From the NCBI GenBank assembly GCA_020161475.1, contig JAIUNQ010000004.1, positions 1 to 62,215 on the forward strand: a DNA stretch of 62,215 nt. Reading direction: 5' to 3'. Origin of the DNA: Pseudomonadota bacterium (GTDB taxonomy: Bacteria; Pseudomonadota; Alphaproteobacteria; Rhizobiales; Beijerinckiaceae). How positions within the stretch are numbered: the stretch's first letter is position 1; each line of letters opens with the position of its first letter. The notes below the pieces were generated by a model, which was not told the origin of the DNA, searched no databases, and worked only from the letters and a program-made list of their open reading frames with translations. The position numbers were made by a program, and so were the translations under genes. This document shows, piece by piece, positions 1-62,215 of this stretch.

Positions 1-417
1 GCCGAGATGCTTGGGATCGGCGGCGATGGTCAGCATCGTCTGCGAGGCGGCGCGGAACAGAAGGTCATAGACGAGCGCCTTGTTGTGGAAGGCAATCTCG
101 CCTACCTCGGCCGGCAGGGTGAAGACGACATGGAAGTAGCCTACAGGCAGCAGATCGGCTTCACGCTCGTTCAGCCACGTGCGCGCAGCAGCGCCCTGGC
201 ACTTGGGACAGTGTCGGTTGCGGCAGGAGTTGTAGGCAATCCGCCGATGCCCGCAGTCGTCGCAAGCCTCGACGTGACCACCCAGCACAGCGGTGCGGCA
301 GGTTTCGATCGCCGACATGACCTTGAGCTGATCGAGGCTCAGGTGCCCGGCATGAGAGGCCCTGTAAGCCGGGCCAGCGGAGCGGAAGATGTCGGCGACC
401 TCGACACAGGCGCGCAT
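1..417 (-). CDS. IS91-family HUH transposase, N-terminal part (cut by window edge)
   Basis: The first 139 codons of a transposase are visible and run off the left edge. They encode a Cys-rich zinc-ribbon block (CDDCG, then CRNRHCPKCQ) typical of IS91/ISCR rolling-circle transposases. The HUH and tyrosine motifs would lie beyond the edge. The ATG is three bases past the stop of the upstream recombinase gene, so the two are probably coupled. By my hand alignment the DNA is about 96% identical to 2550-2966 on the other strand, so this is a second, inverted copy of the same transposase type. Whether the rest of the gene is intact cannot be seen. Confidence 0.85.
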   Translation of the reverse strand, partial: MRACVEVADIFRSAGPAYRASHAGHLSLDQLKVMSAIETCRTAVLGGHVEACDDCGHRRIAYNSCRNRHCPKCQGAAARTWLNEREADLLPVGYFHVVFTLPAEVGEIAFHNKALVYDLLFRAASQTMLTIAADPKHLG

Positions 418-420
418 GGC

Positions 421-1344
421 TCAGCCGTCCGGTGCATTCCTTTCGGTGTCGAGCTTGCCTGCCATCAGCGCCATGAGGCGTTCGAGCGGGCTCGCTACCG
501 CCTGAATCGTCCGCGTCGAGACCTTGGTGTAGAGCGCGGTCGTCTCCAGCTTGGAGTGCCCGAGCAGCACCTGAATGACGCGGATATCGACATCTTGTTC
601 GAGAAGATGGGTGGCGAAGCTGTGCCGCAGGGTATGTGGGCTCACGCGCTTGCGGATCCCGGCCCGTTCGGCGGCTTCCTGAACGGCGCGATGGAGTTGC
701 CGGGTCGAGATCGGCTCCGTGTGTCCCTGACCGGGGAACAGCCAGCCATGCGGCAACATTACGCCACGCCGCTTGCCCTCGCGCCACCACAGACGCAACA
801 GTTCCAGCAGATGCGGCGAGAGCATCGCGTTGCGGTCCTTGCGCCCTTTGCCCTGCTCGATACGGATCAGCATGCGTTTGCTGTCGATGTCGTCGACCTT
901 GAGATGGGCCACCTCGGAGACACGGAGACCCGCGCCATAGGCCACGCCCAGCGCGGCCTTGTATTTGATGCTCGGAGCGGCCTCCAGCAGCCGTGCCGCC
1001 TCCTCGACGCTCAGGACATCCGGGAGCTTGCGGTTAAAGTGGGTTACGACAAGGCTTCGCGCCAGATCCTGCCGCCCCAGCGTCACACCGAACAGGAAGC
1101 GCAGCGCCGAGACGGCCCCGTTGATGGATGCCACGCCGACGCCATTCTCATGCTGATGAAGCTGGAAGCGGCGAAGGTCTTCACCCGTTGCGGTATCGGG
1201 CGAGCGCCCGAGGAACGTGGCAAAGGCGCGCACATGGCGCACGTAATCCTGCCGTGTGTGATGCCCAAGCCCGCGCATCAGCATGTCATCCAACATGCGT
1301 TGGCGAAGCGGGCTGACCTGTGTGTTGTTCGAGATCCTGTCCAT
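421..1344 (-). CDS. Tyrosine recombinase of an IS91-type unit
   Basis: The gene encodes a 307-residue phage-integrase-family recombinase. The N-terminal core-binding (SAM-like) domain spans about residues 12-95. The catalytic domain contains GAGLRVSE (catalytic Arg), HTLRHSFATHLL (HxxR), LGHSK, and TTALYTKV with the nucleophilic Tyr near the C-terminus. All catalytic residues appear present, so it should be active. It lies directly upstream of, and in the same direction as, the IS91-type transposase at 1-417; such recombinase-transposase pairs are known in IS91 relatives. It is only about 60% identical (by eye) to the recombinase at 1640-2545, although the linked transposase DNA is nearly identical. 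Confidence 0.9.
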   Translation of the reverse strand: MDRISNNTQVSPLRQRMLDDMLMRGLGHHTRQDYVRHVRAFATFLGRSPDTATGEDLRRFQLHQHENGVGVASINGAVSALRFLFGVTLGRQDLARSLVVTHFNRKLPDVLSVEEAARLLEAAPSIKYKAALGVAYGAGLRVSEVAHLKVDDIDSKRMLIRIEQGKGRKDRNAMLSPHLLELLRLWWREGKRRGVMLPHGWLFPGQGHTEPISTRQLHRAVQEAAERAGIRKRVSPHTLRHSFATHLLEQDVDIRVIQVLLGHSKLETTALYTKVSTRTIQAVASPLERLMALMAGKLDTERNAPDG

Positions 1345-1436
1345 GGCTGGTTCCTCATTGTTGAAGGAACCCCATGGTCACGCGGCGGCATCAGAGCGCC
1401 AAAATCTCAAAGATCAGCACGAAACATCCCCACTAG

Positions 1437-1461
1437 CGCCCATCCCGCGAAGCGGGTTCGT
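1437..1461 (-). repeat. Hairpin-bearing terminus of the left IS91-type unit
   Basis: The core CCCGCGAAGCGGG is a hairpin followed by TTCGT. Its reverse complement matches 1512-1536 in all but a few positions. It sits at the recombinase-proximal end of the leftward unit, where IS91-family elements carry their ter end. The terminus role is inferred from position and symmetry. Confidence 0.5.
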
Positions 1462-1511
1462 GCATGGGGCGCATTGCGGTCCCTCGTCGCCCCGAGGATG
1501 ATAGGCGGAGA

Positions 1512-1536
1512 ACGAACCCGCTGCGCGGGAGGGGCG
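1512..1536 (+). repeat. Hairpin-bearing terminus of the right IS91-type unit
   Basis: The segment contains ACGAACCCGCTGCGCGGGAG, a short hairpin, in inverted orientation relative to 1437-1461. It probably marks the recombinase-proximal (ter) end of the rightward unit. The exact element boundary cannot be fixed without a related element for comparison. Confidence 0.5.
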
Positions 1537-1639
1537 TGTGTGGCTGAGGTCCTGATCAAAGATCTGGTCGTTGCGGCCGCGTTGAGCGGGTCTGCGGTGA
1601 GGTAGAGCATCTGAGGCTTCTTCAACAAGGAGCCTGGCC

Positions 1640-2545
1640 ATGCAATGTCCTTCCCCCGACGCCCCGATCAGCCCACTTCGCCAACGGCTGATCGACGACA
1701 TGAACATGCGCCGTTTCTCGGCTGAGACGCAGCGCAACTATCTCCGCGATATCGGACGACTGGCGTCCTTCCTCGGACGTTCCCCGGATACAGCGACTGC
1801 CGACGATCTGCGACGCTTCCAGATCGAGCAGCAGGATGATGGCGTTCCGGTGCCGACCATGAACAGCATCGTCTCGGCCTTACGCTTCTTCTTCACGCAG
1901 ACGGTGGATCGGCCTGACCTGGCGCGTAAGCTCGTTCGTCTTGCCCACCCGCGCAAATTGCCATTGGTGCTCAGCCGTGACGAAGTTGCCCGGCTGCTCA
2001 ATGCCACCACCTGCCTCAAGCACCAGGCCGCCCTTTCTGTCGCCTATGGTGCCGGTCTGCGCGTCGCTGAGGTGTCGATGCTGAAGGTGCCCGACGTTGA
2101 TAGCGAGCGCATGCTGCTGCGCGTCGAGCGCGGCAAGGGTGGGCGTTACCGAAACGCGATGTTGTCCGAAGACCTCCTTCTGCTGCTGCGGGAGTGGTGG
2201 AAGGCCGGACGCAAGCAGGGCGTCATGCATCGAGATGGCTGGTTGTTCCCGGGGCAGAATGCGATGAAGCCGCTCAGCACCCGCCAACTCTATCGCGTCG
2301 TCGTCGAGGCAGCACGAGCCGCAGGGATCGCCAAGCGGGTCGGCCCGCACACTTTGCGGCACAGTTTTGCGACCCACCTTCTGGAGGATGGAACAGACGT
2401 CAGGATCATTCAGGTCCTGCTCGGTCACGCCAAGCTCAACACGACGGCATTCTACACCCAGGTGGCGACGCGCACCGTGCGCACGGTCACGAGCCCGCTC
2501 GACAAGCTGGGCCTGTTCAAGGGGGAGATCGCGCCCGACGGCTGA
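1640..2545 (+). CDS. Tyrosine recombinase of an IS91-type unit (second copy)
   Basis: This is a 301-residue tyrosine recombinase with an N-terminal SAM-like domain (residues about 12-95) and a complete catalytic domain: GAGLRVAEV, HTLRHSFATHLL, LGHAK, and a Tyr in TTAFYTQV. It is followed four bases later by the transposase at 2550, which suggests coupled translation. It is homologous to, but clearly diverged from, the minus-strand recombinase at 421-1344. Its likely role is resolution or assistance in mobilising the element; this is inference from linkage. Confidence 0.9.
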   Translation: MQCPSPDAPISPLRQRLIDDMNMRRFSAETQRNYLRDIGRLASFLGRSPDTATADDLRRFQIEQQDDGVPVPTMNSIVSALRFFFTQTVDRPDLARKLVRLAHPRKLPLVLSRDEVARLLNATTCLKHQAALSVAYGAGLRVAEVSMLKVPDVDSERMLLRVERGKGGRYRNAMLSEDLLLLLREWWKAGRKQGVMHRDGWLFPGQNAMKPLSTRQLYRVVVEAARAAGIAKRVGPHTLRHSFATHLLEDGTDVRIIQVLLGHAKLNTTAFYTQVATRTVRTVTSPLDKLGLFKGEIAPDG

Positions 2546-2549
2546 GGCC

Positions 2550-3713
2550 ATGCGCGCCTCGCTGGAGGTCGCCGACATCTTCCGCTCCGCTGGCCCGGCT
2601 TACAGGGCCGCTCATGCCGGACACCTGAGCCTCGATCAGCTCAAGGTCATGTCGGCGATCGAAACCTGTCGCACCGCTGTGCTGGGCGGTCACGTCGAGG
2701 CTTGCGACGACTGCGGGCATCGGCGGATTGCCTACAACTCCTGCCGCAACCGACACTGTCCCAAGTGCCAGGGCGCTGCTGCGCGCACCTGGCTTGCCGC
2801 ACGTGAAGCCGATCTGCTGCCTGTGGGCTACTTCCATGTCGTCTTCACCCTGCCGGCCGAGGTGGGCGAGATTGCCTTCCACAACAAGGCGCTCGTCTAT
2901 GACCTTCTGTTCCGCGCCGCCTCGCAGACGATGCTGACCATCGCCGCCGATCCCAAGCATCTCGGCGCGAAGATCGGCATCACGGCGGTGCTCCACACCT
3001 GGGGCTCGGCCATGACGCATCATCCCCATGTGCACATGATCGTGCCGGGCGGCGGCATCACACCAGATGGCCAGCGCTGGATCGCCTCGCACCCGGCCTT
3101 CCTGTTGCCGGTGCGTGTGCTCGGCATGCTGTTCCGGCGCCTGTTCCTCGAAGATCTCACCGTTCTCGCTGACCCGCGCCTGTTCCGGCGTCATCTCGCG
3201 CCAGCGCGCAAGAAGCGCTGGGTCGTCTATGCCAAGCCGCCCTTTTCAGGCCCGGAAGCCGTGCTGGCCTATCTCGCCCGCTATACCCACCGCGTGGCGA
3301 TCTCGAACCGCCGCCTCATCGCCCATGACGAGGCGGGCGTCACCTTCCGCTACAAGGATTATCGCCGTGACAGTGCGGCCCGCCAGCAGGTGATGACGCT
3401 GCATCCGCATGAGTTCATGCGCCGCTTCCTGCTCCATGTTCTGCCGCGCGGCTTCCATCGCATCCGTCATTACGGCCTGCTGGCGAGTTCAGCACGCAAG
3501 GAAAGCCTCGCCCGCGCCCGGGAACTTCTCGCCGTGGCGCCGACGCCGGAACCGACCATCAAAGCCGAGGATATCGAACCCGACCCGCCCGATCACCGCC
3601 CGCCTTGCCCTTGCTGCGGGGGCCGCATGAGCATCATCGAGATCGTCGCCCGCTCATGCCAGCCACGTGGGCCACCGGGCCAAACCGCGCCAATCCGGGA
3701 AGGAGCACCATGA
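2550..3713 (+). CDS. IS91-family HUH transposase
   Basis: The protein has 387 residues, close to the usual IS91 length. The N-terminal zinc-ribbon block has CDDCG and CRNRHCPKCQ. The HUH metal-binding motif is in HHPHVHMIV, and YLARYTHR holds candidate catalytic tyrosines. A C-terminal CPCCGG motif adds a second possible zinc site. The ATG at 2550 was chosen because it follows the recombinase stop by four bases and matches the start of the inverted copy at 417. It should act by rolling-circle transposition without target duplication (family knowledge). Confidence 0.92.
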   Translation: MRASLEVADIFRSAGPAYRAAHAGHLSLDQLKVMSAIETCRTAVLGGHVEACDDCGHRRIAYNSCRNRHCPKCQGAAARTWLAAREADLLPVGYFHVVFTLPAEVGEIAFHNKALVYDLLFRAASQTMLTIAADPKHLGAKIGITAVLHTWGSAMTHHPHVHMIVPGGGITPDGQRWIASHPAFLLPVRVLGMLFRRLFLEDLTVLADPRLFRRHLAPARKKRWVVYAKPPFSGPEAVLAYLARYTHRVAISNRRLIAHDEAGVTFRYKDYRRDSAARQQVMTLHPHEFMRRFLLHVLPRGFHRIRHYGLLASSARKESLARARELLAVAPTPEPTIKAEDIEPDPPDHRPPCPCCGGRMSIIEIVARSCQPRGPPGQTAPIREGAP

Positions 3714-4173
3714 CCCGGCATGGACTGCAACAAAACTGCGCCGAGGCCTCAATATCCTCGCGATGGGAGCCTCGTGCTGCTCAGGGCTCTTGCGGGGTGC
3801 ATCATGCCTGCATCAGCGCTTATCCGGCCCTTGGTGGCGTCCATAGGTCACAGAAAAACTGGCGGCACGGGCCGACCATGACTGATCTTGCTGCCGGTCC
3901 GACAGGCGCAAGCTGGGCCGAAAACATAAAATCTCCATAACGCGTTAGAGGCGGACCGCGGGTTCGTTCCTCGGGGACTTTCGTACGCTTGCCAGCGCCC
4001 GAAACTCTTCACGAATGCGGAAGGGCAGAAACTGGCCAGCCTCAAACAAAAGCTGCCCCAGCCCATTCGCTAAAAAGGCCGTAAATCGGGGCAAGCCATC
4101 CGAGGACGGGAAAAGCATTTCGCGCGAGGTTCTGCCTCGCCTATGTTGAGGCTCAATCTAAGCGCGGAGAAGA
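3714..4173. other. Gene-free stretch between the IS91-type unit and the regulator gene
   Basis: These 460 bases hold only short, unconvincing reading frames. The left part is probably the 3' (ori) end of the IS91-type unit, with an ACGCGT centre and a GTTCGTTC sequence near 3960. The right part should contain the promoter of the gene at 4174, including the dyad at 4124-4140. Confidence 0.5.
4124..4140. promoter_or_regulatory. Dyad GCGAGG-N5-CCTCGC upstream of the regulator gene
   Basis: A perfect 6-bp inverted repeat with a 5-base loop lies 34 bases before the ATG at 4174. It could be an autoregulatory operator or a leader hairpin. There is no T-run after it, so a terminator is unlikely. Confidence 0.3.
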
Positions 4174-4653
4174 ATGGTGCGCCCCGAAACATCCCCACGC
4201 CTTGATGATGTCGAAGCGCGCTTTCACGCTGAATATCACGTCTTTCAATATCATTTCGTCGAGTTTTTCACCGAGCACCTGGCGGAGTGTTCGCGCGTTT
4301 TCGACGGAGATCTTCAGGAGATGCTGGTGCTGGCGTTGATAGGCCAGATGCATCTGAAGGCACATTTCGAGCTGACGCAGGCTGGGGAGGCCCTCTCCAT
4401 GCAAAAGCTGGAAGAGCCCCAGATCACTGCCTCGCGGCTTGCGGATGCCTCCGGTATTCCGCGTGAAACCGTGCGGCGCAAGCTGGTCAAACTGGCCGGG
4501 CGCGGTTGGATCAAGCAGCGCGAGAATGGCGCATGGCACCTCGTGCTTGATGAGGACAACGCTGCGGCGCGGCGCGATCTGGAGGGGTTGGACAAGCGCG
4601 GTGTGGCGCGCGTGGCACAGCTCTATCGCAAATTGAGCCGCATGCTGGCCTGA
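4174..4653 (+). CDS. Winged-helix transcriptional regulator
   Basis: The protein has 159 residues. Its second half contains a helix-turn-helix and wing: the segment from ASRLADASGIP through ETVRRKLVKLAGRGWI (about residues 86-113) resembles MarR/Crp-type winged helices that read DNA with the RKLVKL helix. The N-terminal half is helical, with no cyclic-nucleotide barrel or metal-binding cluster visible. It precedes, on the same strand, the four-gene exported-protein operon at 4841-10158 and is the best candidate for its regulator. The ligand is unknown. A longer related protein could have been trimmed, but the start fits the spacing. Confidence 0.7.
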   Translation: MVRPETSPRLDDVEARFHAEYHVFQYHFVEFFTEHLAECSRVFDGDLQEMLVLALIGQMHLKAHFELTQAGEALSMQKLEEPQITASRLADASGIPRETVRRKLVKLAGRGWIKQRENGAWHLVLDEDNAAARRDLEGLDKRGVARVAQLYRKLSRMLA

Positions 4654-4754
4654 ATGCCTTAGTCCTCCGGTTCTTTTGAGCGGCGTTCCCTCGGACTGGC
4701 TTGAAAACCCTAGAGAACTCGCGCCGGAGGGTTGCTGAAGCCCATCACGTTACC

Positions 4755-4769
4755 TGCCCAAAATGGGCA
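4755..4769. promoter_or_regulatory. Operator-like palindrome TGCCCA-AAA-TGGGCA
   Basis: A perfect inverted repeat (arms 6, spacer 3) lies 71 bases before the ATG of the first exported-protein gene. It is a plausible binding site for the regulator at 4174-4653; this is inference from position only. Confidence 0.35.
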
Positions 4770-4840
4770 CCTTATGCCTTGTGCCAACCCTGCTGCCCCG
4801 ACAAGGTTCCAAAACTTCGGGTTGTGCAGGGGGCGCGATA

Positions 4841-5629
4841 ATGGGCAGGAATCGGTTTCGTCACGTCGCCTTCGGGCTGCTCGCCCTGCTTGCCTCTGCG
4901 TCTGCAGCCATGGCGCAGCAGGAGGAGGTCAAAGCGCGCGGCGTGAACCCGGCGGACAATGACACCCGCGCCGATGTGATTCTCAAATATAACTGGCTCA
5001 GCAATCGCTCGGGCATCTTCACGACGACGCTGAAGTTCGATTACCGCATCACGCAGGAAGCCGGTTTCAACATCGAGTTTCCGGTGCTGGGGCATTTTCA
5101 CATGCGCTCGCCGGTGGCGGGCACGCCGGGGCTGAACGACACCGGCGTGGGCGATGTTTTCGTGCGCTTGCGCTACATCGCCGGGGTTGGCACCAGCCAA
5201 CTGGGGCATACCTCGCTCGGCGGTGCGGTTGAGGTCGTGCTGCCGACAGCCTCGGAGAAGACGCTGGGCAGCGGCACCTATCAGCTCAATGCCTCGGTGC
5301 TGGCGGTGCAGGCGTGGTCGCCCACGTTGATCACCGCCGTCATCGCAAAGACGGCCAACTCCGTGCATGAGTTCAACGGGCGCAACGCGGTGCAGGAGCA
5401 TACCTTTCGTGTTGTGCAGGCCTTTATCCTGCCGCGCGGCATGTTCGTGACGCTGGACGGCAAATACAATTGGGAGACGATCAACCGGCGCGACCGCTGG
5501 CTGGAGGCGCAGATCGAATTCGGCATGATGCTGGATGCACGCACTGCCGCTTCGGTGGCCCTGGGGCGCAAATGGGGTGATCGGGCGGATCGCGGCGCTG
5601 TGGCCGCCACCGTGAAACGCTTCTTCTGA
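4841..5629 (+). CDS. Exported outer-membrane barrel protein, transporter-like
   Basis: The ATG at 4841 is preferred over an upstream in-frame ATG at 4763 because it gives a clean signal peptide (GRNRFRHVAFGLLALL, then ASAAMAQ) and has a purine-rich stretch upstream. The mature part is rich in alternating beta-strand segments and ends in a terminal Phe (VKRFF), typical of outer-membrane barrels. Overall it resembles the COG4313-like (phenol meta-pathway) transporter group. It is the first gene of a tight operon: the next ATG is nine bases after its stop. The substrate is unknown. Confidence 0.65.
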   Translation: MGRNRFRHVAFGLLALLASASAAMAQQEEVKARGVNPADNDTRADVILKYNWLSNRSGIFTTTLKFDYRITQEAGFNIEFPVLGHFHMRSPVAGTPGLNDTGVGDVFVRLRYIAGVGTSQLGHTSLGGAVEVVLPTASEKTLGSGTYQLNASVLAVQAWSPTLITAVIAKTANSVHEFNGRNAVQEHTFRVVQAFILPRGMFVTLDGKYNWETINRRDRWLEAQIEFGMMLDARTAASVALGRKWGDRADRGAVAATVKRFF

Positions 5630-5637
5630 GGCGCGCG

Positions 5638-7134
5638 ATGCAAACTCCTCTGCGCGCCCTTCGCTCCCGCTTGACAACGGCACTGGTGGCCGGTGCCGCG
5701 CTGCTTATCGGTGCGGGCGGCGCTTTTGCGCAAGGCTCACCCACTCAACCTGCTTCTCCGCAACCTGCCCCCGCCAAAGACCCGCTGACCTACACTTTTG
5801 CGGATGGACACATCAAATTCGGGCTGGAGGCGGGCTTTCAGGTCGTGGGGGAGGCCCGCGCCTTCTGGAACCTGTCCCATACCTTCGCCCCTGCTTCCCG
5901 CTTCAAGACGACGCTGGGTTGGGGCGAGGCCTACCTCAAGCCCGGCTTCACCTTCGAGAAGCGGCTGGGCAGCGGGTTGGCGCTTTATGGCGGGGCCAGC
6001 CTTGTCGCGGCACGCACGCTGGGGCGCGATATTTTCGATATTCAGGACAAGGGCCGAGTGCTGCTCGAAAACGCCTATGCGGGCGCGAAATTCGGCACGC
6101 CGGGCAGCGGGTTCTACGCGGATGTCTCGGCGGGCGCGCAGCCCTATCGCATCGGCACCGGCATGCTGATCGCCGATGGTGGGCAGGACGGTTTTGAGCG
6201 CGGCGCGCTGATCTTCGGCCCGCGTGCGGCTTGGGCGATGACCGGCATCGCGCGGCTCGGCCACGGCGCGTTTTCCGCCGAGGGCTTCTATCTCGACGCC
6301 AATGAATATGCCTCCAACAATTCAAAATCGACGCTCGCGGGCGTGAACTTCGCCTATGCCCCGGCCAAGGGACAGAACCTCGGGCTGGCGCTGGGCAAGG
6401 TGCTGACCTCGCTGGCGCCCTATCCGCAGGCGGCACCCGGCGGCGTGGGTATTCCAGCCATCCTGATGGATGCGCGCAAGGATCTCGCGTTTCTGAACGC
6501 CTATGGCCGCTGGAACCCCGTTTCCAGCCTGCCGGGGCTGTGGATCGCCGGGGATTTCGCCTACCAGTGGAATGATCGCATCGACATGCGCGCCTGGGGG
6601 GCGCGCGGCGAAATCGGCTATGCCTTCAGCGAGTTGCCCTTTTCGCCCACGCTGTCCTACGCGTGGCAGACCTTTTCCGGCGACAACCCCAACACCCGGC
6701 GGCTGGAGCGCTTCGATCCGCTGTTCTATGACGGCAGCCCCGCGGGCTGGGCCACCGGCTCCAACGGCTCCTTCATGTTCATCAATTCCAACGTGAACGC
6801 GCATCGCGCCACGCTGGCGCTTTATGCCTCCGCGCGCGACATCCTCACGTTCCGCTACGCCCATGTGCGAGCGAACCAGTTGAATAGCCCCGTCCAGTTC
6901 GGGCAGGCGACGCGCTTCGCCTTCACCAACGGTGTGCCGGGGCTGATCGCGGGGGTGCGCAAGGCGCATCTTTCGGATGAATTCCTTGCGGAATACACGC
7001 GCATCCTCACGCCCAATGCGTTCCTCTCGTTCGGCTTCGCCTATTCGGTGCCGGGCGCGGGCCTGCGCGGGCTGGCCACCAGCCGCCTGCCCGATTGGTA
7101 CGCGGGCTTTGCCAATCTTGTCATCAAATACTGA
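5638..7134 (+). CDS. Outer-membrane porin, alginate-export (AlgE-like) family
   Basis: The protein has 498 residues. A signal peptide ends near residue 31 (GAGGAFAQ), followed by a Pro/Gln-rich linker and a long beta-barrel-like region with many aromatic girdle residues. It ends in an aromatic residue (LVIKY), the usual outer-membrane targeting signal. Patterns such as GWGEAYLKPGFTF, LDANEYASNN and the late FAYQW segments fit the alginate-export barrel family, which in many bacteria forms specific channels rather than alginate exporters. It lies between two other exported-protein genes and is probably the pore of the putative system. Confidence 0.65.
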   Translation: MQTPLRALRSRLTTALVAGAALLIGAGGAFAQGSPTQPASPQPAPAKDPLTYTFADGHIKFGLEAGFQVVGEARAFWNLSHTFAPASRFKTTLGWGEAYLKPGFTFEKRLGSGLALYGGASLVAARTLGRDIFDIQDKGRVLLENAYAGAKFGTPGSGFYADVSAGAQPYRIGTGMLIADGGQDGFERGALIFGPRAAWAMTGIARLGHGAFSAEGFYLDANEYASNNSKSTLAGVNFAYAPAKGQNLGLALGKVLTSLAPYPQAAPGGVGIPAILMDARKDLAFLNAYGRWNPVSSLPGLWIAGDFAYQWNDRIDMRAWGARGEIGYAFSELPFSPTLSYAWQTFSGDNPNTRRLERFDPLFYDGSPAGWATGSNGSFMFINSNVNAHRATLALYASARDILTFRYAHVRANQLNSPVQFGQATRFAFTNGVPGLIAGVRKAHLSDEFLAEYTRILTPNAFLSFGFAYSVPGAGLRGLATSRLPDWYAGFANLVIKY

Positions 7135-7159
7135 ACCCGAGAGCACAGGAACCTTGGCC

Positions 7160-8770
7160 ATGCAGCATGTTGCCCGCCTCTCTCCACTTCTTCTGGCGCT
7201 GGCCGTTGCCGGTGCGGCTTCGGCGCAGGAGCGCCCGCCGACCAATCCGTTCCTCTCCGCCCCGATCTACGGCATGACGCATTTTGACCCGGCACAGACG
7301 GATACCGTGCCTTACCCCGTCAAGCGCGGAGAGTTCCGGGTGGATTCGGAGAAAGCACCGCGCATCGCCGCCGGACCGGTCAACATCATGAACCTTTCCT
7401 CGACGCGCCCCGGCTTCATGTGGGCGATTTCGACCGAGCGCGTCACCTACGTTGATGCGCGCGAGGGGCGCTGGCAGGGCGTGGCCGAGATCGGCCTGCC
7501 GGGCATCACGCTAAAGAGCAAGGCGGATCTCGATGCCTTGCTCGGCGGCACCTATGCCGACATCGCCGATGTCGAACGCCGCGCCAAGGCAGTGCTGGGT
7601 CCGGCCCCGCAGAACGTCACCACCAGCGGGCTTTATACCGTCGCGGACAAGGATGACGTGGTTTACGTCAACGCGGGCACGGTGATCTGCGCCATTGGCC
7701 TTAAAGACCCCACGCGGCCGGAAGCTGGGCTGGAGATCAAGCGCACACTTGACACCGCCACGGTTTTTCCCGCCTTCGAACTACCGGGGTATGGCAAGGC
7801 CGTGCGCCTCATCGGCATGAGCATGACCTATGACGGCCATCTCGTCATCGGCAGCTACAACGCCATCGCGGTGGTGGACAGGATGTTTGCCAAACCGGCG
7901 GTGCTGCACACGCTGGAGCCGGATCAGCTGATCTCCAACTCTTTCTCGGTGGATGAGAAGAACGGCATCTATGTCGCCAGCGGCAACCTCGCACCGCGCG
8001 GGGATGGCAAGCTGCGCAAGGTGGTGTGGAACGGCGCTCGCCTCTCCACCGAGGAGAGCGATGGCGGCTGGATTTCCCCCTACGAAGGCGGAGACTGGCC
8101 GCCCGCCGTCAAGGGCGGCACCGGCACTGGTTCCACCCCCACCCTGATGGGCTTTGGCCCCAAGAACGACGAGCGCCTCGTGGTGCTGACCGATGGCGTC
8201 AACCGCATGAAGATCGTCGCCTTCTGGCGTGATGCCATCCCGGCGGATTTCCAGCAGAAGCCGGGCACGAAATCGCGCCGCATCGCGGGGCAGATGCCGA
8301 TTACCGCCGGTTTGCCGCCGGAAACGCCCTGGGTGCAGTCCGAACAGTCCGTCGTGGTCAACGGCTGGGGGGCTTTTGTCGTCAACAACATCGTGCAGGG
8401 CCACCCGGACAAGATGATCGACGTGCTCGCCATCGGCCCGATCCTGCCCGCGCCGCGCGGCATGGAGCGCGTGGAATGGGATGTGGCCAAGCGCGAATGG
8501 CGCTCGCTTTGGACGCGGGCGGATGTCGCCTCCACCAGCATGGTGCCAGTGGCGAGTTCCGCCTCGGGCATGGTGTTCGTCAACGGCTATTCCCGTAACG
8601 AGGGCTGGGAGGTGACGGGCCTCGACTGGGCGAGCGGCACGACCGTGCATCGCACCCTTCTCGGCCCAAGCAACCTTGGTAACGGGGCCTATGCGCTGAT
8701 CCAGTTCACGCCGGAGGGCGACCTGCTGTTCAACTCCGTGGGTGGCCCCCTGCGCGTGAAGCTGCCGTGA
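7160..8770 (+). CDS. Secreted probable beta-propeller protein of unknown function
   Basis: The protein has 536 residues. The ATG at 7160 follows an AGGA box and opens a signal peptide (MQHVARLSPLLLALAVAGAA, ending SAQ). The mature part has repeated segments such as YVDAREGRW, VVYVNAGTVICA, LVIGSYNAIAVVDR, GIYVASGNL and GMVFVNGY, which look like blades of a periplasmic beta-propeller. No catalytic motif was recognised. It sits between the porin gene and the DUF1254/1214 gene, overlapping the upstream edge of the latter, so it is likely co-translated with them. It could bind a substrate in the periplasm or be an enzyme of the pathway. Confidence 0.6.
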   Translation: MQHVARLSPLLLALAVAGAASAQERPPTNPFLSAPIYGMTHFDPAQTDTVPYPVKRGEFRVDSEKAPRIAAGPVNIMNLSSTRPGFMWAISTERVTYVDAREGRWQGVAEIGLPGITLKSKADLDALLGGTYADIADVERRAKAVLGPAPQNVTTSGLYTVADKDDVVYVNAGTVICAIGLKDPTRPEAGLEIKRTLDTATVFPAFELPGYGKAVRLIGMSMTYDGHLVIGSYNAIAVVDRMFAKPAVLHTLEPDQLISNSFSVDEKNGIYVASGNLAPRGDGKLRKVVWNGARLSTEESDGGWISPYEGGDWPPAVKGGTGTGSTPTLMGFGPKNDERLVVLTDGVNRMKIVAFWRDAIPADFQQKPGTKSRRIAGQMPITAGLPPETPWVQSEQSVVVNGWGAFVVNNIVQGHPDKMIDVLAIGPILPAPRGMERVEWDVAKREWRSLWTRADVASTSMVPVASSASGMVFVNGYSRNEGWEVTGLDWASGTTVHRTLLGPSNLGNGAYALIQFTPEGDLLFNSVGGPLRVKLP

Positions 8771-8781
8771 GGAACAAGCCG

Positions 8782-10158
8782 ATGAGCCTTCGCACCCTTG
8801 CCCTCGCGCTGTCGCTGGCCGCCACGGTCTCCCTTCCCGCAAAGGCACAGTTAGGCCAACCCCACCCCGCCGATGCCGCCCTGGCCCATGCTACCGCCTT
8901 TCAGGCCACAGTGTTCGGCTTTCCGTTACAAGGCATGTATCAGCGCCTCACGGAGGAGGTGTTGACCCCCGCCACGCGCAAGGCGGCGCTGAACACCTAT
9001 TTCCACTACACCGCGCTCTCGACACCCGAGATTTCGCCCTTTCCCGCGCCGAACAACGACACCCTCTATTCCACCGCATGGCTCGACCTGCGCAAGGAAC
9101 CCGCCATCCTGACGATGCCGGAGACTGTTGGGCGCTATTATGTGGCGCATATCCTCGACATGGCGACCGAGACCATCGGCAATGTCGGCCAGCGGCTCAA
9201 CGGCACGCAGGCAGGCAAATTCGCGGTGGTGGGGCCGGGCTGGCAGGGCACACTCCCCGCCGATATCAAGGGCGTGATCCGCTCCGACACTGCCTTTGCC
9301 TATGTGCTGCTGCGCCTGCTGGTGGATGGACCGGAGGACGTGGCGAATGTGAACGCTCTCCAAATGCAGTTCGCCATCGCTTCGCTCTCCCGCCACCTCG
9401 CCGGGCAGACCGGCGGGGGCGACGCCGCCTCGATCGAACCGTTTCAGGCGGGCAATGCGGCCGAGCGACTGAAGATGCTCGACCGCGTGATCCGCATGAG
9501 CCCCGTTCTGCCGCGCGATGAAGGCGTGGTGGCGAGCTTTGCCACCATCGGCGTCGGCCCCTCCACGCCCAGCCTGCGGCTGGCGCCCACACCGGAGGTG
9601 CTGGAAGACGCCGAGAAGCAGGCGCGCGCGAGCATTGCTTCCATCGGCGCGCGCACCGGGCACTTCGTCAACGGCTGGCGTATCGCGCCTGCGGCCATCG
9701 GGCGCTATGGCGTTGATTATCTCCAGCGCGCCTCGGTGTGGGATGGCGGGCCGCTCGCCAATGTCATCGAGGAATCCTTTTATCCTGCGGCACTCCTAGA
9801 CCAGAACAACCGGATGCTGGATGGCAGCGCCGGGCGCTATCTCCTGCGTTTCCCTGCTGGAGTCCTGCCACCGGTGGAAGCGTTCTGGTCGCTGACCATG
9901 TACAAGCTGGGCGACAAGAACCTCGTGGCCAATCCCATCCGCCGCTATTCCATCGGCAACCGCACGCGCGGCTTGATCAAGGGGGCGGATGGTGCGCTGA
10001 CGATTCCCATTCAGGCGGACGCCCCGAGCGGGTCGGCTGCCGCAAACTGGCTGCCCGCGCCGCGCGAACCCTTCTACATGGTGTTGCGCCTGTATGGTCC
10101 GGGCAAGGCCGCCCTCGAAGGGCAATGGGTGCCACCGAGCGTGGAGCACATTGATTAG
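8782..10158 (+). CDS. Exported DUF1254/DUF1214 domain protein
   Basis: The protein has 458 residues. The ATG at 8782 is chosen over the GTG at 8767 because GAGGA lies nine bases upstream and the resulting N-terminus is a signal peptide (LRTLALALSLAATVSLPAKA). The first domain contains PNNDTLYSTAWLDLRKEP (DUF1254 pattern, about residues 50-160). The second contains AFWSLTMYK and PFYMVLRLYGP (DUF1214, about residues 330-445). The biochemical role of these domains is not established. It is the last gene of the exported-protein operon. Confidence 0.8.
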   Translation: MSLRTLALALSLAATVSLPAKAQLGQPHPADAALAHATAFQATVFGFPLQGMYQRLTEEVLTPATRKAALNTYFHYTALSTPEISPFPAPNNDTLYSTAWLDLRKEPAILTMPETVGRYYVAHILDMATETIGNVGQRLNGTQAGKFAVVGPGWQGTLPADIKGVIRSDTAFAYVLLRLLVDGPEDVANVNALQMQFAIASLSRHLAGQTGGGDAASIEPFQAGNAAERLKMLDRVIRMSPVLPRDEGVVASFATIGVGPSTPSLRLAPTPEVLEDAEKQARASIASIGARTGHFVNGWRIAPAAIGRYGVDYLQRASVWDGGPLANVIEESFYPAALLDQNNRMLDGSAGRYLLRFPAGVLPPVEAFWSLTMYKLGDKNLVANPIRRYSIGNRTRGLIKGADGALTIPIQADAPSGSAAANWLPAPREPFYMVLRLYGPGKAALEGQWVPPSVEHID

Positions 10159-10243
10159 GCGGGCTTTCTAGAGTTCAGCGAATGGCTGGTTTCCGCAGGA
10201 GAGACAAAAAGGCGGAGTAACCGATACGGGGGCGCAAAGCGGT

Positions 10244-11923
10244 TTATTGAAGCGCCTCGCGAAATTTCACGCTAGTCCTACGGAATTTTTGAACCTCCAG
10301 TGGCCGCGCACTCACCAACAAAAGCAGCGACTTATCCCGCTCCATCCTCATCAGTGCCTCTGACCTCATCAGCGGCACGCCGATCATCGTCACCGACACG
10401 CGCGCTGACTGCGTGATTCCTGTCCCAAGAATCTTGGTGCGATTGTCTGTCGTGTAGTTCCCTAGGGCTTCTGACACATATTGTGCTGTGGCGTTGTCGT
10501 TGATTGCGACGAAGAGCTTGGTCGCGCAGCCTGCAAGAAGCGTTTCGCGGGTGGCTCTGCCGTACAGTTCGTCGAGCTGTGAGATGTTCTGGAGGATGAT
10601 GGCCATCCGGAAGCCGTAGCCCGCCGAGACTGCGATCTTTGACGCCAGCGAGGTCATGCGCCCCAGTGCGAAGAACTCGTCGAGCATAAGGAGCACCTGG
10701 TGCGGCTCGTCCTTGGCCGGAAGGTTGCGCATCAGAACGTCGTGGATCTGCTGGAAGAGGATGCGGATTAGAGGACGGTAGCTTTCAAGGTCTGCCAACG
10801 GCGTGCCGATGAAGATGGTCATCATCTCGCGCCGCAACTTCCGGATATCGAAGTCGCTCGCAGATGTGGCATCTGCGATGAGCTCAGACGACCAAGGGGC
10901 AAAGGCGTTCGAGACATTGAAAAGCACCGAACCTCGGGTGCGCTCCGGGATCGCGATGAACTGGTTGAAATCATCCACGACCCATTGTGGCAGATAGTCC
11001 TTTTCGGTCTGGACCAGCACCTTGAGGACGTCGGCGATGTCGTTTCCGGTCGAGATGACCGTGACGGCGGAACGGATGGTGCGGCTTCCTTCATGCAGGG
11101 GGCTGGTCAGGACATAGCCGAGAAGGGCCGCGACCAGTTTGCGGGCGGCGAGCGACCATTCGTTTTCATTCGCGGTGGCGGTCAGGAAGCCCGCGATATT
11201 CTGGCAGTCGGTGGCCATCTCAGGCCCCTGCCGGACGAAGTCGAGCGGGTTGTAACGGTGGGTCTTGAGCGATCCGGGTGCAAAGACGAAGACAGAATTT
11301 CCCTGAGCCTTGCGCGCGGCGGCAAAAGCGTTGTGGTTTTCCATCTTGATGTCGAGAACGACCATCGATCCCGCCCAGGCATGGCCATTGGGAATGACGA
11401 AGGAGACGCCTTTGCCTGAACGGGTCGGACCCACCACAAGGATGTGTCCCGGATCGTTTGAGCGAAGGGTTTGGCCGCCAAGCTTGCCGAGGATGATGCC
11501 CTCTTTGCCGAGAAGGCGCGCTTTTCGAGCGTCGTTGATCGTTCCAAAGCGGGCATCACCGTGAAGGGTCGAGCGCCGGTTCGCGAACAGAAGCAAGCCA
11601 ATGCCTGCCGCAATCACTGCCAGCGTGCCGACCGCGAGACCGGCATTTTCGAGAACGCGGCCGCGATAGCGCACATCCTGCCCATAGGTCCAGGCATGCC
11701 AATAGGCGAGTGGGAAGCCGTGACGCATCGAGATCGGTGGCGTATTGGTAAAATCCCACTTGGGGTTTTCTGTCGACACGCGTGCGAGTAGCTCCCAGCG
11801 TTTTGCGCGCTCCGGATGCCCTGAGCGAAACCCGGTGATCGCGGCGTACGGAATGATCCAAGCCAGTGCGATCGCGACGAGCAATAAAAAGCCGATGAAT
11901 GCGCTTCCCGCAATGCGCGCCAT
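10244..11923 (-). CDS. virD4: Type IV coupling protein VirD4
   Basis: The protein has 559 residues, using the ATG at 11923, six bases after the virB11 stop; the longer frame upstream would lie inside virB11. Two N-terminal membrane segments (about residues 4-28 and 68-88) precede the ATPase domain. Walker A GPTRSGKG is near residues 165-172 and Walker B LLMLDEFFALG near 405-415. It should bring relaxosome or effector substrates to the VirB channel at the inner membrane. It is the last gene of the virB operon, with no obvious terminator after it. Confidence 0.93.
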   Translation of the reverse strand: MARIAGSAFIGFLLLVAIALAWIIPYAAITGFRSGHPERAKRWELLARVSTENPKWDFTNTPPISMRHGFPLAYWHAWTYGQDVRYRGRVLENAGLAVGTLAVIAAGIGLLLFANRRSTLHGDARFGTINDARKARLLGKEGIILGKLGGQTLRSNDPGHILVVGPTRSGKGVSFVIPNGHAWAGSMVVLDIKMENHNAFAAARKAQGNSVFVFAPGSLKTHRYNPLDFVRQGPEMATDCQNIAGFLTATANENEWSLAARKLVAALLGYVLTSPLHEGSRTIRSAVTVISTGNDIADVLKVLVQTEKDYLPQWVVDDFNQFIAIPERTRGSVLFNVSNAFAPWSSELIADATSASDFDIRKLRREMMTIFIGTPLADLESYRPLIRILFQQIHDVLMRNLPAKDEPHQVLLMLDEFFALGRMTSLASKIAVSAGYGFRMAIILQNISQLDELYGRATRETLLAGCATKLFVAINDNATAQYVSEALGNYTTDNRTKILGTGITQSARVSVTMIGVPLMRSEALMRMERDKSLLLLVSARPLEVQKFRRTSVKFREALQ

Positions 11924-11928
11924 GGCGA

Positions 11929-13023
11929 TCAGCTCGTAGCCGACTTGGTACTGGAGCGCCTGACAGCCCTGCCCCGCTCGCCCTGCCTCTTCTCTGCTCG
12001 CCACACCGACATCTTGGAGAAGTAGATTTCGGATGTACCGCGCCAGCCGCCGATCTTCTTCTGCTGGATGACGATGGGCAGGACGGAGCGGATATAGGCG
12101 ATGATCTCGTCCTTCCTCAGACCGAGGCCCGACTGCATGACCATCAGCGCGAGCTGCTCGAAGGCCCCCTCAGGGCTATCGGCGTGCACGGTGGTGATCG
12201 AGCCCGGATGGCCCGTGTTGATCGCCCGAAGGAATGAATAGGCTTCACTGCCACGGATCTCGCCAAGAAAGATGCGGTCGGGGCGCAGGCGCAGGCAGGC
12301 CTGAAGGAGGCTATCGACCGTGACACGGGCCTGCCCCTGATCGCCTTTGGAGGCGACGAGGGGAAGGTAATTGGGTTGGTGTGGCTGGAGTTCGCGGGTG
12401 TCCTCGATCGAGAGGATACGCTCATCAATGGGCACTTCTTTGAGCACCGCATTCAAGAAAGTGGTTTTGCCCGACGAGGTGCCGCCGGAAACCAGCATGG
12501 AGAGCCGACTTCTCGCCGCGAGCCGGATGAAGGCCTCGATCTCATTGCCGTCGAGCAGACCACAGAGCTCGCAATCGAGCTCACTCAGGCCTCCCTCCCC
12601 GCTTTTTGTGACCCGGTCAAAGGATCCCATGCGCCGGTAATCCTCCAGGCGCATGTCCTTGATGACCTGCTTGCGGATGGCGAAGGCTCCCCCGTTGGTC
12701 GTCGCGGGCGGCAATACCCCCTGAAACCGTTCGCCCGATGGCAGGGCTGCGGAGAGGAGCGGGTGTTCCTCATTGATCGATTGGCCCGAGTGCCCGGCCA
12801 CGCGCTCCGCGATATGGCGGATCATGGTCGCGGAGAGCGCCGGAAGCGCGTGTCGGATCATGCTGGAGGCGCCGAAGACTTCGACCCAGATTTCACCGGG
12901 TTGGTTGGCGCAGATTTCAACGACACTGTCGTCCTGAAGCCAGGGGCGTAGAGGTTCGAGCGCGCTCTCCAGAAACACGGTTTCATGGGTATGCGCCGCT
13001 CTTGATGACGCGCGCATGTTCAT
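11929..13023 (-). CDS. virB11: T4SS ATPase VirB11
   Basis: The protein has 364 residues. Walker A SGGTSSGKTT is near residues 174-183, followed by an Asp box (IEDTREL), Walker B (RIFLGEIRGSEA) and a His box (TGHPGSITTVHAD). This is a full hexameric traffic ATPase that powers pilus assembly and substrate transfer at the cytoplasmic face. Its ATG overlaps the virB10 stop as ATGA, indicating translational coupling. The C-terminal tail is rich in Arg and Ser beyond the usual fold. Confidence 0.95.
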   Translation of the reverse strand: MNMRASSRAAHTHETVFLESALEPLRPWLQDDSVVEICANQPGEIWVEVFGASSMIRHALPALSATMIRHIAERVAGHSGQSINEEHPLLSAALPSGERFQGVLPPATTNGGAFAIRKQVIKDMRLEDYRRMGSFDRVTKSGEGGLSELDCELCGLLDGNEIEAFIRLAARSRLSMLVSGGTSSGKTTFLNAVLKEVPIDERILSIEDTRELQPHQPNYLPLVASKGDQGQARVTVDSLLQACLRLRPDRIFLGEIRGSEAYSFLRAINTGHPGSITTVHADSPEGAFEQLALMVMQSGLGLRKDEIIAYIRSVLPIVIQQKKIGGWRGTSEIYFSKMSVWRAEKRQGERGRAVRRSSTKSATS

Positions 13024-14387
13024 TTGGTGATGCGCCCGGAGGGTACGCGTGCAGGCGCGGGATAAACCGGTCCGCGTTTCATCTCCGCTTTGATCTCATC
13101 AAGGGCTTCACGAACGGGGTCCGGGTAGAGCATCGAGAAGTCAAGATCGCGGCGCACGAAGACCGTGATCCGTGTTCCCTGTTCGATATGAATGGTCGGG
13201 GGGATGTTGATCGAGTTCTTGAGCGCCTCATTGGCAAGATTGGTCATCGTCTGGGAGACCTGCTGTGCCCCGATCTGCCGTGCATTGCCGATCATGCCGT
13301 CAGGTTGAAGGGTGGTGGTGCTGGTCTGGCCGGTCACAGGATCGGTGATCGTGATGGTCCTGCCCTGCTGGCTCTGATTGTTCTGTCCAAGGCCGGCAAT
13401 GAACTGGGAGACACCACCGATAAGGCTCAGGAGCACGGCGGAGCCGTAGCGTTCGGCGTAGTGATTATCGACCGTGCCGGCGCTGCCAGCGCGACCGAGT
13501 TCATCCGTGCCGATGGAGGCGAGTTGAACGGAAACACCATCCGCACGTAAGAGACGCGTCCAGACGATAAAGACGCGCGTCTGCCCCTGCGCCATGCCGG
13601 ATTTGTATTCGCCCACGAGGCGCGAACCCGCCGGGATCAACACGCGCCGACCATCAAACGACCAGACATTTTCTGAGGTGATGGCCCGGACCATGCCCGG
13701 CAGGTCACTCTGTATCACCGTTTCAAGCACGCCTCGAATGAAGGTGCCTTGTGCGACCAAGGCATCGATGCGGGCGTTCTTGGTCGCACTCGAAACCTCG
13801 ACCCCCGCGCTCCCGGCACTCGCGAGGAAGCGTCGGTTCGGATCTTCCTCGCGCTCATTGGCAGGGCGAGCCGCGTTTGCGTTCTCGCTTGATGACCGTG
13901 CGCCAGGGATTGCGGCATCGGCATTATCCGCAACGACTTGCGGGGCGCGCAGGCGCTCCCATTTCTTGCGCTCTTCTTCCTCGCGCTTGAGACGCTCGAT
14001 TTCGGCAAGGCGCCGAGCCTCCGCGTCATCCTGAGGGGATATAGGCGGCGTGAGCGTTGCGACGGGTGGAGCAATGGGCGGCGGTGGAGGTGGTGGCGCA
14101 ACCGGTTCGGGCGGAGGAACAGTGAAACGCCCTGTGTCGATCTGGGCCTTTGGGGTTTCAATCTGCGGCGCCGGAAACTGCGTCGTTCGAAACTCCTCCT
14201 GATCGACGGTCGTGCTCGGCCCCTTCGCCCCGTAAAGGCTCTGGTAGATCATGAACCCCGCCAGAGCGAGAGCGCCAACTGGAACGCCGATCTTGATGAA
14301 GGTGCCGAAGGTCGTGGCCTCGTGAGAGACGGCCGTTGCTGCGGAATGCTCGAGTTCGAGATTGCGGTAATCGCTGGGGCTCGGCAT
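13020..14387 (-). CDS. virB10: T4SS core-complex protein VirB10
   Basis: The protein has 455 residues. One inner-membrane helix lies at about residues 29-52, then a proline-rich periplasmic linker (PPPEPVAPPPPPPP), a short charged coil (residues about 125-145), and the C-terminal TrbI/VirB10 barrel domain with IPAGSRLVGEY and RVFIVWTRL. It spans both membranes and joins VirB9 and VirB7 in the outer-membrane core. It overlaps virB9 by one base (TGATG) and virB11 by four. Confidence 0.95.
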   Translation of the reverse strand: MPSPSDYRNLELEHSAATAVSHEATTFGTFIKIGVPVGALALAGFMIYQSLYGAKGPSTTVDQEEFRTTQFPAPQIETPKAQIDTGRFTVPPPEPVAPPPPPPPIAPPVATLTPPISPQDDAEARRLAEIERLKREEEERKKWERLRAPQVVADNADAAIPGARSSSENANAARPANEREEDPNRRFLASAGSAGVEVSSATKNARIDALVAQGTFIRGVLETVIQSDLPGMVRAITSENVWSFDGRRVLIPAGSRLVGEYKSGMAQGQTRVFIVWTRLLRADGVSVQLASIGTDELGRAGSAGTVDNHYAERYGSAVLLSLIGGVSQFIAGLGQNNQSQQGRTITITDPVTGQTSTTTLQPDGMIGNARQIGAQQVSQTMTNLANEALKNSINIPPTIHIEQGTRITVFVRRDLDFSMLYPDPVREALDEIKAEMKRGPVYPAPARVPSGRITK

Positions 14388-15196
14388 CAGCGCACCTCCC
14401 CGCTCGCCTTTGCCTCAAAGCCGATGCGCTGGAGATCGGGGGCGGTATCGGGCTGATTGTCGGGGTTGAGCCGGAGGTTGAACAGGCATGTCACCTCCTC
14501 GCCGTGGCGCAGGGTCCATTGGAAATTGACCTTGTCGAGGACGATGAAGTTGCCCTCTCGCCGGAAGTTGACGAGGCTCTCGTTCTTCTCCTTGTCGACG
14601 AGAAAGATCGCGGGGGTCTCCGTCTGCGGCGGGAACTCGATCCAGGTCTTGACCCCATCATCGAAAGCGAGGGTCGGCTTGAAGCGTGTTGAGCCTTTAA
14701 AGCCGTAGCTCGTATTGGCGTTGTTGCGGTCAAAGCCCTTCATGTTGGGAAGGGCGGCCCGCGTCTTGGCTTGCGACAACAGCCGCTGGTCGAGATCATC
14801 GTCGGGATAGCGAAAGCGGATCTTGAAGATCTGGCGCTTGGGGTCACGAAACGCGGAGCGCAGGATGAAGGAGTAAAGCCGCTTGTTGGTGACGACATTG
14901 AGGTTGGAAAAGGCGTCCTTGTCGACCGGCTTGATGAAAATGATGTTCCCGCGCCGATTGGGCTCGACTTTCCACGCGACCGAGTCCCCGAGCGCGAGGG
15001 TCTCGAGCTTCTCATCATCGGCGAGAATGATCATGGTCGAGACGCCGTAACTGGCATCGACCGCGACGACATTGTCCCTCTGATAGGTCACTTCCCGCAC
15101 GCGCGGATCCAGTGCCCGGGCGCGCGGCGCGGATTCCGCTTGCGCGAAGTTGCCAGTGAACAGGAACGCCAGAATGGCAAGGGCAAGGCGCATCAT
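14387..15196 (-). CDS. virB9: T4SS core-complex protein VirB9
   Basis: The protein has 269 residues with a signal peptide (LALAILAFLFTGNFAQA). The N-terminal half has the VirB9/CagX pattern (LDPRVREVTYQ, AWKVEPNRRGNIIFIKP). The C-terminal half (TSYGFKGSTRFKPTLAFDDG, FIVLDKV) is the part that pairs with VirB7 and VirB10 in the outer-membrane ring. The ATG overlaps the virB8 stop. Confidence 0.94.
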   Translation of the reverse strand: MMRLALAILAFLFTGNFAQAESAPRARALDPRVREVTYQRDNVVAVDASYGVSTMIILADDEKLETLALGDSVAWKVEPNRRGNIIFIKPVDKDAFSNLNVVTNKRLYSFILRSAFRDPKRQIFKIRFRYPDDDLDQRLLSQAKTRAALPNMKGFDRNNANTSYGFKGSTRFKPTLAFDDGVKTWIEFPPQTETPAIFLVDKEKNESLVNFRREGNFIVLDKVNFQWTLRHGEEVTCLFNLRLNPDNQPDTAPDLQRIGFEAKASGEVR

Positions 15197-15921
15197 GGCT
15201 TGGCCCCCGGCAGGGTGGCGGGGCTCGGGACTGTTTCCTGATCGCGCCGATATTCGGTCACCTGAAACCCCAGCGGGTTCTCAAAACGGTATTCGTTCTT
15301 GATCGGGGTGGCTGTGTAGCGAAAGCGGATCAGCGAGACCCAGTGACGTGTGACGGTGTTGGTCTGGCTCTTCTCTTCGGTCGAGAACCGCACGAGCGCG
15401 GTGCGGCCGTTCGGAAAGGTCACGGATTTGACGGTCACAGCGATGATCGCGTTGAGGCCCAAGACCTTGATCGGATTTTTTGGATTAGCCGGCGAATAGA
15501 TCTCGGTCAGCTCGCGCGCGGCGTCCCCGGTTGCAAGGAGCTGCGCGATCTCGAAATTCTCTTTGAGGGCTTTCGGGTCATAGGTCTCGCGCATCTTGAC
15601 GTAGCGGACCACGTTGAAGGTCGTGACCGCTTCATCTTGTGTGAGAACGCCTTCTGCCATCGGACGTTTGACCTCAACAAACCCCGTCGCCTTATCGACC
15701 ACCACCATGTAGGGCTCATAGGATTTGAGCGGGACGAGCATGACGAGCGCGATCAGCGCGAGGACCGCGAGCAAGGTCATGATGCTCGCGATCGCCCAGG
15801 CGATGGCGCGCGACGCCCTGTTCTTGCGAGCGATGTCGTGTTCCCATGTCCGGGCTTCCTCGTAATAGCGGGAATCACCCTTGGGCGTCGGGGGCGCTAA
15901 CGCGCTCTCGGTTGTTGTCAT
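15193..15921 (-). CDS. virB8: T4SS inner-membrane protein VirB8
   Basis: The protein has 242 residues, starting at the ATG at 15921 rather than the TTG two codons upstream. A cytoplasmic N-terminus (ARTWEHDIARKNRASRAIAW) leads into one membrane helix (about residues 42-65) and a periplasmic NTF2-like domain with YEPYMVVVDKATG and NPKNPIKV. It is an assembly factor bridging the inner-membrane complex. Confidence 0.93.
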   Translation of the reverse strand: MTTTESALAPPTPKGDSRYYEEARTWEHDIARKNRASRAIAWAIASIMTLLAVLALIALVMLVPLKSYEPYMVVVDKATGFVEVKRPMAEGVLTQDEAVTTFNVVRYVKMRETYDPKALKENFEIAQLLATGDAARELTEIYSPANPKNPIKVLGLNAIIAVTVKSVTFPNGRTALVRFSTEEKSQTNTVTRHWVSLIRFRYTATPIKNEYRFENPLGFQVTEYRRDQETVPSPATLPGAKP

Positions 15922-15951
15922 TGTCAAATCTCGAAAATTGGAATTGGCGCG

Positions 15952-17034
15952 TCAGATCGGCTGTCTGAGCTGGTTGGCGAGGCGGTTATGGTCCGGAGTT
16001 TCGCGCCGGGGCGGTGAAAGCGCGGGAGGCGATCCGTCCCGATATCCGGCGACAGCGTTTTGCATCCGGGCCGAGCGCAAGGCGGCGCGTCGCTCGTTGA
16101 GGGAGAGCATCCTCGTCATCGGGATGCGGGCATTGCCAGCAGCATCGAAGAAGCGACCGATGCGCGTATAACCCATGGGGATGCCGCCCGCGATGGAGGC
16201 CGCGACGCTATTGAGCTGATGAAGCAGCAGGATGCCGATGATCGCGACCAGGATGATCGGCGCGATATCGGCGAAGGTGGTGGTGAACCCGTTATTCGCG
16301 GTGTTGAGGCGATCGAAGAACTGCTGCGTCAGCCCGACGTAGAAGGCGATGAAGGCGTAAACCAGCACCTGCACCACGAAATACTGCACGAGCGTCGCCA
16401 TCCAGCCGGAGAAAAATCGCGACGTCACCCCGAAAAGCAGCAGGACGATGAAGATCGGGGCAAGGCCGAGAAGCAGCCACATGAAGATCTTCGAGAGAAT
16501 GATGAGGAAGAGCCCGAAGCCGACGAGGATGGCCATGGCGATGAGCAGGATCGCGGCGATGAAATAAGGGCCGGGGTTGGTGATCCCTGCGTTCTTGACG
16601 AAGGCCGCGACCGCATTGCCCGTCGTATCCCAGAGGTTCTGGAGGGCGGTCTGGACGGCATTGACCGAGGTGAGGTTCACCGAAAGGCCGGTATAGTTCA
16701 TGCTGCCGACGACATTGAGCAGCGCATTGCCAATGGCAGCCGGTCCCTCGTTCATGGCGGTATAGACGAGGCGCTGGAATTCCCCCCATGAGGTTGCCAG
16801 CGCATAGATCAGGAAGGCCCGAAAAAGGCGGAAGGCGTGATCGCTTGGGCCCCCGCTTGCGGTTCCCTGCCAGATCCCGATCCCCCAGAAGATGACATAG
16901 AGCGTGAGCAGCAGCCCGCCGACGGAGGTGATCCCGCCATCCGTCAGCGCGTTGGCGAGCGCACCATAGGCGCTGCCGACATAGGTCGTGCCTGCGCGAT
17001 CAACGTTGCTCAGAAGGTCGGTGACGAGGGCCAT
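15952..17034 (-). CDS. virB6: T4SS polytopic membrane protein VirB6
   Basis: The protein has 360 residues with about six hydrophobic segments, including LLLTLYVIFWGIGIW, AILVGFGLFLIILSKI, FMWLLLGLAPIFIVLLLFGV and APIILVAIIGILLLHQL. The WLLLGLAPIF region is the conserved TrbL/VirB6 core. It forms part of the inner-membrane channel. It sits between the virB7-like lipoprotein gene and virB8, the standard order. Confidence 0.92.
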   Translation of the reverse strand: MALVTDLLSNVDRAGTTYVGSAYGALANALTDGGITSVGGLLLTLYVIFWGIGIWQGTASGGPSDHAFRLFRAFLIYALATSWGEFQRLVYTAMNEGPAAIGNALLNVVGSMNYTGLSVNLTSVNAVQTALQNLWDTTGNAVAAFVKNAGITNPGPYFIAAILLIAMAILVGFGLFLIILSKIFMWLLLGLAPIFIVLLLFGVTSRFFSGWMATLVQYFVVQVLVYAFIAFYVGLTQQFFDRLNTANNGFTTTFADIAPIILVAIIGILLLHQLNSVAASIAGGIPMGYTRIGRFFDAAGNARIPMTRMLSLNERRAALRSARMQNAVAGYRDGSPPALSPPRRETPDHNRLANQLRQPI

Positions 17035-17046
17035 GAAGAAGCGCTT

Positions 17047-17244
17047 TCACAATGGCCGCATCGGACCGCAGGCATTGAGCCCAAGGGGGTCGACGAGAAG
17101 TGCGCTCAGAACCTGCGGAAGCACCGCGCCAAGAAAGCTCGAGAGCGGTTGGGCATCGCCCGGCTCACACGGCGCTTTGAGAGGACGATGCCCGCAGGCC
17201 GAAAGCGAGAGGGCCAAGGTCGAGATGATGATCATCCGGCGCAT
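17047..17244 (-). CDS. virB7: Small lipoprotein, VirB7-like
   Basis: The protein has 65 residues. A type II signal peptide (MRRMIIISTLALSLSAC) has lipobox LSAC, so the mature N-terminus should be a lipidated Cys18. Two more Cys residues follow. Size, lipobox and the position between virB5 and virB6 match VirB7, which anchors the outer-membrane core complex. The assignment rests on those features because VirB7 proteins share little sequence. Confidence 0.75.
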   Translation of the reverse strand: MRRMIIISTLALSLSACGHRPLKAPCEPGDAQPLSSFLGAVLPQVLSALLVDPLGLNACGPMRPL

Positions 17245-17248
17245 CAGC

Positions 17249-17980
17249 TTACTGCCCCTGCTGACCGAAGGGGCGGTAGGTCATGGCATTGGCGGCGGCA
17301 GAAGCTGCCGCGAGGCGATCGAGGTTGGCCTGATTGGTTGCGGTCACGGCGGTATTCACGACGCCGGTCAGCTCGTTGATCGTCTGCCCGGTCTGGATCT
17401 GGACCTGCGTGTTCTGATCGACCGATCCCTTGAGATCCTGTGCCGAGCCGATTTGCGATCCGCCTTGCGTGAAAGCGGAGCTTCGTTGCTGGATCGCGCC
17501 TTGGGTCGACGAGACAAGCCCCGTGATGGTCGCGCTGACGTTGACCGAGTTCTGATAGGCCTGATCGGTCGGGCGCACCGATCCATTGATGAGACCGGTG
17601 AGCGAGCGCACGAGTTGCAGACCGTTGATGAGGTTGGAGACGATCCCTTGCGCGTCCGAGCCCATCCCGCCGAAGGCGAGCGTGCCTCCGGAGATGACGG
17701 AGCCGAGCGAGGGCGCGCTCGCCATATTGAATCCTCCGCCGAGCGCCATCTGCGCGAGCGAGCCTTGGGCGGCAGAAGAACGATCCCCTGTGATGGCTTG
17801 AAGCGTGCGCTGGGTGTTGGTCAGCACCTCGCGATCAGTCTCCAGAATCTGGCGGGTCGATGTTGCAATCTCCTGCGCTTTGGCGAGGTTTGCGGCATCG
17901 TTGACCGGCACCTGCGCAAAAGCGCTGGAAAGCGTGACCAAGAGTGCGGCCGTAGTGAAAAGCGGAATGGCGGGCTTCAT
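17249..17980 (-). CDS. virB5: T4SS pilus-associated protein VirB5
   Basis: The protein has 243 residues with a signal peptide ending SSAFAQ. The mature N-terminus (VPVNDAANLAKAQEIA) and the long Gln/Ser/Thr-rich helical body match VirB5/TrbJ proteins, which are minor pilus-tip components. It is closely followed by the virB7-like gene. A second protein with the same VPVNDAA start is encoded just upstream (17994-18914). Confidence 0.85.
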   Translation of the reverse strand: MKPAIPLFTTAALLVTLSSAFAQVPVNDAANLAKAQEIATSTRQILETDREVLTNTQRTLQAITGDRSSAAQGSLAQMALGGGFNMASAPSLGSVISGGTLAFGGMGSDAQGIVSNLINGLQLVRSLTGLINGSVRPTDQAYQNSVNVSATITGLVSSTQGAIQQRSSAFTQGGSQIGSAQDLKGSVDQNTQVQIQTGQTINELTGVVNTAVTATNQANLDRLAAASAAANAMTYRPFGQQGQ

Positions 17981-17993
17981 GGGATGAGGTCCT

Positions 17994-18914
17994 TCAGTTC
18001 AGGGTACCAGCGCGCCGCTGGCTGGCGGCGAGCGCTTCGAGCAGTTCGGCTTCGGTGATGGTGCTACGGGCAGGAGCTGACGCCGCCGAGGGGCGGACGG
18101 GGTCGAGCGTCAAAGTCGATGCAAGTTCAAGGAAGACCCGCACGTTCCCGTCGCTGTCGACATAGCGGCGCGTGATGCAGGCACTATCAGGCGTCGTCCC
18201 GCTCGGTGTCGTCGAACAAGCTGTTGGTCTGCAGGGATCACTCAGGCTTCCCGTTCCGCTATAGCCCGTCGGGCAGGCGGGGCCGGGAGGCGGAGGCCGC
18301 GGCGGGGTTGGGCCGACGAGCGTGGTGGCGGCCTGACTGGCATCACTCTGATTGGCGAGATTGAGGGCGTTGAGCGCCTGAACGAGCAGATTGGCGCTGG
18401 CCATCACCTGGTTCCAGGTCATCCCGTTCTGGATGCGGATCGAAGAGTTCTGATCGAGGGCTTCCGTGACGGTCTGGGTGCTGCCGACTTCGCTGGAGCG
18501 GGCACGGTAGGCTTCACCATTCTGCGTGATGGTGCCTTGTGTTGCTTCAACCCCTGAAACCACCGTGCCGGCTTGTGAGCCAAGTTGCTGCTCGTTCAAC
18601 GTGCCGCCCGTCGCGCCCTGCTGCGGCGTTGCCGGCAAGCCCGGCGCATAATTCTCGACCGCTGCGGCGCCGGTCGTCGGATTGGCCTGACGCTCCGGAT
18701 TCTGGACATTGCCGCGACCGGATTTGGTCACCGCGCATTTGATGCCCTCGCGCTTCTTTTTGTGATCCAGAAGCACGGATTTGAGCTCGACCTTGTGCGT
18801 GCTCTCCTGCGCCTTGCGCTCGAGGATCGCGGCATCATTGACCGGCACGTTGGCGAGTGCAGGGGCGTAAAGGCTGAGAATCAGCGCGAGGAGCGTGAGC
18901 GGACGCGCTTTCAC
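17994..18914 (-). CDS. Second VirB5-like exported protein with Cys-rich tail
   Basis: The start is the GTG at 18914, which overlaps the virB4 stop as GTGA; the longer frame would lie inside virB4. The 306-residue product has a signal peptide ending APALA and then NVPVNDAAILERKAQ, the same mature start as the VirB5 gene next to it. The central part is a Gln/Thr/Ser helical region like VirB5. The C-terminal 90 residues add a proline run and a block with four Cys (PACPTGYSGTG, DPCRPTACSTT). It is probably a tandem-duplicated VirB5 with an added disulfide-rich domain. Confidence 0.75.
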   Translation of the reverse strand: MKARPLTLLALILSLYAPALANVPVNDAAILERKAQESTHKVELKSVLLDHKKKREGIKCAVTKSGRGNVQNPERQANPTTGAAAVENYAPGLPATPQQGATGGTLNEQQLGSQAGTVVSGVEATQGTITQNGEAYRARSSEVGSTQTVTEALDQNSSIRIQNGMTWNQVMASANLLVQALNALNLANQSDASQAATTLVGPTPPRPPPPGPACPTGYSGTGSLSDPCRPTACSTTPSGTTPDSACITRRYVDSDGNVRVFLELASTLTLDPVRPSAASAPARSTITEAELLEALAASQRRAGTLN

Positions 18915-21322
18915 GACGCTGCCCTCCCCATGAAGATCGGCAGCCACTGGGAAGGATCCGGGCCAACCTGCTCGATCAGCGATTCAAGCTCGGCGACCGT
19001 TTCGGTTCGTCCGGAGAGGACCTTGATGAGATCGCCCATGCCCGCGAGGTTGAGTTTGGCGATGACGCTGTCCTGGGCATGTTTGATCAGGAACGAGCGT
19101 TGTTCAGGCACCGAGGTACGGATCCACTCCACCTCGCGCGCGGAGAGACGGAAGGCCTTGCGATAGCTCTCGTCATCCGCTTTCGGATTGGGAAAGAAGA
19201 TGTTGGTGGCGCTCTGCTCAATCAGCGTGTTCGCGGATTTCGAGCGCACGATGTCGGCGGCGCTCTGGGTGCCGAAGCCGATGATGCCGTTCTGCTTTCG
19301 GATGGTCTTGAGCTTGTCCTTGATAAAGGACGCGAAGACCTCGTCTTCGAGAAGGCGCCAACCCTCGTCGAGAAAGATCATCACCGGATCGCCATTGAGA
19401 AGCTCATCGGTGCGGTGGAAGATATACATCAGCGCGGCGGTTCGAATGACGGGATCATCGAGGACCCGCGTCATGTCGAAGCCGTAGATCGAGGACAGCG
19501 AGAACTGATCGATCGGATTGTTGAAGAGCCAGCCGCGTTGATCGTGTCGGAGCCAGGTCTCAAGGCGCGCAAGAAGATCGCCCTCCCCTGCGCGAAGGCG
19601 ACCCCTGAGCAGGGTTGCAAAAGCGGGAAGGGTCTTGCCCTCGTCGGGCCCCGTCAGCACAGCGCCGACAGCGTTGCGAATAACCTGCTCTTCGCTGGCC
19701 GACATCTGCCGATCATCGCTCGGCTTGAGCATGTAGGCGAAAAGCTGGAAGAGGAATTCGCGGTTCTCGCCGCTATCGGGAAGGCTGAGCGGGTTGAACC
19801 CGGTCGATTCACCGGGGCTCAAGACCTCATATTGACCGCCCATGGCGCGAATGAAGATTTCCGCGCCCCGGTCCTTGTCGACGAAGAGAAGTTTCGGACG
19901 CGGAACGATCCGCTGTGCCTGTGCGGAGAGGAACGAGAGAAACACCGTCTTGCCTGACCCCGAAGGGCCTACAACTGTGAAGTTCCCAAGATCGCGGATA
20001 TGGGCATTGAAATAATAGGCGGTCTGGGAGCTGGTCTCGAAGACGGAAAGCGCCGGACCCCAGTGGTTTCCGGAGGCTTGGCCCGAGGGGTAATTATGCA
20101 GGGATGCGAGCCCTGCAAAGTTCTTGGACGACAGCGTGGCCTTGCGGGCGATGTAGGCGAAATTCCCCGGCAGCTGCGCCCAGAAGGCGGGCTCGCAATT
20201 AAGATCCTCGCGCACCCAGATCACGGACCTGTCCGTCAGTGCAGCGCCGATGGCGGTGACGGCGGCATTGACCTCGCTAAGCGTGCGTCCAAGCGGCATG
20301 ATCGAGAAATGATGCTCGCCGTAGATCGCTTCGGAGGCGAGAAGTTCATCGCGCGCGATCGCGAGGTGATCGGCGACAATCGATTCCGCTTCATCCGACA
20401 TATCGACCTGGCGGGTGACGCGGTCGATCTGCTTGGCCGCCTCCGGGCGATCGATGATCGCAAAGCTCTGTGTGAGGATGAACTCATGCGGGGCCCGGAG
20501 CAGGAGATCGAGCGAACCCGGCCCCGTAAAGGCGGGATATTCGCGGATCGATAGGATCGCGCCGAAGCGGGTGTCCTCTTCTGAGGCGCCCCGGATCTCG
20601 ATCGCGTTTCGACCGAAGAAAATACGCTTCATCGCCAATGCTTCGTCGAGCGGCATGCGCGGCAAATGCATCGGGCGAGGTGCTGCGCCATTGACGAGCT
20701 GGATCAGGAACTCGAGCGGCTCAGAAAACCAACCGTCCTCGCGCTTGACGACGCTCAGGCTTATGGCCCCGTAAGCGCCGAGGGTTTCGCGGATGGCTGT
20801 GGTGACATCGCTCAGTTCGGACAGCGCCTCAGCCTCGCTTGCCGACTGGCCGGCGGCGGTCTTCTTGCCGAGAAGACGTTCCAGCACCCCCTCGAAATTC
20901 CCCGCCTGCCCCTGCAACGGTCGGCGAAGAATTGTGAGGTAGATGTCGTTGACGAACATGCGGCGCTTGCCGAGCGCCTCATGGTAACGCCGGTCGAGTT
21001 CCTCGCAGAATGCGTTCTCGAAGGTGGAGGGGATGCCGGGTTCGACCTCACGCCGAATGATGTGCTGATAGAGCGCGAAGCGGGAGTTCCCGAGCATGCG
21101 CACGAGATCATTGCGCGCCATCATGCGGGCGTTGATCTCACTCATGTCGGCGGTCTCGAAGCAGTAGCCATCGAGCTTGAGCGTGGTGATCAGTAGGCCT
21201 GTTTTGGTGCGTATTGTCGTGTCATCGACGTGGCGCGCGTAGGGGATGTGTCCTGCGAGCGGTCGCTCCCGTGAAGCGGCCGAGCCAAAGGTCATCTCGG
21301 CAAGAAGGGCGCGCGCGACCAT
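18911..21322 (-). CDS. virB4: T4SS ATPase VirB4
   Basis: The protein has 803 residues. The ATG at 21322 was chosen because it is eight bases after the virB3 stop and has TTTGAGGCGCAA just upstream; the longer frame overlaps virB3. The N-terminal VirB4/CagE domain is followed by Walker A GPSGSGKTVFL near residues 450-460 and Walker B MIFLDEGWRLL near 645-655. It is the largest T4SS energy module and supports pilin extraction. Length and motifs are complete. Confidence 0.95.
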   Translation of the reverse strand: MVARALLAEMTFGSAASRERPLAGHIPYARHVDDTTIRTKTGLLITTLKLDGYCFETADMSEINARMMARNDLVRMLGNSRFALYQHIIRREVEPGIPSTFENAFCEELDRRYHEALGKRRMFVNDIYLTILRRPLQGQAGNFEGVLERLLGKKTAAGQSASEAEALSELSDVTTAIRETLGAYGAISLSVVKREDGWFSEPLEFLIQLVNGAAPRPMHLPRMPLDEALAMKRIFFGRNAIEIRGASEEDTRFGAILSIREYPAFTGPGSLDLLLRAPHEFILTQSFAIIDRPEAAKQIDRVTRQVDMSDEAESIVADHLAIARDELLASEAIYGEHHFSIMPLGRTLSEVNAAVTAIGAALTDRSVIWVREDLNCEPAFWAQLPGNFAYIARKATLSSKNFAGLASLHNYPSGQASGNHWGPALSVFETSSQTAYYFNAHIRDLGNFTVVGPSGSGKTVFLSFLSAQAQRIVPRPKLLFVDKDRGAEIFIRAMGGQYEVLSPGESTGFNPLSLPDSGENREFLFQLFAYMLKPSDDRQMSASEEQVIRNAVGAVLTGPDEGKTLPAFATLLRGRLRAGEGDLLARLETWLRHDQRGWLFNNPIDQFSLSSIYGFDMTRVLDDPVIRTAALMYIFHRTDELLNGDPVMIFLDEGWRLLEDEVFASFIKDKLKTIRKQNGIIGFGTQSAADIVRSKSANTLIEQSATNIFFPNPKADDESYRKAFRLSAREVEWIRTSVPEQRSFLIKHAQDSVIAKLNLAGMGDLIKVLSGRTETVAELESLIEQVGPDPSQWLPIFMGRAAS

Positions 21323-21329
21323 TTGCGCC

Positions 21330-21626
21330 TCAAACCGAATAGGTATCCGCCCCCCAGAACGCGCGTGAACGCGGGGGGCATTGGGCGGAGCGCACGAAGA
21401 GGATTTCGAAGATGCGCTCATCGCGCAACGTCATCACGAACCCGAAGAGATGGAGCGGGATCGCAACCAGCAGCATCGCGAGGTTATGGCTCGCCAGAAA
21501 CACGACGGAAGTCGCGACCCCGTTGAACATGAAATACATGTAGGGAACGCCCATCAGCGTCGGGGCACGCGTGAGCGCCCGCACCAGCGGAACGATAAGG
21601 GGCTTTTCGAGATCGCCCTCGCTCAT
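21330..21626 (-). CDS. virB3: T4SS membrane protein VirB3
   Basis: The protein has 98 residues from the ATG at 21626, which overlaps the virB2 stop. The sequence DLEKPLIVPLVRALTRAPTLMGVPY is followed by two membrane segments (ATSVVFLASHNLAMLLVAI, FGFVMTL). This is the usual VirB3 layout between virB2 and virB4. Confidence 0.9.
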   Translation of the reverse strand: MSEGDLEKPLIVPLVRALTRAPTLMGVPYMYFMFNGVATSVVFLASHNLAMLLVAIPLHLFGFVMTLRDERIFEILFVRSAQCPPRSRAFWGADTYSV

Positions 21627-21955
21627 CGTCCGACAGCCGACTGGAAGAACTGGACGATCTGGGCCGAGCCGAACACCAGCACGATGCCGGAAATGACGGA
21701 TGCTGAAATACCCCAGGTGAGGCGTCCGCTCCACGCGAGGAACCCGCAGGCGATGACCGCGAGGATGGCGAGCGATGTGGCGATCGGTCCCGTGAGCGCC
21801 TGAACGAGAGTTTGCAGCGTCGATTGAACCGGCTGGAGCGTGCCCTGCGCAAAGGCATCGACGCCGAAAAGCGCGAGAGCGCTGACGATGAGGGCAAGGC
21901 GCGGAAGGGGGCGGCGCATAGGAAAAGCGCCGCGCGGGGAAACATTACAGGACAT
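21623..21955 (-). CDS. virB2: T4SS major pilin VirB2
   Basis: The protein has 110 residues. The ATG at 21955 lies five bases after the virB1 stop; an internal ATG at 21919 is a possible alternative. A long signal peptide ends VDAFAQ. The mature pilin of about 73 residues has two hydrophobic helices (TSLAILAVIACGFLAW and SASVISGIVLVFGSAQIV), the normal VirB2 form. Confidence 0.88.
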   Translation of the reverse strand: MSCNVSPRGAFPMRRPLPRLALIVSALALFGVDAFAQGTLQPVQSTLQTLVQALTGPIATSLAILAVIACGFLAWSGRLTWGISASVISGIVLVFGSAQIVQFFQSAVGR

Positions 21956-21960
21956 GAATT

Positions 21961-22743
21961 TTACTCGAGGTTGAACACAAAACCGGAAGCCCAGCGCGGA
22001 TCCGGGGAGGCCGATTGACGCTCTTTCGAGCGCGGTGAGGCGGATTCGTGCGCGCCAGCTTGCGCGCTCAAAGGCGGAGCAGTCTGCGTGAGCATAGGCA
22101 GTTCCCCGATGGGGCCCGCAAGCTCGTGCAGCGCGATGACGACAAAGCGCAATGTCTCTTCGGAGCGCGGAACACCACCACTTGCAATGAAGGCCTCTTC
22201 GCCATCGCGGTAGGCCGCGAAATGATGAAGTGGGTTGGGGTAGCGGTGGCGAAGTGCATAGAGCTGTGCGACGCCGCGTTGGATCGACGCCGTCATCTCT
22301 GCACACGAGCGCGCGGGTAAATCCAAGGTCGGCGTGATGCGGGGCGGTATGGTTGGGCCGCCTGCCTGTGTGGTCTGGGCGCCAAGCTGACTTTCAGCGC
22401 GCAGCACCGCATTCAGCGTTTCCAGCGGAAATTTGATCGCTTCGGCTTCGCGCGTTGCAATGGCCCGGATCTCTGCGGGACGGAGTTTGCGGGAGCCGCT
22501 GCACGCCTCGCCGTTGTCATCACCACCAATCGTCGCGGGGCGCATGGGAACGATGCGCCCCTCTGAATCCAGCATGGCATTGGCGGGGACAACAGGTGCT
22601 TCCGGCGTCATCTGGGCGAGCGGCCGCTCAAGCCGGATCGCGACTTTTTCAGGGTGATTGGGGCGATCTGGTAACGTCTGAGCCATTGCCAATCCTGATC
22701 CAGCCAGCGTGAGCGCGAGGCTGATGCCAAAAATTCGAATCAT
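21961..22743 (-). CDS. virB1: VirB1-like lytic transglycosylase
   Basis: The protein has 260 residues from the ATG at 22743, with GGTGG upstream. A signal peptide ends GLAMAQ. The segment LRPAEIRAIATREAEAIKFPLETLNAVLRAESQLGA has the helix and Glu-Ser signature of SLT-type muramidases. The GLMQL motif that usually follows is not evident, so catalysis may be weak or altered. It is the first gene of the virB operon and would open peptidoglycan for the channel. A second muramidase-like protein is encoded at 25103-25804. Confidence 0.7.
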   Translation of the reverse strand: MIRIFGISLALTLAGSGLAMAQTLPDRPNHPEKVAIRLERPLAQMTPEAPVVPANAMLDSEGRIVPMRPATIGGDDNGEACSGSRKLRPAEIRAIATREAEAIKFPLETLNAVLRAESQLGAQTTQAGGPTIPPRITPTLDLPARSCAEMTASIQRGVAQLYALRHRYPNPLHHFAAYRDGEEAFIASGGVPRSEETLRFVVIALHELAGPIGELPMLTQTAPPLSAQAGAHESASPRSKERQSASPDPRWASGFVFNLE

Positions 22744-22795
22744 GAGGACCACCGTTCTGGGGTTGCGATGGTTTCTAACAAGCGATATGCAGTAA

Positions 22796-22808
22796 ACAAT
22801 ATATTAAA
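22796..22808. promoter_or_regulatory. AT-rich operator-like site 1 (ACAATATATTAAA)
   Basis: The site lies between the divergent virB operon (start 22743) and the operon beginning at 22854. It matches two other sites, at 26298-26310 and 26695-26707, over about 10 of 13 positions. It is placed where a repressor could control both directions. Confidence 0.5.
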
Positions 22809-22822
22809 GTCAACACAACACC

Positions 22823-22839
22823 TGCTCCTTTTTGGAGCA
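22823..22839. promoter_or_regulatory. Hairpin TGCTCC-TTTTT-GGAGCA before the exported-protein operon
   Basis: A perfect 6-bp inverted repeat with a 5-T loop ends 14 bases before the ATG at 22854. If transcribed, it could affect access to the ribosome binding site; it could also be a protein-binding site. Confidence 0.35.
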
Positions 22840-22853
22840 ACTCCGGAACACCG

Positions 22854-23357
22854 ATGCTTCGTCCGTTTCTTTTCTCCGTTGCCGCAATGGGATCGCTCGT
22901 TTCGGCCGCCCCAAGTGCCGTCGCGCAGGACGCTTCCTTCGGCTGCAAGGTGCTGCTTTGTGCTGCGGCAACCGCGCCATCCTGGTCCGGGATTCCCTAC
23001 TGCGTGCCCGTGATGACGCAGCTTTTCCGGATGCTCGCGCGGGGTCGGCCCTGGCCGACATGCCCGGAGGGGAACGCGGGCGGGTTGGGGTATGAACCTT
23101 ACCTCCCCTGCCCTGCGCCGGGCTTGCCGTATTCGCTGGCAGGCGAAGGTGGTGGCTACGTTCCTGATGCGAATGGCGGCCTTTGCGCCGATCCTGCGCG
23201 CATCGCTCGGGAGTGTGTCAGCTCTGGCGATAACGGCTCGTCCTGCGATCAGGCGAGCCTGTTGACCCCGCGACCGCAACGCGCCGAGCCGCACTATGTC
23301 GACATCACCACGGGTGGGCAGTCCACGCGGTTCTATTTCTCGCTGCGGGGCTATTGA
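22854..23357 (+). CDS. Exported Cys-rich plasmid protein of unknown function
   Basis: The protein has 167 residues. A signal peptide (LFSVAAMGSLVSAAPSAVAQ) is followed by a Cys-rich mature part with about nine Cys, including CKVLLCAAATAP and SCDQASLL near the end, suggesting several disulfides. No enzyme motif is recognised. It is the first of five exported-protein genes diverging from the virB operon, so a role in the T4SS periplasmic or surface assembly is plausible but unproven. Confidence 0.65.
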   Translation: MLRPFLFSVAAMGSLVSAAPSAVAQDASFGCKVLLCAAATAPSWSGIPYCVPVMTQLFRMLARGRPWPTCPEGNAGGLGYEPYLPCPAPGLPYSLAGEGGGYVPDANGGLCADPARIARECVSSGDNGSSCDQASLLTPRPQRAEPHYVDITTGGQSTRFYFSLRGY

Positions 23358-23360
23358 TCC

Positions 23361-23963
23361 ATGATCAAGAGATCGACCGCGGCGGCGGTGGCCGTCATCG
23401 TGGGGCTCGGGATGATCCCAGCTCACTCGCAAAGCGCGAGCCAGGCTTGGATTCCGCTTCCTGAAACTGCGCGATTTGAAACGGGCGATACTTGGACGAT
23501 CGGCACTGCCCGGTATCGTCTTTACGGCGTTCAGGCCTGCTTGCGCGGGACCAACTTCACCAACACCAATGGTCAGAAACGGGATTGCGGGGAAGCGGGC
23601 CTCTCGGTGCTCCTCAGTCTGGTCCGTGACCTGAAGCCTTTGTGCGCGAACGTTCTTGAGGGGCAGCAGGCAGGCACAATCCATGTGACCTGTTTTGCCT
23701 TCCCGACCACCGGCACAGCAGCCGGAAGCCGTATCGATTTAGGGGTCGCGCTTATCGCTTCAGGCTTCGCCTTTGCTGCGCTCAAGCCTGATGGCAAGCC
23801 AGTCCATCTCCCCTATTTTGTTGCAGAACTCGATGCCAAGCGCGCTAAAGTCGGGCTCTGGGCGTTTCCCGATCTGCCCGAGCCCAATGCCATCATTTTC
23901 AAGGCACTGCGCGATTCTCAGGCCGGGGCTGCTACAGGTGGACATGATGGGGTGCACCCGTGA
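23361..23963 (+). CDS. Exported protein with degenerate thermonuclease (SNase-like) fold
   Basis: The protein has 200 residues with a signal peptide ending PAHS. The pattern of an SNase domain is visible: GTARYRLYGVQAC, RDCGEAGLSVLLSLV, then RIDLGVALIASGFAFAA and AKRAKVGLWAF near the C-terminus. In active nucleases the first motif reads RLxGIDAPE; here the acidic residues are replaced, so nuclease activity is doubtful. It lies three bases after the upstream gene and overlaps the next one (TGATG). Confidence 0.55.
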   Translation: MIKRSTAAAVAVIVGLGMIPAHSQSASQAWIPLPETARFETGDTWTIGTARYRLYGVQACLRGTNFTNTNGQKRDCGEAGLSVLLSLVRDLKPLCANVLEGQQAGTIHVTCFAFPTTGTAAGSRIDLGVALIASGFAFAALKPDGKPVHLPYFVAELDAKRAKVGLWAFPDLPEPNAIIFKALRDSQAGAATGGHDGVHP

Positions 23964-24532
23964 TGGCGAGGCACGCCTTTTTGGTCGCCCCCGTCCTTTG
24001 CGCTTCTATTTTCTCAAGTGCGGTGCGCAGCGAGAGCCATTCCGATGATCCGAAGGCGTGGCGCGCCATGACGGTGATGGACCTCCAACTGGTGGGGCCG
24101 CAGCAAGCCTTTCATGCCGGGATCTGGAATGATCTCATTTCTAACAACAACGCGGCGCAGGTTGCAGCTGCAGCGAAGACACCAAACCTTCTATCGATCG
24201 GGAATCCGCCAGCCCGCGCCGTTTTTGTCACGGTCAGAAGTCCACAGGTCGTTGTGGTGCTGAGTATCCTCGGCGCCCCGCGCCTTTGCGAGCCTCTCTC
24301 GGGTTCGACATCCGTACTTCGCTGCCCCATGCGTCTCATCCGGTTCGAGAACGGGAAGAGTTCGATGCGCGAAGGGCGGGGGTGTTTCGCCGGGGGGAAG
24401 CCGGGAAGCAATGAACCGGCGGCCTATGCTTCTTACGATACCTCCTCCCGGATGATCCGTTTGGGGGTGCTTACGGGTTCGAGTGCGGTCGAGGGCTGTT
24501 CGCAGTCTGTGCCGGTCAGGGAGAGTGAGTGA
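23963..24532 (+). CDS. Exported protein of unknown function
   Basis: The protein has 189 residues from the ATG at 23963, which overlaps the upstream stop. A short signal peptide ends near SSAVRS. The mature part has three Cys in LCEPLSG, LRCPMRL and GCFAGG and a C-terminal GCSQSV. Its layout (hydrophobic strand, then RLC/RCPMRL, then GRGCFAG) resembles that of the next protein (CPLKIALTE, GTGCFVE, ECTRSF), so the two may be diverged paralogues. Function unknown. Confidence 0.6.
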   Translation: MARHAFLVAPVLCASIFSSAVRSESHSDDPKAWRAMTVMDLQLVGPQQAFHAGIWNDLISNNNAAQVAAAAKTPNLLSIGNPPARAVFVTVRSPQVVVVLSILGAPRLCEPLSGSTSVLRCPMRLIRFENGKSSMREGRGCFAGGKPGSNEPAAYASYDTSSRMIRLGVLTGSSAVEGCSQSVPVRESE

Positions 24533-25095
24533 TGACACCTTGGGTGAGAGGTTTGGGTTTGGCTCTGGGGCTGGCGTCGGCCGCTCCGGCGGCCTTCGGC
24601 CAAGGCGCCGAATGGAAGACGATGGAGCATCATGATCTGACCGATAAATCGTCAGACGCGCTTCAGACCGTCTTATGGCGCAGCGAGATCGCGGATCAGA
24701 ACACCTATGTCAGCCAGAAGCTGGGCCGCGATCTTCAGGGGAGAAACGCTTCCATGGTAGCGCTCGTTCAATCCTTTGATTTCGCTGCCAAGCGCGTGGA
24801 GGTATCCGTGCTTTCTTCCCGCAAATGCGAAGGAGGCGCGAACCACAACGCAAGTGGTCCGGAGCATTCCCTCTGCCCGCTCAAGATCGCGCTGACAGAA
24901 GCAGGGCAAACGCGCGTTGTGGCAGAGGGTACGGGTTGTTTTGTGGAAGCCCCCGAACGCGATGCCGCTCCGCCCCATCAACAAGACGCAATACAGGTTC
25001 AATTTGATCCGAAACAGGGTGTCTTGAAGATGCGAGCCCTTCTTGGCGGGCGATGGGTTCCGGAATGCACCCGCTCCTTCGCGCTGTCGCGGTAG
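24532..25095 (+). CDS. Exported protein of unknown function, possible paralogue of the previous gene
   Basis: The protein has 187 residues. The ATG at 24532 overlaps the preceding stop (TGATG). The signal peptide ends PAAFG. The mature part has four Cys in RKCEGG, SLCPLKIAL, GTGCFVEA and ECTRSF; the order and spacing parallel the protein at 23963-24532. No catalytic motif is recognised. Confidence 0.6.
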   Translation: MTPWVRGLGLALGLASAAPAAFGQGAEWKTMEHHDLTDKSSDALQTVLWRSEIADQNTYVSQKLGRDLQGRNASMVALVQSFDFAAKRVEVSVLSSRKCEGGANHNASGPEHSLCPLKIALTEAGQTRVVAEGTGCFVEAPERDAAPPHQQDAIQVQFDPKQGVLKMRALLGGRWVPECTRSFALSR

Positions 25096-25102
25096 GTGCG
25101 AG

Positions 25103-25804
25103 ATGCGAAAGACCACTTTCGTCGCTTTGGCGGCATGTTTCTGGATTGCGCTCGCTTGTGTTCCGGCTTCCGCACAACGGCAGCAGTATTGCGAGCGAAC
25201 CAATTATTCGGCGCAGGAAATCACCAATGCCGTGAATTCCTCTCCCCTTCGAGATGAACTCAAGGCGACTTCCTGCTCACTCGGTGGGCTCGGCCGTTTC
25301 GAATCTGGCGGCAACACGGGCGTCTACAATGGCAGCTGTTGCACGGGGATCTTTCAGCTCAACAATGCGAACGTCCGGAACTACGCCGGGGTGGACCGCC
25401 AGACGTTCGGCTGCATGAGCCTTCAACAGCAGGTCGATGCCTGGGCCAGATTGACCAATGACGGCTACAACACTGGCGTTGTCCGCCGCCTGACTGAGAT
25501 GGGCACCTTTGATGGTCAGCGCGTGGATGCGAGTTTTATTGCGGCTTGCATCCAGCTCGGCACGGGGAATTGCCAGACCATGGTCAATTCCGGTCGCTGT
25601 TCAGGCTTTGCAGATTCCAATGGAACGACAATCTGCGATATGGCGCGCGCGGCGCAATCGAACGCTGACCCCAATTGCCAGAACAATCCCAATGCTCAGG
25701 CCTGTGACCTCGGCCCGGGGGATTTTGGCGGAACGGGTCCGGTTGCCGCTCAGCCACCTGCACCTGCAGCCGCTGATATTCGGGTCGGCGTTGGCCAGGT
25801 GTGA
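25103..25804 (+). CDS. Exported muramidase-like (lytic transglycosylase fold) protein
   Basis: The protein has 233 residues from the ATG at 25103. The signal peptide ends PASAQ. The segment GGLGRFESGGNTGVYNG, then CTGIFQLNNANV and QQQVDAWARL, matches the catalytic Glu-Ser, the G-x-FQL motif and the following helix of SLT/lysozyme-like domains. Several Cys (CC, C in FGCMS, CSGFAD, CDMARAA) suggest disulfides. The C-terminus is low complexity. It may be the main peptidoglycan opener for the T4SS, given that the virB1 product lacks part of the motif. Confidence 0.65.
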   Translation: MRKTTFVALAACFWIALACVPASAQRQQYCERTNYSAQEITNAVNSSPLRDELKATSCSLGGLGRFESGGNTGVYNGSCCTGIFQLNNANVRNYAGVDRQTFGCMSLQQQVDAWARLTNDGYNTGVVRRLTEMGTFDGQRVDASFIAACIQLGTGNCQTMVNSGRCSGFADSNGTTICDMARAAQSNADPNCQNNPNAQACDLGPGDFGGTGPVAAQPPAPAAADIRVGVGQV

Positions 25805-25830
25805 GCGCTGCCCACTAGTGCGTTTCGTTA

Positions 25831-26211
25831 TCAGGAACGCTTGATCGCTTTGCGCGAGGCTTCGCGCTGCTCGTCGATTTTCGTCAGAGCTTCGACACGG
25901 GCCCTGCTCGCGGCCGTAATCGCCTCAAGATCGATATCATGTTTGGCGAGTGCTTTTGTCACGACGCCGTCGTTGAGGCCAATCAGCTCCCAGACCGAGA
26001 GACCGAGGCCTTTGGCGATGACCTCAAGGGTATCAAGCGTGGGGTTGGATTCACCTCTGACCAGCAGATAGTAGGTTCCGGGCGAAATCCCGATCTTCCG
26101 AAGGAAGGTTTGGAGATCATCGTGTTCAGCCGCCAGCTGCTCCAGTCGCAGGCCGAGGAGCGAGGCGAGGGTCTTTTCGACCGTGCGGCTGCGGCCAGCT
26201 TTTGGGGCCAT
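25831..26211 (-). CDS. XRE-family DNA-binding regulator
   Basis: The protein has 126 residues. The ATG at 26211 is preferred to the TTG at 26226 because AAGG lies upstream. The HTH spans about residues 25-75: LQTFLRKIGISPGTYYLLVRG then NPTLDTLEVIAKGLGLSVWELIG. The basic C-terminal tail is helical. It is convergent with the exported-protein operon. An AT-rich palindrome lies 87 bases upstream of its ATG and recurs at two other promoters, making this protein the best candidate for the shared regulator. Confidence 0.8.
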   Translation of the reverse strand: MAPKAGRSRTVEKTLASLLGLRLEQLAAEHDDLQTFLRKIGISPGTYYLLVRGESNPTLDTLEVIAKGLGLSVWELIGLNDGVVTKALAKHDIDLEAITAASRARVEALTKIDEQREASRKAIKRS

Positions 26212-26297
26212 CGATTTTACCTTCAATGATCGTCGTGCGAAAACGATGACACCTGAACCATCGATAGCGCAAGCACGATTCCTGCAATAGGTGTTTG

Positions 26298-26310
26298 ACG
26301 ATATATTGTA
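26298..26310. promoter_or_regulatory. AT-rich operator-like site 2 (ACGATATATTGTA)
   Basis: The site lies upstream of the XRE gene. Read on the minus strand it contains TACAAT, a good -10 element, so a bound repressor would block the XRE promoter (autoregulation). It matches sites at 22796 and 26695. Confidence 0.5.
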
Positions 26311-26360
26311 GGCGATGAAAATCCTAAGGTTTAAAATACGTTAGTAGCAGCGATCTGTCC

Positions 26361-26633
26361 TCAGTCGGAATAGCAGCTCAGCTTCTGAAGCTCCGGCAGA
26401 GCTTGTTCGATCACATCGGCATCCAGCTCACTCTCGAAAACCAGAGCATGGACGCTTGCCCAATAGAGAACCTCACTGTTATCAGAATGATAGACGCCGC
26501 TCGCCAGCCTGCGCGCGATCAGCTCTCTGACGTTTTCTGCGGGATAGGACTTCAGAAACTCGACCAGTGGTCGAAGGGGACCTCGTGGCGGGTGGGCCAT
26601 GAGTTCAAACGCTTCCGGCAAAATTCTCTCCAT
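26361..26633 (-). CDS. Small hypothetical protein
   Basis: The protein has 90 residues, acidic and helical, with no recognised domain. The sequence (LRPLVEFLKSYPAENVRELIARRL, DADVIEQALPELQKL) looks like a real folded protein, and the frame stays open with GC-rich third positions. The ribosome site is weak. It is divergent from the large ParB-like gene. Confidence 0.5.
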   Translation of the reverse strand: MERILPEAFELMAHPPRGPLRPLVEFLKSYPAENVRELIARRLASGVYHSDNSEVLYWASVHALVFESELDADVIEQALPELQKLSCYSD

Positions 26634-26694
26634 CTCGCAATCTGATTCTTGGAAAGCGGCCAGACATGACTGACTCCAGTCCTAATTTCAATCT

Positions 26695-26707
26695 GCAATA
26701 TATTGTA
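26695..26707. promoter_or_regulatory. AT-rich operator-like site 3 (GCAATATATTGTA)
   Basis: The site contains the perfect palindrome CAATATATTG (26696-26705). It lies between the small gene at 26361-26633 and the ParB-like gene at 26848, where it could control either. It is the best-conserved copy of the three. Confidence 0.55.
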
Positions 26708-26847
26708 TGAACATCCACTGTGGGGAGGGATCTGGAAATCTTCCGGAGGTGGGCGGCTGGGCAGAATTAGAGGTTGGCCGTCGTGGGAATGACGGCTTGG
26801 AAGGGGAAGAGAGAGGTTCTGCCCCGGCCGTCATGGAGATGACGCCA

Positions 26848-28977
26848 ATGACCATTCAAGCCCTCGCCCCTCGCCAGGAACTTGCCACTTCACGCGATAT
26901 TCCGCTCTCCAAGCTGGTGCGTTCGGATGCCAATGTCCGCAAGGTCAAGTCCGGGATCAGTGTCGATGAACTCGCTCAGGATATTGCGCGGCGCGGCCTG
27001 CTTCAGTCGATTTCGGTTCGACCGGTTCTTGATGTTGCTGGCGCTGAGACCGGCACCTATGCTGTCAGTGCTGGTGGTCGGCGTTTCGCGGCCCTTCGCA
27101 CCTTGGTGGAGGAAGGGCGTTTGCCCGCCGATACGCCTGTTCCCTGCCTCATCAAATCTGACGGTATCGAGGTGGAGGATTCGCTGGCCGAGAACGTCAT
27201 GCGTGCCGGGCTCCATCCGCTTGATCAGTTCCGCGCCTTCAAGTCGCTCAGCGATCAGGAAGGGCTGACGATCGAGGAGATCGCCACACGCTTTTTCGTC
27301 TCACCCCAGATTGTCCGGCAACGCCTGAAGCTCGCATCCGCAAGCCTCGTGCTTCTCTCAGCCTACGCGGAGGACGAGATCAACCTCGATCAGTTGATGG
27401 CGTTCTGCGTGAGCGGTGATCACGCTCGTCAGGAAGCGGTCTGGGAGCAGATCCGGCACAGTTACAATAAGGAGCCCTATGCAATCCGGCGCCTGCTCAC
27501 TGAGGGCGCGGTCAAGGGCAATGACCGCCGCGTACTTTTTGTCGGGGCCGACACCTATGATTCCGCTGGCGGCATCATTGATCGAGATCTCTTCGCTGAG
27601 GATGGCGGCGGTTGGTTTTCCGACGTGGCACTGCTCGACCGGCTTGCGAGCGAGAAGCTTGCAGCTTGCGCCCAGCAGATTGAGGCTGAGGGCTGGAAGT
27701 GGGTCGAGACCGCTGTTTCGTTTCCCTACGGCCATCTCAATGGGCTGATGCGTCTGACTTCAGAACCGGTCCCGGTCAGCGACGATGAGCAGGCAGCCTA
27801 TGATGCTGCACTCGTCGAGTACAACGCACTTTCACAGGAGTATGAAAGCGCGGAGGAACTGCCCGAAGATATCGATCGCAGGATGGGCGAACTCGAAGGC
27901 ATCATGGCGGCGATTGAAGATCGTCCTGCAACCTTCGTTGCCACCGAGCTTCCTCATGCGGGTGTCTTCATCAGCATCGATCACGATGGTCGCCTTCGTG
28001 TCGAGCGCGGCTTTGTTCGCCCGGAGGATCGGGCTGCGCTCAATGCGATGCGATCCGGCGCGTCTTCCGGATCCTCGGATGGCGAGGAGACATCGGAAGG
28101 CGGCCGTGCCGTTCCCGATGATCGCTGCCCCGCCGCGGCAGAAGAAGCGGAGGTGGAAGCCGAGGCGAAGCTCTCGGATAGACTGACCGCCGAACTGACC
28201 GCTTGGCGAACCTTGGCCCTGCGCGAGAAGCTGGCGGAGGATCCGGATACCGCTCTACTGACCGTGACGCATGCTCTGGCATTGAAGACCTTCTACCGCT
28301 TTGCGGGGCCGGACAGCTGTCTCGAGATCGACCTGCGTTCCGCCAACCTCGATGCTCAGGCAATGGACCTGGGCGAGTCTCCTCTGGCAGCGAGGATGAA
28401 CGCTCGTCAATCACGTTGGGCCGAGCTTCTCCCGAAATCTCCTCATGAGCTTTGGGAAGTGCTCGTCGCCTACGATGCCGATAGCCTCGCGGCATTGTTC
28501 GCCTTCTGCGCATCGCAATCGCTCAATGCGCTCGAGCTTCCCCATGTGCGTCGGACGCGTGAACTTGCCCATGCCGATGCGCTTGCGGATCTGGTGGATC
28601 TCGACATGCGCACGCATTGGCAGCCCACGGCGAAGGGGTATTTCTCGAAGGTAACCAAGGCCCAGATTCTGGCGACGATCCGCGAGGTCAAAGGCGAGAG
28701 CGCTGCGCAGATGATCGATCACCTGAAGAAGGCCGATATGGCAATCGAGGCTGAGCGCTTGATCGCAGGCAGCGGGTGGTTGCCCCAGCCGCTCAAGGGC
28801 ACGCGAGAGGCTGCGCCTTTGCGGGTTTCGAGATCGGCGAATGACTTCGGTCAGTTCGATGCACCGCAGGTTGATGTCGATGGGAGCCAGTATGACGAAA
28901 CGCAGGAGGCAATCCTGCCAGCGTTCCTGACGGAAGGGCTGCACAGCTCCGCTGACTATACCATCGCAGCCGAATAA
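26848..28977 (+). CDS. Large ParB/Spo0J-like plasmid protein
   Basis: The protein has 709 residues. The ATG at 26848 is favoured over in-frame ATGs at 26833 and 26839 because GGAG lies nine bases upstream. The N-terminal ParB nuclease-like domain (IPLSKLVRSDANVRKV, SVDELAQDIARRGLLQSISVRPV, SAGGRRFAAL, ENVMRAGLHPLDQFRAF) is followed by an HTH (EEIATRFFVSPQIVRQRLKLA). The remaining 500 residues have an acidic Glu/Ala-rich middle and a helical end without a known domain. Members of this long ParB-like group are common on alphaproteobacterial plasmids and are distinct from RepB. Its job is unknown; transcription control or DNA maintenance are possible. Confidence 0.85.
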   Translation: MTIQALAPRQELATSRDIPLSKLVRSDANVRKVKSGISVDELAQDIARRGLLQSISVRPVLDVAGAETGTYAVSAGGRRFAALRTLVEEGRLPADTPVPCLIKSDGIEVEDSLAENVMRAGLHPLDQFRAFKSLSDQEGLTIEEIATRFFVSPQIVRQRLKLASASLVLLSAYAEDEINLDQLMAFCVSGDHARQEAVWEQIRHSYNKEPYAIRRLLTEGAVKGNDRRVLFVGADTYDSAGGIIDRDLFAEDGGGWFSDVALLDRLASEKLAACAQQIEAEGWKWVETAVSFPYGHLNGLMRLTSEPVPVSDDEQAAYDAALVEYNALSQEYESAEELPEDIDRRMGELEGIMAAIEDRPATFVATELPHAGVFISIDHDGRLRVERGFVRPEDRAALNAMRSGASSGSSDGEETSEGGRAVPDDRCPAAAEEAEVEAEAKLSDRLTAELTAWRTLALREKLAEDPDTALLTVTHALALKTFYRFAGPDSCLEIDLRSANLDAQAMDLGESPLAARMNARQSRWAELLPKSPHELWEVLVAYDADSLAALFAFCASQSLNALELPHVRRTRELAHADALADLVDLDMRTHWQPTAKGYFSKVTKAQILATIREVKGESAAQMIDHLKKADMAIEAERLIAGSGWLPQPLKGTREAAPLRVSRSANDFGQFDAPQVDVDGSQYDETQEAILPAFLTEGLHSSADYTIAAE

Positions 28978-29002
28978 CCCCTCTCCTCATGTCCAATCCC
29001 CT

Positions 29003-29037
29003 GCCCGGCCGAGCCCCGCTCGCGCCGGGCTTTTCGT
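29003..29037 (+). terminator. Rho-independent terminator after the ParB-like gene
   Basis: GCCCGGC plus CGAGC pair with GCTCG and GCCGGGC around a CCC loop, with a one-base bulge, and TTTTCGTTT follows. It ends about 14 bases before the next ATG (29051), so it may also lower expression of the genes after it or sit in their leader. Confidence 0.8.
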
Positions 29038-29050
29038 TTCGGAGAGACCC

Positions 29051-29554
29051 ATGAAAGACGATCAGAATTCATCAGGCGCCCACAAGACCGCCCTTGTCGC
29101 CCTCCCCCTCACCTTCTCTGACATCGTAGCTCAGATCGAAGCCGAGAAGCTGCAGCGCGCCGCGCTCCGGCCCGCCAACAAGGCCGCGATATTCGCGGCT
29201 CTGGCCGGGGCTGGCGTAGTCTCGGTTGCCGTCACTTTTGATGGCTATGGCGATAGTGGCCAGATCGAAAGCATCGATGCGCGCGATGCTGCCAGTGCGG
29301 CTTTGGTTCTGCCAGACCATACCATCGAGAACGTTGCGATCATCTGGGCCCAGAAAGCGCCTGGGCCCCAGCCCATGACTTGGACCGAAGCCATTGAGCA
29401 TCTGGTCTACGACGCTCTGAGCGAAACCCATGGTGGTTGGGAGAATAACGAAGGGGCCTATGGCGAATTCGTCTTTGATGTTCCGGCTCAGGAGATCCGC
29501 CTCGATTACAACGAGCGGGTCACCTCGACTGATTTCTATTCCCATACGTTTTGA
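29051..29554 (+). CDS. DUF6878 family plasmid protein
   Basis: The protein has 167 residues with a GGAGAG ribosome site. Features matching the family are the helix DIVAQIEAEKLQRAALRPANKAAIF, VAVTFDGYGDSGQIE, LVYDALSETHGGWENNEGAYGEFVFDV and the end VTSTDFYSHTF. The pattern DGYGDSGQ with HGGWENNEGAYGEF suggests a small soluble fold with conserved acidic and aromatic residues. Function is not established. It travels with the next two genes on many plasmids. Confidence 0.8.
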   Translation: MKDDQNSSGAHKTALVALPLTFSDIVAQIEAEKLQRAALRPANKAAIFAALAGAGVVSVAVTFDGYGDSGQIESIDARDAASAALVLPDHTIENVAIIWAQKAPGPQPMTWTEAIEHLVYDALSETHGGWENNEGAYGEFVFDVPAQEIRLDYNERVTSTDFYSHTF

Positions 29555-29566
29555 GAGGAGACGGAC

Positions 29567-29944
29567 ATGGCTCATCCCTACCACCACGCCCTTTCCTCGC
29601 AGAAGAAATGGGGCGGCTCGCTCGAAGATTACCTCGCAATCCACGCTTGGTTCGACGCGTCCAAGGAAATCGTCGCGGACTTTCGGCATCGGGCATTACG
29701 GCATCATGCCGAGGGCATCTTCATGGCCGAGACCATTTTTGGCGTGACCAGGACCCTGTCGTCAGGTCGGATCATTCCGACGCGCTGGATCGGCGAACAG
29801 CATGTCACAGAGGATCTCGGCTTCATTCCGAGTTTCGCCGATTGGGTCCGTGCAATACAGCCGGCGCCCTGGATGGGTCGTACCCAGAAAATCGAGGTCG
29901 ATCTCGACCCACATCTGCTGATCCGCGAGGTCACCCATGTCTGA
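29567..29944 (+). CDS. DUF6915 family plasmid protein
   Basis: The protein has 125 residues, preceded by GGAG. The segments HHALSSQKKWGGSLEDYLAIHAWFDASKEI, RHRALRHHAEGIF and RWIGEQHVTEDLGFIPSFADW define this conserved plasmid and phage family. It is rich in His and Trp, and its function is unknown. It overlaps the next gene by eight bases. Confidence 0.8.
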   Translation: MAHPYHHALSSQKKWGGSLEDYLAIHAWFDASKEIVADFRHRALRHHAEGIFMAETIFGVTRTLSSGRIIPTRWIGEQHVTEDLGFIPSFADWVRAIQPAPWMGRTQKIEVDLDPHLLIREVTHV

Positions 29945-30581
29945 GTTGGTCGAAACGCTCGTCTATACGTTCAATGAGCTGGATGAACCTGCCAAGGAGC
30001 GTGCTCGCGACTGGTATCGCCGGTGTCTGCCACAGGATGATTGGTATGAAATAGTATTCGAGGATTTCGAGCGGATATGCGATATTCTTGGCGTCGAACT
30101 TGCCACCCGGCCCGTTCGTCTTTTGGGCGGTGGGACGCGCCAGAAACCCTGCATTTGGTTTTCCGGATTTTCTTGTCAGGGCGATGGAGCCTGTTTCGAG
30201 GGCTATTATTTCTATAGGAAAAGGTCAGTTCATGAGATCCGTGCCTACGCGCCCACCGATCATGGGCTGGCTGCCATCGCGGATGATCTCCAGCGCATTC
30301 AGAAAAAGAACTTCTACGCCCTGGAAGCGCACATCCGCCATCGTGGGCGTTACTATCACGAGCACAGCATGGAGATTGACGTCGAGCGTGTAGGTCACGT
30401 CAGTCAGTCACTGACCTCAGACGCGGAAGCTGGCGTTGCAGAAGCGCTTCGTGCTCTCGCCCGCTGGCTCTACAGCCAGCGTGACCGAGAATATGACTAT
30501 CAGATGTCGAAAGAGGTTGTGGACGAGGCGTTGGAGGCCAACGGTTACGCCTTCACGGGAAGTGGAGCGGTGTTCCGGTAG
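29937..30581 (+). CDS. Conserved phage/plasmid protein (FSGFxxQGDGAxFEG family)
   Basis: The protein has 214 residues. It contains YTFNELDEPAKERARDWYR, then IWFSGFSCQGDGACFEGYYFY, and a C-terminal LARWLYSQRDREYDYQMSKEVV. This family is often labelled an antitoxin-like protein in phage genomes, but I know of no firm experimental basis for that name. Start overlap with the preceding gene suggests coupling. No partner toxin is visible. Confidence 0.7.
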   Translation: MSELVETLVYTFNELDEPAKERARDWYRRCLPQDDWYEIVFEDFERICDILGVELATRPVRLLGGGTRQKPCIWFSGFSCQGDGACFEGYYFYRKRSVHEIRAYAPTDHGLAAIADDLQRIQKKNFYALEAHIRHRGRYYHEHSMEIDVERVGHVSQSLTSDAEAGVAEALRALARWLYSQRDREYDYQMSKEVVDEALEANGYAFTGSGAVFR

Positions 30582-30674
30582 GCACCCGTTTTGGCCTTTC
30601 AGCCTCATCGGTTCTGGGCCCGGCAACAGACCGGCAGCAGGCGATCTTCATCCAGCCTCCAGCCGACTGGCCCG

Positions 30675-31100
30675 TCATTCGCTCTCGCCGTGATGCGCGC
30701 ACAGACTGTGGTCATCCAGCGTTTCGATGACGCGGCATTGGGCCACGCGCCCGTGCGAGCACCCCTCCACCATGTGCATGAGTTCGCGCCGGAGCGCGCT
30801 GAGGCTGGCGATGCGCCGCTCGACCTGTTCCAGATGCTCGCGGGCGAGGCGGTCAGCCTCCTCGCAGGAATGGTCGGGCCGGTCCTGAAGGGCCAGCAGG
30901 GTGCGGATCGCCTCGACTTCAAACCCCAGTTCACGGGCATGGCGGATGAACCGGAGGCGTCGAAGCTCCTGCGGGGCATAGAGCCGCCGGTTGGCTTGCG
31001 TGCGCTGGGGCACCGGCAGCAGGCCGATCTGCTCGTAATAGCGGATGGTGGGCACTTTCACGCCGCTGGCGCGCGCCGCCCCGCCGATGGAAACATCCAT
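30675..31100 (-). CDS. MerR-family heavy-metal regulator (CadR/PbrR-like)
   Basis: The protein has 141 residues from the ATG at 31100. The N-terminal winged HTH has IGGAARASGVKVPTIRYYEQIGLL and RRLYAPQELRRLRFIRHARELGF. A dimerisation helix with Cys (DHSCEEADR) follows, then the C-terminal metal loop CSHGRVAQC and a final LCAHH. These three Cys positions match the divalent-metal (Cd/Pb/Zn) branch of MerR. It is divergent from the P-type ATPase gene, with a typical MerR promoter between them, so it probably activates that gene when metal binds. Confidence 0.9.
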   Translation of the reverse strand: MDVSIGGAARASGVKVPTIRYYEQIGLLPVPQRTQANRRLYAPQELRRLRFIRHARELGFEVEAIRTLLALQDRPDHSCEEADRLAREHLEQVERRIASLSALRRELMHMVEGCSHGRVAQCRVIETLDDHSLCAHHGESE

Positions 31101-31124
31101 TTTGCCGCCCCTTCGTTTTTCCAC

Positions 31125-31155
31125 TTGCTCCTCTAGTCACTAGAGGATGTATCGG
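31125..31155 (+). promoter_or_regulatory. MerR-type promoter and operator for the P-type ATPase gene
   Basis: A -35 TTGCTC (31125-31130) and a -10 TATCGG (31150-31155) are separated by 19 bases, the long spacer typical of MerR-activated promoters. The spacer holds the perfect palindrome CCTCTAGTCACTAGAGG (31130-31146), the expected binding site of the divergent regulator. Confidence 0.85.
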
Positions 31156-31183
31156 GGGCGCGTTTCTTTCAAGGGCCAAACCG

Positions 31184-33469
31184 ATGAGCACTCAAACCCG
31201 CTTCAGAATCGAAGGCATGGATTGCGCGTCCTGCGCCGCCAAGATCGACACCGCTGTGCGCCGCGTTGCCGGGGGGGAGGATGTCTCGGTTTCGGTATCG
31301 GCCGGAACCATGAGTGTGCAGCATACGCCGGAGAGCGACCTTGAAGCCTTGGCCCGAACGGTGGCCAGTCTCGGTTACAAGGTCAACGCTGTGGCCGGCG
31401 CGCCCGCACGCGCACCGGCGGCACCTGCCGCCTGTTGCGGGCATGACCATGGGTCGGGGTGTGGGCATGATCCCGCGCACAAACACACCCATGACCACCC
31501 GCACAAGCATGAAGCGCACAAGCATGAACCGCATGGGCATGATCATGCCGAGGCACAGACCGACACCGTTTCCCTGCATGGGCATGATCATGGGCCAACA
31601 AGCGGCGCATGGTGGCGGAGCAGCAAGGGCGCGCTGACGCTGGCCTGTGGCGCGGCTCTGGCACTGGCTTACGGCGTGGGGCATCTCTTTCCCCGCCTTG
31701 AGCCCGGTGTATTCATTGCGGCACTGCTGGTGGGGCTGCTGCCGATTGCCCGGCGCGCGCTGATGGCGGCGCTCAACGGCACGCCGTTTTCCATCGAGAT
31801 GCTGATGAGCATCGCCGCCGTCGGGGCGGTCATCATCGGTGCCAGCGAAGAGGCGGCGGCTGTTGTTTTCCTGTTCCTCATTGGCGAGTTGCTGGAGGGG
31901 GTGGCCGCTAGCAAGGCGCGCGCCAGCATCCAGTCTCTGGCCAGTCTGGTGCCGAAGACCGCGCTGATCGAGAAGGATGGTGCAACGCGTGAGGTGGCGG
32001 CTCAAACGCTGGCAATCGGCGATATCATTCTCGTGCGTCCCGGTGATCGCATCCCGGCGGATGGCACCATCCTTTCGGGCGAGAGCGCCATCAACGAAGC
32101 CCCGGTGACGGGTGAGAGCATGCCGGTGCGCAAGGGTGTCGATGCCTCTGTCTTTGCCGGCACCGTCAACGGGGATGGCGCGCTGCGCCTTCAGGTCAGT
32201 GCTGCTGCTGCCGACAACACCATCGCGCGCGTCGTGCGCCTCGTCGAAGAGGCACAGGAAGCCAAGGCGCCGACCGAGCGCCTGATCGACCGCTTCTCGC
32301 GCTATTACACGCCCGGTGTCATGGCGGTGGCAGCGTTGGTGGCCGCTGTGCCGCCGCTGCTCTTCGGCGGCGCGTGGGGTGAATGGGTTTATAAGGGCTT
32401 GGCGATCCTGCTGATTGGTTGCCCCTGCGCGTTGGTGATCTCGGTTCCGGCGGCGATCGCCGCCAGCCTTTCTGCCGGGGCGCGGCGCGGGCTGCTCATC
32501 AAGGGCGGCGCGGTGCTCGAAACTCTGGGCAAGACCACCGTGGTCTGCCTCGACAAGACTGGCACGCTCACCTTGGGCAAGCCGGTGGTGACGGATATCA
32601 TCGCCCTCGAGGCCTCAGAGGCGGATGTCCTGCGTTTCGCAGCGGCCGTCGAAACAGGCGCCAGCCATCCGCTGGCCCTCGCCATTCTTGCCAAGGCGGA
32701 GGGCCTCTCGCTTCCCGCTGTGGAAGAGGCTCAGGCGCATGGCGGCAAGGGGGTTTCCGGGCGCGTCGAGGGGCGCGTTGTGTTCCTTGGTTCGGCGCGC
32801 GAAGCGGGCGCGCGGGCCAGCCTGCCACCGCAGGTGCTGGAAGCGGTTGCCACGCTGCATGATGCGGGCAAATCCACCGCTCTTCTGCTGCTGGATGGGG
32901 CCCCCGCTGGCATCATCGCCATGCGTGACGAGCCGCGTGCGGATGCTGCTGCCGGCTTGAAGGCACTGGCGCAGCGCGGAATCCGCACCGTGATGCTCAC
33001 CGGCGACAATGCCCGCGCTGCCAAGGCCATTGGTAGCACCTTGGGCATCGAGGTGCGCGCCGAACTGCTGCCGCAGGACAAGCAGCGCATTGTCGGGGAG
33101 TTCAAGGCTCAGGGGCAGGTGGTGGCCAAGGTGGGCGATGGCATCAACGATGCGCCCGCGCTCGCGGCGGCGGATGTCGGCATTGCCATGGGCGGGGGCA
33201 CGGACGTTGCGCTGGAAACGGCAGATGCCGCCGTGTTGCATGGGCGTGTGGGCGATATCGACGCCATGATCGCCCTCTCTCGCCGCACGCTCGGCAACAT
33301 CCGCCAGAACATCACCCTCGCGCTGGGGCTCAAGGCGGTGTTCCTTGTCACCACGGTGCTGGGCATCACCGGCCTTTGGCCCGCTATTCTCGCCGACACC
33401 GGCGCGACCGTGCTGGTGACGTTGAACGCCCTGCGCCTGCTGCGCCTCAGCCCTGTGGCGACATCGTGA
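31184..33469 (+). CDS. cadA: P1B-type heavy-metal-exporting ATPase (Zn/Cd/Pb type)
   Basis: The protein has 761 residues. An N-terminal HMA domain has GMDCASC (Cys14, Cys17). A CC pair and a very His-rich stretch (about residues 85-138, many HDH and HKH repeats) follow, then eight membrane helices. TGES is the actuator motif, CPC near residues 413-415 the transmembrane metal site, DKTGT near 457 the phosphorylation site, and GDGINDAPAL the hinge. CPC with this His-rich region fits divalent-metal export (Zn2+, Cd2+, Pb2+). It is controlled by the divergent MerR protein through the 19-bp-spacer promoter. Which metal is preferred cannot be told from the sequence. Confidence 0.93.
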   Translation: MSTQTRFRIEGMDCASCAAKIDTAVRRVAGGEDVSVSVSAGTMSVQHTPESDLEALARTVASLGYKVNAVAGAPARAPAAPAACCGHDHGSGCGHDPAHKHTHDHPHKHEAHKHEPHGHDHAEAQTDTVSLHGHDHGPTSGAWWRSSKGALTLACGAALALAYGVGHLFPRLEPGVFIAALLVGLLPIARRALMAALNGTPFSIEMLMSIAAVGAVIIGASEEAAAVVFLFLIGELLEGVAASKARASIQSLASLVPKTALIEKDGATREVAAQTLAIGDIILVRPGDRIPADGTILSGESAINEAPVTGESMPVRKGVDASVFAGTVNGDGALRLQVSAAAADNTIARVVRLVEEAQEAKAPTERLIDRFSRYYTPGVMAVAALVAAVPPLLFGGAWGEWVYKGLAILLIGCPCALVISVPAAIAASLSAGARRGLLIKGGAVLETLGKTTVVCLDKTGTLTLGKPVVTDIIALEASEADVLRFAAAVETGASHPLALAILAKAEGLSLPAVEEAQAHGGKGVSGRVEGRVVFLGSAREAGARASLPPQVLEAVATLHDAGKSTALLLLDGAPAGIIAMRDEPRADAAAGLKALAQRGIRTVMLTGDNARAAKAIGSTLGIEVRAELLPQDKQRIVGEFKAQGQVVAKVGDGINDAPALAAADVGIAMGGGTDVALETADAAVLHGRVGDIDAMIALSRRTLGNIRQNITLALGLKAVFLVTTVLGITGLWPAILADTGATVLVTLNALRLLRLSPVATS

Positions 33470-34787
33470 CTGGACGACCGATCCACCCGCCGGAATCCGG
33501 CCAGGCGGGGTGGAAATCGTCGACGATGTAAGCGTGGGTGTGGCGTTCGCCAGCCCCGGCGGCATGGGAGGATGGCGGCCCGGCGTGGACATGTTCGATC
33601 GCCTCCGGGTCTTCGCGTGGCCAAAGGCGCATGGCCCCCGCCAGCGCGAGGAGCGACAGCAAGGCCATGGAAAAGGCGGCCAGTTCCAGCCCCGCAACCG
33701 CCCCCAGCCACCCCACCAGCGGATAGGTGAGGAGCCAGCAGGCGTGGGATAGGGCGAATTGCGCGGCAAAGAGCGCGGGCCTGTCCTCGGCATGGGCGGA
33801 GCGTCTCAAAAGCCTGCCGGATGGTGTCAGCGTCGCGCCATAGCCGACCCCGATCAGCACCCACACCGGCAGCAGCAGCGCATAGGTCTGCACGAAACCG
33901 GCTGCCAGCGCCCCGAGGGCGAGCAGGCCTCCCCCCGCGAGCATCACACGACGATCCGCCAGCGTCTCCAGCAGGCGTGGCAACGCCAGCGCCGACAGCA
34001 TGGAGCCGCCACCGAAGCAGGCCAGTGCCAATGCGGTTTCGCGCGCGCCAAGCCCGAAGCAGTTCTGGACGAAAACAACCGTGTTGACGATGACCAGCGC
34101 GCCGGCCGCTGCCGCAACGAGGTTGATGGCGAGCAGCCCGCGCAGGCGCGGCGTGGCGAGATAGATGCGCATCCCCCGCGTGGTTCTGTCATAGATACCG
34201 CGCGGCGCGGCGGGCTTCGGGCTGGGGAGACGGACCGAAAGCACCAGCATCGCCGAGCCGAGAAAACCGATCACGGTTCCCGCGAACAGGCCATGGAAAC
34301 TGATGACGCTCAGCAGGGCTGCTGCCAGCACCGGACTGAGCAGGCTTTCAAGATCATAGGCCAGACGCGAGAGGGAGAGCGCGCGGGTGTAGTCCTCCTC
34401 TGCGGTCAGGATATCCGGGATCGTGGCCTGAAATGTCGGCGTGAAGGCGGCGGAGGCGGCCTGCAACAGGAAAACCAGGAGGTAGACCTGCCAGACCTCG
34501 GACACAAAGGGCAGAAAAAGGGCGATGCCCGCCCGCACCAGATCCAGCGCCACCAGCATGGTACGGCGCGGCCAGCGCTCGGCGAAGGCCGCAGCCACCG
34601 GGGCGACACCCACATAGGCGATCATCTTGATGGCGAGCGCCGTGCCCAGCACGGCCCCGGCGGAAGGCCCCGCAAGCTGATAGGCCAGAAGCCCCAGCGC
34701 CACGGTCAGCAGGCCGGTTCCCACCAGCGCGATCACCTGCGCCAGAAAGAGATGACGGTATGTGCGGTTGGCCAGAACAGCCAGCAT
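33447..34787 (-). CDS. MFS transporter with His-rich C-terminal tail
   Basis: The protein has 446 residues and about twelve hydrophobic segments of the major facilitator fold (LFLAQVIALVGTGLLTVALGLLAYQL, then ERWPRRTMLVALDLVRAG as the loop 2-3 motif). After the last helix comes a cytosolic tail with several His (EHVHAGPPSSHAAG, ERHTHAYIVDDFH), which may bind metal. The 3' end overlaps the end of the P-type ATPase gene by 23 bases, tail to tail. It is the last gene of a leftward set beginning with the ArsR-rhodanese gene at 36329. Confidence 0.85.
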   Translation of the reverse strand: MLAVLANRTYRHLFLAQVIALVGTGLLTVALGLLAYQLAGPSAGAVLGTALAIKMIAYVGVAPVAAAFAERWPRRTMLVALDLVRAGIALFLPFVSEVWQVYLLVFLLQAASAAFTPTFQATIPDILTAEEDYTRALSLSRLAYDLESLLSPVLAAALLSVISFHGLFAGTVIGFLGSAMLVLSVRLPSPKPAAPRGIYDRTTRGMRIYLATPRLRGLLAINLVAAAAGALVIVNTVVFVQNCFGLGARETALALACFGGGSMLSALALPRLLETLADRRVMLAGGGLLALGALAAGFVQTYALLLPVWVLIGVGYGATLTPSGRLLRRSAHAEDRPALFAAQFALSHACWLLTYPLVGWLGAVAGLELAAFSMALLSLLALAGAMRLWPREDPEAIEHVHAGPPSSHAAGAGERHTHAYIVDDFHPAWPDSGGWIGRPVTMSPQG

Positions 34788-34826
34788 GATCGTGATCCTG
34801 TTTGAGTTGCGCGGGATGTTCGCCCG

Positions 34827-35555
34827 TCACAGGCAGTTGTTGTGCAGCTTCCACTTCTGTTCGTGCCCGATCGCCTTGGCGAAGTCCGGCACCTTGCAGC
34901 GTCCGCCATTTTCCGGGGAAGCGGTTGTGACCTGCGGCTTCGTGTTCGCGGCCTCCGGCAGGTGCTGGCCCAGCGCCACCATGCCTGCGAGGAACAAGGC
35001 CAGCGTGCCGAGCTGAAGCGGCGCGATCCTCTGCACGGGTTCCTTCTCGCGCACCTCGCACACCCCGCCAGGGCACAGACGCGCGGCCTGCCGGTTGAAG
35101 GCATTGTAGATCATGCATCCCAGACAGATGCCGAAGGCGGCCTCGAAGAACAGAAGGGTGAGGCAGACAAGACAGGCCAGCAGTGTGAACGGGCCGCGCA
35201 CGCCCTGAAGCACCACAAAGTAGAGCATGGGGGCCGCGATCATCAATCCCAGGGCCCAGGCGAAGCGCTTCTGCGCCGCGCCGGTATATTCCGGCGTCTG
35301 GTTGCGGACCGCGATGCGACCGAGGATCAGGCTGGGCGCGAAGCGCGGGTTGATAAGCACCCGGATCACGAAATCAATGAAAAAGGCCACGACAACCAGC
35401 TGGATGAGCCGGAAATTTCCGTCGAGCCAGGCGTTCATAAAGGCAACCAGCGCGATCAGCAGCAGGATGCCCGCACCTGCCCGTGCCTCGCGTTCGTTCA
35501 GAACCGGCATGTCATACGCCGATACGCTTTCGCCGAACTGGAAAATTGCGCTCAC
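34827..35555 (-). CDS. DUF4395 membrane protein
   Basis: The protein has 242 residues. The start is GTG at 35555, chosen because AGGAGGGG lies about six bases upstream; no ATG start has a comparable site. Five or so membrane helices, with NEREARAGAGILLLIALVAF, VVAFFIDFVIRVLI and FFEAAFGICLGCMIY, match DUF4395. Cys pairs CLGC and CPGGVC are in or near the membrane. DUF4395 proteins often occur beside rhodanese or thioredoxin genes, and here the next gene upstream is an ArsR-rhodanese fusion, so a sulfur-handling role is plausible. The last 60 residues appear extracytoplasmic. Confidence 0.8.
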   Translation of the reverse strand: MSAIFQFGESVSAYDMPVLNEREARAGAGILLLIALVAFMNAWLDGNFRLIQLVVVAFFIDFVIRVLINPRFAPSLILGRIAVRNQTPEYTGAAQKRFAWALGLMIAAPMLYFVVLQGVRGPFTLLACLVCLTLLFFEAAFGICLGCMIYNAFNRQAARLCPGGVCEVREKEPVQRIAPLQLGTLALFLAGMVALGQHLPEAANTKPQVTTASPENGGRCKVPDFAKAIGHEQKWKLHNNCL

Positions 35556-35645
35556 GATACCCCCTCCTACCAACGGTTCGGCTGCATCAACGCAGCCAGA
35601 CCCCATCCCTGCATGAAATCCACCAGCCCGGAAATGAATTCCCTG

Positions 35646-36329
35646 TCATGGTGTGGACATGCCATGCTCGACCGGCAGCGAGGCCGCGCACCACTCCGGG
35701 AAGCCGTCCTCCAACCGCCGCGCGCCAATTCCGCGCGCGCGCAGCACGGCAACGGCTTCGAACGAGAGGACGCAGTAGGGGCCACGACAATAAGCGACGA
35801 TCTCCCGGTTTTCCGGCAGTTCGGCCAGCCTCACCTCAAGCTGGTCTAGGGGTATGTTGAGCGCACCCGGCAGGTGTCCGGCGATGAATTCATCTTCCGG
35901 TCTCAGGTCCAGCAGGGTGACATCTCCCGCCCCGAGCCGGGCGGCCAGCTCGTCCCGTCGCACAGGCTCCATGTCATCCTTGCTGTGAAAATACCCTTCC
36001 ATCACCGCCCGCACCTCAGCGAGGTGCGCTTCGCCAAGACGCCGAAGCGCGCTCACGACGTCGATCACATCCGTGCCCGCAAGACGATAGAGAACGCGCT
36101 TGCCATCCCGCCGCGCACTCAGCAGACCGGCGCGCCGCATGAGTTGCAGATGCTGGGAGGTGTTGGCCACGCTTTGCCCCAGCCGGGTGGCGATTCCCTC
36201 GACCGCGCGCTCGCCCTGCGCGAGCTGTTCGATGATTTCCAGACGGTGAGCATGGCCCAGTACGCGCGCGATTCCGGCAAAATGTTCGAGGATCTGGCGT
36301 TTGGGGGGCTGGCTTGACAAAGCGGGCAT
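35646..36329 (-). CDS. ArsR-family regulator fused to a rhodanese domain
   Basis: The protein has 227 residues from the ATG at 36329. Residues about 12-105 form an ArsR winged helix (LGHAHRLEIIEQLAQGERAVEGIATRLGQSVANTSQHLQLMRRAGLL). Residues about 120-222 form a rhodanese domain (VTLLDLRPEDEFIAGHLPGALNIP) with catalytic-loop CRGPYC. Fusions of this kind could sense persulfide through the rhodanese Cys. It is divergent from the DsrE-like and MFS genes, with a palindrome (36346-36357) at the joint promoter, and heads the leftward DUF4395-MFS set. Confidence 0.9.
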   Translation of the reverse strand: MPALSSQPPKRQILEHFAGIARVLGHAHRLEIIEQLAQGERAVEGIATRLGQSVANTSQHLQLMRRAGLLSARRDGKRVLYRLAGTDVIDVVSALRRLGEAHLAEVRAVMEGYFHSKDDMEPVRRDELAARLGAGDVTLLDLRPEDEFIAGHLPGALNIPLDQLEVRLAELPENREIVAYCRGPYCVLSFEAVAVLRARGIGARRLEDGFPEWCAASLPVEHGMSTP

Positions 36330-36337
36330 CACTCATC

Positions 36338-36357
36338 ATTCAATAATTCAATTGAAT
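36338..36357. promoter_or_regulatory. ArsR-type operator in the divergent promoter
   Basis: The perfect palindrome ATTCAATTGAAT (36346-36357) is preceded by a direct half-repeat ATTCAAT (36338-36344). It lies between the ArsR-rhodanese gene and the DsrE-like gene and fits the A/T-rich dyads bound by ArsR proteins. A TTGACA box lies at 36314-36319. Confidence 0.65.
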
Positions 36358-36396
36358 GAATGGTATCATGCTGCCCACTCTGGAAGGAACAGGAAA

Positions 36397-36750
36397 ATGC
36401 GCCTTCTCTTCATCCTGAACGATCCACCCTATGGCACGGAGCGTGTCTATAACGGACTTCGCCTTGCTCATGCGATGGCCCGCAAGGAACCCACCGCCAC
36501 CGTCACGGTCTTCCTGATGGCGGATGCCGTGCTGGCGGCCCGTGCGGGGCAGAAGACGCCGGAGGGCTTCTACAACACCGAGTTGATGCTCAAGCGTGTG
36601 CTTTCCGCCGGGGGCACGGTGCTCCTTTGCGGCACCTGCATGGACGCGCGCGGTTTGCCGGAGGAAGGCATGGTTCCGGGTGCCAGGCGCAGCACCATGG
36701 ATGCGCTGGCCGAGGCGACCCTCGAAGCCGATCGCGTGCTGACCTTCTGA
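36397..36750 (+). CDS. DsrE-family sulfur-carrier-like protein
   Basis: The protein has 117 residues from the ATG at 36397 (AGGA upstream). The fold pattern is MRLLFILNDPPYGTERVYNGLRLAHAMA, VTVFLMADAV, LLCGTCMDARG. The conserved Cys pair in CGTCMDARG is where DsrE relatives carry persulfide sulfur. It is the first gene of the rightward set, followed by an MFS transporter nine bases later. Confidence 0.85.
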   Translation: MRLLFILNDPPYGTERVYNGLRLAHAMARKEPTATVTVFLMADAVLAARAGQKTPEGFYNTELMLKRVLSAGGTVLLCGTCMDARGLPEEGMVPGARRSTMDALAEATLEADRVLTF

Positions 36751-36758
36751 GCGGGAAC

Positions 36759-37937
36759 ATGCCGATGTCCTCTTCCATGCACAGGCAAGTCCTCCTTCTC
36801 TCGAGCGCGCAGGCGCTGTTCCAGATCGCCTCCGTTCTGGTGATGACAGTGGGCGGTCTGGCAGGGGGGCAGGTGTCTCCCGATCCGCGGCTGGCAACGG
36901 CGCCAATCGCGGCCATGTTCCTCGGCACCGCGCTCGCCACCATGCCGGCGTCCATGTGGATGGCGCGCGCCGGACGTCGCGCGGGGTTTCTCGCCGGGGC
37001 CACCCTGGGCATCTCGGGCGGCCTGATTTCTGCCGCTGGCCTGCGTTTCGGCTCGCTCGCGCTGCTTTGTCTTGGAACGGCACTGGTCGGGGCTTACCAA
37101 GGGTTTGCACAGTTCTACCGTTTCGCGGCTTCGGAAGTCGCGGATGATGTTTTTCGTCCCCGCGCGATCGCGCTGGTGCTGGCGGGGGGAATCGTGGCGG
37201 CGCTGCTGGGGCCTCTGCTGGCGCGCTGGGGCGGGCCGCTGGTGCAGCCGCTTTACGCAGGATCGTTCCTGCTTCTTTCACTGGTCAGCGTGCTGGCTTT
37301 TGCCGTCCTGCTCGGAGTGCGGGTGCCTTCGCCGCTTGTGACCGGGAGCGGCGAAGCCCGTGCGCTGGCCACCATTCTCCGGCAGCCGTCCTATCTTGTC
37401 GCGCTGTTCGGTGCCGCGACAGGCTATGGCATCATGATTCTGGCCATGACCGCGACACCGCTGGCGATGCTCCATCACCATCACCCGCTGGAGGATGCGA
37501 GCAGCGTCATTCAGCTTCATGTGCTCGGCATGTTCCTGCCCTCCTTCTTCACCGGTACGCTCATCGCGCGTTTCGGGGTGATCCCGGTCATGCTGGCGGG
37601 GGTTGTGCTGCTGGCGGGGCATGTCGGGCTCAGTCTCACGGGGCATGGCTGGCACAGTTTCGCCGGCGCGCTTGTTCTGCTGGGCGTGGGCTGGAATTTT
37701 CTCTATGTGGGTGGAACGGCCCTGCTCACCACCACCTACACGCCAGCCGAGCGGGCGCGCGCTCAGGCCTTCAACGACATGGCCATCTTCATCACGGGGC
37801 TGGCCTGTTCGCTCGGTGCCGGCTATCTGCTGCGCGTTCTGGGATGGCAGACACTCAACCTTATGCTCTTGCCCTGGCTTGCGCTCGCCGCCATCGCGCT
37901 TCTCTGGCTGGCCGCGGCAGGAAAGAGGGTCGACTGA
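36759..37937 (+). CDS. MFS transporter
   Basis: The protein has 392 residues from the ATG at 36759. About twelve hydrophobic segments, with loop motifs MARAGRRAGFLAGA and FRPRAIALVLAGG, match MFS exporters of the YnfM-like group. A HHHHPLEDAS stretch lies in a central loop. It is co-transcribed with the DsrE-like gene under the ArsR-rhodanese operator. Substrate is unknown; export of a sulfur or metal compound is a guess. Confidence 0.85.
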   Translation: MPMSSSMHRQVLLLSSAQALFQIASVLVMTVGGLAGGQVSPDPRLATAPIAAMFLGTALATMPASMWMARAGRRAGFLAGATLGISGGLISAAGLRFGSLALLCLGTALVGAYQGFAQFYRFAASEVADDVFRPRAIALVLAGGIVAALLGPLLARWGGPLVQPLYAGSFLLLSLVSVLAFAVLLGVRVPSPLVTGSGEARALATILRQPSYLVALFGAATGYGIMILAMTATPLAMLHHHHPLEDASSVIQLHVLGMFLPSFFTGTLIARFGVIPVMLAGVVLLAGHVGLSLTGHGWHSFAGALVLLGVGWNFLYVGGTALLTTTYTPAERARAQAFNDMAIFITGLACSLGAGYLLRVLGWQTLNLMLLPWLALAAIALLWLAAAGKRVD

Positions 37938-38093
37938 TGCCCTTTGGGCTGCGGCGCCGGCTGCGTCATAGCGCGCGGGTGGCCATTCCGGGGTTGCATC
38001 CCGCCTCGCGTGGCCCTACCCAACCGGACCGCCCTGGCGCAGGCATGGCCGATGACGCCGGAGATGTGCCTGGCAGGGCCGACGGGAGTTTTT

Positions 38094-38939
38094 ATGCGCG
38101 CATCACCCGACACGTTTTCGCAAGAATTCCGCAAGCCCTTCTTCGGGCTTCGGCAGAAGTTCGCCCTTTTTCTGTCCGTGGCGGGCGTCGTTCTCCTGCT
38201 GAGCGTCCTCAAGGGGGGCATTCACTGGCAGGGGCTGGAGTTCATCTCCCTCAATACCCTGCTCACCAGCGGCATCGGCGGCGCGCTGTTCATCCTGGGG
38301 TTCCTGCTTTCCGGCGTTCTCAGTGATTACAAGGAGGCAGACCGCCTCCCCGCCGAGATCCGCGTGGCGCTCGAGGGGATCAATGGTGATGTAGCGGCTT
38401 TCGAGGCGCTCAATCCGTCATTCGACGGGCAGGCCTGCCGGGAAATCCTGATCGACATCGTTCATCGCCTCCGGCAGGGGCTGGGGCGAGAGGCGGGCTA
38501 CATGGATCTCGTGCCGGCGCTTGAGGCGATTGACAGGCTTTCAGCTGTCTATCTGACGCTGGAGCGCCTCGGATGCCCGAACAATTACGTGGTGCGACTG
38601 CGAACCCTTCAGGATTCCCTGCGCCGGAGCATCGTAAGAATCTATCACATCCAGCGCGTTCAGTTCGTGCCTTCCGTGCATGTGCTGGCACAGACGCTGG
38701 TAGCCTTCATCATCCTGCTGTTGCTGTTCCTGAAGACTGAGGGATCGCCAGAATCGATGTTGATGTTCGGCTTCATCTCGTTCCTGTTCGTTTACGCGCT
38801 CTATCTTATCCAGGTGCTGGAGCAGCCTTTCCGGAAGGGGCACGCGACGCTGGACGATGTGAGCCTGTTCCTCACGACGGATTTCGCGCGCAAACTCGAA
38901 CAGTCCGGATACGCCCCCGCCACTGTACCTGAAACCTGA
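38094..38939 (+). CDS. Bestrophin-like / DUF4239-like membrane protein
   Basis: The protein has 281 residues. The ATG at 38094 has GGGAG upstream; longer in-frame starts back to 38052 are possible. Two membrane segments near the N-terminus (FALFLSVAGVVLLLSVL, LLTSGIGGALFILGFLLSGVL) and two near residues 195-240 (VLAQTLVAFIILLLLFL, FGFISFLFVYALYLIQVL), with LEQPFRKGHATLDDV after the last one, match bestrophin-like or DUF4239 proteins. A channel role is suspected. It follows the MFS gene on the same strand. Confidence 0.6.
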   Translation: MRASPDTFSQEFRKPFFGLRQKFALFLSVAGVVLLLSVLKGGIHWQGLEFISLNTLLTSGIGGALFILGFLLSGVLSDYKEADRLPAEIRVALEGINGDVAAFEALNPSFDGQACREILIDIVHRLRQGLGREAGYMDLVPALEAIDRLSAVYLTLERLGCPNNYVVRLRTLQDSLRRSIVRIYHIQRVQFVPSVHVLAQTLVAFIILLLLFLKTEGSPESMLMFGFISFLFVYALYLIQVLEQPFRKGHATLDDVSLFLTTDFARKLEQSGYAPATVPET

Positions 38940-38952
38940 ATGTGAACACGAC

Positions 38953-39828
38953 CTAGAACCGCCGCGAGATGCCGACAAAGGGGTTGACGCGGTCAGCGCT
39001 TCGGGTGAGCCCGATGTTCACCCCGGCGTCGATCTGGAGATTCCTGTCCAGCGCATAGGTCAACCCCGTACCCAGCACGACCACGGTGCCACCGCGCGGA
39101 TCCGTCACATTAAAGCGCGCCGCCACTTCATGATAGCTGCCCAGCTTCTCCGTCCATGCATAGGCGAGAGAGGCGGAGGCCGCTGTTTCAGTGTGATAGC
39201 GGCTGCTGACATCGCTGCGCACCCAGTGCGCCGCCATGTTGAGTCCGAGTGAGACCGTCTCGGACAATCGCAACGCCAGCGGAAGGATCAGCCCTCCGCC
39301 GACATGCGCGGGGCTGATGCCATTTTTCCTGTCAGTAGGCAGCGAGACATAGGGCAGGATCGCGAAGGCCGAGCCCTGCTTGTCGAAGGTGTCATTGCCC
39401 CAGATGTTGAACTTGGCGCGCAGGTCCACGCCACCGATGCCGGAATCACGCTGGACGCTGACAGGATTGCGCTGGCGAATACGCTGGATGCCGAAAGGCT
39501 GCCACACCAGATTGATCTCGGCATTGCCGCTCAGCCCGATGCGCAGATTGGTCGAGGCGAAGCTGTAGGAGGTGGTGATCGAACGATCAATATCCGGTCG
39601 GGAACGGGTGTAGCCAAGAAGGTTGGTTTCCACCTGCAGGTGGCCAGCATCGACAGTGAAGGGGCTTTCAGTGGTATCCGGCCGGTCGGTCGCCATATCG
39701 CGCAACTGCGTCTGCGGCGCTGGGTGAAACAGGGTGTGTCCTGTCACGGTCTGGGCTGCGGCCGCCCCGTTCAAGGCCAGCATGGCGATGCTCAAGACCA
39801 GCCCCCGTTTTCCGATGCCTCTTTCCAC
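38953..39828 (-). CDS. Outer-membrane transporter-like protein (phenol meta-degradation family pattern)
   Basis: The protein has 291 residues. The start is GTG at 39828, supported by GGAGG seven bases upstream. The signal peptide ends GAAAAQ. The motif TDRPDTTESPFTVDAGHLQVE and the closing GISRRF are hallmarks of this outer-membrane barrel family. It is convergent with the bestrophin-like gene and divergent from the czc operon. The substrate is unknown; similar proteins sit beside metal-efflux genes in other bacteria. Confidence 0.8.
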   Translation of the reverse strand: MERGIGKRGLVLSIAMLALNGAAAAQTVTGHTLFHPAPQTQLRDMATDRPDTTESPFTVDAGHLQVETNLLGYTRSRPDIDRSITTSYSFASTNLRIGLSGNAEINLVWQPFGIQRIRQRNPVSVQRDSGIGGVDLRAKFNIWGNDTFDKQGSAFAILPYVSLPTDRKNGISPAHVGGGLILPLALRLSETVSLGLNMAAHWVRSDVSSRYHTETAASASLAYAWTEKLGSYHEVAARFNVTDPRGGTVVVLGTGLTYALDRNLQIDAGVNIGLTRSADRVNPFVGISRRF

Positions 39829-39916
39829 GTCTATCCTCCAAAATATCAGGAATCAGGTTTTTTCCCACTCTGTTGCGCTACCCTGACGGCGCGCGGTGGA
39901 GTGTGTCAATTCATGG

Positions 39917-39932
39917 TCCTGTCATCAGACAG
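39917..39932. promoter_or_regulatory. Dyad CCTGTC-ATCA-GACAGG between divergent genes
   Basis: A perfect 6-bp inverted repeat with a 4-base spacer lies between the outer-membrane gene (39828) and the gene at 40015. It is a candidate operator for the czc operon and/or the divergent gene. No metal-sensing regulator gene is next to it. Confidence 0.35.
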
Positions 39933-40014
39933 GAGGAAGGATAAGGCGCGTTCCGTGGCGCAACCTGGGCACCCAGGCTCTTGACTTTACGGTGTTCATG
40001 AGGTCCCACTGCGG

Positions 40015-40386
40015 ATGATGCTCGCCAACTTGACCCATTTGAATGCTTTCCGCGCGTCGGCTTTTCGCCGTTGCGCAGCGTTCATGTGTGTGTTCGCTAT
40101 GCTGATGGCCTTTGTGGGCCACGGCGCTGGTGCGAATCACACCGTCAAGGCTGTTGCTTTCGATGTCGTCTGTGTCGTCGAGGCTTCGGGTGAAGCGGAT
40201 TCGAGCAAGATTCCGGCTGATCACAAAGTTTGCTCCTGTGCCGCCTGCTCGCCCGCGCTGGAAGTTTCCGCGCCGCAGATCGTGGCTCCTTCCGCCTATG
40301 CTCGAAGCTTCGAGCGGTGGGACGCAGATGATCATCGCGCTCTCATACCGGTTCTGGAATTGCCGCCTCCCCGGTTCCCTGCCTGA
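40015..40386 (+). CDS. Small exported Cys-containing protein ahead of czc genes
   Basis: The protein has 123 residues. A hydrophobic segment (AAFMCVFAMLMAFVGHGAGA) acts as signal or anchor. The mature part contains VCVVEA and HKVCSCAACSPAL, a Cys-rich cluster that could bind metal or form disulfides. Similar small exported proteins are found just before czc-type efflux operons. It precedes czcC by 61 bases and is probably part of the operon. No defined function. Confidence 0.6.
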   Translation: MMLANLTHLNAFRASAFRRCAAFMCVFAMLMAFVGHGAGANHTVKAVAFDVVCVVEASGEADSSKIPADHKVCSCAACSPALEVSAPQIVAPSAYARSFERWDADDHRALIPVLELPPPRFPA

Positions 40387-40447
40387 CGAATCGTGACCCG
40401 CGCAGGGACTTTCCTGCGTTCCGGAAGTTCCCGAACAGGCTTTTATC

Positions 40448-41743
40448 ATGTTTTTCGGTTCCAAAGCCGCCTATGCGCTTGCCGCTATGGTGGCCTCCCT
40501 TTCGATCGGTCCGGCTGTCGGCAAACCGCCGCGCACCCCTGCCGCCAGAGCCTCTACGGCTTTGTCGCTGGGTGCGGCGGTGCAGCGCGCGCTGGATGCC
40601 AATCCACGCCTTACCGCCGCCGAGCGTGAAATCGGCGCCGCGCAGGGCAAGCAGATACAGGCGGGTGCCCTACCCAATCCTGAATTGTCGCTGGATGTGG
40701 ACAACATCGCTGGTTCAGGCCCCTATCGGGGCGGAAAATCCGCAGAAACAACGCTTCAGATCAGCCAGTTGATCGAGTTGGGTGGCAAGCGCGATGCCCG
40801 GATCGCCGCGGGGGCGGCAGGTTATGACGCGGCCCGCTGGGAGCGCGCGGCCCTGCGGCTGGAGATCGCCTCGGAAACGGCCGTGGCCTTTGTCAATGTG
40901 TTGAGCGCGCAGCGCCGGGTGCAGATTTTCGAGGCCCAGATTGACTCCCTCAACCGGATCACCCCTCTGCTCCAACGGCGCACGGAGGCGGGGGCCGCAC
41001 CGCCATCGGAGGCGCTTCGCGCGCAGATCGCTGCGGATATCGCAAAGGCGGATATGGAGCGGGCGCGAGCGACGCTGGCGGCCTCCCGCCGTGAGCTGGC
41101 GGCGCAGATGGGCCTGACGCGCCCGGATTTCACCGGCGTGCGCGGTGATATTTTCCGCGTGGGGCATCCGCCCGCGCTGGAGGGCGTGTTGCAGGCTGTG
41201 GACAGGAACCCGCAGCTCATGCGCTGGACCGCCGTTTATGCCCAACGCCACGCGGAATATCTGTCGGCGCGGCTCAAGGCGATCCCGGACCTTCAGGCCG
41301 GTGTTGGCTGGCGGCACTTCCGCGAGAGCGGCGATAATTCGGTGCGCCTGAGCCTCTCGATGCCGCTTCCGGTGCTGAACCAGAATCAGGGCGGTATTCG
41401 TGATGCGCAGGAGATGCTCGCCAAGACCGAAGCGGAACGTGCCGCGAACAAGATCGCCCTTTCGCTGGTTCTGGGGCGCGCGCATGACACGCTTTCCGGT
41501 GCTCTGCGCGAGATTTCGGTGCTGCGCTCTTCCACCATTCCGAAGGCCCGTCAGGCAGTGGAATCCGTCGAGGCCGGTTACGGACAGGGGCGTTTCACGC
41601 TGCTCGAGGTGCTCGATATGCACGCGGCGGCCGTGCAGGCGGCCTTGCGCGAGCTTGAGGCTCTCGTGAATTTTCACACGGCGCTCGCCACCCTCGAAGG
41701 ATTGAGCGGCCACCCTGTTTCCCTGCGAGGTTTCTCGAAATGA
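40448..41743 (+). CDS. czcC: Outer-membrane efflux protein CzcC
   Basis: The protein has 431 residues with a signal peptide (ALAAMVASLSIGPAVG). It is a TolC/CzcC family protein with two repeats of coiled-coil helix pairs, including ALPNPELSLDVDNI, RIAAGAAGYDAARWERAALRLEI and VLDMHAAAVQAALRELEAL. It forms the outer-membrane channel of the tripartite RND pump. The stop overlaps the czcB start (ATGA). Confidence 0.92.
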   Translation: MFFGSKAAYALAAMVASLSIGPAVGKPPRTPAARASTALSLGAAVQRALDANPRLTAAEREIGAAQGKQIQAGALPNPELSLDVDNIAGSGPYRGGKSAETTLQISQLIELGGKRDARIAAGAAGYDAARWERAALRLEIASETAVAFVNVLSAQRRVQIFEAQIDSLNRITPLLQRRTEAGAAPPSEALRAQIAADIAKADMERARATLAASRRELAAQMGLTRPDFTGVRGDIFRVGHPPALEGVLQAVDRNPQLMRWTAVYAQRHAEYLSARLKAIPDLQAGVGWRHFRESGDNSVRLSLSMPLPVLNQNQGGIRDAQEMLAKTEAERAANKIALSLVLGRAHDTLSGALREISVLRSSTIPKARQAVESVEAGYGQGRFTLLEVLDMHAAAVQAALRELEALVNFHTALATLEGLSGHPVSLRGFSK

Positions 41744-42696
41744 ATTCGCCTTTTCAACGCGTTGTCATGCCTGCCGTGCTGGCTGTCCTGCTGGGAGCCG
41801 GGGGCTGGTACATGATCAAGACACCGCCGACGGCGGTCAAGGCTGCTGCTGGTCACGGCGATCACGGCGGGCATGGTGCCGAGACCGTTACCCTGAGCGA
41901 TGCCAAGCTGTCTGCGGCAGGGATCGAACTGGCCAAGGCCGGTCCCGCCGTGCTTCAGGAGACGTTGCGTCTCAATGGTGTGATCCAGCCCAATCAGGAG
42001 GCGCTGGTGCAGGTGACGCCGCGTTTCCCCGGCGTGGTCCGCACCCTGCGCAGGCGGATCGGCGACAAGGTGACAAAGGGGGATATCCTTGCCTCGGTGG
42101 AGAGCAACCAAAGCTTGACCAGCTATGATCTCGCGGCGCCGATCAGCGGCACCGTGATCGAGCGACATGCCGCGCTGGGTGAGTATGTCGGGGAGACCAA
42201 GCCGATTTTCGTGGTGGCGGACCTGTCCACCGTCTGGGCCGATTTCTCCGTGTTCCAGCGTGATTTCGCGCGGGTGAAGCCCGGCAACACGGTTCTGGTC
42301 GAGGTGGGCGATGGCGGCGCGCCGGTGGAGGCCCGCATCTCCTATGTTTCGCCCGTCGGGGCAGCCGATACGCAGAGCGCGCTGGCGCGGGCTGTGGTGG
42401 ACAGTCGTGACATGCGGCTGCGACCCGGGCTGTTCATTGCCGGAAAGGTGATTCTGGCCTCCCGCAAGGCGGAGATCTCGGTCAAGGCCTCGGCGCTCCA
42501 GACTTTCGAGGACCGCACTGTCATCTTCGTGCGGAACGGTGAGGTGTTCGAACCCCGGCAGGTCGAAACCGGCGAGCGCGACGCGGAAAACGTCGAGATC
42601 CTTTTCGGCCTCATGCCTGATGAAACCTACGCCGCGCGCAACAGCTTCGTTATCAAGGCCGAACTGGCCAAGGGTTCCGCCACGCACGAACACTGA
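41740..42696 (+). CDS. czcB: RND periplasmic adaptor CzcB
   Basis: The protein has 318 residues with an N-terminal membrane anchor (VVMPAVLAVLLGAGGWYMI). A His-rich stretch (GHGDHGGHGAE) precedes the barrel-sandwich and beta-barrel regions (PRFPGVVRTLRRRIGDKVTKGDILASVES, DLAAPISGTVIERHAALGEYV, VRNGEVFEPRQVETG). It links CzcA to CzcC. The His cluster could deliver Zn, Co or Cd to the pump. Confidence 0.93.
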   Translation: MNSPFQRVVMPAVLAVLLGAGGWYMIKTPPTAVKAAAGHGDHGGHGAETVTLSDAKLSAAGIELAKAGPAVLQETLRLNGVIQPNQEALVQVTPRFPGVVRTLRRRIGDKVTKGDILASVESNQSLTSYDLAAPISGTVIERHAALGEYVGETKPIFVVADLSTVWADFSVFQRDFARVKPGNTVLVEVGDGGAPVEARISYVSPVGAADTQSALARAVVDSRDMRLRPGLFIAGKVILASRKAEISVKASALQTFEDRTVIFVRNGEVFEPRQVETGERDAENVEILFGLMPDETYAARNSFVIKAELAKGSATHEH

Positions 42697-45921
<3,225 letters not shown>

Positions 45922-45993
45922 CATCCCCCGCGTCCCGGTTCGCTCCGGTTGGGGCCGTCTTTCCTGCCTTCCCTCCAAAACAAGGAAACCACC

Positions 45994-46380
45994 ATGAAGA
46001 AGATGATTGCCTTTTCCGCCCTGCTGATGCTGGCCGGCACGGCGCAGGCCCAGCACAGCCATGGCCACCAGAAAGGCCCGAACGGCGGCGAGATTCAGGA
46101 TGTCGCGGGGGTGCACGCTGAGGTAATCGTGAAAGGCGATACCGTGACGCTCTATATCACCGAGGAAGGCGGCAAGCCCTCCAGCACCAAAGGGTATTCC
46201 GGCTCCGCTCTTGTCGCGGCCGGAAATGCCAAGGAAACTCTCAACCTGTCTCCCGCCGGAGAGAACCAACTTTCGGGACAGGCGAAACAGGCGATTTCTT
46301 CCAAGGCCAACGTGACGATCCTGTTCAAAACCGCAGCTGGAAAGACCGGCCAGATCAAGCACTCCGTCCACGGTCATTGA
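45994..46380 (+). CDS. Small periplasmic His-rich protein of the czc operon
   Basis: The protein has 128 residues from the ATG at 45994. The signal peptide ends GTAQAQ, and the mature N-terminus is HSHGHQKGPNGGEIQDVAG; the C-terminus is HSVHGH. The body is beta-rich with one small domain. It is probably a periplasmic metal chaperone or buffer for the pump. It is the last gene before a strong terminator. Confidence 0.8.
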   Translation: MKKMIAFSALLMLAGTAQAQHSHGHQKGPNGGEIQDVAGVHAEVIVKGDTVTLYITEEGGKPSSTKGYSGSALVAAGNAKETLNLSPAGENQLSGQAKQAISSKANVTILFKTAAGKTGQIKHSVHGH

Positions 46381-46416
46381 AGCCGACTTCCTTCTTCACC
46401 GGTGCTTCGCAGGTTC

Positions 46417-46452
46417 AATCCCGCCGCAGGCATTGCCTGCGGCGGGATTTTG
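46417..46452 (+). terminator. Rho-independent terminator of the czc operon
   Basis: A perfect 15-bp stem (AATCCCGCCGCAGGC pairing with its complement) with a 3-base loop ATT is followed by TTTGTCTGTC. It begins 37 bases after the stop of the last czc gene. Confidence 0.92.
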
Positions 46453-46623
46453 TCTGTCATGCCGGAGTGAATTGCGCCCTTCGTTGTTCTGCGATCCGTT
46501 GCTTTCAAACGCAAATTTTATGTCCGTTCCCAAGTATGACAGAGTGTCCCTTCCGGCTTTTTGAAGCCCGGGAGGTGAAGAGAGAGTTTTCCGGGCTGGT
46601 TCCTGCCAACCCGGAGACTTGCG

Positions 46624-49600
46624 ATGCCCCCTGCTGCCGCTGTTGCACTTGCTGCGCCGTTTTCATTTATCCCTGCCCCTGCCCCTGCCCCTGCCAATGA
46701 CCGTGGTGCATCCCTTCTTGAAGCGGCTCGCTCACTGCTGCCTGTCCTGTCCACTGGGTGCCGTATCGACGGTGCCGCTATCCGCATTGCCATGGAGAAG
46801 GCCTGCGGCGGATCGGACGCTGAGGGCTTGTGGGACTGGAAGCTGGCCTATGAAGCGGTTGAGGCCGCTCAGGTTTTGTTCCTGCGTCAATTCGGACCGT
46901 CGATCATCGGCAATCAGCGCTCAAACGCCGAGGTCCTGCGCATCCTCGAAACTCTGGGGCAGCTGCTTCCGACGCAGACGCGTCGTTCGGAGGTCTCACA
47001 GGCGCTGCAGCAGTTCTCGACCCCGGTTGAACTCGCTTATCTCGCGGCTCATGCCGCAGGGATCACTTCCGATGATTGCGTGCTCGAGCCTTCGGCTGGG
47101 ACAGGATTACTGGCGATCTTTGCCGAACTCGCTCGGGCAAATGTTGTTCTCAACGAATGGGCCGAGGATCGGCACAGCCTGCTTGGGGGGCTATTCCTAA
47201 AGTCGCAACTGAGCCGGTTGGATGGTGCCCAGATCCACGACCGACTTGATCCTGAATTGCGCCCCAGCGTGGTTCTGATGAATCCGCCCTTTTCAGCGTC
47301 ACCCTTGATCGCCGGGCGGTATGCCAATGCGACCTTCGAGCATGTTCGCTCTGCTCTCGCCCGGCTTGAACCCCACGGTCGTCTCGTTGCGATCACCGGC
47401 GAGGGCTTTTCGCCCTATAGCCGAACATGGCGCGCAGGTTTCGAGAAGCTGCAGGCGTCATCCACCGTGCGCGCGAGCTTCGCCTTGCGACGCGGGTTTT
47501 TCAGACGGCATGGGACCGATGTCGAAAGCCGCATCACTGTGATCGACAAGGTGCCAGCGGCTGATGTGGTGCGGTTTCCGGTGCCGGTGCCTCCGGCATC
47601 GACCTTGGCTGAGTTGCTTGGACTCATCGCGGAACACGTCCCCGCGCGCTTGTCGGTGAGGGATGCCCCCTCCCCTGCCCTCAACGAGCCTATGGCCTTG
47701 AGGGTGGCTTCGCCCGCCTCTCCCCGTCTCGCTTCGGTTTCACCTCGTCTTTCTGCCTTCGGCCGGTCTCGACGATTTGCGAGCGTGCCTGCGGTTGAAG
47801 CGCAGCCAGCTGTCGAGACTTCTGCCATTATCGCTGTGAACGAGAGCGTGGCACCTTCCGTCATCACTGACCTCGGGCCTTTGGTCTCACGGTCTGAGTT
47901 TGGCCCTGCTGACATCGATGACGGTGTCACTGCAGGTGTTTCGTCCGAACTAGTTCCTGTGGCTCCGCCTCAGGGAGATGTGCAGCCCCCCTCCCCTGCC
48001 GAAAACCCGATCATCGAGTTGAATTACGCACCGCGCGATGAGGTGGCTTCGCTGGGAGAAGGATTCGAGGCGGGGCTTTATGAGCCTTACGTTGTGCAGT
48101 CGATCCAGATTGAGGATGCAAAACCCCACCCGAGCGTTTTGGTGCAATCCGCTGCGATGGCCTCGGTAGCGCCACCCAAGCCGGGGTATAGGCCGCATCT
48201 GCCGCGCTCGGTGGTCGCGGATGGTCTGCTCTCCGACGCCCAGTTCGAAACCATCATCTACGCCGGCGAAGCCCATAGCCAGCAGTTGGGTGGGACCTGG
48301 CGCGTCAACGAAACCTTCGATGAAATCGAGGCAGCAGCCGAGGATGCCGAAGATGCGGTGTGTTTCCGCCGCGGGTTCTATCTCGGTGACGGGACCGGCG
48401 CGGGAAAAGGGCGCCAGGTCGCAGGTATCGTTCTCGATAACTGGCTCAAGGGTCGCCGCCAGGCACTCTGGATTTCCAAATCGGACAAGCTGCTGGAGGA
48501 CGCGCAACGCGACTGGGCAGCCCTTGGTCAGGAGAAGCTGCAGATTGTTCCGCTCTCGCGCTTCAAGCAGGGAACGCCGGTGACACTTCAGGAGGGCATC
48601 CTCTTTACGACCTATGCGACGCTTCGCTCGGATGAGCGGCAGGGTCCGGGGGGCAAGATCAAGGCCTCTCGACTCAAACAGGTGATCGATTGGCTAACTA
48701 AGCCAATAGGGTCGGATGCCGCGGCTGCGTTTGATGGCGTTATCGTGTTCGATGAAGCCCATGCCATGGCCAATGCGGCGGGCGAGAAAGGCGCGCGCGG
48801 GGACAAATCAGCCTCGCAGCAGGGGCGGGCCGGTGTGAGATTGCAGAACGCGCTGCCCGAGGCACGCGTGCTTTATGTCTCGGCGACAGGTGCGACGACG
48901 GTCTCCAACCTCGCTTATGCCTCCCGTCTCGGTCTCTGGGGCTCAACCGACATGCCCTTCGCAACACGCGAGGCTTTCGTCGAAGCAATGGAGGCTGGCG
49001 GTATTGCAGCGATGGAAGTGCTAGCGCGCGACCTCAAGGCGCTGGGGCTCTACACCGCCCGCGCGCTTTCCTATGCGGGCGTTGAGGTCGATATGCTGGA
49101 GCACCAGCTCTCGTCCGAGCAGATCAGAATCTATGATGCCTATGCCTCGGCCTTTGAGATCATCCATAACAATCTCAATGCCGCGCTCGAGGCCTCGAAC
49201 ATTACCGGTGAGGGCGGCCAGTCCTATAACAAACAGGCCAAATCCGCCGCGCGTTCAGCGTTCGAATCGAACAAGCAGCGCTTCTTCGCTCATCTGATCA
49301 CGGCGATGAAAACGCCGAGCCTCATCCGGGCGATCGAGAGCGATCTAACGGCTGGCCGTGCCTCGGTGATCCAGATCGTCTCTACCAATGAAGCCCTGCT
49401 GGAGCGAAGGCTTGCTGAAATCCCGACCTCGGAATGGAATGACCTCTCGGTCGATATCACCCCGCGCGAGTATGTGCTCGATTACCTCGCGCATTCTTTT
49501 CCGACGCAGCTCTTCGAAGTTTATTCAGACGAGGATGGAAACCTCCAGTCCCGCCCGGCCGTGGATGAGGATGGCAACCCCGTTCAGTCGCGTGAAGCGG

Positions 49601-51288
49601 TTGAGCGGCGGGATAGGTTGATCGAGCATCTGGCTTCGCTCCCCCCTGTGCAGGGGGCGCTCGATCAGATCATCCAGCGTTTTGGCACGGATGTGGTCGC
49701 GGAAGTCACCGGGCGCTCGCGGCGCATTGTGGCGAAGACCGCAGCGGATGGCTCCCAGCGCCTGTGCGTTGAGAACCGTGCGTCACAAGCCAATCTGGGC
49801 GAGACACGCGCGTTCCAGGGGGATCAGAAACGCGTTCTCGTCTTCTCGGATGCTGGTGGGACGGGGCGGAGCTATCACGCGGAGCGTTCTGCCAAAAATC
49901 AGCGCTTGCGGGTGCACTACCTTCTGGAGCCGGGCTGGAAGGCGGACAATGCCATTCAGGGCTTGGGGCGTACCAATCGCACCAATCAGGTGCAGCCGCC
50001 TCTTTTTCGCCCCGTGGCGAGCGATGTAAAAGGCGAGAAGCGCTTCCTCTCAACGATTGCGCGGCGGCTTGATACGCTTGGGGCCATCACGCGGGGGCAG
50101 CGCCAGACCGGCGGTCAGGGAATGTTCCGCGCTGAGGACAATCTTGAATCCGTCTATGGGCGCTTGGCCCTGCGTCAGCTCTACCAGCTCATTTACATGG
50201 GCAAGGTTGAGGGGTGCTCGTTGGCGCGCTTTGAGGCAGCGACGGGCCTGGCACTGACGGATCGCGACGGGAGTCTGCTCGAGGAACTGCCGCCCATCAC
50301 GACGTTTCTCAATCGTATCCTGGCGTTGCCCATCGCGCTTCAGAACAGGCTGTTCGAGGTGTTTGAGAGCTTGATGGAAAGCGCCATCGAGGGCGCGCAG
50401 CAGGCCGGCACTTTCGATATCGGGGTTGAGACCGTGACGGCAGAGAGCCTTGTCGTTGGGGCGCAACAGGTCATCGCAACGCATGCGGCAAGTGGTGCAT
50501 CCACCTCCTTGGTCACGCTTTTGCGAAAGGATCGCGCGGTGATCACCGATATCGAGGAGACGCTTGCCCAGTTCGCCAATAGCGCTAAGGCACGCCTGAT
50601 GCATAATCGGCAATCAGGGCGAGCGGCGCTGGTAATGCCGACGACGAGCCTCATGCAGGATGATGGCACTGTGTGCCCGCGCGTTCGCCTGATCCGCCCC
50701 AATGCCCGCGAAGTTTTGACGATCGAAGCGCTTGAGAAGTCCCAATGGCGGGAAACTGATGAGAGCGCGTTCCGCATGGCGTGGAATGATGAGGTCGAAG
50801 GAATACCCCCCTTCACCGAGACACGGTTCCATATGGTCGTCGGCTTGCTCCTCCCAGTCTGGAAGCAATTCCCCGAAGAAAACACCCGGGTCTATCGTCT
50901 CCAGACCGATTGCGGGCAGCGCCTGATCGGAAGGCTGGTTTCTCCGGCGACGGTGGCAACCCTCAAAGAGACGCTGCTCTCTGAAGCCCCTTCGCTGTCA
51001 GGTGGGGACGCTGTTGCCACCATCCTCAAGGACAACACCGGTATTGTTCTGCGCGAGGGACTAACGCTCAAGCGCTCGCTCGTGATGACGCGCCAGCGGA
51101 TCGAGCTGATTGGGTTTTCTGATCTTGATGTTCCGCGCCTCAAGGCGATGGGCCTCATGTCCGAGATCATCACCTGGAAGCTTCGGCTTTTCGTTCCGGT
51201 TGGCGAGGGCTCTGGTGACATTCTCGCCAAGCTGTTCGAACGCTATCCGATCCTGCGGATCGTCCCCTCCGCGCGCCTTGCGGGCTGA
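46624..51288 (+). CDS. DNA methylase-like / strawberry-notch helicase fusion protein
   Basis: The protein has 1554 residues. An N-terminal PAPAPAPA repeat is followed by an N6-adenine methylase-like domain: FSTP near residue 131, EPSAGTG near 155-161, NPPFS near 220-224. A long low-complexity linker rich in Ser, Pro and Ala follows (about 345-515). The helicase part has Walker A GDGTGAGKGRQ near residue 590 and Walker B DEAH near 710. The C-terminal strawberry-notch domain includes SDAGGTGRSYHAERSA and a GLGRTNRTNQ motif VI. Related fusions are widespread on alphaproteobacterial plasmids and phages. DNA modification or anti-restriction and remodelling during transfer are guesses. Confidence 0.88.
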   Translation: MPPAAAVALAAPFSFIPAPAPAPANDRGASLLEAARSLLPVLSTGCRIDGAAIRIAMEKACGGSDAEGLWDWKLAYEAVEAAQVLFLRQFGPSIIGNQRSNAEVLRILETLGQLLPTQTRRSEVSQALQQFSTPVELAYLAAHAAGITSDDCVLEPSAGTGLLAIFAELARANVVLNEWAEDRHSLLGGLFLKSQLSRLDGAQIHDRLDPELRPSVVLMNPPFSASPLIAGRYANATFEHVRSALARLEPHGRLVAITGEGFSPYSRTWRAGFEKLQASSTVRASFALRRGFFRRHGTDVESRITVIDKVPAADVVRFPVPVPPASTLAELLGLIAEHVPARLSVRDAPSPALNEPMALRVASPASPRLASVSPRLSAFGRSRRFASVPAVEAQPAVETSAIIAVNESVAPSVITDLGPLVSRSEFGPADIDDGVTAGVSSELVPVAPPQGDVQPPSPAENPIIELNYAPRDEVASLGEGFEAGLYEPYVVQSIQIEDAKPHPSVLVQSAAMASVAPPKPGYRPHLPRSVVADGLLSDAQFETIIYAGEAHSQQLGGTWRVNETFDEIEAAAEDAEDAVCFRRGFYLGDGTGAGKGRQVAGIVLDNWLKGRRQALWISKSDKLLEDAQRDWAALGQEKLQIVPLSRFKQGTPVTLQEGILFTTYATLRSDERQGPGGKIKASRLKQVIDWLTKPIGSDAAAAFDGVIVFDEAHAMANAAGEKGARGDKSASQQGRAGVRLQNALPEARVLYVSATGATTVSNLAYASRLGLWGSTDMPFATREAFVEAMEAGGIAAMEVLARDLKALGLYTARALSYAGVEVDMLEHQLSSEQIRIYDAYASAFEIIHNNLNAALEASNITGEGGQSYNKQAKSAARSAFESNKQRFFAHLITAMKTPSLIRAIESDLTAGRASVIQIVSTNEALLERRLAEIPTSEWNDLSVDITPREYVLDYLAHSFPTQLFEVYSDEDGNLQSRPAVDEDGNPVQSREAVERRDRLIEHLASLPPVQGALDQIIQRFGTDVVAEVTGRSRRIVAKTAADGSQRLCVENRASQANLGETRAFQGDQKRVLVFSDAGGTGRSYHAERSAKNQRLRVHYLLEPGWKADNAIQGLGRTNRTNQVQPPLFRPVASDVKGEKRFLSTIARRLDTLGAITRGQRQTGGQGMFRAEDNLESVYGRLALRQLYQLIYMGKVEGCSLARFEAATGLALTDRDGSLLEELPPITTFLNRILALPIALQNRLFEVFESLMESAIEGAQQAGTFDIGVETVTAESLVVGAQQVIATHAASGASTSLVTLLRKDRAVITDIEETLAQFANSAKARLMHNRQSGRAALVMPTTSLMQDDGTVCPRVRLIRPNAREVLTIEALEKSQWRETDESAFRMAWNDEVEGIPPFTETRFHMVVGLLLPVWKQFPEENTRVYRLQTDCGQRLIGRLVSPATVATLKETLLSEAPSLSGGDAVATILKDNTGIVLREGLTLKRSLVMTRQRIELIGFSDLDVPRLKAMGLMSEIITWKLRLFVPVGEGSGDILAKLFERYPILRIVPSARLAG

Positions 51289-51298
51289 GGGGGATGAG

Positions 51299-52336
51299 AT
51301 GTCATCAATGGTGCGTGAACTCTCCGTGCAACTGGCAGATCGCGCGGAAGCGGTCTGCCGACACTACCTCTCCAATGGTGTCCGCTCCGGCGCCTATTGG
51401 CTCGTGGGTGATACAGCGAACGCCAAGGGGCGCTCGCTCTACGTTCGGTTGACAGGACCTCTCATCGGACAAGGCGCGCGGGGCAAATGGCAGGATGCAG
51501 CGACAGGCGAACATGGTGATCTTCTTGATCTGATCGCGGCGCGCGAAGGGCATACCCGGTTCGGCGAGACGCTGAGCGAAGCGCGCCGGTTCCTGGGGCA
51601 ACCCGAGGCCTCATATGAAAATGGCTTCGCCCGAGAGGATGCGAAACCAAGTGTCGCAGCTGTCACGACAACGGCGCTCGCCCGGCGCATCTGGGGCGAA
51701 TGCCGATCAATCCAGGGGACCGCGGGCGAAGACTACCTTCATGAGCGGAGGCTGTTCCTTGAAGGCATTTCCTCGCTGCGGTTTCACCCCGCCCTCCCAT
51801 ATCGCGATGATCATGGCGCCCTACTCCACAAGCTCCCCGCTTATATCGTCGCCGTCACCGATCCGGCCGGGCGATTGACTGGGATTCAGCGCAAGTGGCT
51901 TCGCCATGGGGATGGGAGCATAGACCACCCCCTCCCCCGCAAATCTCTTGGCTTGTTGCATGGCAACGGCGTCTGGCTTCGCCATGGGCGGCGGTTTCAG
52001 GAGGGCGGGATCATTGTCGCGGGTGAAGGCGTCGAGACGGTTCTCTCGGTTGCGGGTGTGCTGACGACACCCACGCTGCTCGCCTGCCTCTCGGCGAGCC
52101 ATCTAGCAGTCTTCGGCTTGCCTCTCTGGTGCAAGCGCCTGCTGATCCTGCAGGACAATGACCCTGCAGGAGTTCGAGCCTCACGACGCCTTGCCGCACG
52201 AGCGCGTGAAGTCGGAGGCACTTCGCAGATTCTCCGGCCGGTCCTCAAGGACTTCAATGCCGATCTTCGCCTTCTGGGGCAGGCCGCGCTGGTGGAACAC
52301 CTCGCGGCGCAGGTTCCCGAACTCTTGCTCGCTTGA
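51299..52336 (+). CDS. Toprim-domain primase-like protein
   Basis: The protein has 345 residues from the ATG at 51299 (GGGGATGAG upstream). The N-terminal half (WQDAATGEHGDLLDLIAA) has the primase-associated pattern of plasmid DUF7146 proteins. The C-terminal half is a toprim domain: GIIVAGEGVETVLS (catalytic Glu), then LLILQDNDPAGVRASRRLA (DxD-like acidic pair). It probably synthesises primers for conjugal or vegetative replication. It follows the methylase-helicase gene by ten bases, suggesting one operon. Confidence 0.85.
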   Translation: MSSMVRELSVQLADRAEAVCRHYLSNGVRSGAYWLVGDTANAKGRSLYVRLTGPLIGQGARGKWQDAATGEHGDLLDLIAAREGHTRFGETLSEARRFLGQPEASYENGFAREDAKPSVAAVTTTALARRIWGECRSIQGTAGEDYLHERRLFLEGISSLRFHPALPYRDDHGALLHKLPAYIVAVTDPAGRLTGIQRKWLRHGDGSIDHPLPRKSLGLLHGNGVWLRHGRRFQEGGIIVAGEGVETVLSVAGVLTTPTLLACLSASHLAVFGLPLWCKRLLILQDNDPAGVRASRRLAARAREVGGTSQILRPVLKDFNADLRLLGQAALVEHLAAQVPELLLA

Positions 52337-52378
52337 CGGTTCCTGAAAGAATAGCTCGCAGGAGAGCGCTAAACTGCC

Positions 52379-52816
52379 TCAGGGGTTTCGCGGCGTTGAT
52401 TTCACACCACCCTTGGCATGGACGGCTTTCATGGCCTCGATGATTTTCCAGAACAGCTTGGGCGGAATGAAGCCATAGGCGTAATCATCGACTGAGCCCG
52501 GAATCTTGCGCAGGTCATAACCTGGCCAGACGAATTGATTGCCCTCATCAACGACCACCCATGAGCGCTCATCGTCCAGTCCGAGATGCGCCTTGACGCG
52601 CGCAGGGGTCTCTACAGCCAACTCCGGATTGATGGGTGCGCTATGGGTGATCGGAAGCACCATCACGATGGTTTCGCCGTCCTTCGCGCGCATTGTTTTC
52701 AGGACGATCACGCTCGGGCGGTTCTTGCGCCCCTCTTCAAGACCTCGGCGATGCTCGTCATGCCAGAGATAGGCGTAGTTCAGCACGAGGCCGACCTCGG
52801 GTGTCGGAATGGCCAT
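52379..52816 (-). CDS. PemK/MazF-like growth-inhibitor toxin
   Basis: The protein has 145 residues. The N-terminus GLVLNYAYLW and EEGRKNRPSVIVL, then VMVLPITHSAP and SWVVVDEGNQFVWPGYDLR, match MazF/PemK-like toxins, many of which are mRNA endonucleases. It starts five bases after the stop of the antitoxin gene, so the two form a classic antitoxin-first operon. It is convergent with the primase gene. Confidence 0.75.
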   Translation of the reverse strand: MAIPTPEVGLVLNYAYLWHDEHRRGLEEGRKNRPSVIVLKTMRAKDGETIVMVLPITHSAPINPELAVETPARVKAHLGLDDERSWVVVDEGNQFVWPGYDLRKIPGSVDDYAYGFIPPKLFWKIIEAMKAVHAKGGVKSTPRNP

Positions 52817-52821
52817 GGGGG

Positions 52822-53097
52822 TTATTGATCATCCATGAGGTCGTCGAGATGACGATGACGGGGATCCATGGTCGTTGTTGCCAGCGCGGCCATCGTGTCC
52901 GAGGGAAGATCACGCGTGGCAAAGCTCTGGCGCTGAGCCCTGTAGCGCTCGAATTCCTCGAACTCGTCAGCCGCCACGAAGTATCCGGTGATCTGCCCAT
53001 GGCTTGTGACCGGAACGACGCTCTTTTGCGCCAGCATGCGGTAGCGCCCGAAATTGCGTGTGAACTCGGCCGCCGGGATGGGGTTCAGTTTCGGCAT
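52822..53097 (-). CDS. Phd/YefM-type antitoxin
   Basis: The protein has 91 residues. The ATG at 53097 has GGAGG just upstream, which decides against the longer frame. PAAEFTRNFGRYRMLAQKSVVPVTSHGQITGYFVAADEFEEF has the Phd/YefM pattern: a DNA-binding N-terminal domain and a toxin-binding tail. It is the first gene of the operon with the PemK-like toxin and should autoregulate through the 27-base palindrome upstream. Confidence 0.8.
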   Translation of the reverse strand: MPKLNPIPAAEFTRNFGRYRMLAQKSVVPVTSHGQITGYFVAADEFEEFERYRAQRQSFATRDLPSDTMAALATTTMDPRHRHLDDLMDDQ

Positions 53098-53502
53098 GGG
53101 GCCTCCGGGAAAATTTGCCTCTGCTTTCCATATCAAAAAATCGCAACTTACGCAATTTGCGTGACTTGCATGTTTTGGCCTCTCCATTCCCCATGAGCGA
53201 CGGAGCCATTTTCGTTTGAGCCAAGAGAGTGCTGGGGGGCTGGCCTGTCCAGATGGATACATGATTCCGTCGGCCCAGCCGCCTCCTCCTAAGAAACCCG
53301 CAGCCCGTGGCCTTGGAAGAGACGGTCGATCGGGCCACAGGTTCGGCCCCGGCCGCAACAGCTGGCGCTGTCCTCCACTGCGTTGTGGTCCCCGGTCGGG
53401 GGTATTGAACCCCCTTGGGATGCAGCGTTGCCGTTCCTGCGCCCGTTTATCGCCCGTCAAGGCCCGCAGGGTGCGGGTGATCCTTCAGGAGGCGCGAGGC
53501 GC
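53098..53502. other. Intergenic stretch between the antitoxin and DUF2493 genes
   Basis: No gene is seen in these 405 bases. The left part carries the toxin-antitoxin promoter and operator (53143-53169). The right part has hairpins CCCCGGTCGGGG and GGGGG-N7-CCCCC between about 53375 and 53412, with a TCCTCCACTGCGTTGTGG segment that recurs upstream of DUF736. Confidence 0.6.
53143..53169. promoter_or_regulatory. Large operator palindrome of the toxin-antitoxin operon
   Basis: A 27-base near-perfect inverted repeat is centred on ACGCAATTTGCGT (53150-53162, perfect), with outer arms GCAAC and CTTGC agreeing apart from a few positions. It lies 46 bases upstream of the antitoxin ATG, where Phd-type antitoxins bind to repress their own operon. 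Confidence 0.75.
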
Positions 53503-54435
53503 ATGTATCACGATCATGAATTCCAATCTGGCGAGGCGGCAGGCCCTGCACCATCCCACCACCTTCTCGATGAGCTCCAGCTTCATGGCTATCGGCCGCT
53601 GGAGGAAGAGGGAGACCCACGCCCCCTGCCCTCCCCCGAGATGGCTGAGCAGTCGCTCGCCTCGATGTTCGAAGCCGCGGCAAACCTCTTTCTGGAGACA
53701 CGGCTGGAAAGTGATCTGCCCGATCTCCTCTGGAACTTCGTCAATCTGTTTCACCGCCAGTGCGAACGAATGGGTCGCCTGCTGGATGAGAACGAGACTG
53801 CCCAACGGAACGCCCAGGCACAGCAGGATGGCTCCGAGGTGCGCTCGGTTGAGCTTGAACGCCTGACGGCGCTGGGGCTCTCGTTAGTGGAACGTCGCAA
53901 TGCCTTCGAGTTCTTCCGGGAGAGTGCCGCGCAGCTCTATGGCGTTGAGACCGGCTCAATCTGGCGACCGCGTTCTGGCTCCCTCGTCAATCACCGCGCG
54001 CTGACCTCCGCTCTGGTCGACAGCCGGGATTTCATCAACGCTCGTAAGATCGCGGAGACCACGGTCCTTGTGCCGGCAGGACACCGCATCGGCTTTGCGG
54101 GTGGCACGGATTATAATGATCACACCAAGGTCTGGGACATCCTCGACAAGGCCCGGGCCAAGCACTCGGACATGGTGCTTCTGCACGGTGGCGGTGCCCG
54201 CGGCGCAGAACGCATCGCTGCTTGCTGGGCCGAGAACCGTAAGGTGCCGCAGGTGGTGTTCAAACCAGACTGGGCCAAGCACCGCAATGCAGCTCCCTTC
54301 AAGCGCAACGATCAATTGCTCGAGGCATTGCCGATCGGGCTGATCCTGTTCCCCGGTTCCGGGATTGTCGAGAATCTCGGTGACAAGGCCCGTAAGCTGG
54401 GTATCCCGGTGTGGCGGTGCGGGCAGGGGGCTTAG
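53503..54435 (+). CDS. DUF2493 / SLOG-family protein
   Basis: The protein has 310 residues from the ATG at 53503, with AGGAGG about ten bases upstream; a longer frame starts at 53383. The N-terminal half is acidic and helical. The C-terminal half is the DUF2493 (YspA/SLOG Rossmann) domain: HRIGFAGGTDYNDHTKVWDILD, VLLHGGGARGAERIAACWA, VVFKPDWAKHRNAAPFKRN, LILFPGSGIVENL. SLOG proteins bind nucleotides or nucleotide-derived ligands. On plasmids this gene is often near DUF736; its function is not known. Confidence 0.85.
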   Translation: MYHDHEFQSGEAAGPAPSHHLLDELQLHGYRPLEEEGDPRPLPSPEMAEQSLASMFEAAANLFLETRLESDLPDLLWNFVNLFHRQCERMGRLLDENETAQRNAQAQQDGSEVRSVELERLTALGLSLVERRNAFEFFRESAAQLYGVETGSIWRPRSGSLVNHRALTSALVDSRDFINARKIAETTVLVPAGHRIGFAGGTDYNDHTKVWDILDKARAKHSDMVLLHGGGARGAERIAACWAENRKVPQVVFKPDWAKHRNAAPFKRNDQLLEALPIGLILFPGSGIVENLGDKARKLGIPVWRCGQGA

Positions 54436-55325
54436 GCCCCCTTTGCCCCGGCAATCTCAGACGAGATTTCAACGATCGTGAGCGGCTATGATCCGCTCGC
54501 CTCCCGCTGCACGTGCGCGCTTGATCCTGAGACCGCGCGCGAGCTGCATTCAATGCTCCTCGGCAACCTCGCAGTTGGGGGCGTTTGTGCGAGCGCCAAA
54601 CGCTTCGTCTTGCCGAATGTGATCTCGGTCTGGGTCCGCCAAAGATGCTGTCGATCCTTCATCGACCGCAATTTCGGCACCAGCAGCTATGGAATGACAT
54701 AGGCCCGGGGAATTGCGGGGCAGGGGGCGAGGTGCCGGAATTTGGCTGCCTCCGACACGCTCACCTGGCGCGAGCAAGGCCGCAGTTGATGCCGTCTCAT
54801 GCGTCTGATGGTGGCCCGGGTTCAGGTGCCGGCTGAGGTTGTGGCAGCGGAATCCTGATCACCGCCAAGACAGGTCAGAACACGCTACTTGACTAGCTGT
54901 TCACCGCGAGGGCTGAGTCTGAAAGGGCAGGGGGCTGCCTGAGGGGGATGGGTTCCCCCGACATGAGAGAAGAAGCCAGATCGTTGACCCATATCTCTGG
55001 CCTGTCCCGTTCCGCGGTCTCCTCACATGCGTGTCCAGATGGGCTGATCTGACCGTCGGGCGGATGCTGACGCATCCTCGCATCGATCCGCCAACGCGCC
55101 TCCCCTGAAAATTTCCGCCGGCGGGAAACCCGCCTTTGCATCGCGAGACAAATTTTAAGGTGAGGCCCGTCCTCCACTGGCGTTGCGGCCCTAAGGACCC
55201 ACCCCATTGCGCGGAGCGCAATAGGGACCCCGGGTGGGTGTCGGACACTGCGCCGCCGGTCTTTCGATCGCCATCAGGAACGCATCAGAGGCGACCTGAA
55301 GCTCGAAACAGATGGAGATATGACA
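54436..55325. other. Long gene-poor stretch with structured sequence
   Basis: In about 890 bases no convincing gene is seen; short frames (for example 54478-54702) have no recognisable pattern. A GGGGGA-N5-TCCCCC hairpin lies at 54944-54960, and a strong composite hairpin at 55198-55238 just before DUF736. It may contain a promoter, an untranslated leader, or decayed sequence. Confidence 0.5.
55198..55248 (+). promoter_or_regulatory. Structured leader upstream of DUF736
   Basis: CCCACCC (55198-55204) pairs with GGGTGGG (55232-55238). Inside it ATTGCGC pairs with GCGCAAT around GGA, and GTGTC-G-GACAC follows (55238-55248). The segment GTCCTCCACTGGCGTTGCGG about 20 bases upstream also occurs, slightly changed, ahead of DUF2493. 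A regulatory RNA or attenuator leader is possible. Confidence 0.45.
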
Positions 55326-55655
55326 ATGGCAACGATCGGCACTTTCTCTCACGCCAAGGACGGCTTCCTCGCGGGTTCGATCAAGACCCTCACCCTTGAT
55401 ACCCAGGCCACCTTCGAGCCGGTGGACAGCGAAAGCAAAGGCGCTCCTTCCTTCCGCCTCTACGCCGGCGATGTCGAACTCGGCGCTGCTTGGCCCAAGA
55501 CCGCCCAGAAATCGGGACGCGAATATCATCAGGTCCGCATCGACGATCCGAGCCTGCCCAAGCCGATCTTCGCCAATCTGGTGGTCAATCGAGACGGCGG
55601 CTTCGACCTTCTCTGGAACCGTCCGCGCCGCACGAATAGCCGCACGCGGCACTGA
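55326..55655 (+). CDS. DUF736 family protein
   Basis: The protein has 109 residues. The ATG at 55326 fits GGAG eight bases upstream better than the ATG at 55320. The sequence MATIGTFSHAKDGFLAGSIKTLTL, RLYAGDVELGAAW, REYHQVRIDDPSLPKPIFANLV is diagnostic of DUF736, a small soluble family common on alphaproteobacterial plasmids. Function is unknown; it sits just before the replication cassette. Confidence 0.92.
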   Translation: MATIGTFSHAKDGFLAGSIKTLTLDTQATFEPVDSESKGAPSFRLYAGDVELGAAWPKTAQKSGREYHQVRIDDPSLPKPIFANLVVNRDGGFDLLWNRPRRTNSRTRH

Positions 55656-55851
55656 CCAGCACAACGTAGAGCCGCTCGCCGAAAGGCGGGCGGTATCGAT
55701 GTTGTCTGCTGACAACATTCGGCTTTGAGCTCGCAACCAGCGGTAACTTGTTGTTAACCCTTATTCGCTTGCCAAATCACTGGAATCAGGTCTTTCTCTG
55801 AGACGGAAAAACGCCGTCTGACGGCCAAATACCGTTTTGGGAGCCTAGCCA
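55656..55851 (+). promoter_or_regulatory. repABC upstream region with leader hairpin
   Basis: This region carries a parS-type palindrome at 55701-55716 and a hairpin AGACGG-N7-CCGTCT at 55801-55819 in the probable leader. The repA promoter should lie between them (AT-rich TTGTTGTTAACCC at about 55749-55761), but I cannot fix the -35/-10 boxes with confidence. RepA-RepB complexes usually repress here. Confidence 0.55.
55701..55716. promoter_or_regulatory. parS-type centromere site upstream of repA
   Basis: GTTGTCTGCTGACAAC fits the repABC centromere consensus GTTNNNNGCNNNNAAC and is palindromic apart from its central bases; flanking AT pairs extend the arms. RepB is expected to bind here for segregation. 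Confidence 0.85.
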
Positions 55852-57063
55852 GTGACTGCGCAAGCGACGATCAATCAGCAAAAGGGGCAGACGCTTGCGC
55901 GAATTGCGCGACAGGCCGAAGTACTTTCTGCTCAGCTTTCGTCCTTGAATGCATCACTTTTTCCGCCGACCGCCAAGAAGCGCCTGCGTTCATTTACGTC
56001 GGGAGAAGTTGCGCGGATAGTCGGCGTTTCAGACGGCTATCTTCGTCAACTCTCCATCGATGGTTTGGGCCCGTCGCCGAGTATAGGGCATGGCGGGCGA
56101 CGCTCCTACACAGCAGAGCAAGTTCTGGAACTGAGAAGCTATCTGGGGGAGGCTCGGCCACGCGAGGCATTAGAGTTCATGCCTGTCCGTCGGGACGGAG
56201 ACAAGCTCCAGGTAATTGCTGTCGCAAATTTCAAGGGCGGCTCGGCAAAAACGACCACCGCTCTTTACCTCGCGCAGTTTCTTGCTCTGAAGGGGCATCG
56301 CGTGCTGGCGATCGATCTCGATCCCCAGGCCTCTCTTTCGGCGATGTTCGGGTACCAGCCGGAGCTCGAAATTGGCGAGGGGGACACACTGTACGGAGCG
56401 TTGCGGTATGACAGCCTACGCCGTCCGATGGCTGAAGTCATTCGCCCGACCTATTTTGACGGGATCTCGTTGGTGCCAGGCAATCTCGAACTCATGGAGT
56501 TTGAGCACAACACACCTCAAGCGATGATGGAGGGGAAGCTTCGTGGGGGAGATATCTTCTTCCGCAGGGTGGATGCATGCATTCAGCAGGTTTCCGATCA
56601 GTTTGACGTGGTTGTTATCGATTGCCCGCCGCAGCTCGGCTACCTCACGATGGGCGCGCTAAATGCTGCAACTTCATTGCTGGTGACCATTCATCCGCAG
56701 ATGGTTGACGTAGCGTCGATGTCCCAGTTTCTGCTGATGACCTCTGATCTGATGTCGGTGATCGAGGAGGCAGGCGGGGCACTGGACTATGATTTCATTC
56801 GATATGTGATTACCCGCCATGATCCAAATGATGTGCCTGAGACCCAAATCGTCGCGCTGTTGAGGAATCTGTTCGGGGATGATGTCCTTCGCGCCACAGC
56901 ATGGAAATCGACCGCTATCGCGAATGCGGGCCTTACCAAGCAGTCCTTGTACGAACTCGAAAAAGGGCTGGTTGGCCGGGGGGCTTACGATCGCGCGCTT
57001 GAATCCGTAGATGCCGTGAACTCTGAAATCTTGGACCTGATCAGGAAGGTTTGGCGCCGATGA
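55852..57063 (+). CDS. repA: Plasmid partitioning ATPase RepA (ParA)
   Basis: The protein has 403 residues. The start is GTG at 55852, with GGGAG ten bases upstream. An N-terminal HTH region (SFTSGEVARIVGVSDGYLRQLSIDG) is followed by the deviant Walker A FKGGSAKTTTALYLAQ near residues 129-143, then AIDLDPQASLS and VVIDCPPQLGYL. This is the repABC ParA: it powers segregation and, with RepB, represses the operon. The stop overlaps repB as ATGA. Confidence 0.95.
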   Translation: MTAQATINQQKGQTLARIARQAEVLSAQLSSLNASLFPPTAKKRLRSFTSGEVARIVGVSDGYLRQLSIDGLGPSPSIGHGGRRSYTAEQVLELRSYLGEARPREALEFMPVRRDGDKLQVIAVANFKGGSAKTTTALYLAQFLALKGHRVLAIDLDPQASLSAMFGYQPELEIGEGDTLYGALRYDSLRRPMAEVIRPTYFDGISLVPGNLELMEFEHNTPQAMMEGKLRGGDIFFRRVDACIQQVSDQFDVVVIDCPPQLGYLTMGALNAATSLLVTIHPQMVDVASMSQFLLMTSDLMSVIEEAGGALDYDFIRYVITRHDPNDVPETQIVALLRNLFGDDVLRATAWKSTAIANAGLTKQSLYELEKGLVGRGAYDRALESVDAVNSEILDLIRKVWRR

Positions 57064-58043
57064 ATAAGCGAACAGATCGGATCAGGTCACTCTTTGCTCA
57101 GCAGCCTCCACCTTCGTTGTCCGCAGACAACAAGGGGCCGGAAGTTTTGCGGGTCGCTTCTGGATCGGTGAAGGCGGTCAAAGAGACTTTCTCCGGAATT
57201 GAGCGGGAGAACGAAGAGCTTCGCGAACGTCTTCAAGGGCAGGGCGCTGTTGTTGAAGTCGACACCGCGCTCATTGTGCCTTCCCCGGTGGCGGACCGGT
57301 TCATCGTTGATAATGACGCCTCATATGAGACGCTTCGCCAATCCATCCAGGCGCACGGTCAAGAAGTGCCCGTGCTCCTAAGGCCGCATCCTGAGGAGAT
57401 TGGGCGGTTTCAGATATCCTATGGTCATCGGCGCGTTCGGGCAGCTCGAGACTTAGGAATTCCGGTCAAGGCAACGATCCGCAATTTGACCGATGAGCAA
57501 TTGGTCGTCGCTCAAGGATTGGAAAACGCTGCGCGTGAAGACCTGAGCTTTATAGAGCGCGCCCTTTTTGCCTTGCGACTGGAAAAGCAAGGGTTCGCTC
57601 GAAGCGTCGTTCAGGACGCTTTGACCATTGATCGCGCGGAAGCCTCCAAGCTTGTAGCGGTAGCCAATGCTATTCCTCTCGATGTCTGCGAGGTGATTGG
57701 CAAGGCCCCGAAGATCGGACGCGGGAGATGGCAAGAGTTTTCTGAGGCTCTCAAAACCGAAGGGGCGTTGCAGCGAGTTCGCTCTTTGATGCGAGATCCG
57801 GCGCTCGCCTCTCGCTCGTCGGATGACCGCTTTGCTGCGCTTTTGGCAGCCACTCAGCCCCGTATGGCAGCTCCCGAGGCCGACGTGATTGTGGCGCTGG
57901 ACGGGGATGCTGTTGCGACAGTCAAATCGACGCGGCGGGGAACGACCCTGACTTTTGAGCCGGGGCGAATGAGCGATTTTGGCTCGTTTCTGAGAGGTCA
58001 GATTCCGCAGCTTTACGAGGCCTACAAGGCCCAAAAAGAATAA
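57060..58043 (+). CDS. repB: Partitioning protein RepB (ParB)
   Basis: The protein has 327 residues from the ATG at 57060, which overlaps the repA stop; the upstream TTG at 57051 is not needed. The ParB nuclease-like domain has LRQSIQAHGQEVPVLLRPH and ISYGHRRVRAARDLG. The KorB-like HTH follows (SFIERALFALRLEKQGFARSVVQDALTI). It binds parS-type palindromes, one of which lies inside its own gene at 57116-57131. A minus-strand antisense RNA follows. Confidence 0.95.
   Translation: MNKRTDRIRSLFAQQPPPSLSADNKGPEVLRVASGSVKAVKETFSGIERENEELRERLQGQGAVVEVDTALIVPSPVADRFIVDNDASYETLRQSIQAHGQEVPVLLRPHPEEIGRFQISYGHRRVRAARDLGIPVKATIRNLTDEQLVVAQGLENAAREDLSFIERALFALRLEKQGFARSVVQDALTIDRAEASKLVAVANAIPLDVCEVIGKAPKIGRGRWQEFSEALKTEGALQRVRSLMRDPALASRSSDDRFAALLAATQPRMAAPEADVIVALDGDAVATVKSTRRGTTLTFEPGRMSDFGSFLRGQIPQLYEAYKAQKE
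57116..57131. promoter_or_regulatory. parS-type site inside repB
   Basis: GTTGTCCGCAGACAAC also fits GTTNNNNGCNNNNAAC and occupies repB codons of about 19-24. Its half-sites are the same as those of the copy at 55701, so one protein should bind both. Confidence 0.8.
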
Positions 58044-58104
58044 GCGCTGGAGACGGTAAACTGCCGCCAGTTCTTGGTTTGAGCAAAAGGAAGGATCAAC
58101 CCGC

Positions 58105-58155
58105 AAAAGAAAAAGGCCCCCAACGTTTCCGCCGGAAGCCCTTCTCGTGATTAGC
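58105..58155 (-). ncRNA. repABC antisense RNA (ctRNA)
   Basis: On the minus strand a -35 TTGACA (58185-58190) and a -10 GATTCT (58162-58167) have a 17-base spacer. The start should be near 58155. About 12 bases on, a 10-bp stem with G-U pairs (58134-58143 with 58112-58121) is followed by a T-rich tail, a factor-independent terminator. The roughly 50-nt product lies between repB and repC, exactly where repABC plasmids encode the small RNA that limits RepC synthesis. Confidence 0.88.
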
Positions 58156-58256
58156 ACCTTGAGAATCGCACTTCCACGAATCGCTGTCAAGAGTCCCACA
58201 AGGGAAACTGCCATTTTGGCGGGCGGATTTCTTTTGCCTGATTGAAGGCAAAAACG

Positions 58257-59528
58257 ATGGCACATGGAATTGCAACGACGCCCTTCGGGCGGCGCACGAT
58301 GTCGCTCTGCCTGCTGGCAACCCAGGCACAAGCCAAGAGCGTAGACCCGGAGAAGACCGTCCATAAATGGAAGGTCGTGCAGGCGCTAACAGAAGCGAAA
58401 GACCGACTCGGCCTGCCGGACAGGGCGCTCGCGGTGCTCAACGCCCTGCTATCGTTCCATCAGGAGACGACGCTAACCGCAGGTGATGCCTTGGTGGTCT
58501 TTCCATCCAACACGAAGCTTGCCGCGCGCGCCCATGGGGTTGCACCGACGACCCTGCGGCGCCATTTGGCGATCCTTGTTGATGTCGGCATTGTCATTCG
58601 CCGCGACAGCCCCAACGGCAAGCGCTATGCGCGGCGAGGGGAGGGGGGTGAGATCAGCGAGGCCTTCGGGTTCGATCTCACGCCGCTGGTGGCCCGTGCC
58701 GAGGAATTCGAGGCGCTGGCCGCTGAGGTTGTCGCCGAGAAGAAGGCGCTGCGGCTCGCCCGCGAGCGGGTGACGCTCGCGCGGCGCGACATCACCAAGC
58801 TGATTGCGCTGGGGATGGATGAGGGCATTCCGGGCGATTGGGCTGGTCTACACGCAACGTATCTGGCGCTGGTCGGGGCGCTTAAACGGTCTGCGACCAC
58901 TCAGATTCTGCTTGCCGCAGCGACGGATTTGGAGGAACTCGCCAAGGACATCGCTAACCACCTCGAACTTTTCGTCAATTCTCAAAAATCAGATGGCAAT
59001 GAGTCCCATAATGGCCATCACAAACAGAATTCAAACACTGAATCTTATGAACTTGAACCTGCTTTCGAAAAAGACAGGGACGCGGCACCGTTCTGCGATC
59101 TGACCCCCATCAGCGAAGGTGGTTTGGCCGAAGAGAAGCCGCCTCTCGATCGCTCTGAACTTGGAACGCCGCTGGGCATGGTGCTTCAGGCCTGCCCGGA
59201 AATCGTCGAATATTCCAGCGACAGGGCCGGGGAGGGGACAGCGACACAACCGACCATCGCCAATTGGGCTACTTTCCTCAAAACTGCAGCTCTTGTGCGG
59301 GCCATGCTGGGGATTTCGCCAGACGCCTGGCGCGATGCTGTGGAGACGATGGGCGTTGTCGATGCCTCGATCGTGATTGCGGCGATCCTGCAGAAGGGCG
59401 ACGAGGTGCGCTTCCCCGGCGGTTACCTGCGCGCCCTGACCGAGAAAAAGCGCGCGGGCGAATTCTCCGTCGGTCCCATCCTGATGGCGCTGATCAACGG
59501 CCAGTTGCGCGGGGCGAAACGGGAGTGA
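58257..59528 (+). CDS. repC: Replication initiator RepC
   Basis: The protein has 423 residues. The ATG at 58257 has GAAGG eight bases upstream and gives the usual start; the TTG at 58242 is less likely. HKWKVVQALTEAKDRLGLPDRALAVLNALLSFH and SNTKLAARAHGVAPTTLRRHLAILVDVGIVIRRDSPNGKRYARR are RepC hallmarks, with the second a winged helix that binds the origin, which in this family lies inside repC. It is the essential initiator. The ctRNA upstream controls its translation. Confidence 0.95.
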   Translation: MAHGIATTPFGRRTMSLCLLATQAQAKSVDPEKTVHKWKVVQALTEAKDRLGLPDRALAVLNALLSFHQETTLTAGDALVVFPSNTKLAARAHGVAPTTLRRHLAILVDVGIVIRRDSPNGKRYARRGEGGEISEAFGFDLTPLVARAEEFEALAAEVVAEKKALRLARERVTLARRDITKLIALGMDEGIPGDWAGLHATYLALVGALKRSATTQILLAAATDLEELAKDIANHLELFVNSQKSDGNESHNGHHKQNSNTESYELEPAFEKDRDAAPFCDLTPISEGGLAEEKPPLDRSELGTPLGMVLQACPEIVEYSSDRAGEGTATQPTIANWATFLKTAALVRAMLGISPDAWRDAVETMGVVDASIVIAAILQKGDEVRFPGGYLRALTEKKRAGEFSVGPILMALINGQLRGAKRE

Positions 59529-59634
59529 GGGGCGTCAGAAACGGGCCGCGAACGGACTGGCGAGTTCGTCATTATTGACCGAGAAAACCTGCCACTCCAC
59601 AACCAATAGAATAGCTTTGTTTGCGATTGGGCAT

Positions 59635-60129
59635 CTATCGCTGAGAAAACCTCTCTAGTCGCCGCCGAACTTCAAAAGGCGGTAGTCGGCACCTCGGATG
59701 TGCAAAGAGGCTGATGAGCCCCGTATGCAGGCGATCAACGGCTACATGATTGCCGTTCGCAAGTTGGTCAAACAGCCAAAGAACGCCGTGCATGTCGATC
59801 TGCTCGGCGACCGCCAGTTCACGCAGTGTGCCATCGCCCGTCAGCAGTCCCCACCCGCGCGATTCTGCTATGGCGAATGCAAATGTGTCTGGAACCGATA
59901 GCTGGGCGTGCTGCCGGTTGACAGCCGTTGCGCGCCGGAGCTCGACCGAGGTCAACTCCTCTATGCGTAGACCAAACTGAATTAACCTGTCGCCGAGTTC
60001 GCCGGCTAGTTCTCTTACGAAAAGGAGGTCGGGCACGGCGAACTCGAACGGTAACAGAAACATCTCCTCAAGCAGGTTGGCCCTTTCGAGGTCGATGAGC
60101 ACCGATGTATCGGAGACGAGGATCGACAC
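59635..60129 (-). CDS. PIN-domain-like protein (putative toxin)
   Basis: The protein has 164 residues, starting at a GTG (60129) three bases after the stop of the upstream gene. VSDTSVLIDLERA (Asp7), a middle Glu, VPDTFAFAIAESRGWGLLTGDGTLR (two further Asp) match the acidic cluster of PIN ribonucleases, close to DUF3368. Coupled to the XRE-ImmA/IrrE gene, the pair resembles an addiction or defence module. Confidence 0.75.
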   Translation of the reverse strand: MSILVSDTSVLIDLERANLLEEMFLLPFEFAVPDLLFVRELAGELGDRLIQFGLRIEELTSVELRRATAVNRQHAQLSVPDTFAFAIAESRGWGLLTGDGTLRELAVAEQIDMHGVLWLFDQLANGNHVAVDRLHTGLISLFAHPRCRLPPFEVRRRLERFSQR

Positions 60130-60132
60130 GGG

Positions 60133-61197
60133 TCAAACCGCCACCTGATCGAGCCGCTTGTCGAGTTCGCGAACGGAAATCCCAAGAAGCTCCGCCGCCC
60201 GCGATTCTCCAATGACGCCCTCGGCGAGGGCGCGAAAGCAGAGACGTTCGAAGCGCCGTGGCTCCTCGACCTCGGGAGCGAGGCTTTCCGGCTCCTCATA
60301 AGGCGCCGCACGCCAACCTCGCTCGGTGAAGAGTTTGAACAACCGGGCACAGGCAGGCTGGCTGATGATGCCGAGATCCTTACAGCGATAAGCGAGCGCT
60401 TGGATGCTCACACCAAAGCGCTTCTTCAGAGCCACCAGTTCGCCGATGCTGATTGACGAGCGATGAGCGCCGACTTCCGCACGCAGAACGTCGGCCGGCA
60501 TTAGGAAGGCACCTGCGAACCGATGAGCCGCCTTTTCCTCATCAACTCCATCCGAGGGGGCGATAACCATGTGGCCGAGTTCATGGGCCAGGTTGAACCT
60601 CTTGCGCTCGGACCACGTGCTCCGCTTGACCACAATCACACGCGCAGCGTCCCGCTCCTTGCGGCGCACTTTGGCGGCTAGGCCGTCAACATTGTCGAGG
60701 TCTAGCGAGAGCACCTTAATCCCGCGTTCCTCCAGAAGTTCGGCAAGTTGGGGGATCGGATCATTGCCAAGACCCCAATCCTCGCGAACGGAACGGGCGG
60801 CGTCCTCTGCGTCGCGAATCTCAGAGACTGGATGCGGCGCGCTACGTGGCTGCTCCCATTCGACGCTACGCATGTGAAGTAGGCTTTCCACGGCCAGATA
60901 CCGCTCCAGCATGTGGATGGTGCGCGCCTCCAAGGCTGCCTCCTCCTTCGAGGACGTCCCGACCTTCTTACGAAAATCTACACCTTCCAGCGAAAGCTCA
61001 TCCTCGCTCAGCAGATATTCCTCCGACACGTGGAGCGCTTTCGCGAGCGCGATCAGGACGCGCGAACTCGGCATATCCTCGTTTCGCTCGTATTTACCGA
61101 TGGCCTGCGCGGAGACGACCCCATCCATCGCATCGGCAAGCGCACGCAGAGAGAGGCCCGACGCGGATCGCGCGACCTTGAGCTTGTTTCCGATCAT
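60133..61197 (-). CDS. XRE-ImmA/IrrE zinc-peptidase regulator
   Basis: The protein has 354 residues from the ATG at 61197, with AGGAGG six bases upstream, which decides against the longer frame. The N-terminal XRE HTH is LRALADAMDGVVSAQAIGKYERNEDMPSS. The metallopeptidase domain has FNLAHELGHMVIAP (HExxH-like HELGH). The C-terminus is helical. Such proteins cleave or displace repressors in ImmA/IrrE systems. Here it probably controls or acts as antitoxin for the PIN protein; the arrangement is known in several plasmids. Confidence 0.88.
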   Translation of the reverse strand: MIGNKLKVARSASGLSLRALADAMDGVVSAQAIGKYERNEDMPSSRVLIALAKALHVSEEYLLSEDELSLEGVDFRKKVGTSSKEEAALEARTIHMLERYLAVESLLHMRSVEWEQPRSAPHPVSEIRDAEDAARSVREDWGLGNDPIPQLAELLEERGIKVLSLDLDNVDGLAAKVRRKERDAARVIVVKRSTWSERKRFNLAHELGHMVIAPSDGVDEEKAAHRFAGAFLMPADVLRAEVGAHRSSISIGELVALKKRFGVSIQALAYRCKDLGIISQPACARLFKLFTERGWRAAPYEEPESLAPEVEEPRRFERLCFRALAEGVIGESRAAELLGISVRELDKRLDQVAV

Positions 61198-61615
61198 GGC
61201 AGCCTCCTTGCGTCGTTCGGTTTCCATGATTAGAATATGGGATCAATTTTGTAAACTGATACCCCTTGAAATAGCGTTAATCGCCTCCCACTTACGGGAT
61301 ATGGCCGGTCATCTGGCAGTTTTGTAAACCAAGTTGCGGCGATGCGGGGGCTGGCCTGTTCCCGGTCGTTTCGATCAGCATCAGGCCCGCAGGAATGATC
61401 ATGGCTCTCACGAACACCGAGCTTCGCTACTACGACAGCAATGTGCTCCGCCTGCCAGCGGACAAACGCAAGGAATATCATGGGCAGGTTGACGTTGCCC
61501 CCGCGCCTTAATCCAGTTTGAAGTTCGTTCTGGCCCAGCTGACGTGCTCCCCGATTTTGGGCCACCCAGAACTGGAATTTTCTGGGGTTAGGGCTCATAC
61601 CGGCGGGGGTGCCGG
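61198..61615. other. Intergenic stretch and IS-side flank
   Basis: This 418-base stretch contains the promoter of the XRE-ImmA gene, the gene remnant at 61401-61511, and the probable outer end of the IS3-type element near 61540. Nothing else is seen. Confidence 0.5.
61401..61511 (+). pseudogene. Remnant resembling the N-terminus of a nucleotidyltransferase
   Basis: An ATG with AGGA eight bases upstream opens a 36-codon frame: MALTNTELRYYDSNVLRL then PADKRKEYHGQVD, followed by APAP and a stop. The first 30 residues resemble the start of plasmid-borne nucleotidyltransferases related to the CD-NTase (CBASS) fold, with a charged helix DKRKEYHxQVD. The match is from memory and modest. The gene is cut about 30 bases before the IS3-type element, so that insertion may have removed the rest. 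Confidence 0.35.
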
Positions 61616-62215
61616 TTAGCCATTCATGAGCGATATCGGCGGCTTGTTGCCGATGGCGCTGTGGGGCCGGACCTCGTTGTAGTCTTTACGCCATTCCTCC
61701 ATTTTCGCCCGGGCGTCGTCAAGGCTCATGAACCAGTGAGCATTCAGGCATTCCGCCCGGAATTTGCCGTTGAAGGACTCGATGAAGCCGTTGTCGGTGG
61801 GCTTGCCGGGGCGGGAGAAGTCGAGGATGACGCCCTTCTGATAGGCCCAGAGGTCAAGATCCCGACTGATGAACTCCGAGCCCTGATCAACCCGGATCGA
61901 CTTGGGATAACCGACGGCCCGGCAAACGCGCTCGAGGGTGGCGACGACATCTTCTCCTCGGTAGCTGAACCTCGGATCGACGGCTGGCGAGAACCGCGAA
62001 AAGGTATCGACGATGGTCAGCACACGCAGCTTTCGGCCGGTCGCGAGCTGATCGTGGACAAAATCCATCGCCCAGGTCTCGTTGATCTGGGCATTGAGTA
62101 GCAACGGAACAGAAAACTCACTTAAGCGGCCGAGGTGGGCTTTCCGACATTCCGGCACGGCGTTAGCGCCAGCGATCCAGCTCCTTGATCGTTGACCTGT
62201 GGCATTTGAGGTGAT
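61540..62215 (-). mobile_element. IS3-family element (partial)
   Basis: The element comprises the OrfB part and its outer end near 61540, where TGACGTGCTCCCCGATTTTG may be the inverted repeat (IS3 ends commonly start with TG). The matching end and orfA lie outside the window. Confidence 0.55.
61616..62215 (-). CDS. IS3-family transposase OrfB (integrase core), cut by window edge
   Basis: About 200 codons remain and run off the right edge without a stop. The rve core has Asp in WAMDFVHDQ, Asp in IRVDQGSEF and Glu in NGFIESFNGKFR, with 35 residues between the second Asp and the Glu (DD35E). The end DYNEVRPHSAIGNKPP is the usual C-terminal motif. The DDE triad is complete, so the enzyme could be active if the rest is intact. 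A hairpin ACCGGC-N6-GCCGGT follows at 61599-61616. Confidence 0.9.
   Translation of the reverse strand: MTSNATGQRSRSWIAGANAVPECRKAHLGRLSEFSVPLLLNAQINETWAMDFVHDQLATGRKLRVLTIVDTFSRFSPAVDPRFSYRGEDVVATLERVCRAVGYPKSIRVDQGSEFISRDLDLWAYQKGVILDFSRPGKPTDNGFIESFNGKFRAECLNAHWFMSLDDARAKMEEWRKDYNEVRPHSAIGNKPPISLMNG

Follow-up and report, generated by a model that had tools for sequence, protein, structure and literature searches.

The conjugation repressor of the Bacillus plasmid pLS20 is a protein of the XRE type. The conjugation genes of pLS20 are under repressor control, as proposed below for the plasmid analyzed here, although pLS20 is a Gram-positive system with other transfer genes. The operators of IncP-1 plasmids are distributed over the backbone operons. 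In these plasmids, KorA, KorB, TrbA and KorC are global repressors acting on plasmid genes (PMC4889941); this network includes several repressors, whereas the present analysis yielded a single operator type and a single candidate repressor. In the IncU plasmid RA3, one plasmid-encoded regulator, KorC, coordinates the operons for replication, stability and conjugative transfer, and korCp is described as constitutive (PMC7414963). Conjugation in rhizobia likewise has plasmid-encoded regulators: trbR of pRleVF39b is a transcriptional regulator of transfer, and rctA of rhizobial plasmids is a constitutive repressor (PMC9601222); the passages on them name no operator family.

The contig analyzed here (hereafter, the window; 62,215 bp, contig C17 of its genome) is a repABC plasmid, with repA, repB, repC and the ctRNA all present (Table 1). 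It resembles the plasmid global-repressor regulons of the KorC/KorA kind in that the same putative operator is found at several backbone operons, including those for transfer. As in RA3, a single plasmid-encoded regulator, here a candidate, would act on several operons. Unlike RA3, the plasmid belongs to another family, the operons are those of a virB-type type IV secretion system (T4SS), exported proteins, the relaxase, the XRE protein and a ParB-like protein or ParA, and the promoter of the regulator usually bears the site, in contrast to korCp as described. In the open-licence papers searched, we found no description of this XRE-palindrome control system.

Palindrome copies in the window

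The palindrome reported in the initial annotation at 22796, 26298 and 26695 is present at all three places. The pattern RCRATATATTNNA yields four strand matches in the whole 62,215 bp (22796 and 26298 on the plus strand, 26694/26695 on both strands), compared with a mean of 0.02 in 100 shuffles, in agreement with the original judgment that the three copies are unlikely to result from chance. ATATATT, counted across the contig, gives five strand matches at the same three places and none elsewhere (mean 0.50 expected). These copies are embedded in a 12-bp palindrome-like element, approximately ACAATATATTGY, which is best preserved in copy 3, weaker in copy 2 and imperfect in copy 1. All three lie in non-coding DNA, outside the accepted genes, and non-coding DNA accounts for 7.8% of positions 1-28977 (hand-made gene list, with the start of the ParB-like gene set at 26845); many copies inside genes, the pattern that had been named as contrary to a regulon, were not found in the window (0 of 3).

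Table 1. Coordinates of the palindrome copies and associated features (window positions unless a contig is named)
Feature	Position	Strand	Remarks
Operator copy 1	22793..22813; core 22796-22807	.	core ACAATATATTAA; within block TAAACAATATATTAAAGTCAA
Operator copy 2	26298..26309	.	ACGATATATTGT; XRE gene 87 bp downstream
Operator copy 3	26695..26706	.	GCAATATATTGT; flanked by 90-aa ORF (-) and ParB-like gene (+)
VirB/VirD4-type type IV secretion cluster	10244..22743	-	PF02534, PF00437, PF03743, PF03524, PF04335, PF04610, PF03135
Five-gene operon	22854..25804	+	N-termini mostly look exported; rightward from operator copy 1
XRE / Cro-C1 type HTH protein, 126 aa, proposed regulator	25831..26211	-	PF01381, PF13443, alignment A1
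90-aa ORF, function unassigned	26361..26633	-	upstream of XRE gene in 7 loci including the window
ParB-like gene	26707..28977	+	ParB_N, PRTRC ParB; start probably near 26845
repA, repB, repC	55852..59528	+	PF13614, PF07506, PF03428
ctRNA	58103-58145	-	Rfam; between repB and repC
CAATRTATTR inside relaxase genes	C169:8793; C349:7021

Copy 1 lies, as initially placed, in the divergent promoter region between virB and the exported operon; the VirB/VirD4 cluster reads leftward from it, and the gene order of the exported operon is conserved among relatives. By eye, TTGACT-N17-GCATAT can be read in the T4SS promoter around this copy; it is absent from the output of the consensus scan. Copy 2 had been assigned to the -10 box of the XRE gene, which we could not confirm: the site is 87 bp from the ATG, and the sole promoter-like match on the same strand spans 26241-26214. 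Copy 3 is indeed upstream of the ParB-like gene, but the region is divergent, with the 90-aa ORF (no match in Pfam or NCBIfam) on the minus strand. The ATG at 26707 directly adjoins this copy; judging by aligned relatives, the ParB-like protein probably begins ~100-140 bp beyond it. This protein scores below the cut-offs for ParB_N (23.4 bits against 26.3) and PRTRC ParB (67.1 against 278.6).

A MobA/VirD2-like relaxase and VirB4/6/8/9/10/11/D4-type proteins were found, the relaxase scoring 46 bits with the MobP1 model, below its cut-off of 200. The relaxases are on separate contigs in this genome and on the same contig as the XRE gene in two related genomes, G001 and G002. Rfam models detected nothing in the window besides the repABC ctRNA. 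The T-DNA border likewise contains ATATATT; a T-DNA border or oriT nick site was set aside as the identity of the copies because these sit at several unrelated promoters.

Conservation of the sites at backbone promoters

All three copies recur in a second element of this genome, C4 (C4:33813, 38809 and 39207), whose XRE protein shows 92% identity. Two relaxase contigs, C110 and C169, both contain GCAATATATTGT, starting 117 bp before the gene preceding the relaxase; judging by these sites, the regulon exceeds the set originally proposed, and the relaxase operon apparently belongs to it too. In 397 genomes of the family, the T4SS-promoter block occurs five times (window, C4, G001, G002 and G018), identical save for one A/G position; it was recovered in four of the five genomes encoding a close XRE, the G010 contig stopping short of the T4SS promoter. 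The relaxase-promoter site is retained in all six aligned elements (a seventh, partial relaxase copy, G002:C18, is outside that alignment). With a matrix trained on this genome, the relaxase, ParB-like and T4SS promoters take ranks 1, 2 and 3 in G002:C24 and ranks 1, 3 and 4 in G001:C15, and the XRE promoter of G002 ranks 6. For G002:C24, the highest score by chance reached 20.2 in one of 15 simulations, above the real maximum of 19.3, and single matches are therefore not decisive. An operator at the promoter of the regulator itself is present in the window and in C4, the XRE promoters of G002 and G010 have GCGATCTATTGC only, and that of G001 shows no clear copy (L136, included in the matrix test below).

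We searched five whole genomes for CAATRTATTR and found 31 places: 16 backbone promoters, two inside relaxase genes and 13 elsewhere, six of which were fetched (G001:C9, G002:C21, G010:C11, G002:C18, C139 and G018:C278). Host targets were considered among the first five of these, which have no blastn match to one another and were taken as chance occurrences. Such unrelated copies, along with the paralogy of C17 and C4, which makes their copies non-independent, speak for chance or shared ancestry alone, the palindrome being then a promoter fragment without a regulatory role. We regard this as highly improbable, given that the site survives at orthologous promoters despite diverged flanks and that the T4SS, XRE, ParB-like and relaxase promoters are, by eye, alike only at the site.

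The search for the same sites beside homologous genes, suggested at the outset, was positive: the sites occur in C4 and four related genomes, and drifted versions occupy the XRE, relaxase, ParA and T4SS promoters of distant Hyphomicrobiales plasmids (XRE ~36-46% identical); across relatives, the promoters sharing sites are those of the T4SS, XRE, ParB-like or ParA, and relaxase genes, not all of them in each plasmid. With matrices fed by sites chosen by eye, ranks 1-6 in pOC167 are the ParA, HTH/repC, relaxase, XRE and T4SS promoters and one further gap (matrix from two other plasmids), and ranks 1-4 in LR699074 are ParA, relaxase, XRE and T4SS. The three exact matches of pOC167 to CARTATAYTRGATGTTG are description rather than a test because this consensus was composed after seeing sites that included those of pOC167. 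In Methylocystis AP027146, where an XRE is present (37%), no site was recognized at the relaxase or T4SS promoter. A blastn search of PLSDB with the T4SS promoter of the element studied here gave no match at E 1.

These distant promoters also bear on the reading of the AT-rich motifs as plain sigma-70 promoter elements, -10 boxes of backbone operons that stand out against a GC-rich background. By eye, distant homologs of the exported operon are preceded at the same spot by TATATT, TATAAT or TACAAT-like hexamers, and the T4SS strand of several homologs can be read as TTGCCA-N16-TATATT/TATACT. A repressor operator overlapping a -10 box is to be expected, so this reading is partly compatible with an operator. 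On its own, it appears quite improbable: CAAT...ATTG flanks are common to different promoters, the matrices select backbone promoters over other promoters of the same plasmids, and the T4SS block stays conserved across 21 bp in relatives, in which its surroundings have diverged.

The XRE protein as the candidate regulator

The XRE protein matches two Pfam families above cut-off (PF01381, HTH_3, 30.9 bits, cut-off 23; PF13443, 27.1 bits, cut-off 22), the HTH_3 score above the gathering threshold placing it among the XRE / Cro-C1 HTH regulators; it is not assigned to the RstR family (NCBIfam NF041951, 19.6 bits, cut-off 80). Profile A1 matches SinR and DdrO chains in PDB (best E 0.00099). The top Foldseek matches include ClgR, DdrO and SinR, none reaching E 0.001, with a single-sequence model (mean pLDDT 65.9) that supports no more than an XRE fold. 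A scan of genome contigs with alignment A1 gave 45 XRE loci; the same scan with the XRE protein alone confirmed no locus.

The XRE is present in 31 of the 32 plasmids that have the relaxase (35% identity or more). The exception, NZ_CP092849, has the relaxase and an RHH-like protein, no homolog of this XRE and neither form of the palindrome at the relaxase promoter. In 24 of 32 loci (L133-L164), no more than 5% of the AT-matched control segments score as high as the XRE-upstream region under a matrix built from relaxase sites, the locus's own site omitted; eight loci fail. Several of these loci are near-identical plasmids, so that the binomial value of the test makes the support look stronger than it is. 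Further operators from the locus itself may be among the controls and would make the test stricter. Excluded were L128-L132 (window-type, anchor out of reach), L165 (upstream DNA missing) and L166-L172 (weak matches outside Hyphomicrobiales). The matrix test supersedes a cruder, direct 16-mer comparison of XRE-upstream and relaxase-upstream regions (observed mean 11.74, control 11.20), in which only 3 of 27 loci had a value that no more than 5% of the controls attained; 38 loci were the input, and 11 lacking a relaxase anchor or upstream DNA were skipped.

Several observations point to the XRE protein as the regulator: its gene is linked to the sites, it accompanies the relaxase in 31 of 32 plasmids, its promoter usually bears a site, and the one relaxase promoter examined from a plasmid lacking the XRE has none. 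Linkage could also stem from co-inherited backbone modules. KorB, for its part, is a ParB-type protein. A shared regulator other than the XRE protein, that is, the RHH-like protein encoded before the relaxase, the ParB-like protein in the manner of KorB or, in some plasmids, a second HTH protein, seems unlikely. In favor of this reading, all six compared plasmids or contigs have the RHH-like gene (recognized by eye), that gene and the ParB-like gene are themselves preceded by sites, and KorB belongs to the global repressors of IncP-1 plasmids (PMC4889941); the second HTH gene adjoins the XRE gene in pOC167-type plasmids. Yet NZ_CP092849 retains the RHH-like protein and the relaxase without the site, tblastn at E 1e-4 finds no homolog of this ParB-like protein in pOC167, where both XRE and sites are present, and it is the XRE gene's own promoter that has the site in 24 of 32 loci. 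Furthermore, the RHH-like protein has no match in Pfam or NCBIfam. It could nevertheless act as a co-regulator. In pOC167, another gene of the ParB/RepB/Spo0J type is annotated at 136604.

Proposed mechanism and implications

The original proposal that the shared palindrome defines a transfer regulon, apparently a plasmid-wide one, is well supported by sites conserved at orthologous promoters and mostly shared with the XRE promoter. We consider it likely that all three copies serve as operators for a single plasmid-encoded regulator, most probably the XRE protein, which we infer to be a putative binder and a repressor rather than an activator. An XRE dimer would bind the palindrome CAATATATTG, hold its own promoter low and repress the leftward virB/virD4, rightward exported and ParB-like operons, and the relaxase operon elsewhere on the plasmid would likewise be held down. 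Because the palindrome fronts genes for transfer, the mating enzyme, a partition-like function and the repressor, here and in many distantly related plasmids, one small repressor probably switches conjugation as a block; upon its loss or inactivation, the conjugation and partition-like genes would be switched together.

A wide range of environmental and rhizobial plasmids probably share this system as a control point of conjugation. The palindrome provides a sequence handle for predicting regulon members and spotting relaxase operons on draft contigs, and also allows tests of repressor-operator drift and of cross-repression between related plasmids. More tentatively, a drifting XRE-palindrome pair might be the master switch of conjugation in many Hyphomicrobiales plasmids of the relaxase/VirB type, with cross-silencing of C17 and C4: the repressors and operators of the two are nearly identical, so each would silence the transfer of the other. 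If so, this cross-silencing would amount to transcriptional immunity between related plasmids, and operator drift would mark immunity groups.

Putative operator copies in the window and its genome

The window, a repABC plasmid contig, has repA, repB, and repC and a ctRNA between repB and repC; its T4SS genes are of the VirB/VirD4 type. The initial annotation proposed that an AT-rich palindrome, present at three promoters, is the shared operator of a transfer regulon under the XRE protein. The three copies are real. RCRATATATTNNA occurs at these places against a mean chance expectation of 0.02, and ATATATT is confined, within the window, to the same three places (mean of 0.50 expected), none of which (0/3) lies within an accepted gene. 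The copies differ slightly when set against ACAATATATTGY (see table). A consensus promoter scan of 22600-26900 yielded 2 sigma-70-like matches where 1.3 were expected; one of these, TTGACG-N16-GAAAAT (+ strand), overlaps operator 2, and neither match overlaps operators 1 and 3.

Coordinates of putative operator copies and associated features
Feature	Location	Sequence or remark
Operator 1, T4SS/exported operon divergent region	22796	ACAATATATTAA
Operator 2, XRE promoter	26298	ACGATATATTGT
Operator 3, ParB-like promoter	26695 (26694/26695 for RCRATATATTNNA)	GCAATATATTGT
Small terminator-like hairpin (- strand)	22822-22840	directly past operator 1, where the exported-operon leader begins
Conserved ParB-like leader	26770-26860	
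C4, T4SS promoter site	33813	
C4, XRE promoter site	38809	GCGATATATTGC
C4, ParB-like promoter site	39207	
Copy at the end of contig C139	L032:3085-3096	CCAATATATTGT
TTGACAAGATACCGG and inverted repeat	L003:5025-5070 and equivalents	candidate oriT
Sixth operator-like site of pOC167	L115:22583-22602 (pOC167 122583)	
LuxR-type/autoinducer-binding genes or AHL synthase	L110:11745-12479; L115:25062-25685; L111:17316-18033; L122:1-639	

Across the 3.08-Mb genome, CAATATATT is found at seven places (window, 2; C4, 2; and one each in contigs C110, C169, and C139), a palindrome matched on both strands being counted as one place. C4 is a second element in this genome build, with an XRE protein 92% identical to that of the window and T4SS and exported genes at 62-94%; this paralogous transfer element (L031, L005) carries all three operators, and the two are probably co-resident related plasmids. 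Both C110 and C169 have GCAATATATTGT, starting 117 bp upstream of a gene for a 153-aa protein (RHH-like by eye, without a Pfam match), which is followed by a MobA/VirD2-like relaxase gene. The 3.1-kb contig C139 stops exactly at its copy, adjoined by a TerC-like gene (named by eye).

Putative operator sites in related genomes

XRE homologs (E 1e-20 or better) were detected in 5 of the 397 family genomes, namely, the window's own, G001, G002, G010, and G018. The T4SS block WAAACAATRTATTAAAGTCAA, searched over the same 397 genomes with up to two mismatches permitted, occurs five times, each with 0 mismatches, in four of these five; in the remaining one, G010, the 9.8-kb contig ends inside the exported operon. 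XRE, VirB4, ParB-like, and relaxase genes share a single contig in G001 (102 kb) and in G002 (108 kb). The relaxase-promoter palindrome is kept in all six aligned elements (C110, C169, G001, G002, C376, and C349; G002:C18, where the relaxase copy is partial and contains a stop, was left out), where it adjoins the invariant ATTGACAAGATACCGGTT and varies, as read on one strand, to CAATATATTA in G002 and CAATATATCG in C349.

A matrix trained on eight sites from the window's genome ranked the relaxase, ParB-like, and T4SS promoters 1, 2, and 3 in G002:C24 and 1, 3, and 4 in G001:C15, where rank 2 falls within a gene. The third-best score was 13.6 in G002, compared to 9.5-12.9 in 15 first-order simulations, and 15.1 in G001, compared to 9.8-12.2 in as many; in one G002 simulation, the best chance score (20.2) exceeded the real best (19.3). 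G018:C81 has a copy flanked by apparent exported-operon genes (assigned by eye) on one side and the apparent ParB-like gene on the other. The expectation that the same sites stand beside homologous genes is thus borne out at the T4SS, ParB-like, and relaxase promoters of relatives. Other results weigh against the regulon: a clear operator copy is lacking at the G001 XRE promoter, the XRE promoters of G002 and G010 have GCGATCTATTGC, and 16 of the 31 places with CAATRTATTR over five genomes were assigned to backbone promoters, with nothing in common among five of the others when these were compared with each other.

At five loci (window, C4, G001, G010, and G002), the ParB-like gene has a strongly conserved leader, reading GGAAGGGGAAGAGAGAGGTT...GGCCGTC-TGGAGATGACG-like, with GCCGTC/GACGGC repeated. 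It may act as an RNA leader or as a site bound by a protein; no Rfam family matched it.

The first exported gene is present in 40 of the 397 family genomes, and in about a dozen of 30 loci, an AT-rich palindrome-like element of a different form was seen by eye upstream of it (for example, GTCAGTATATTGAC, GACAATATATTAGATGTTG, and CTAACATCTATTATAATAGATGTTAG). AT-rich palindromes of differing sequence occupy T4SS divergent promoters of other genera, upstream of the exported gene, in L082 (26 bp, perfect), L081, and L078. Such elements fit operators drifting together with their regulators, but they also fit an AT-rich -10 region.

Distant plasmids and a drifted motif

Homologs of XRE (35.6-46.2% identity) were found in 35 of 72,556 plasmids, all from genera that we take to be Hyphomicrobiales. 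Relaxase homologs (35% or more) are encoded in 32 plasmids, 31 of them also XRE-positive; eight more relaxase records (29-33%) are absent from the XRE list, and short relaxase-promoter DNA matched 12 records, all 12 in that list. The exception, NZ_CP092849, encodes the relaxase, the RHH-like protein, and the ParB-like protein; nothing in it matched the window XRE, not even the gene at 19402, which bears an XRE-family annotation; neither a VirB4 match nor an operator site in the relaxase promoter was found, and a single drifted-motif copy with two mismatches lies within an annotated gene (21528).

In these plasmids, the operator motif drifts towards CARTATAYTRGATGTTG. By eye, a related AT-rich motif lies immediately upstream of the relaxase operon in nine of the ten plasmids read, Methylocystis AP027146 being the one where it was not found, and TTGACAAGATACCGG lies upstream in all ten. 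Together with the inverted repeat that comes after it (for example, GGTTTG...CAAACC), TTGACAAGATACCGG is nearly invariant among the Hyphomicrobiales plasmids read and is a candidate oriT.

With a matrix from LR699074 and pBAL398.3, ranks 1-6 in pOC167 were ParA, HTH/repC, relaxase, XRE, T4SS, and a gap preceding the gene at 122736, possibly an additional regulon member; with a matrix from the other two plasmids, ranks 1-4 in LR699074 were ParA, relaxase, XRE, and T4SS. All three plasmids were in view when the training sites were chosen visually, so that the matrices were left-one-out and the choice of motif was not. When a matrix was built from relaxase sites alone, each locus's own site removed, no more than 5% of AT-matched segments reached the score of the XRE upstream DNA in 24 of 32 loci of the genome collection. 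One locus, L155, labelled Streptomyces sp. AcH 505, combines XRE with a Hyphomicrobiales-type relaxase anchor and is likely a contaminant in that assembly.

Candidate regulator and possible wider control

The leading candidate for the regulator of the predicted operators is the XRE protein: it is linked in the plasmids read, usually has a site at its own promoter, and pOC167 retains the sites without a homolog of the window's ParB-like protein. In pOC167, a different ParB-type gene is annotated, and a second HTH gene adjoins the XRE gene. Under the simplest reading, a repressor of the Cro/C1 kind would keep the transfer and partition-like operons low along with its own gene.

LuxR-type/autoinducer-binding genes lie beside the relaxase gene in pOC167, pBAL398.3, LR699074 (a fragment), and a Bosea plasmid; in pOC167 there is also an AHL synthase gene. 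This suggests, as a lead only, that quorum sensing may be superimposed on the proposed repression by XRE.

In rhizobial plasmids, control by quorum sensing, rctA/rctB, and trbR has been described (PMC9601222). For RA3, KorC is reported to be the main global regulator that coordinates the replication, stability, and transfer operons (PMC7414963), and the proposed regulon resembles it as a plasmid global regulator acting on its operators, a kind already known. The accessible parts of the open-licence literature yielded no description of this XRE/palindrome regulon. The points of interest in the proposed regulon are its wide occurrence and the drift of its operator.
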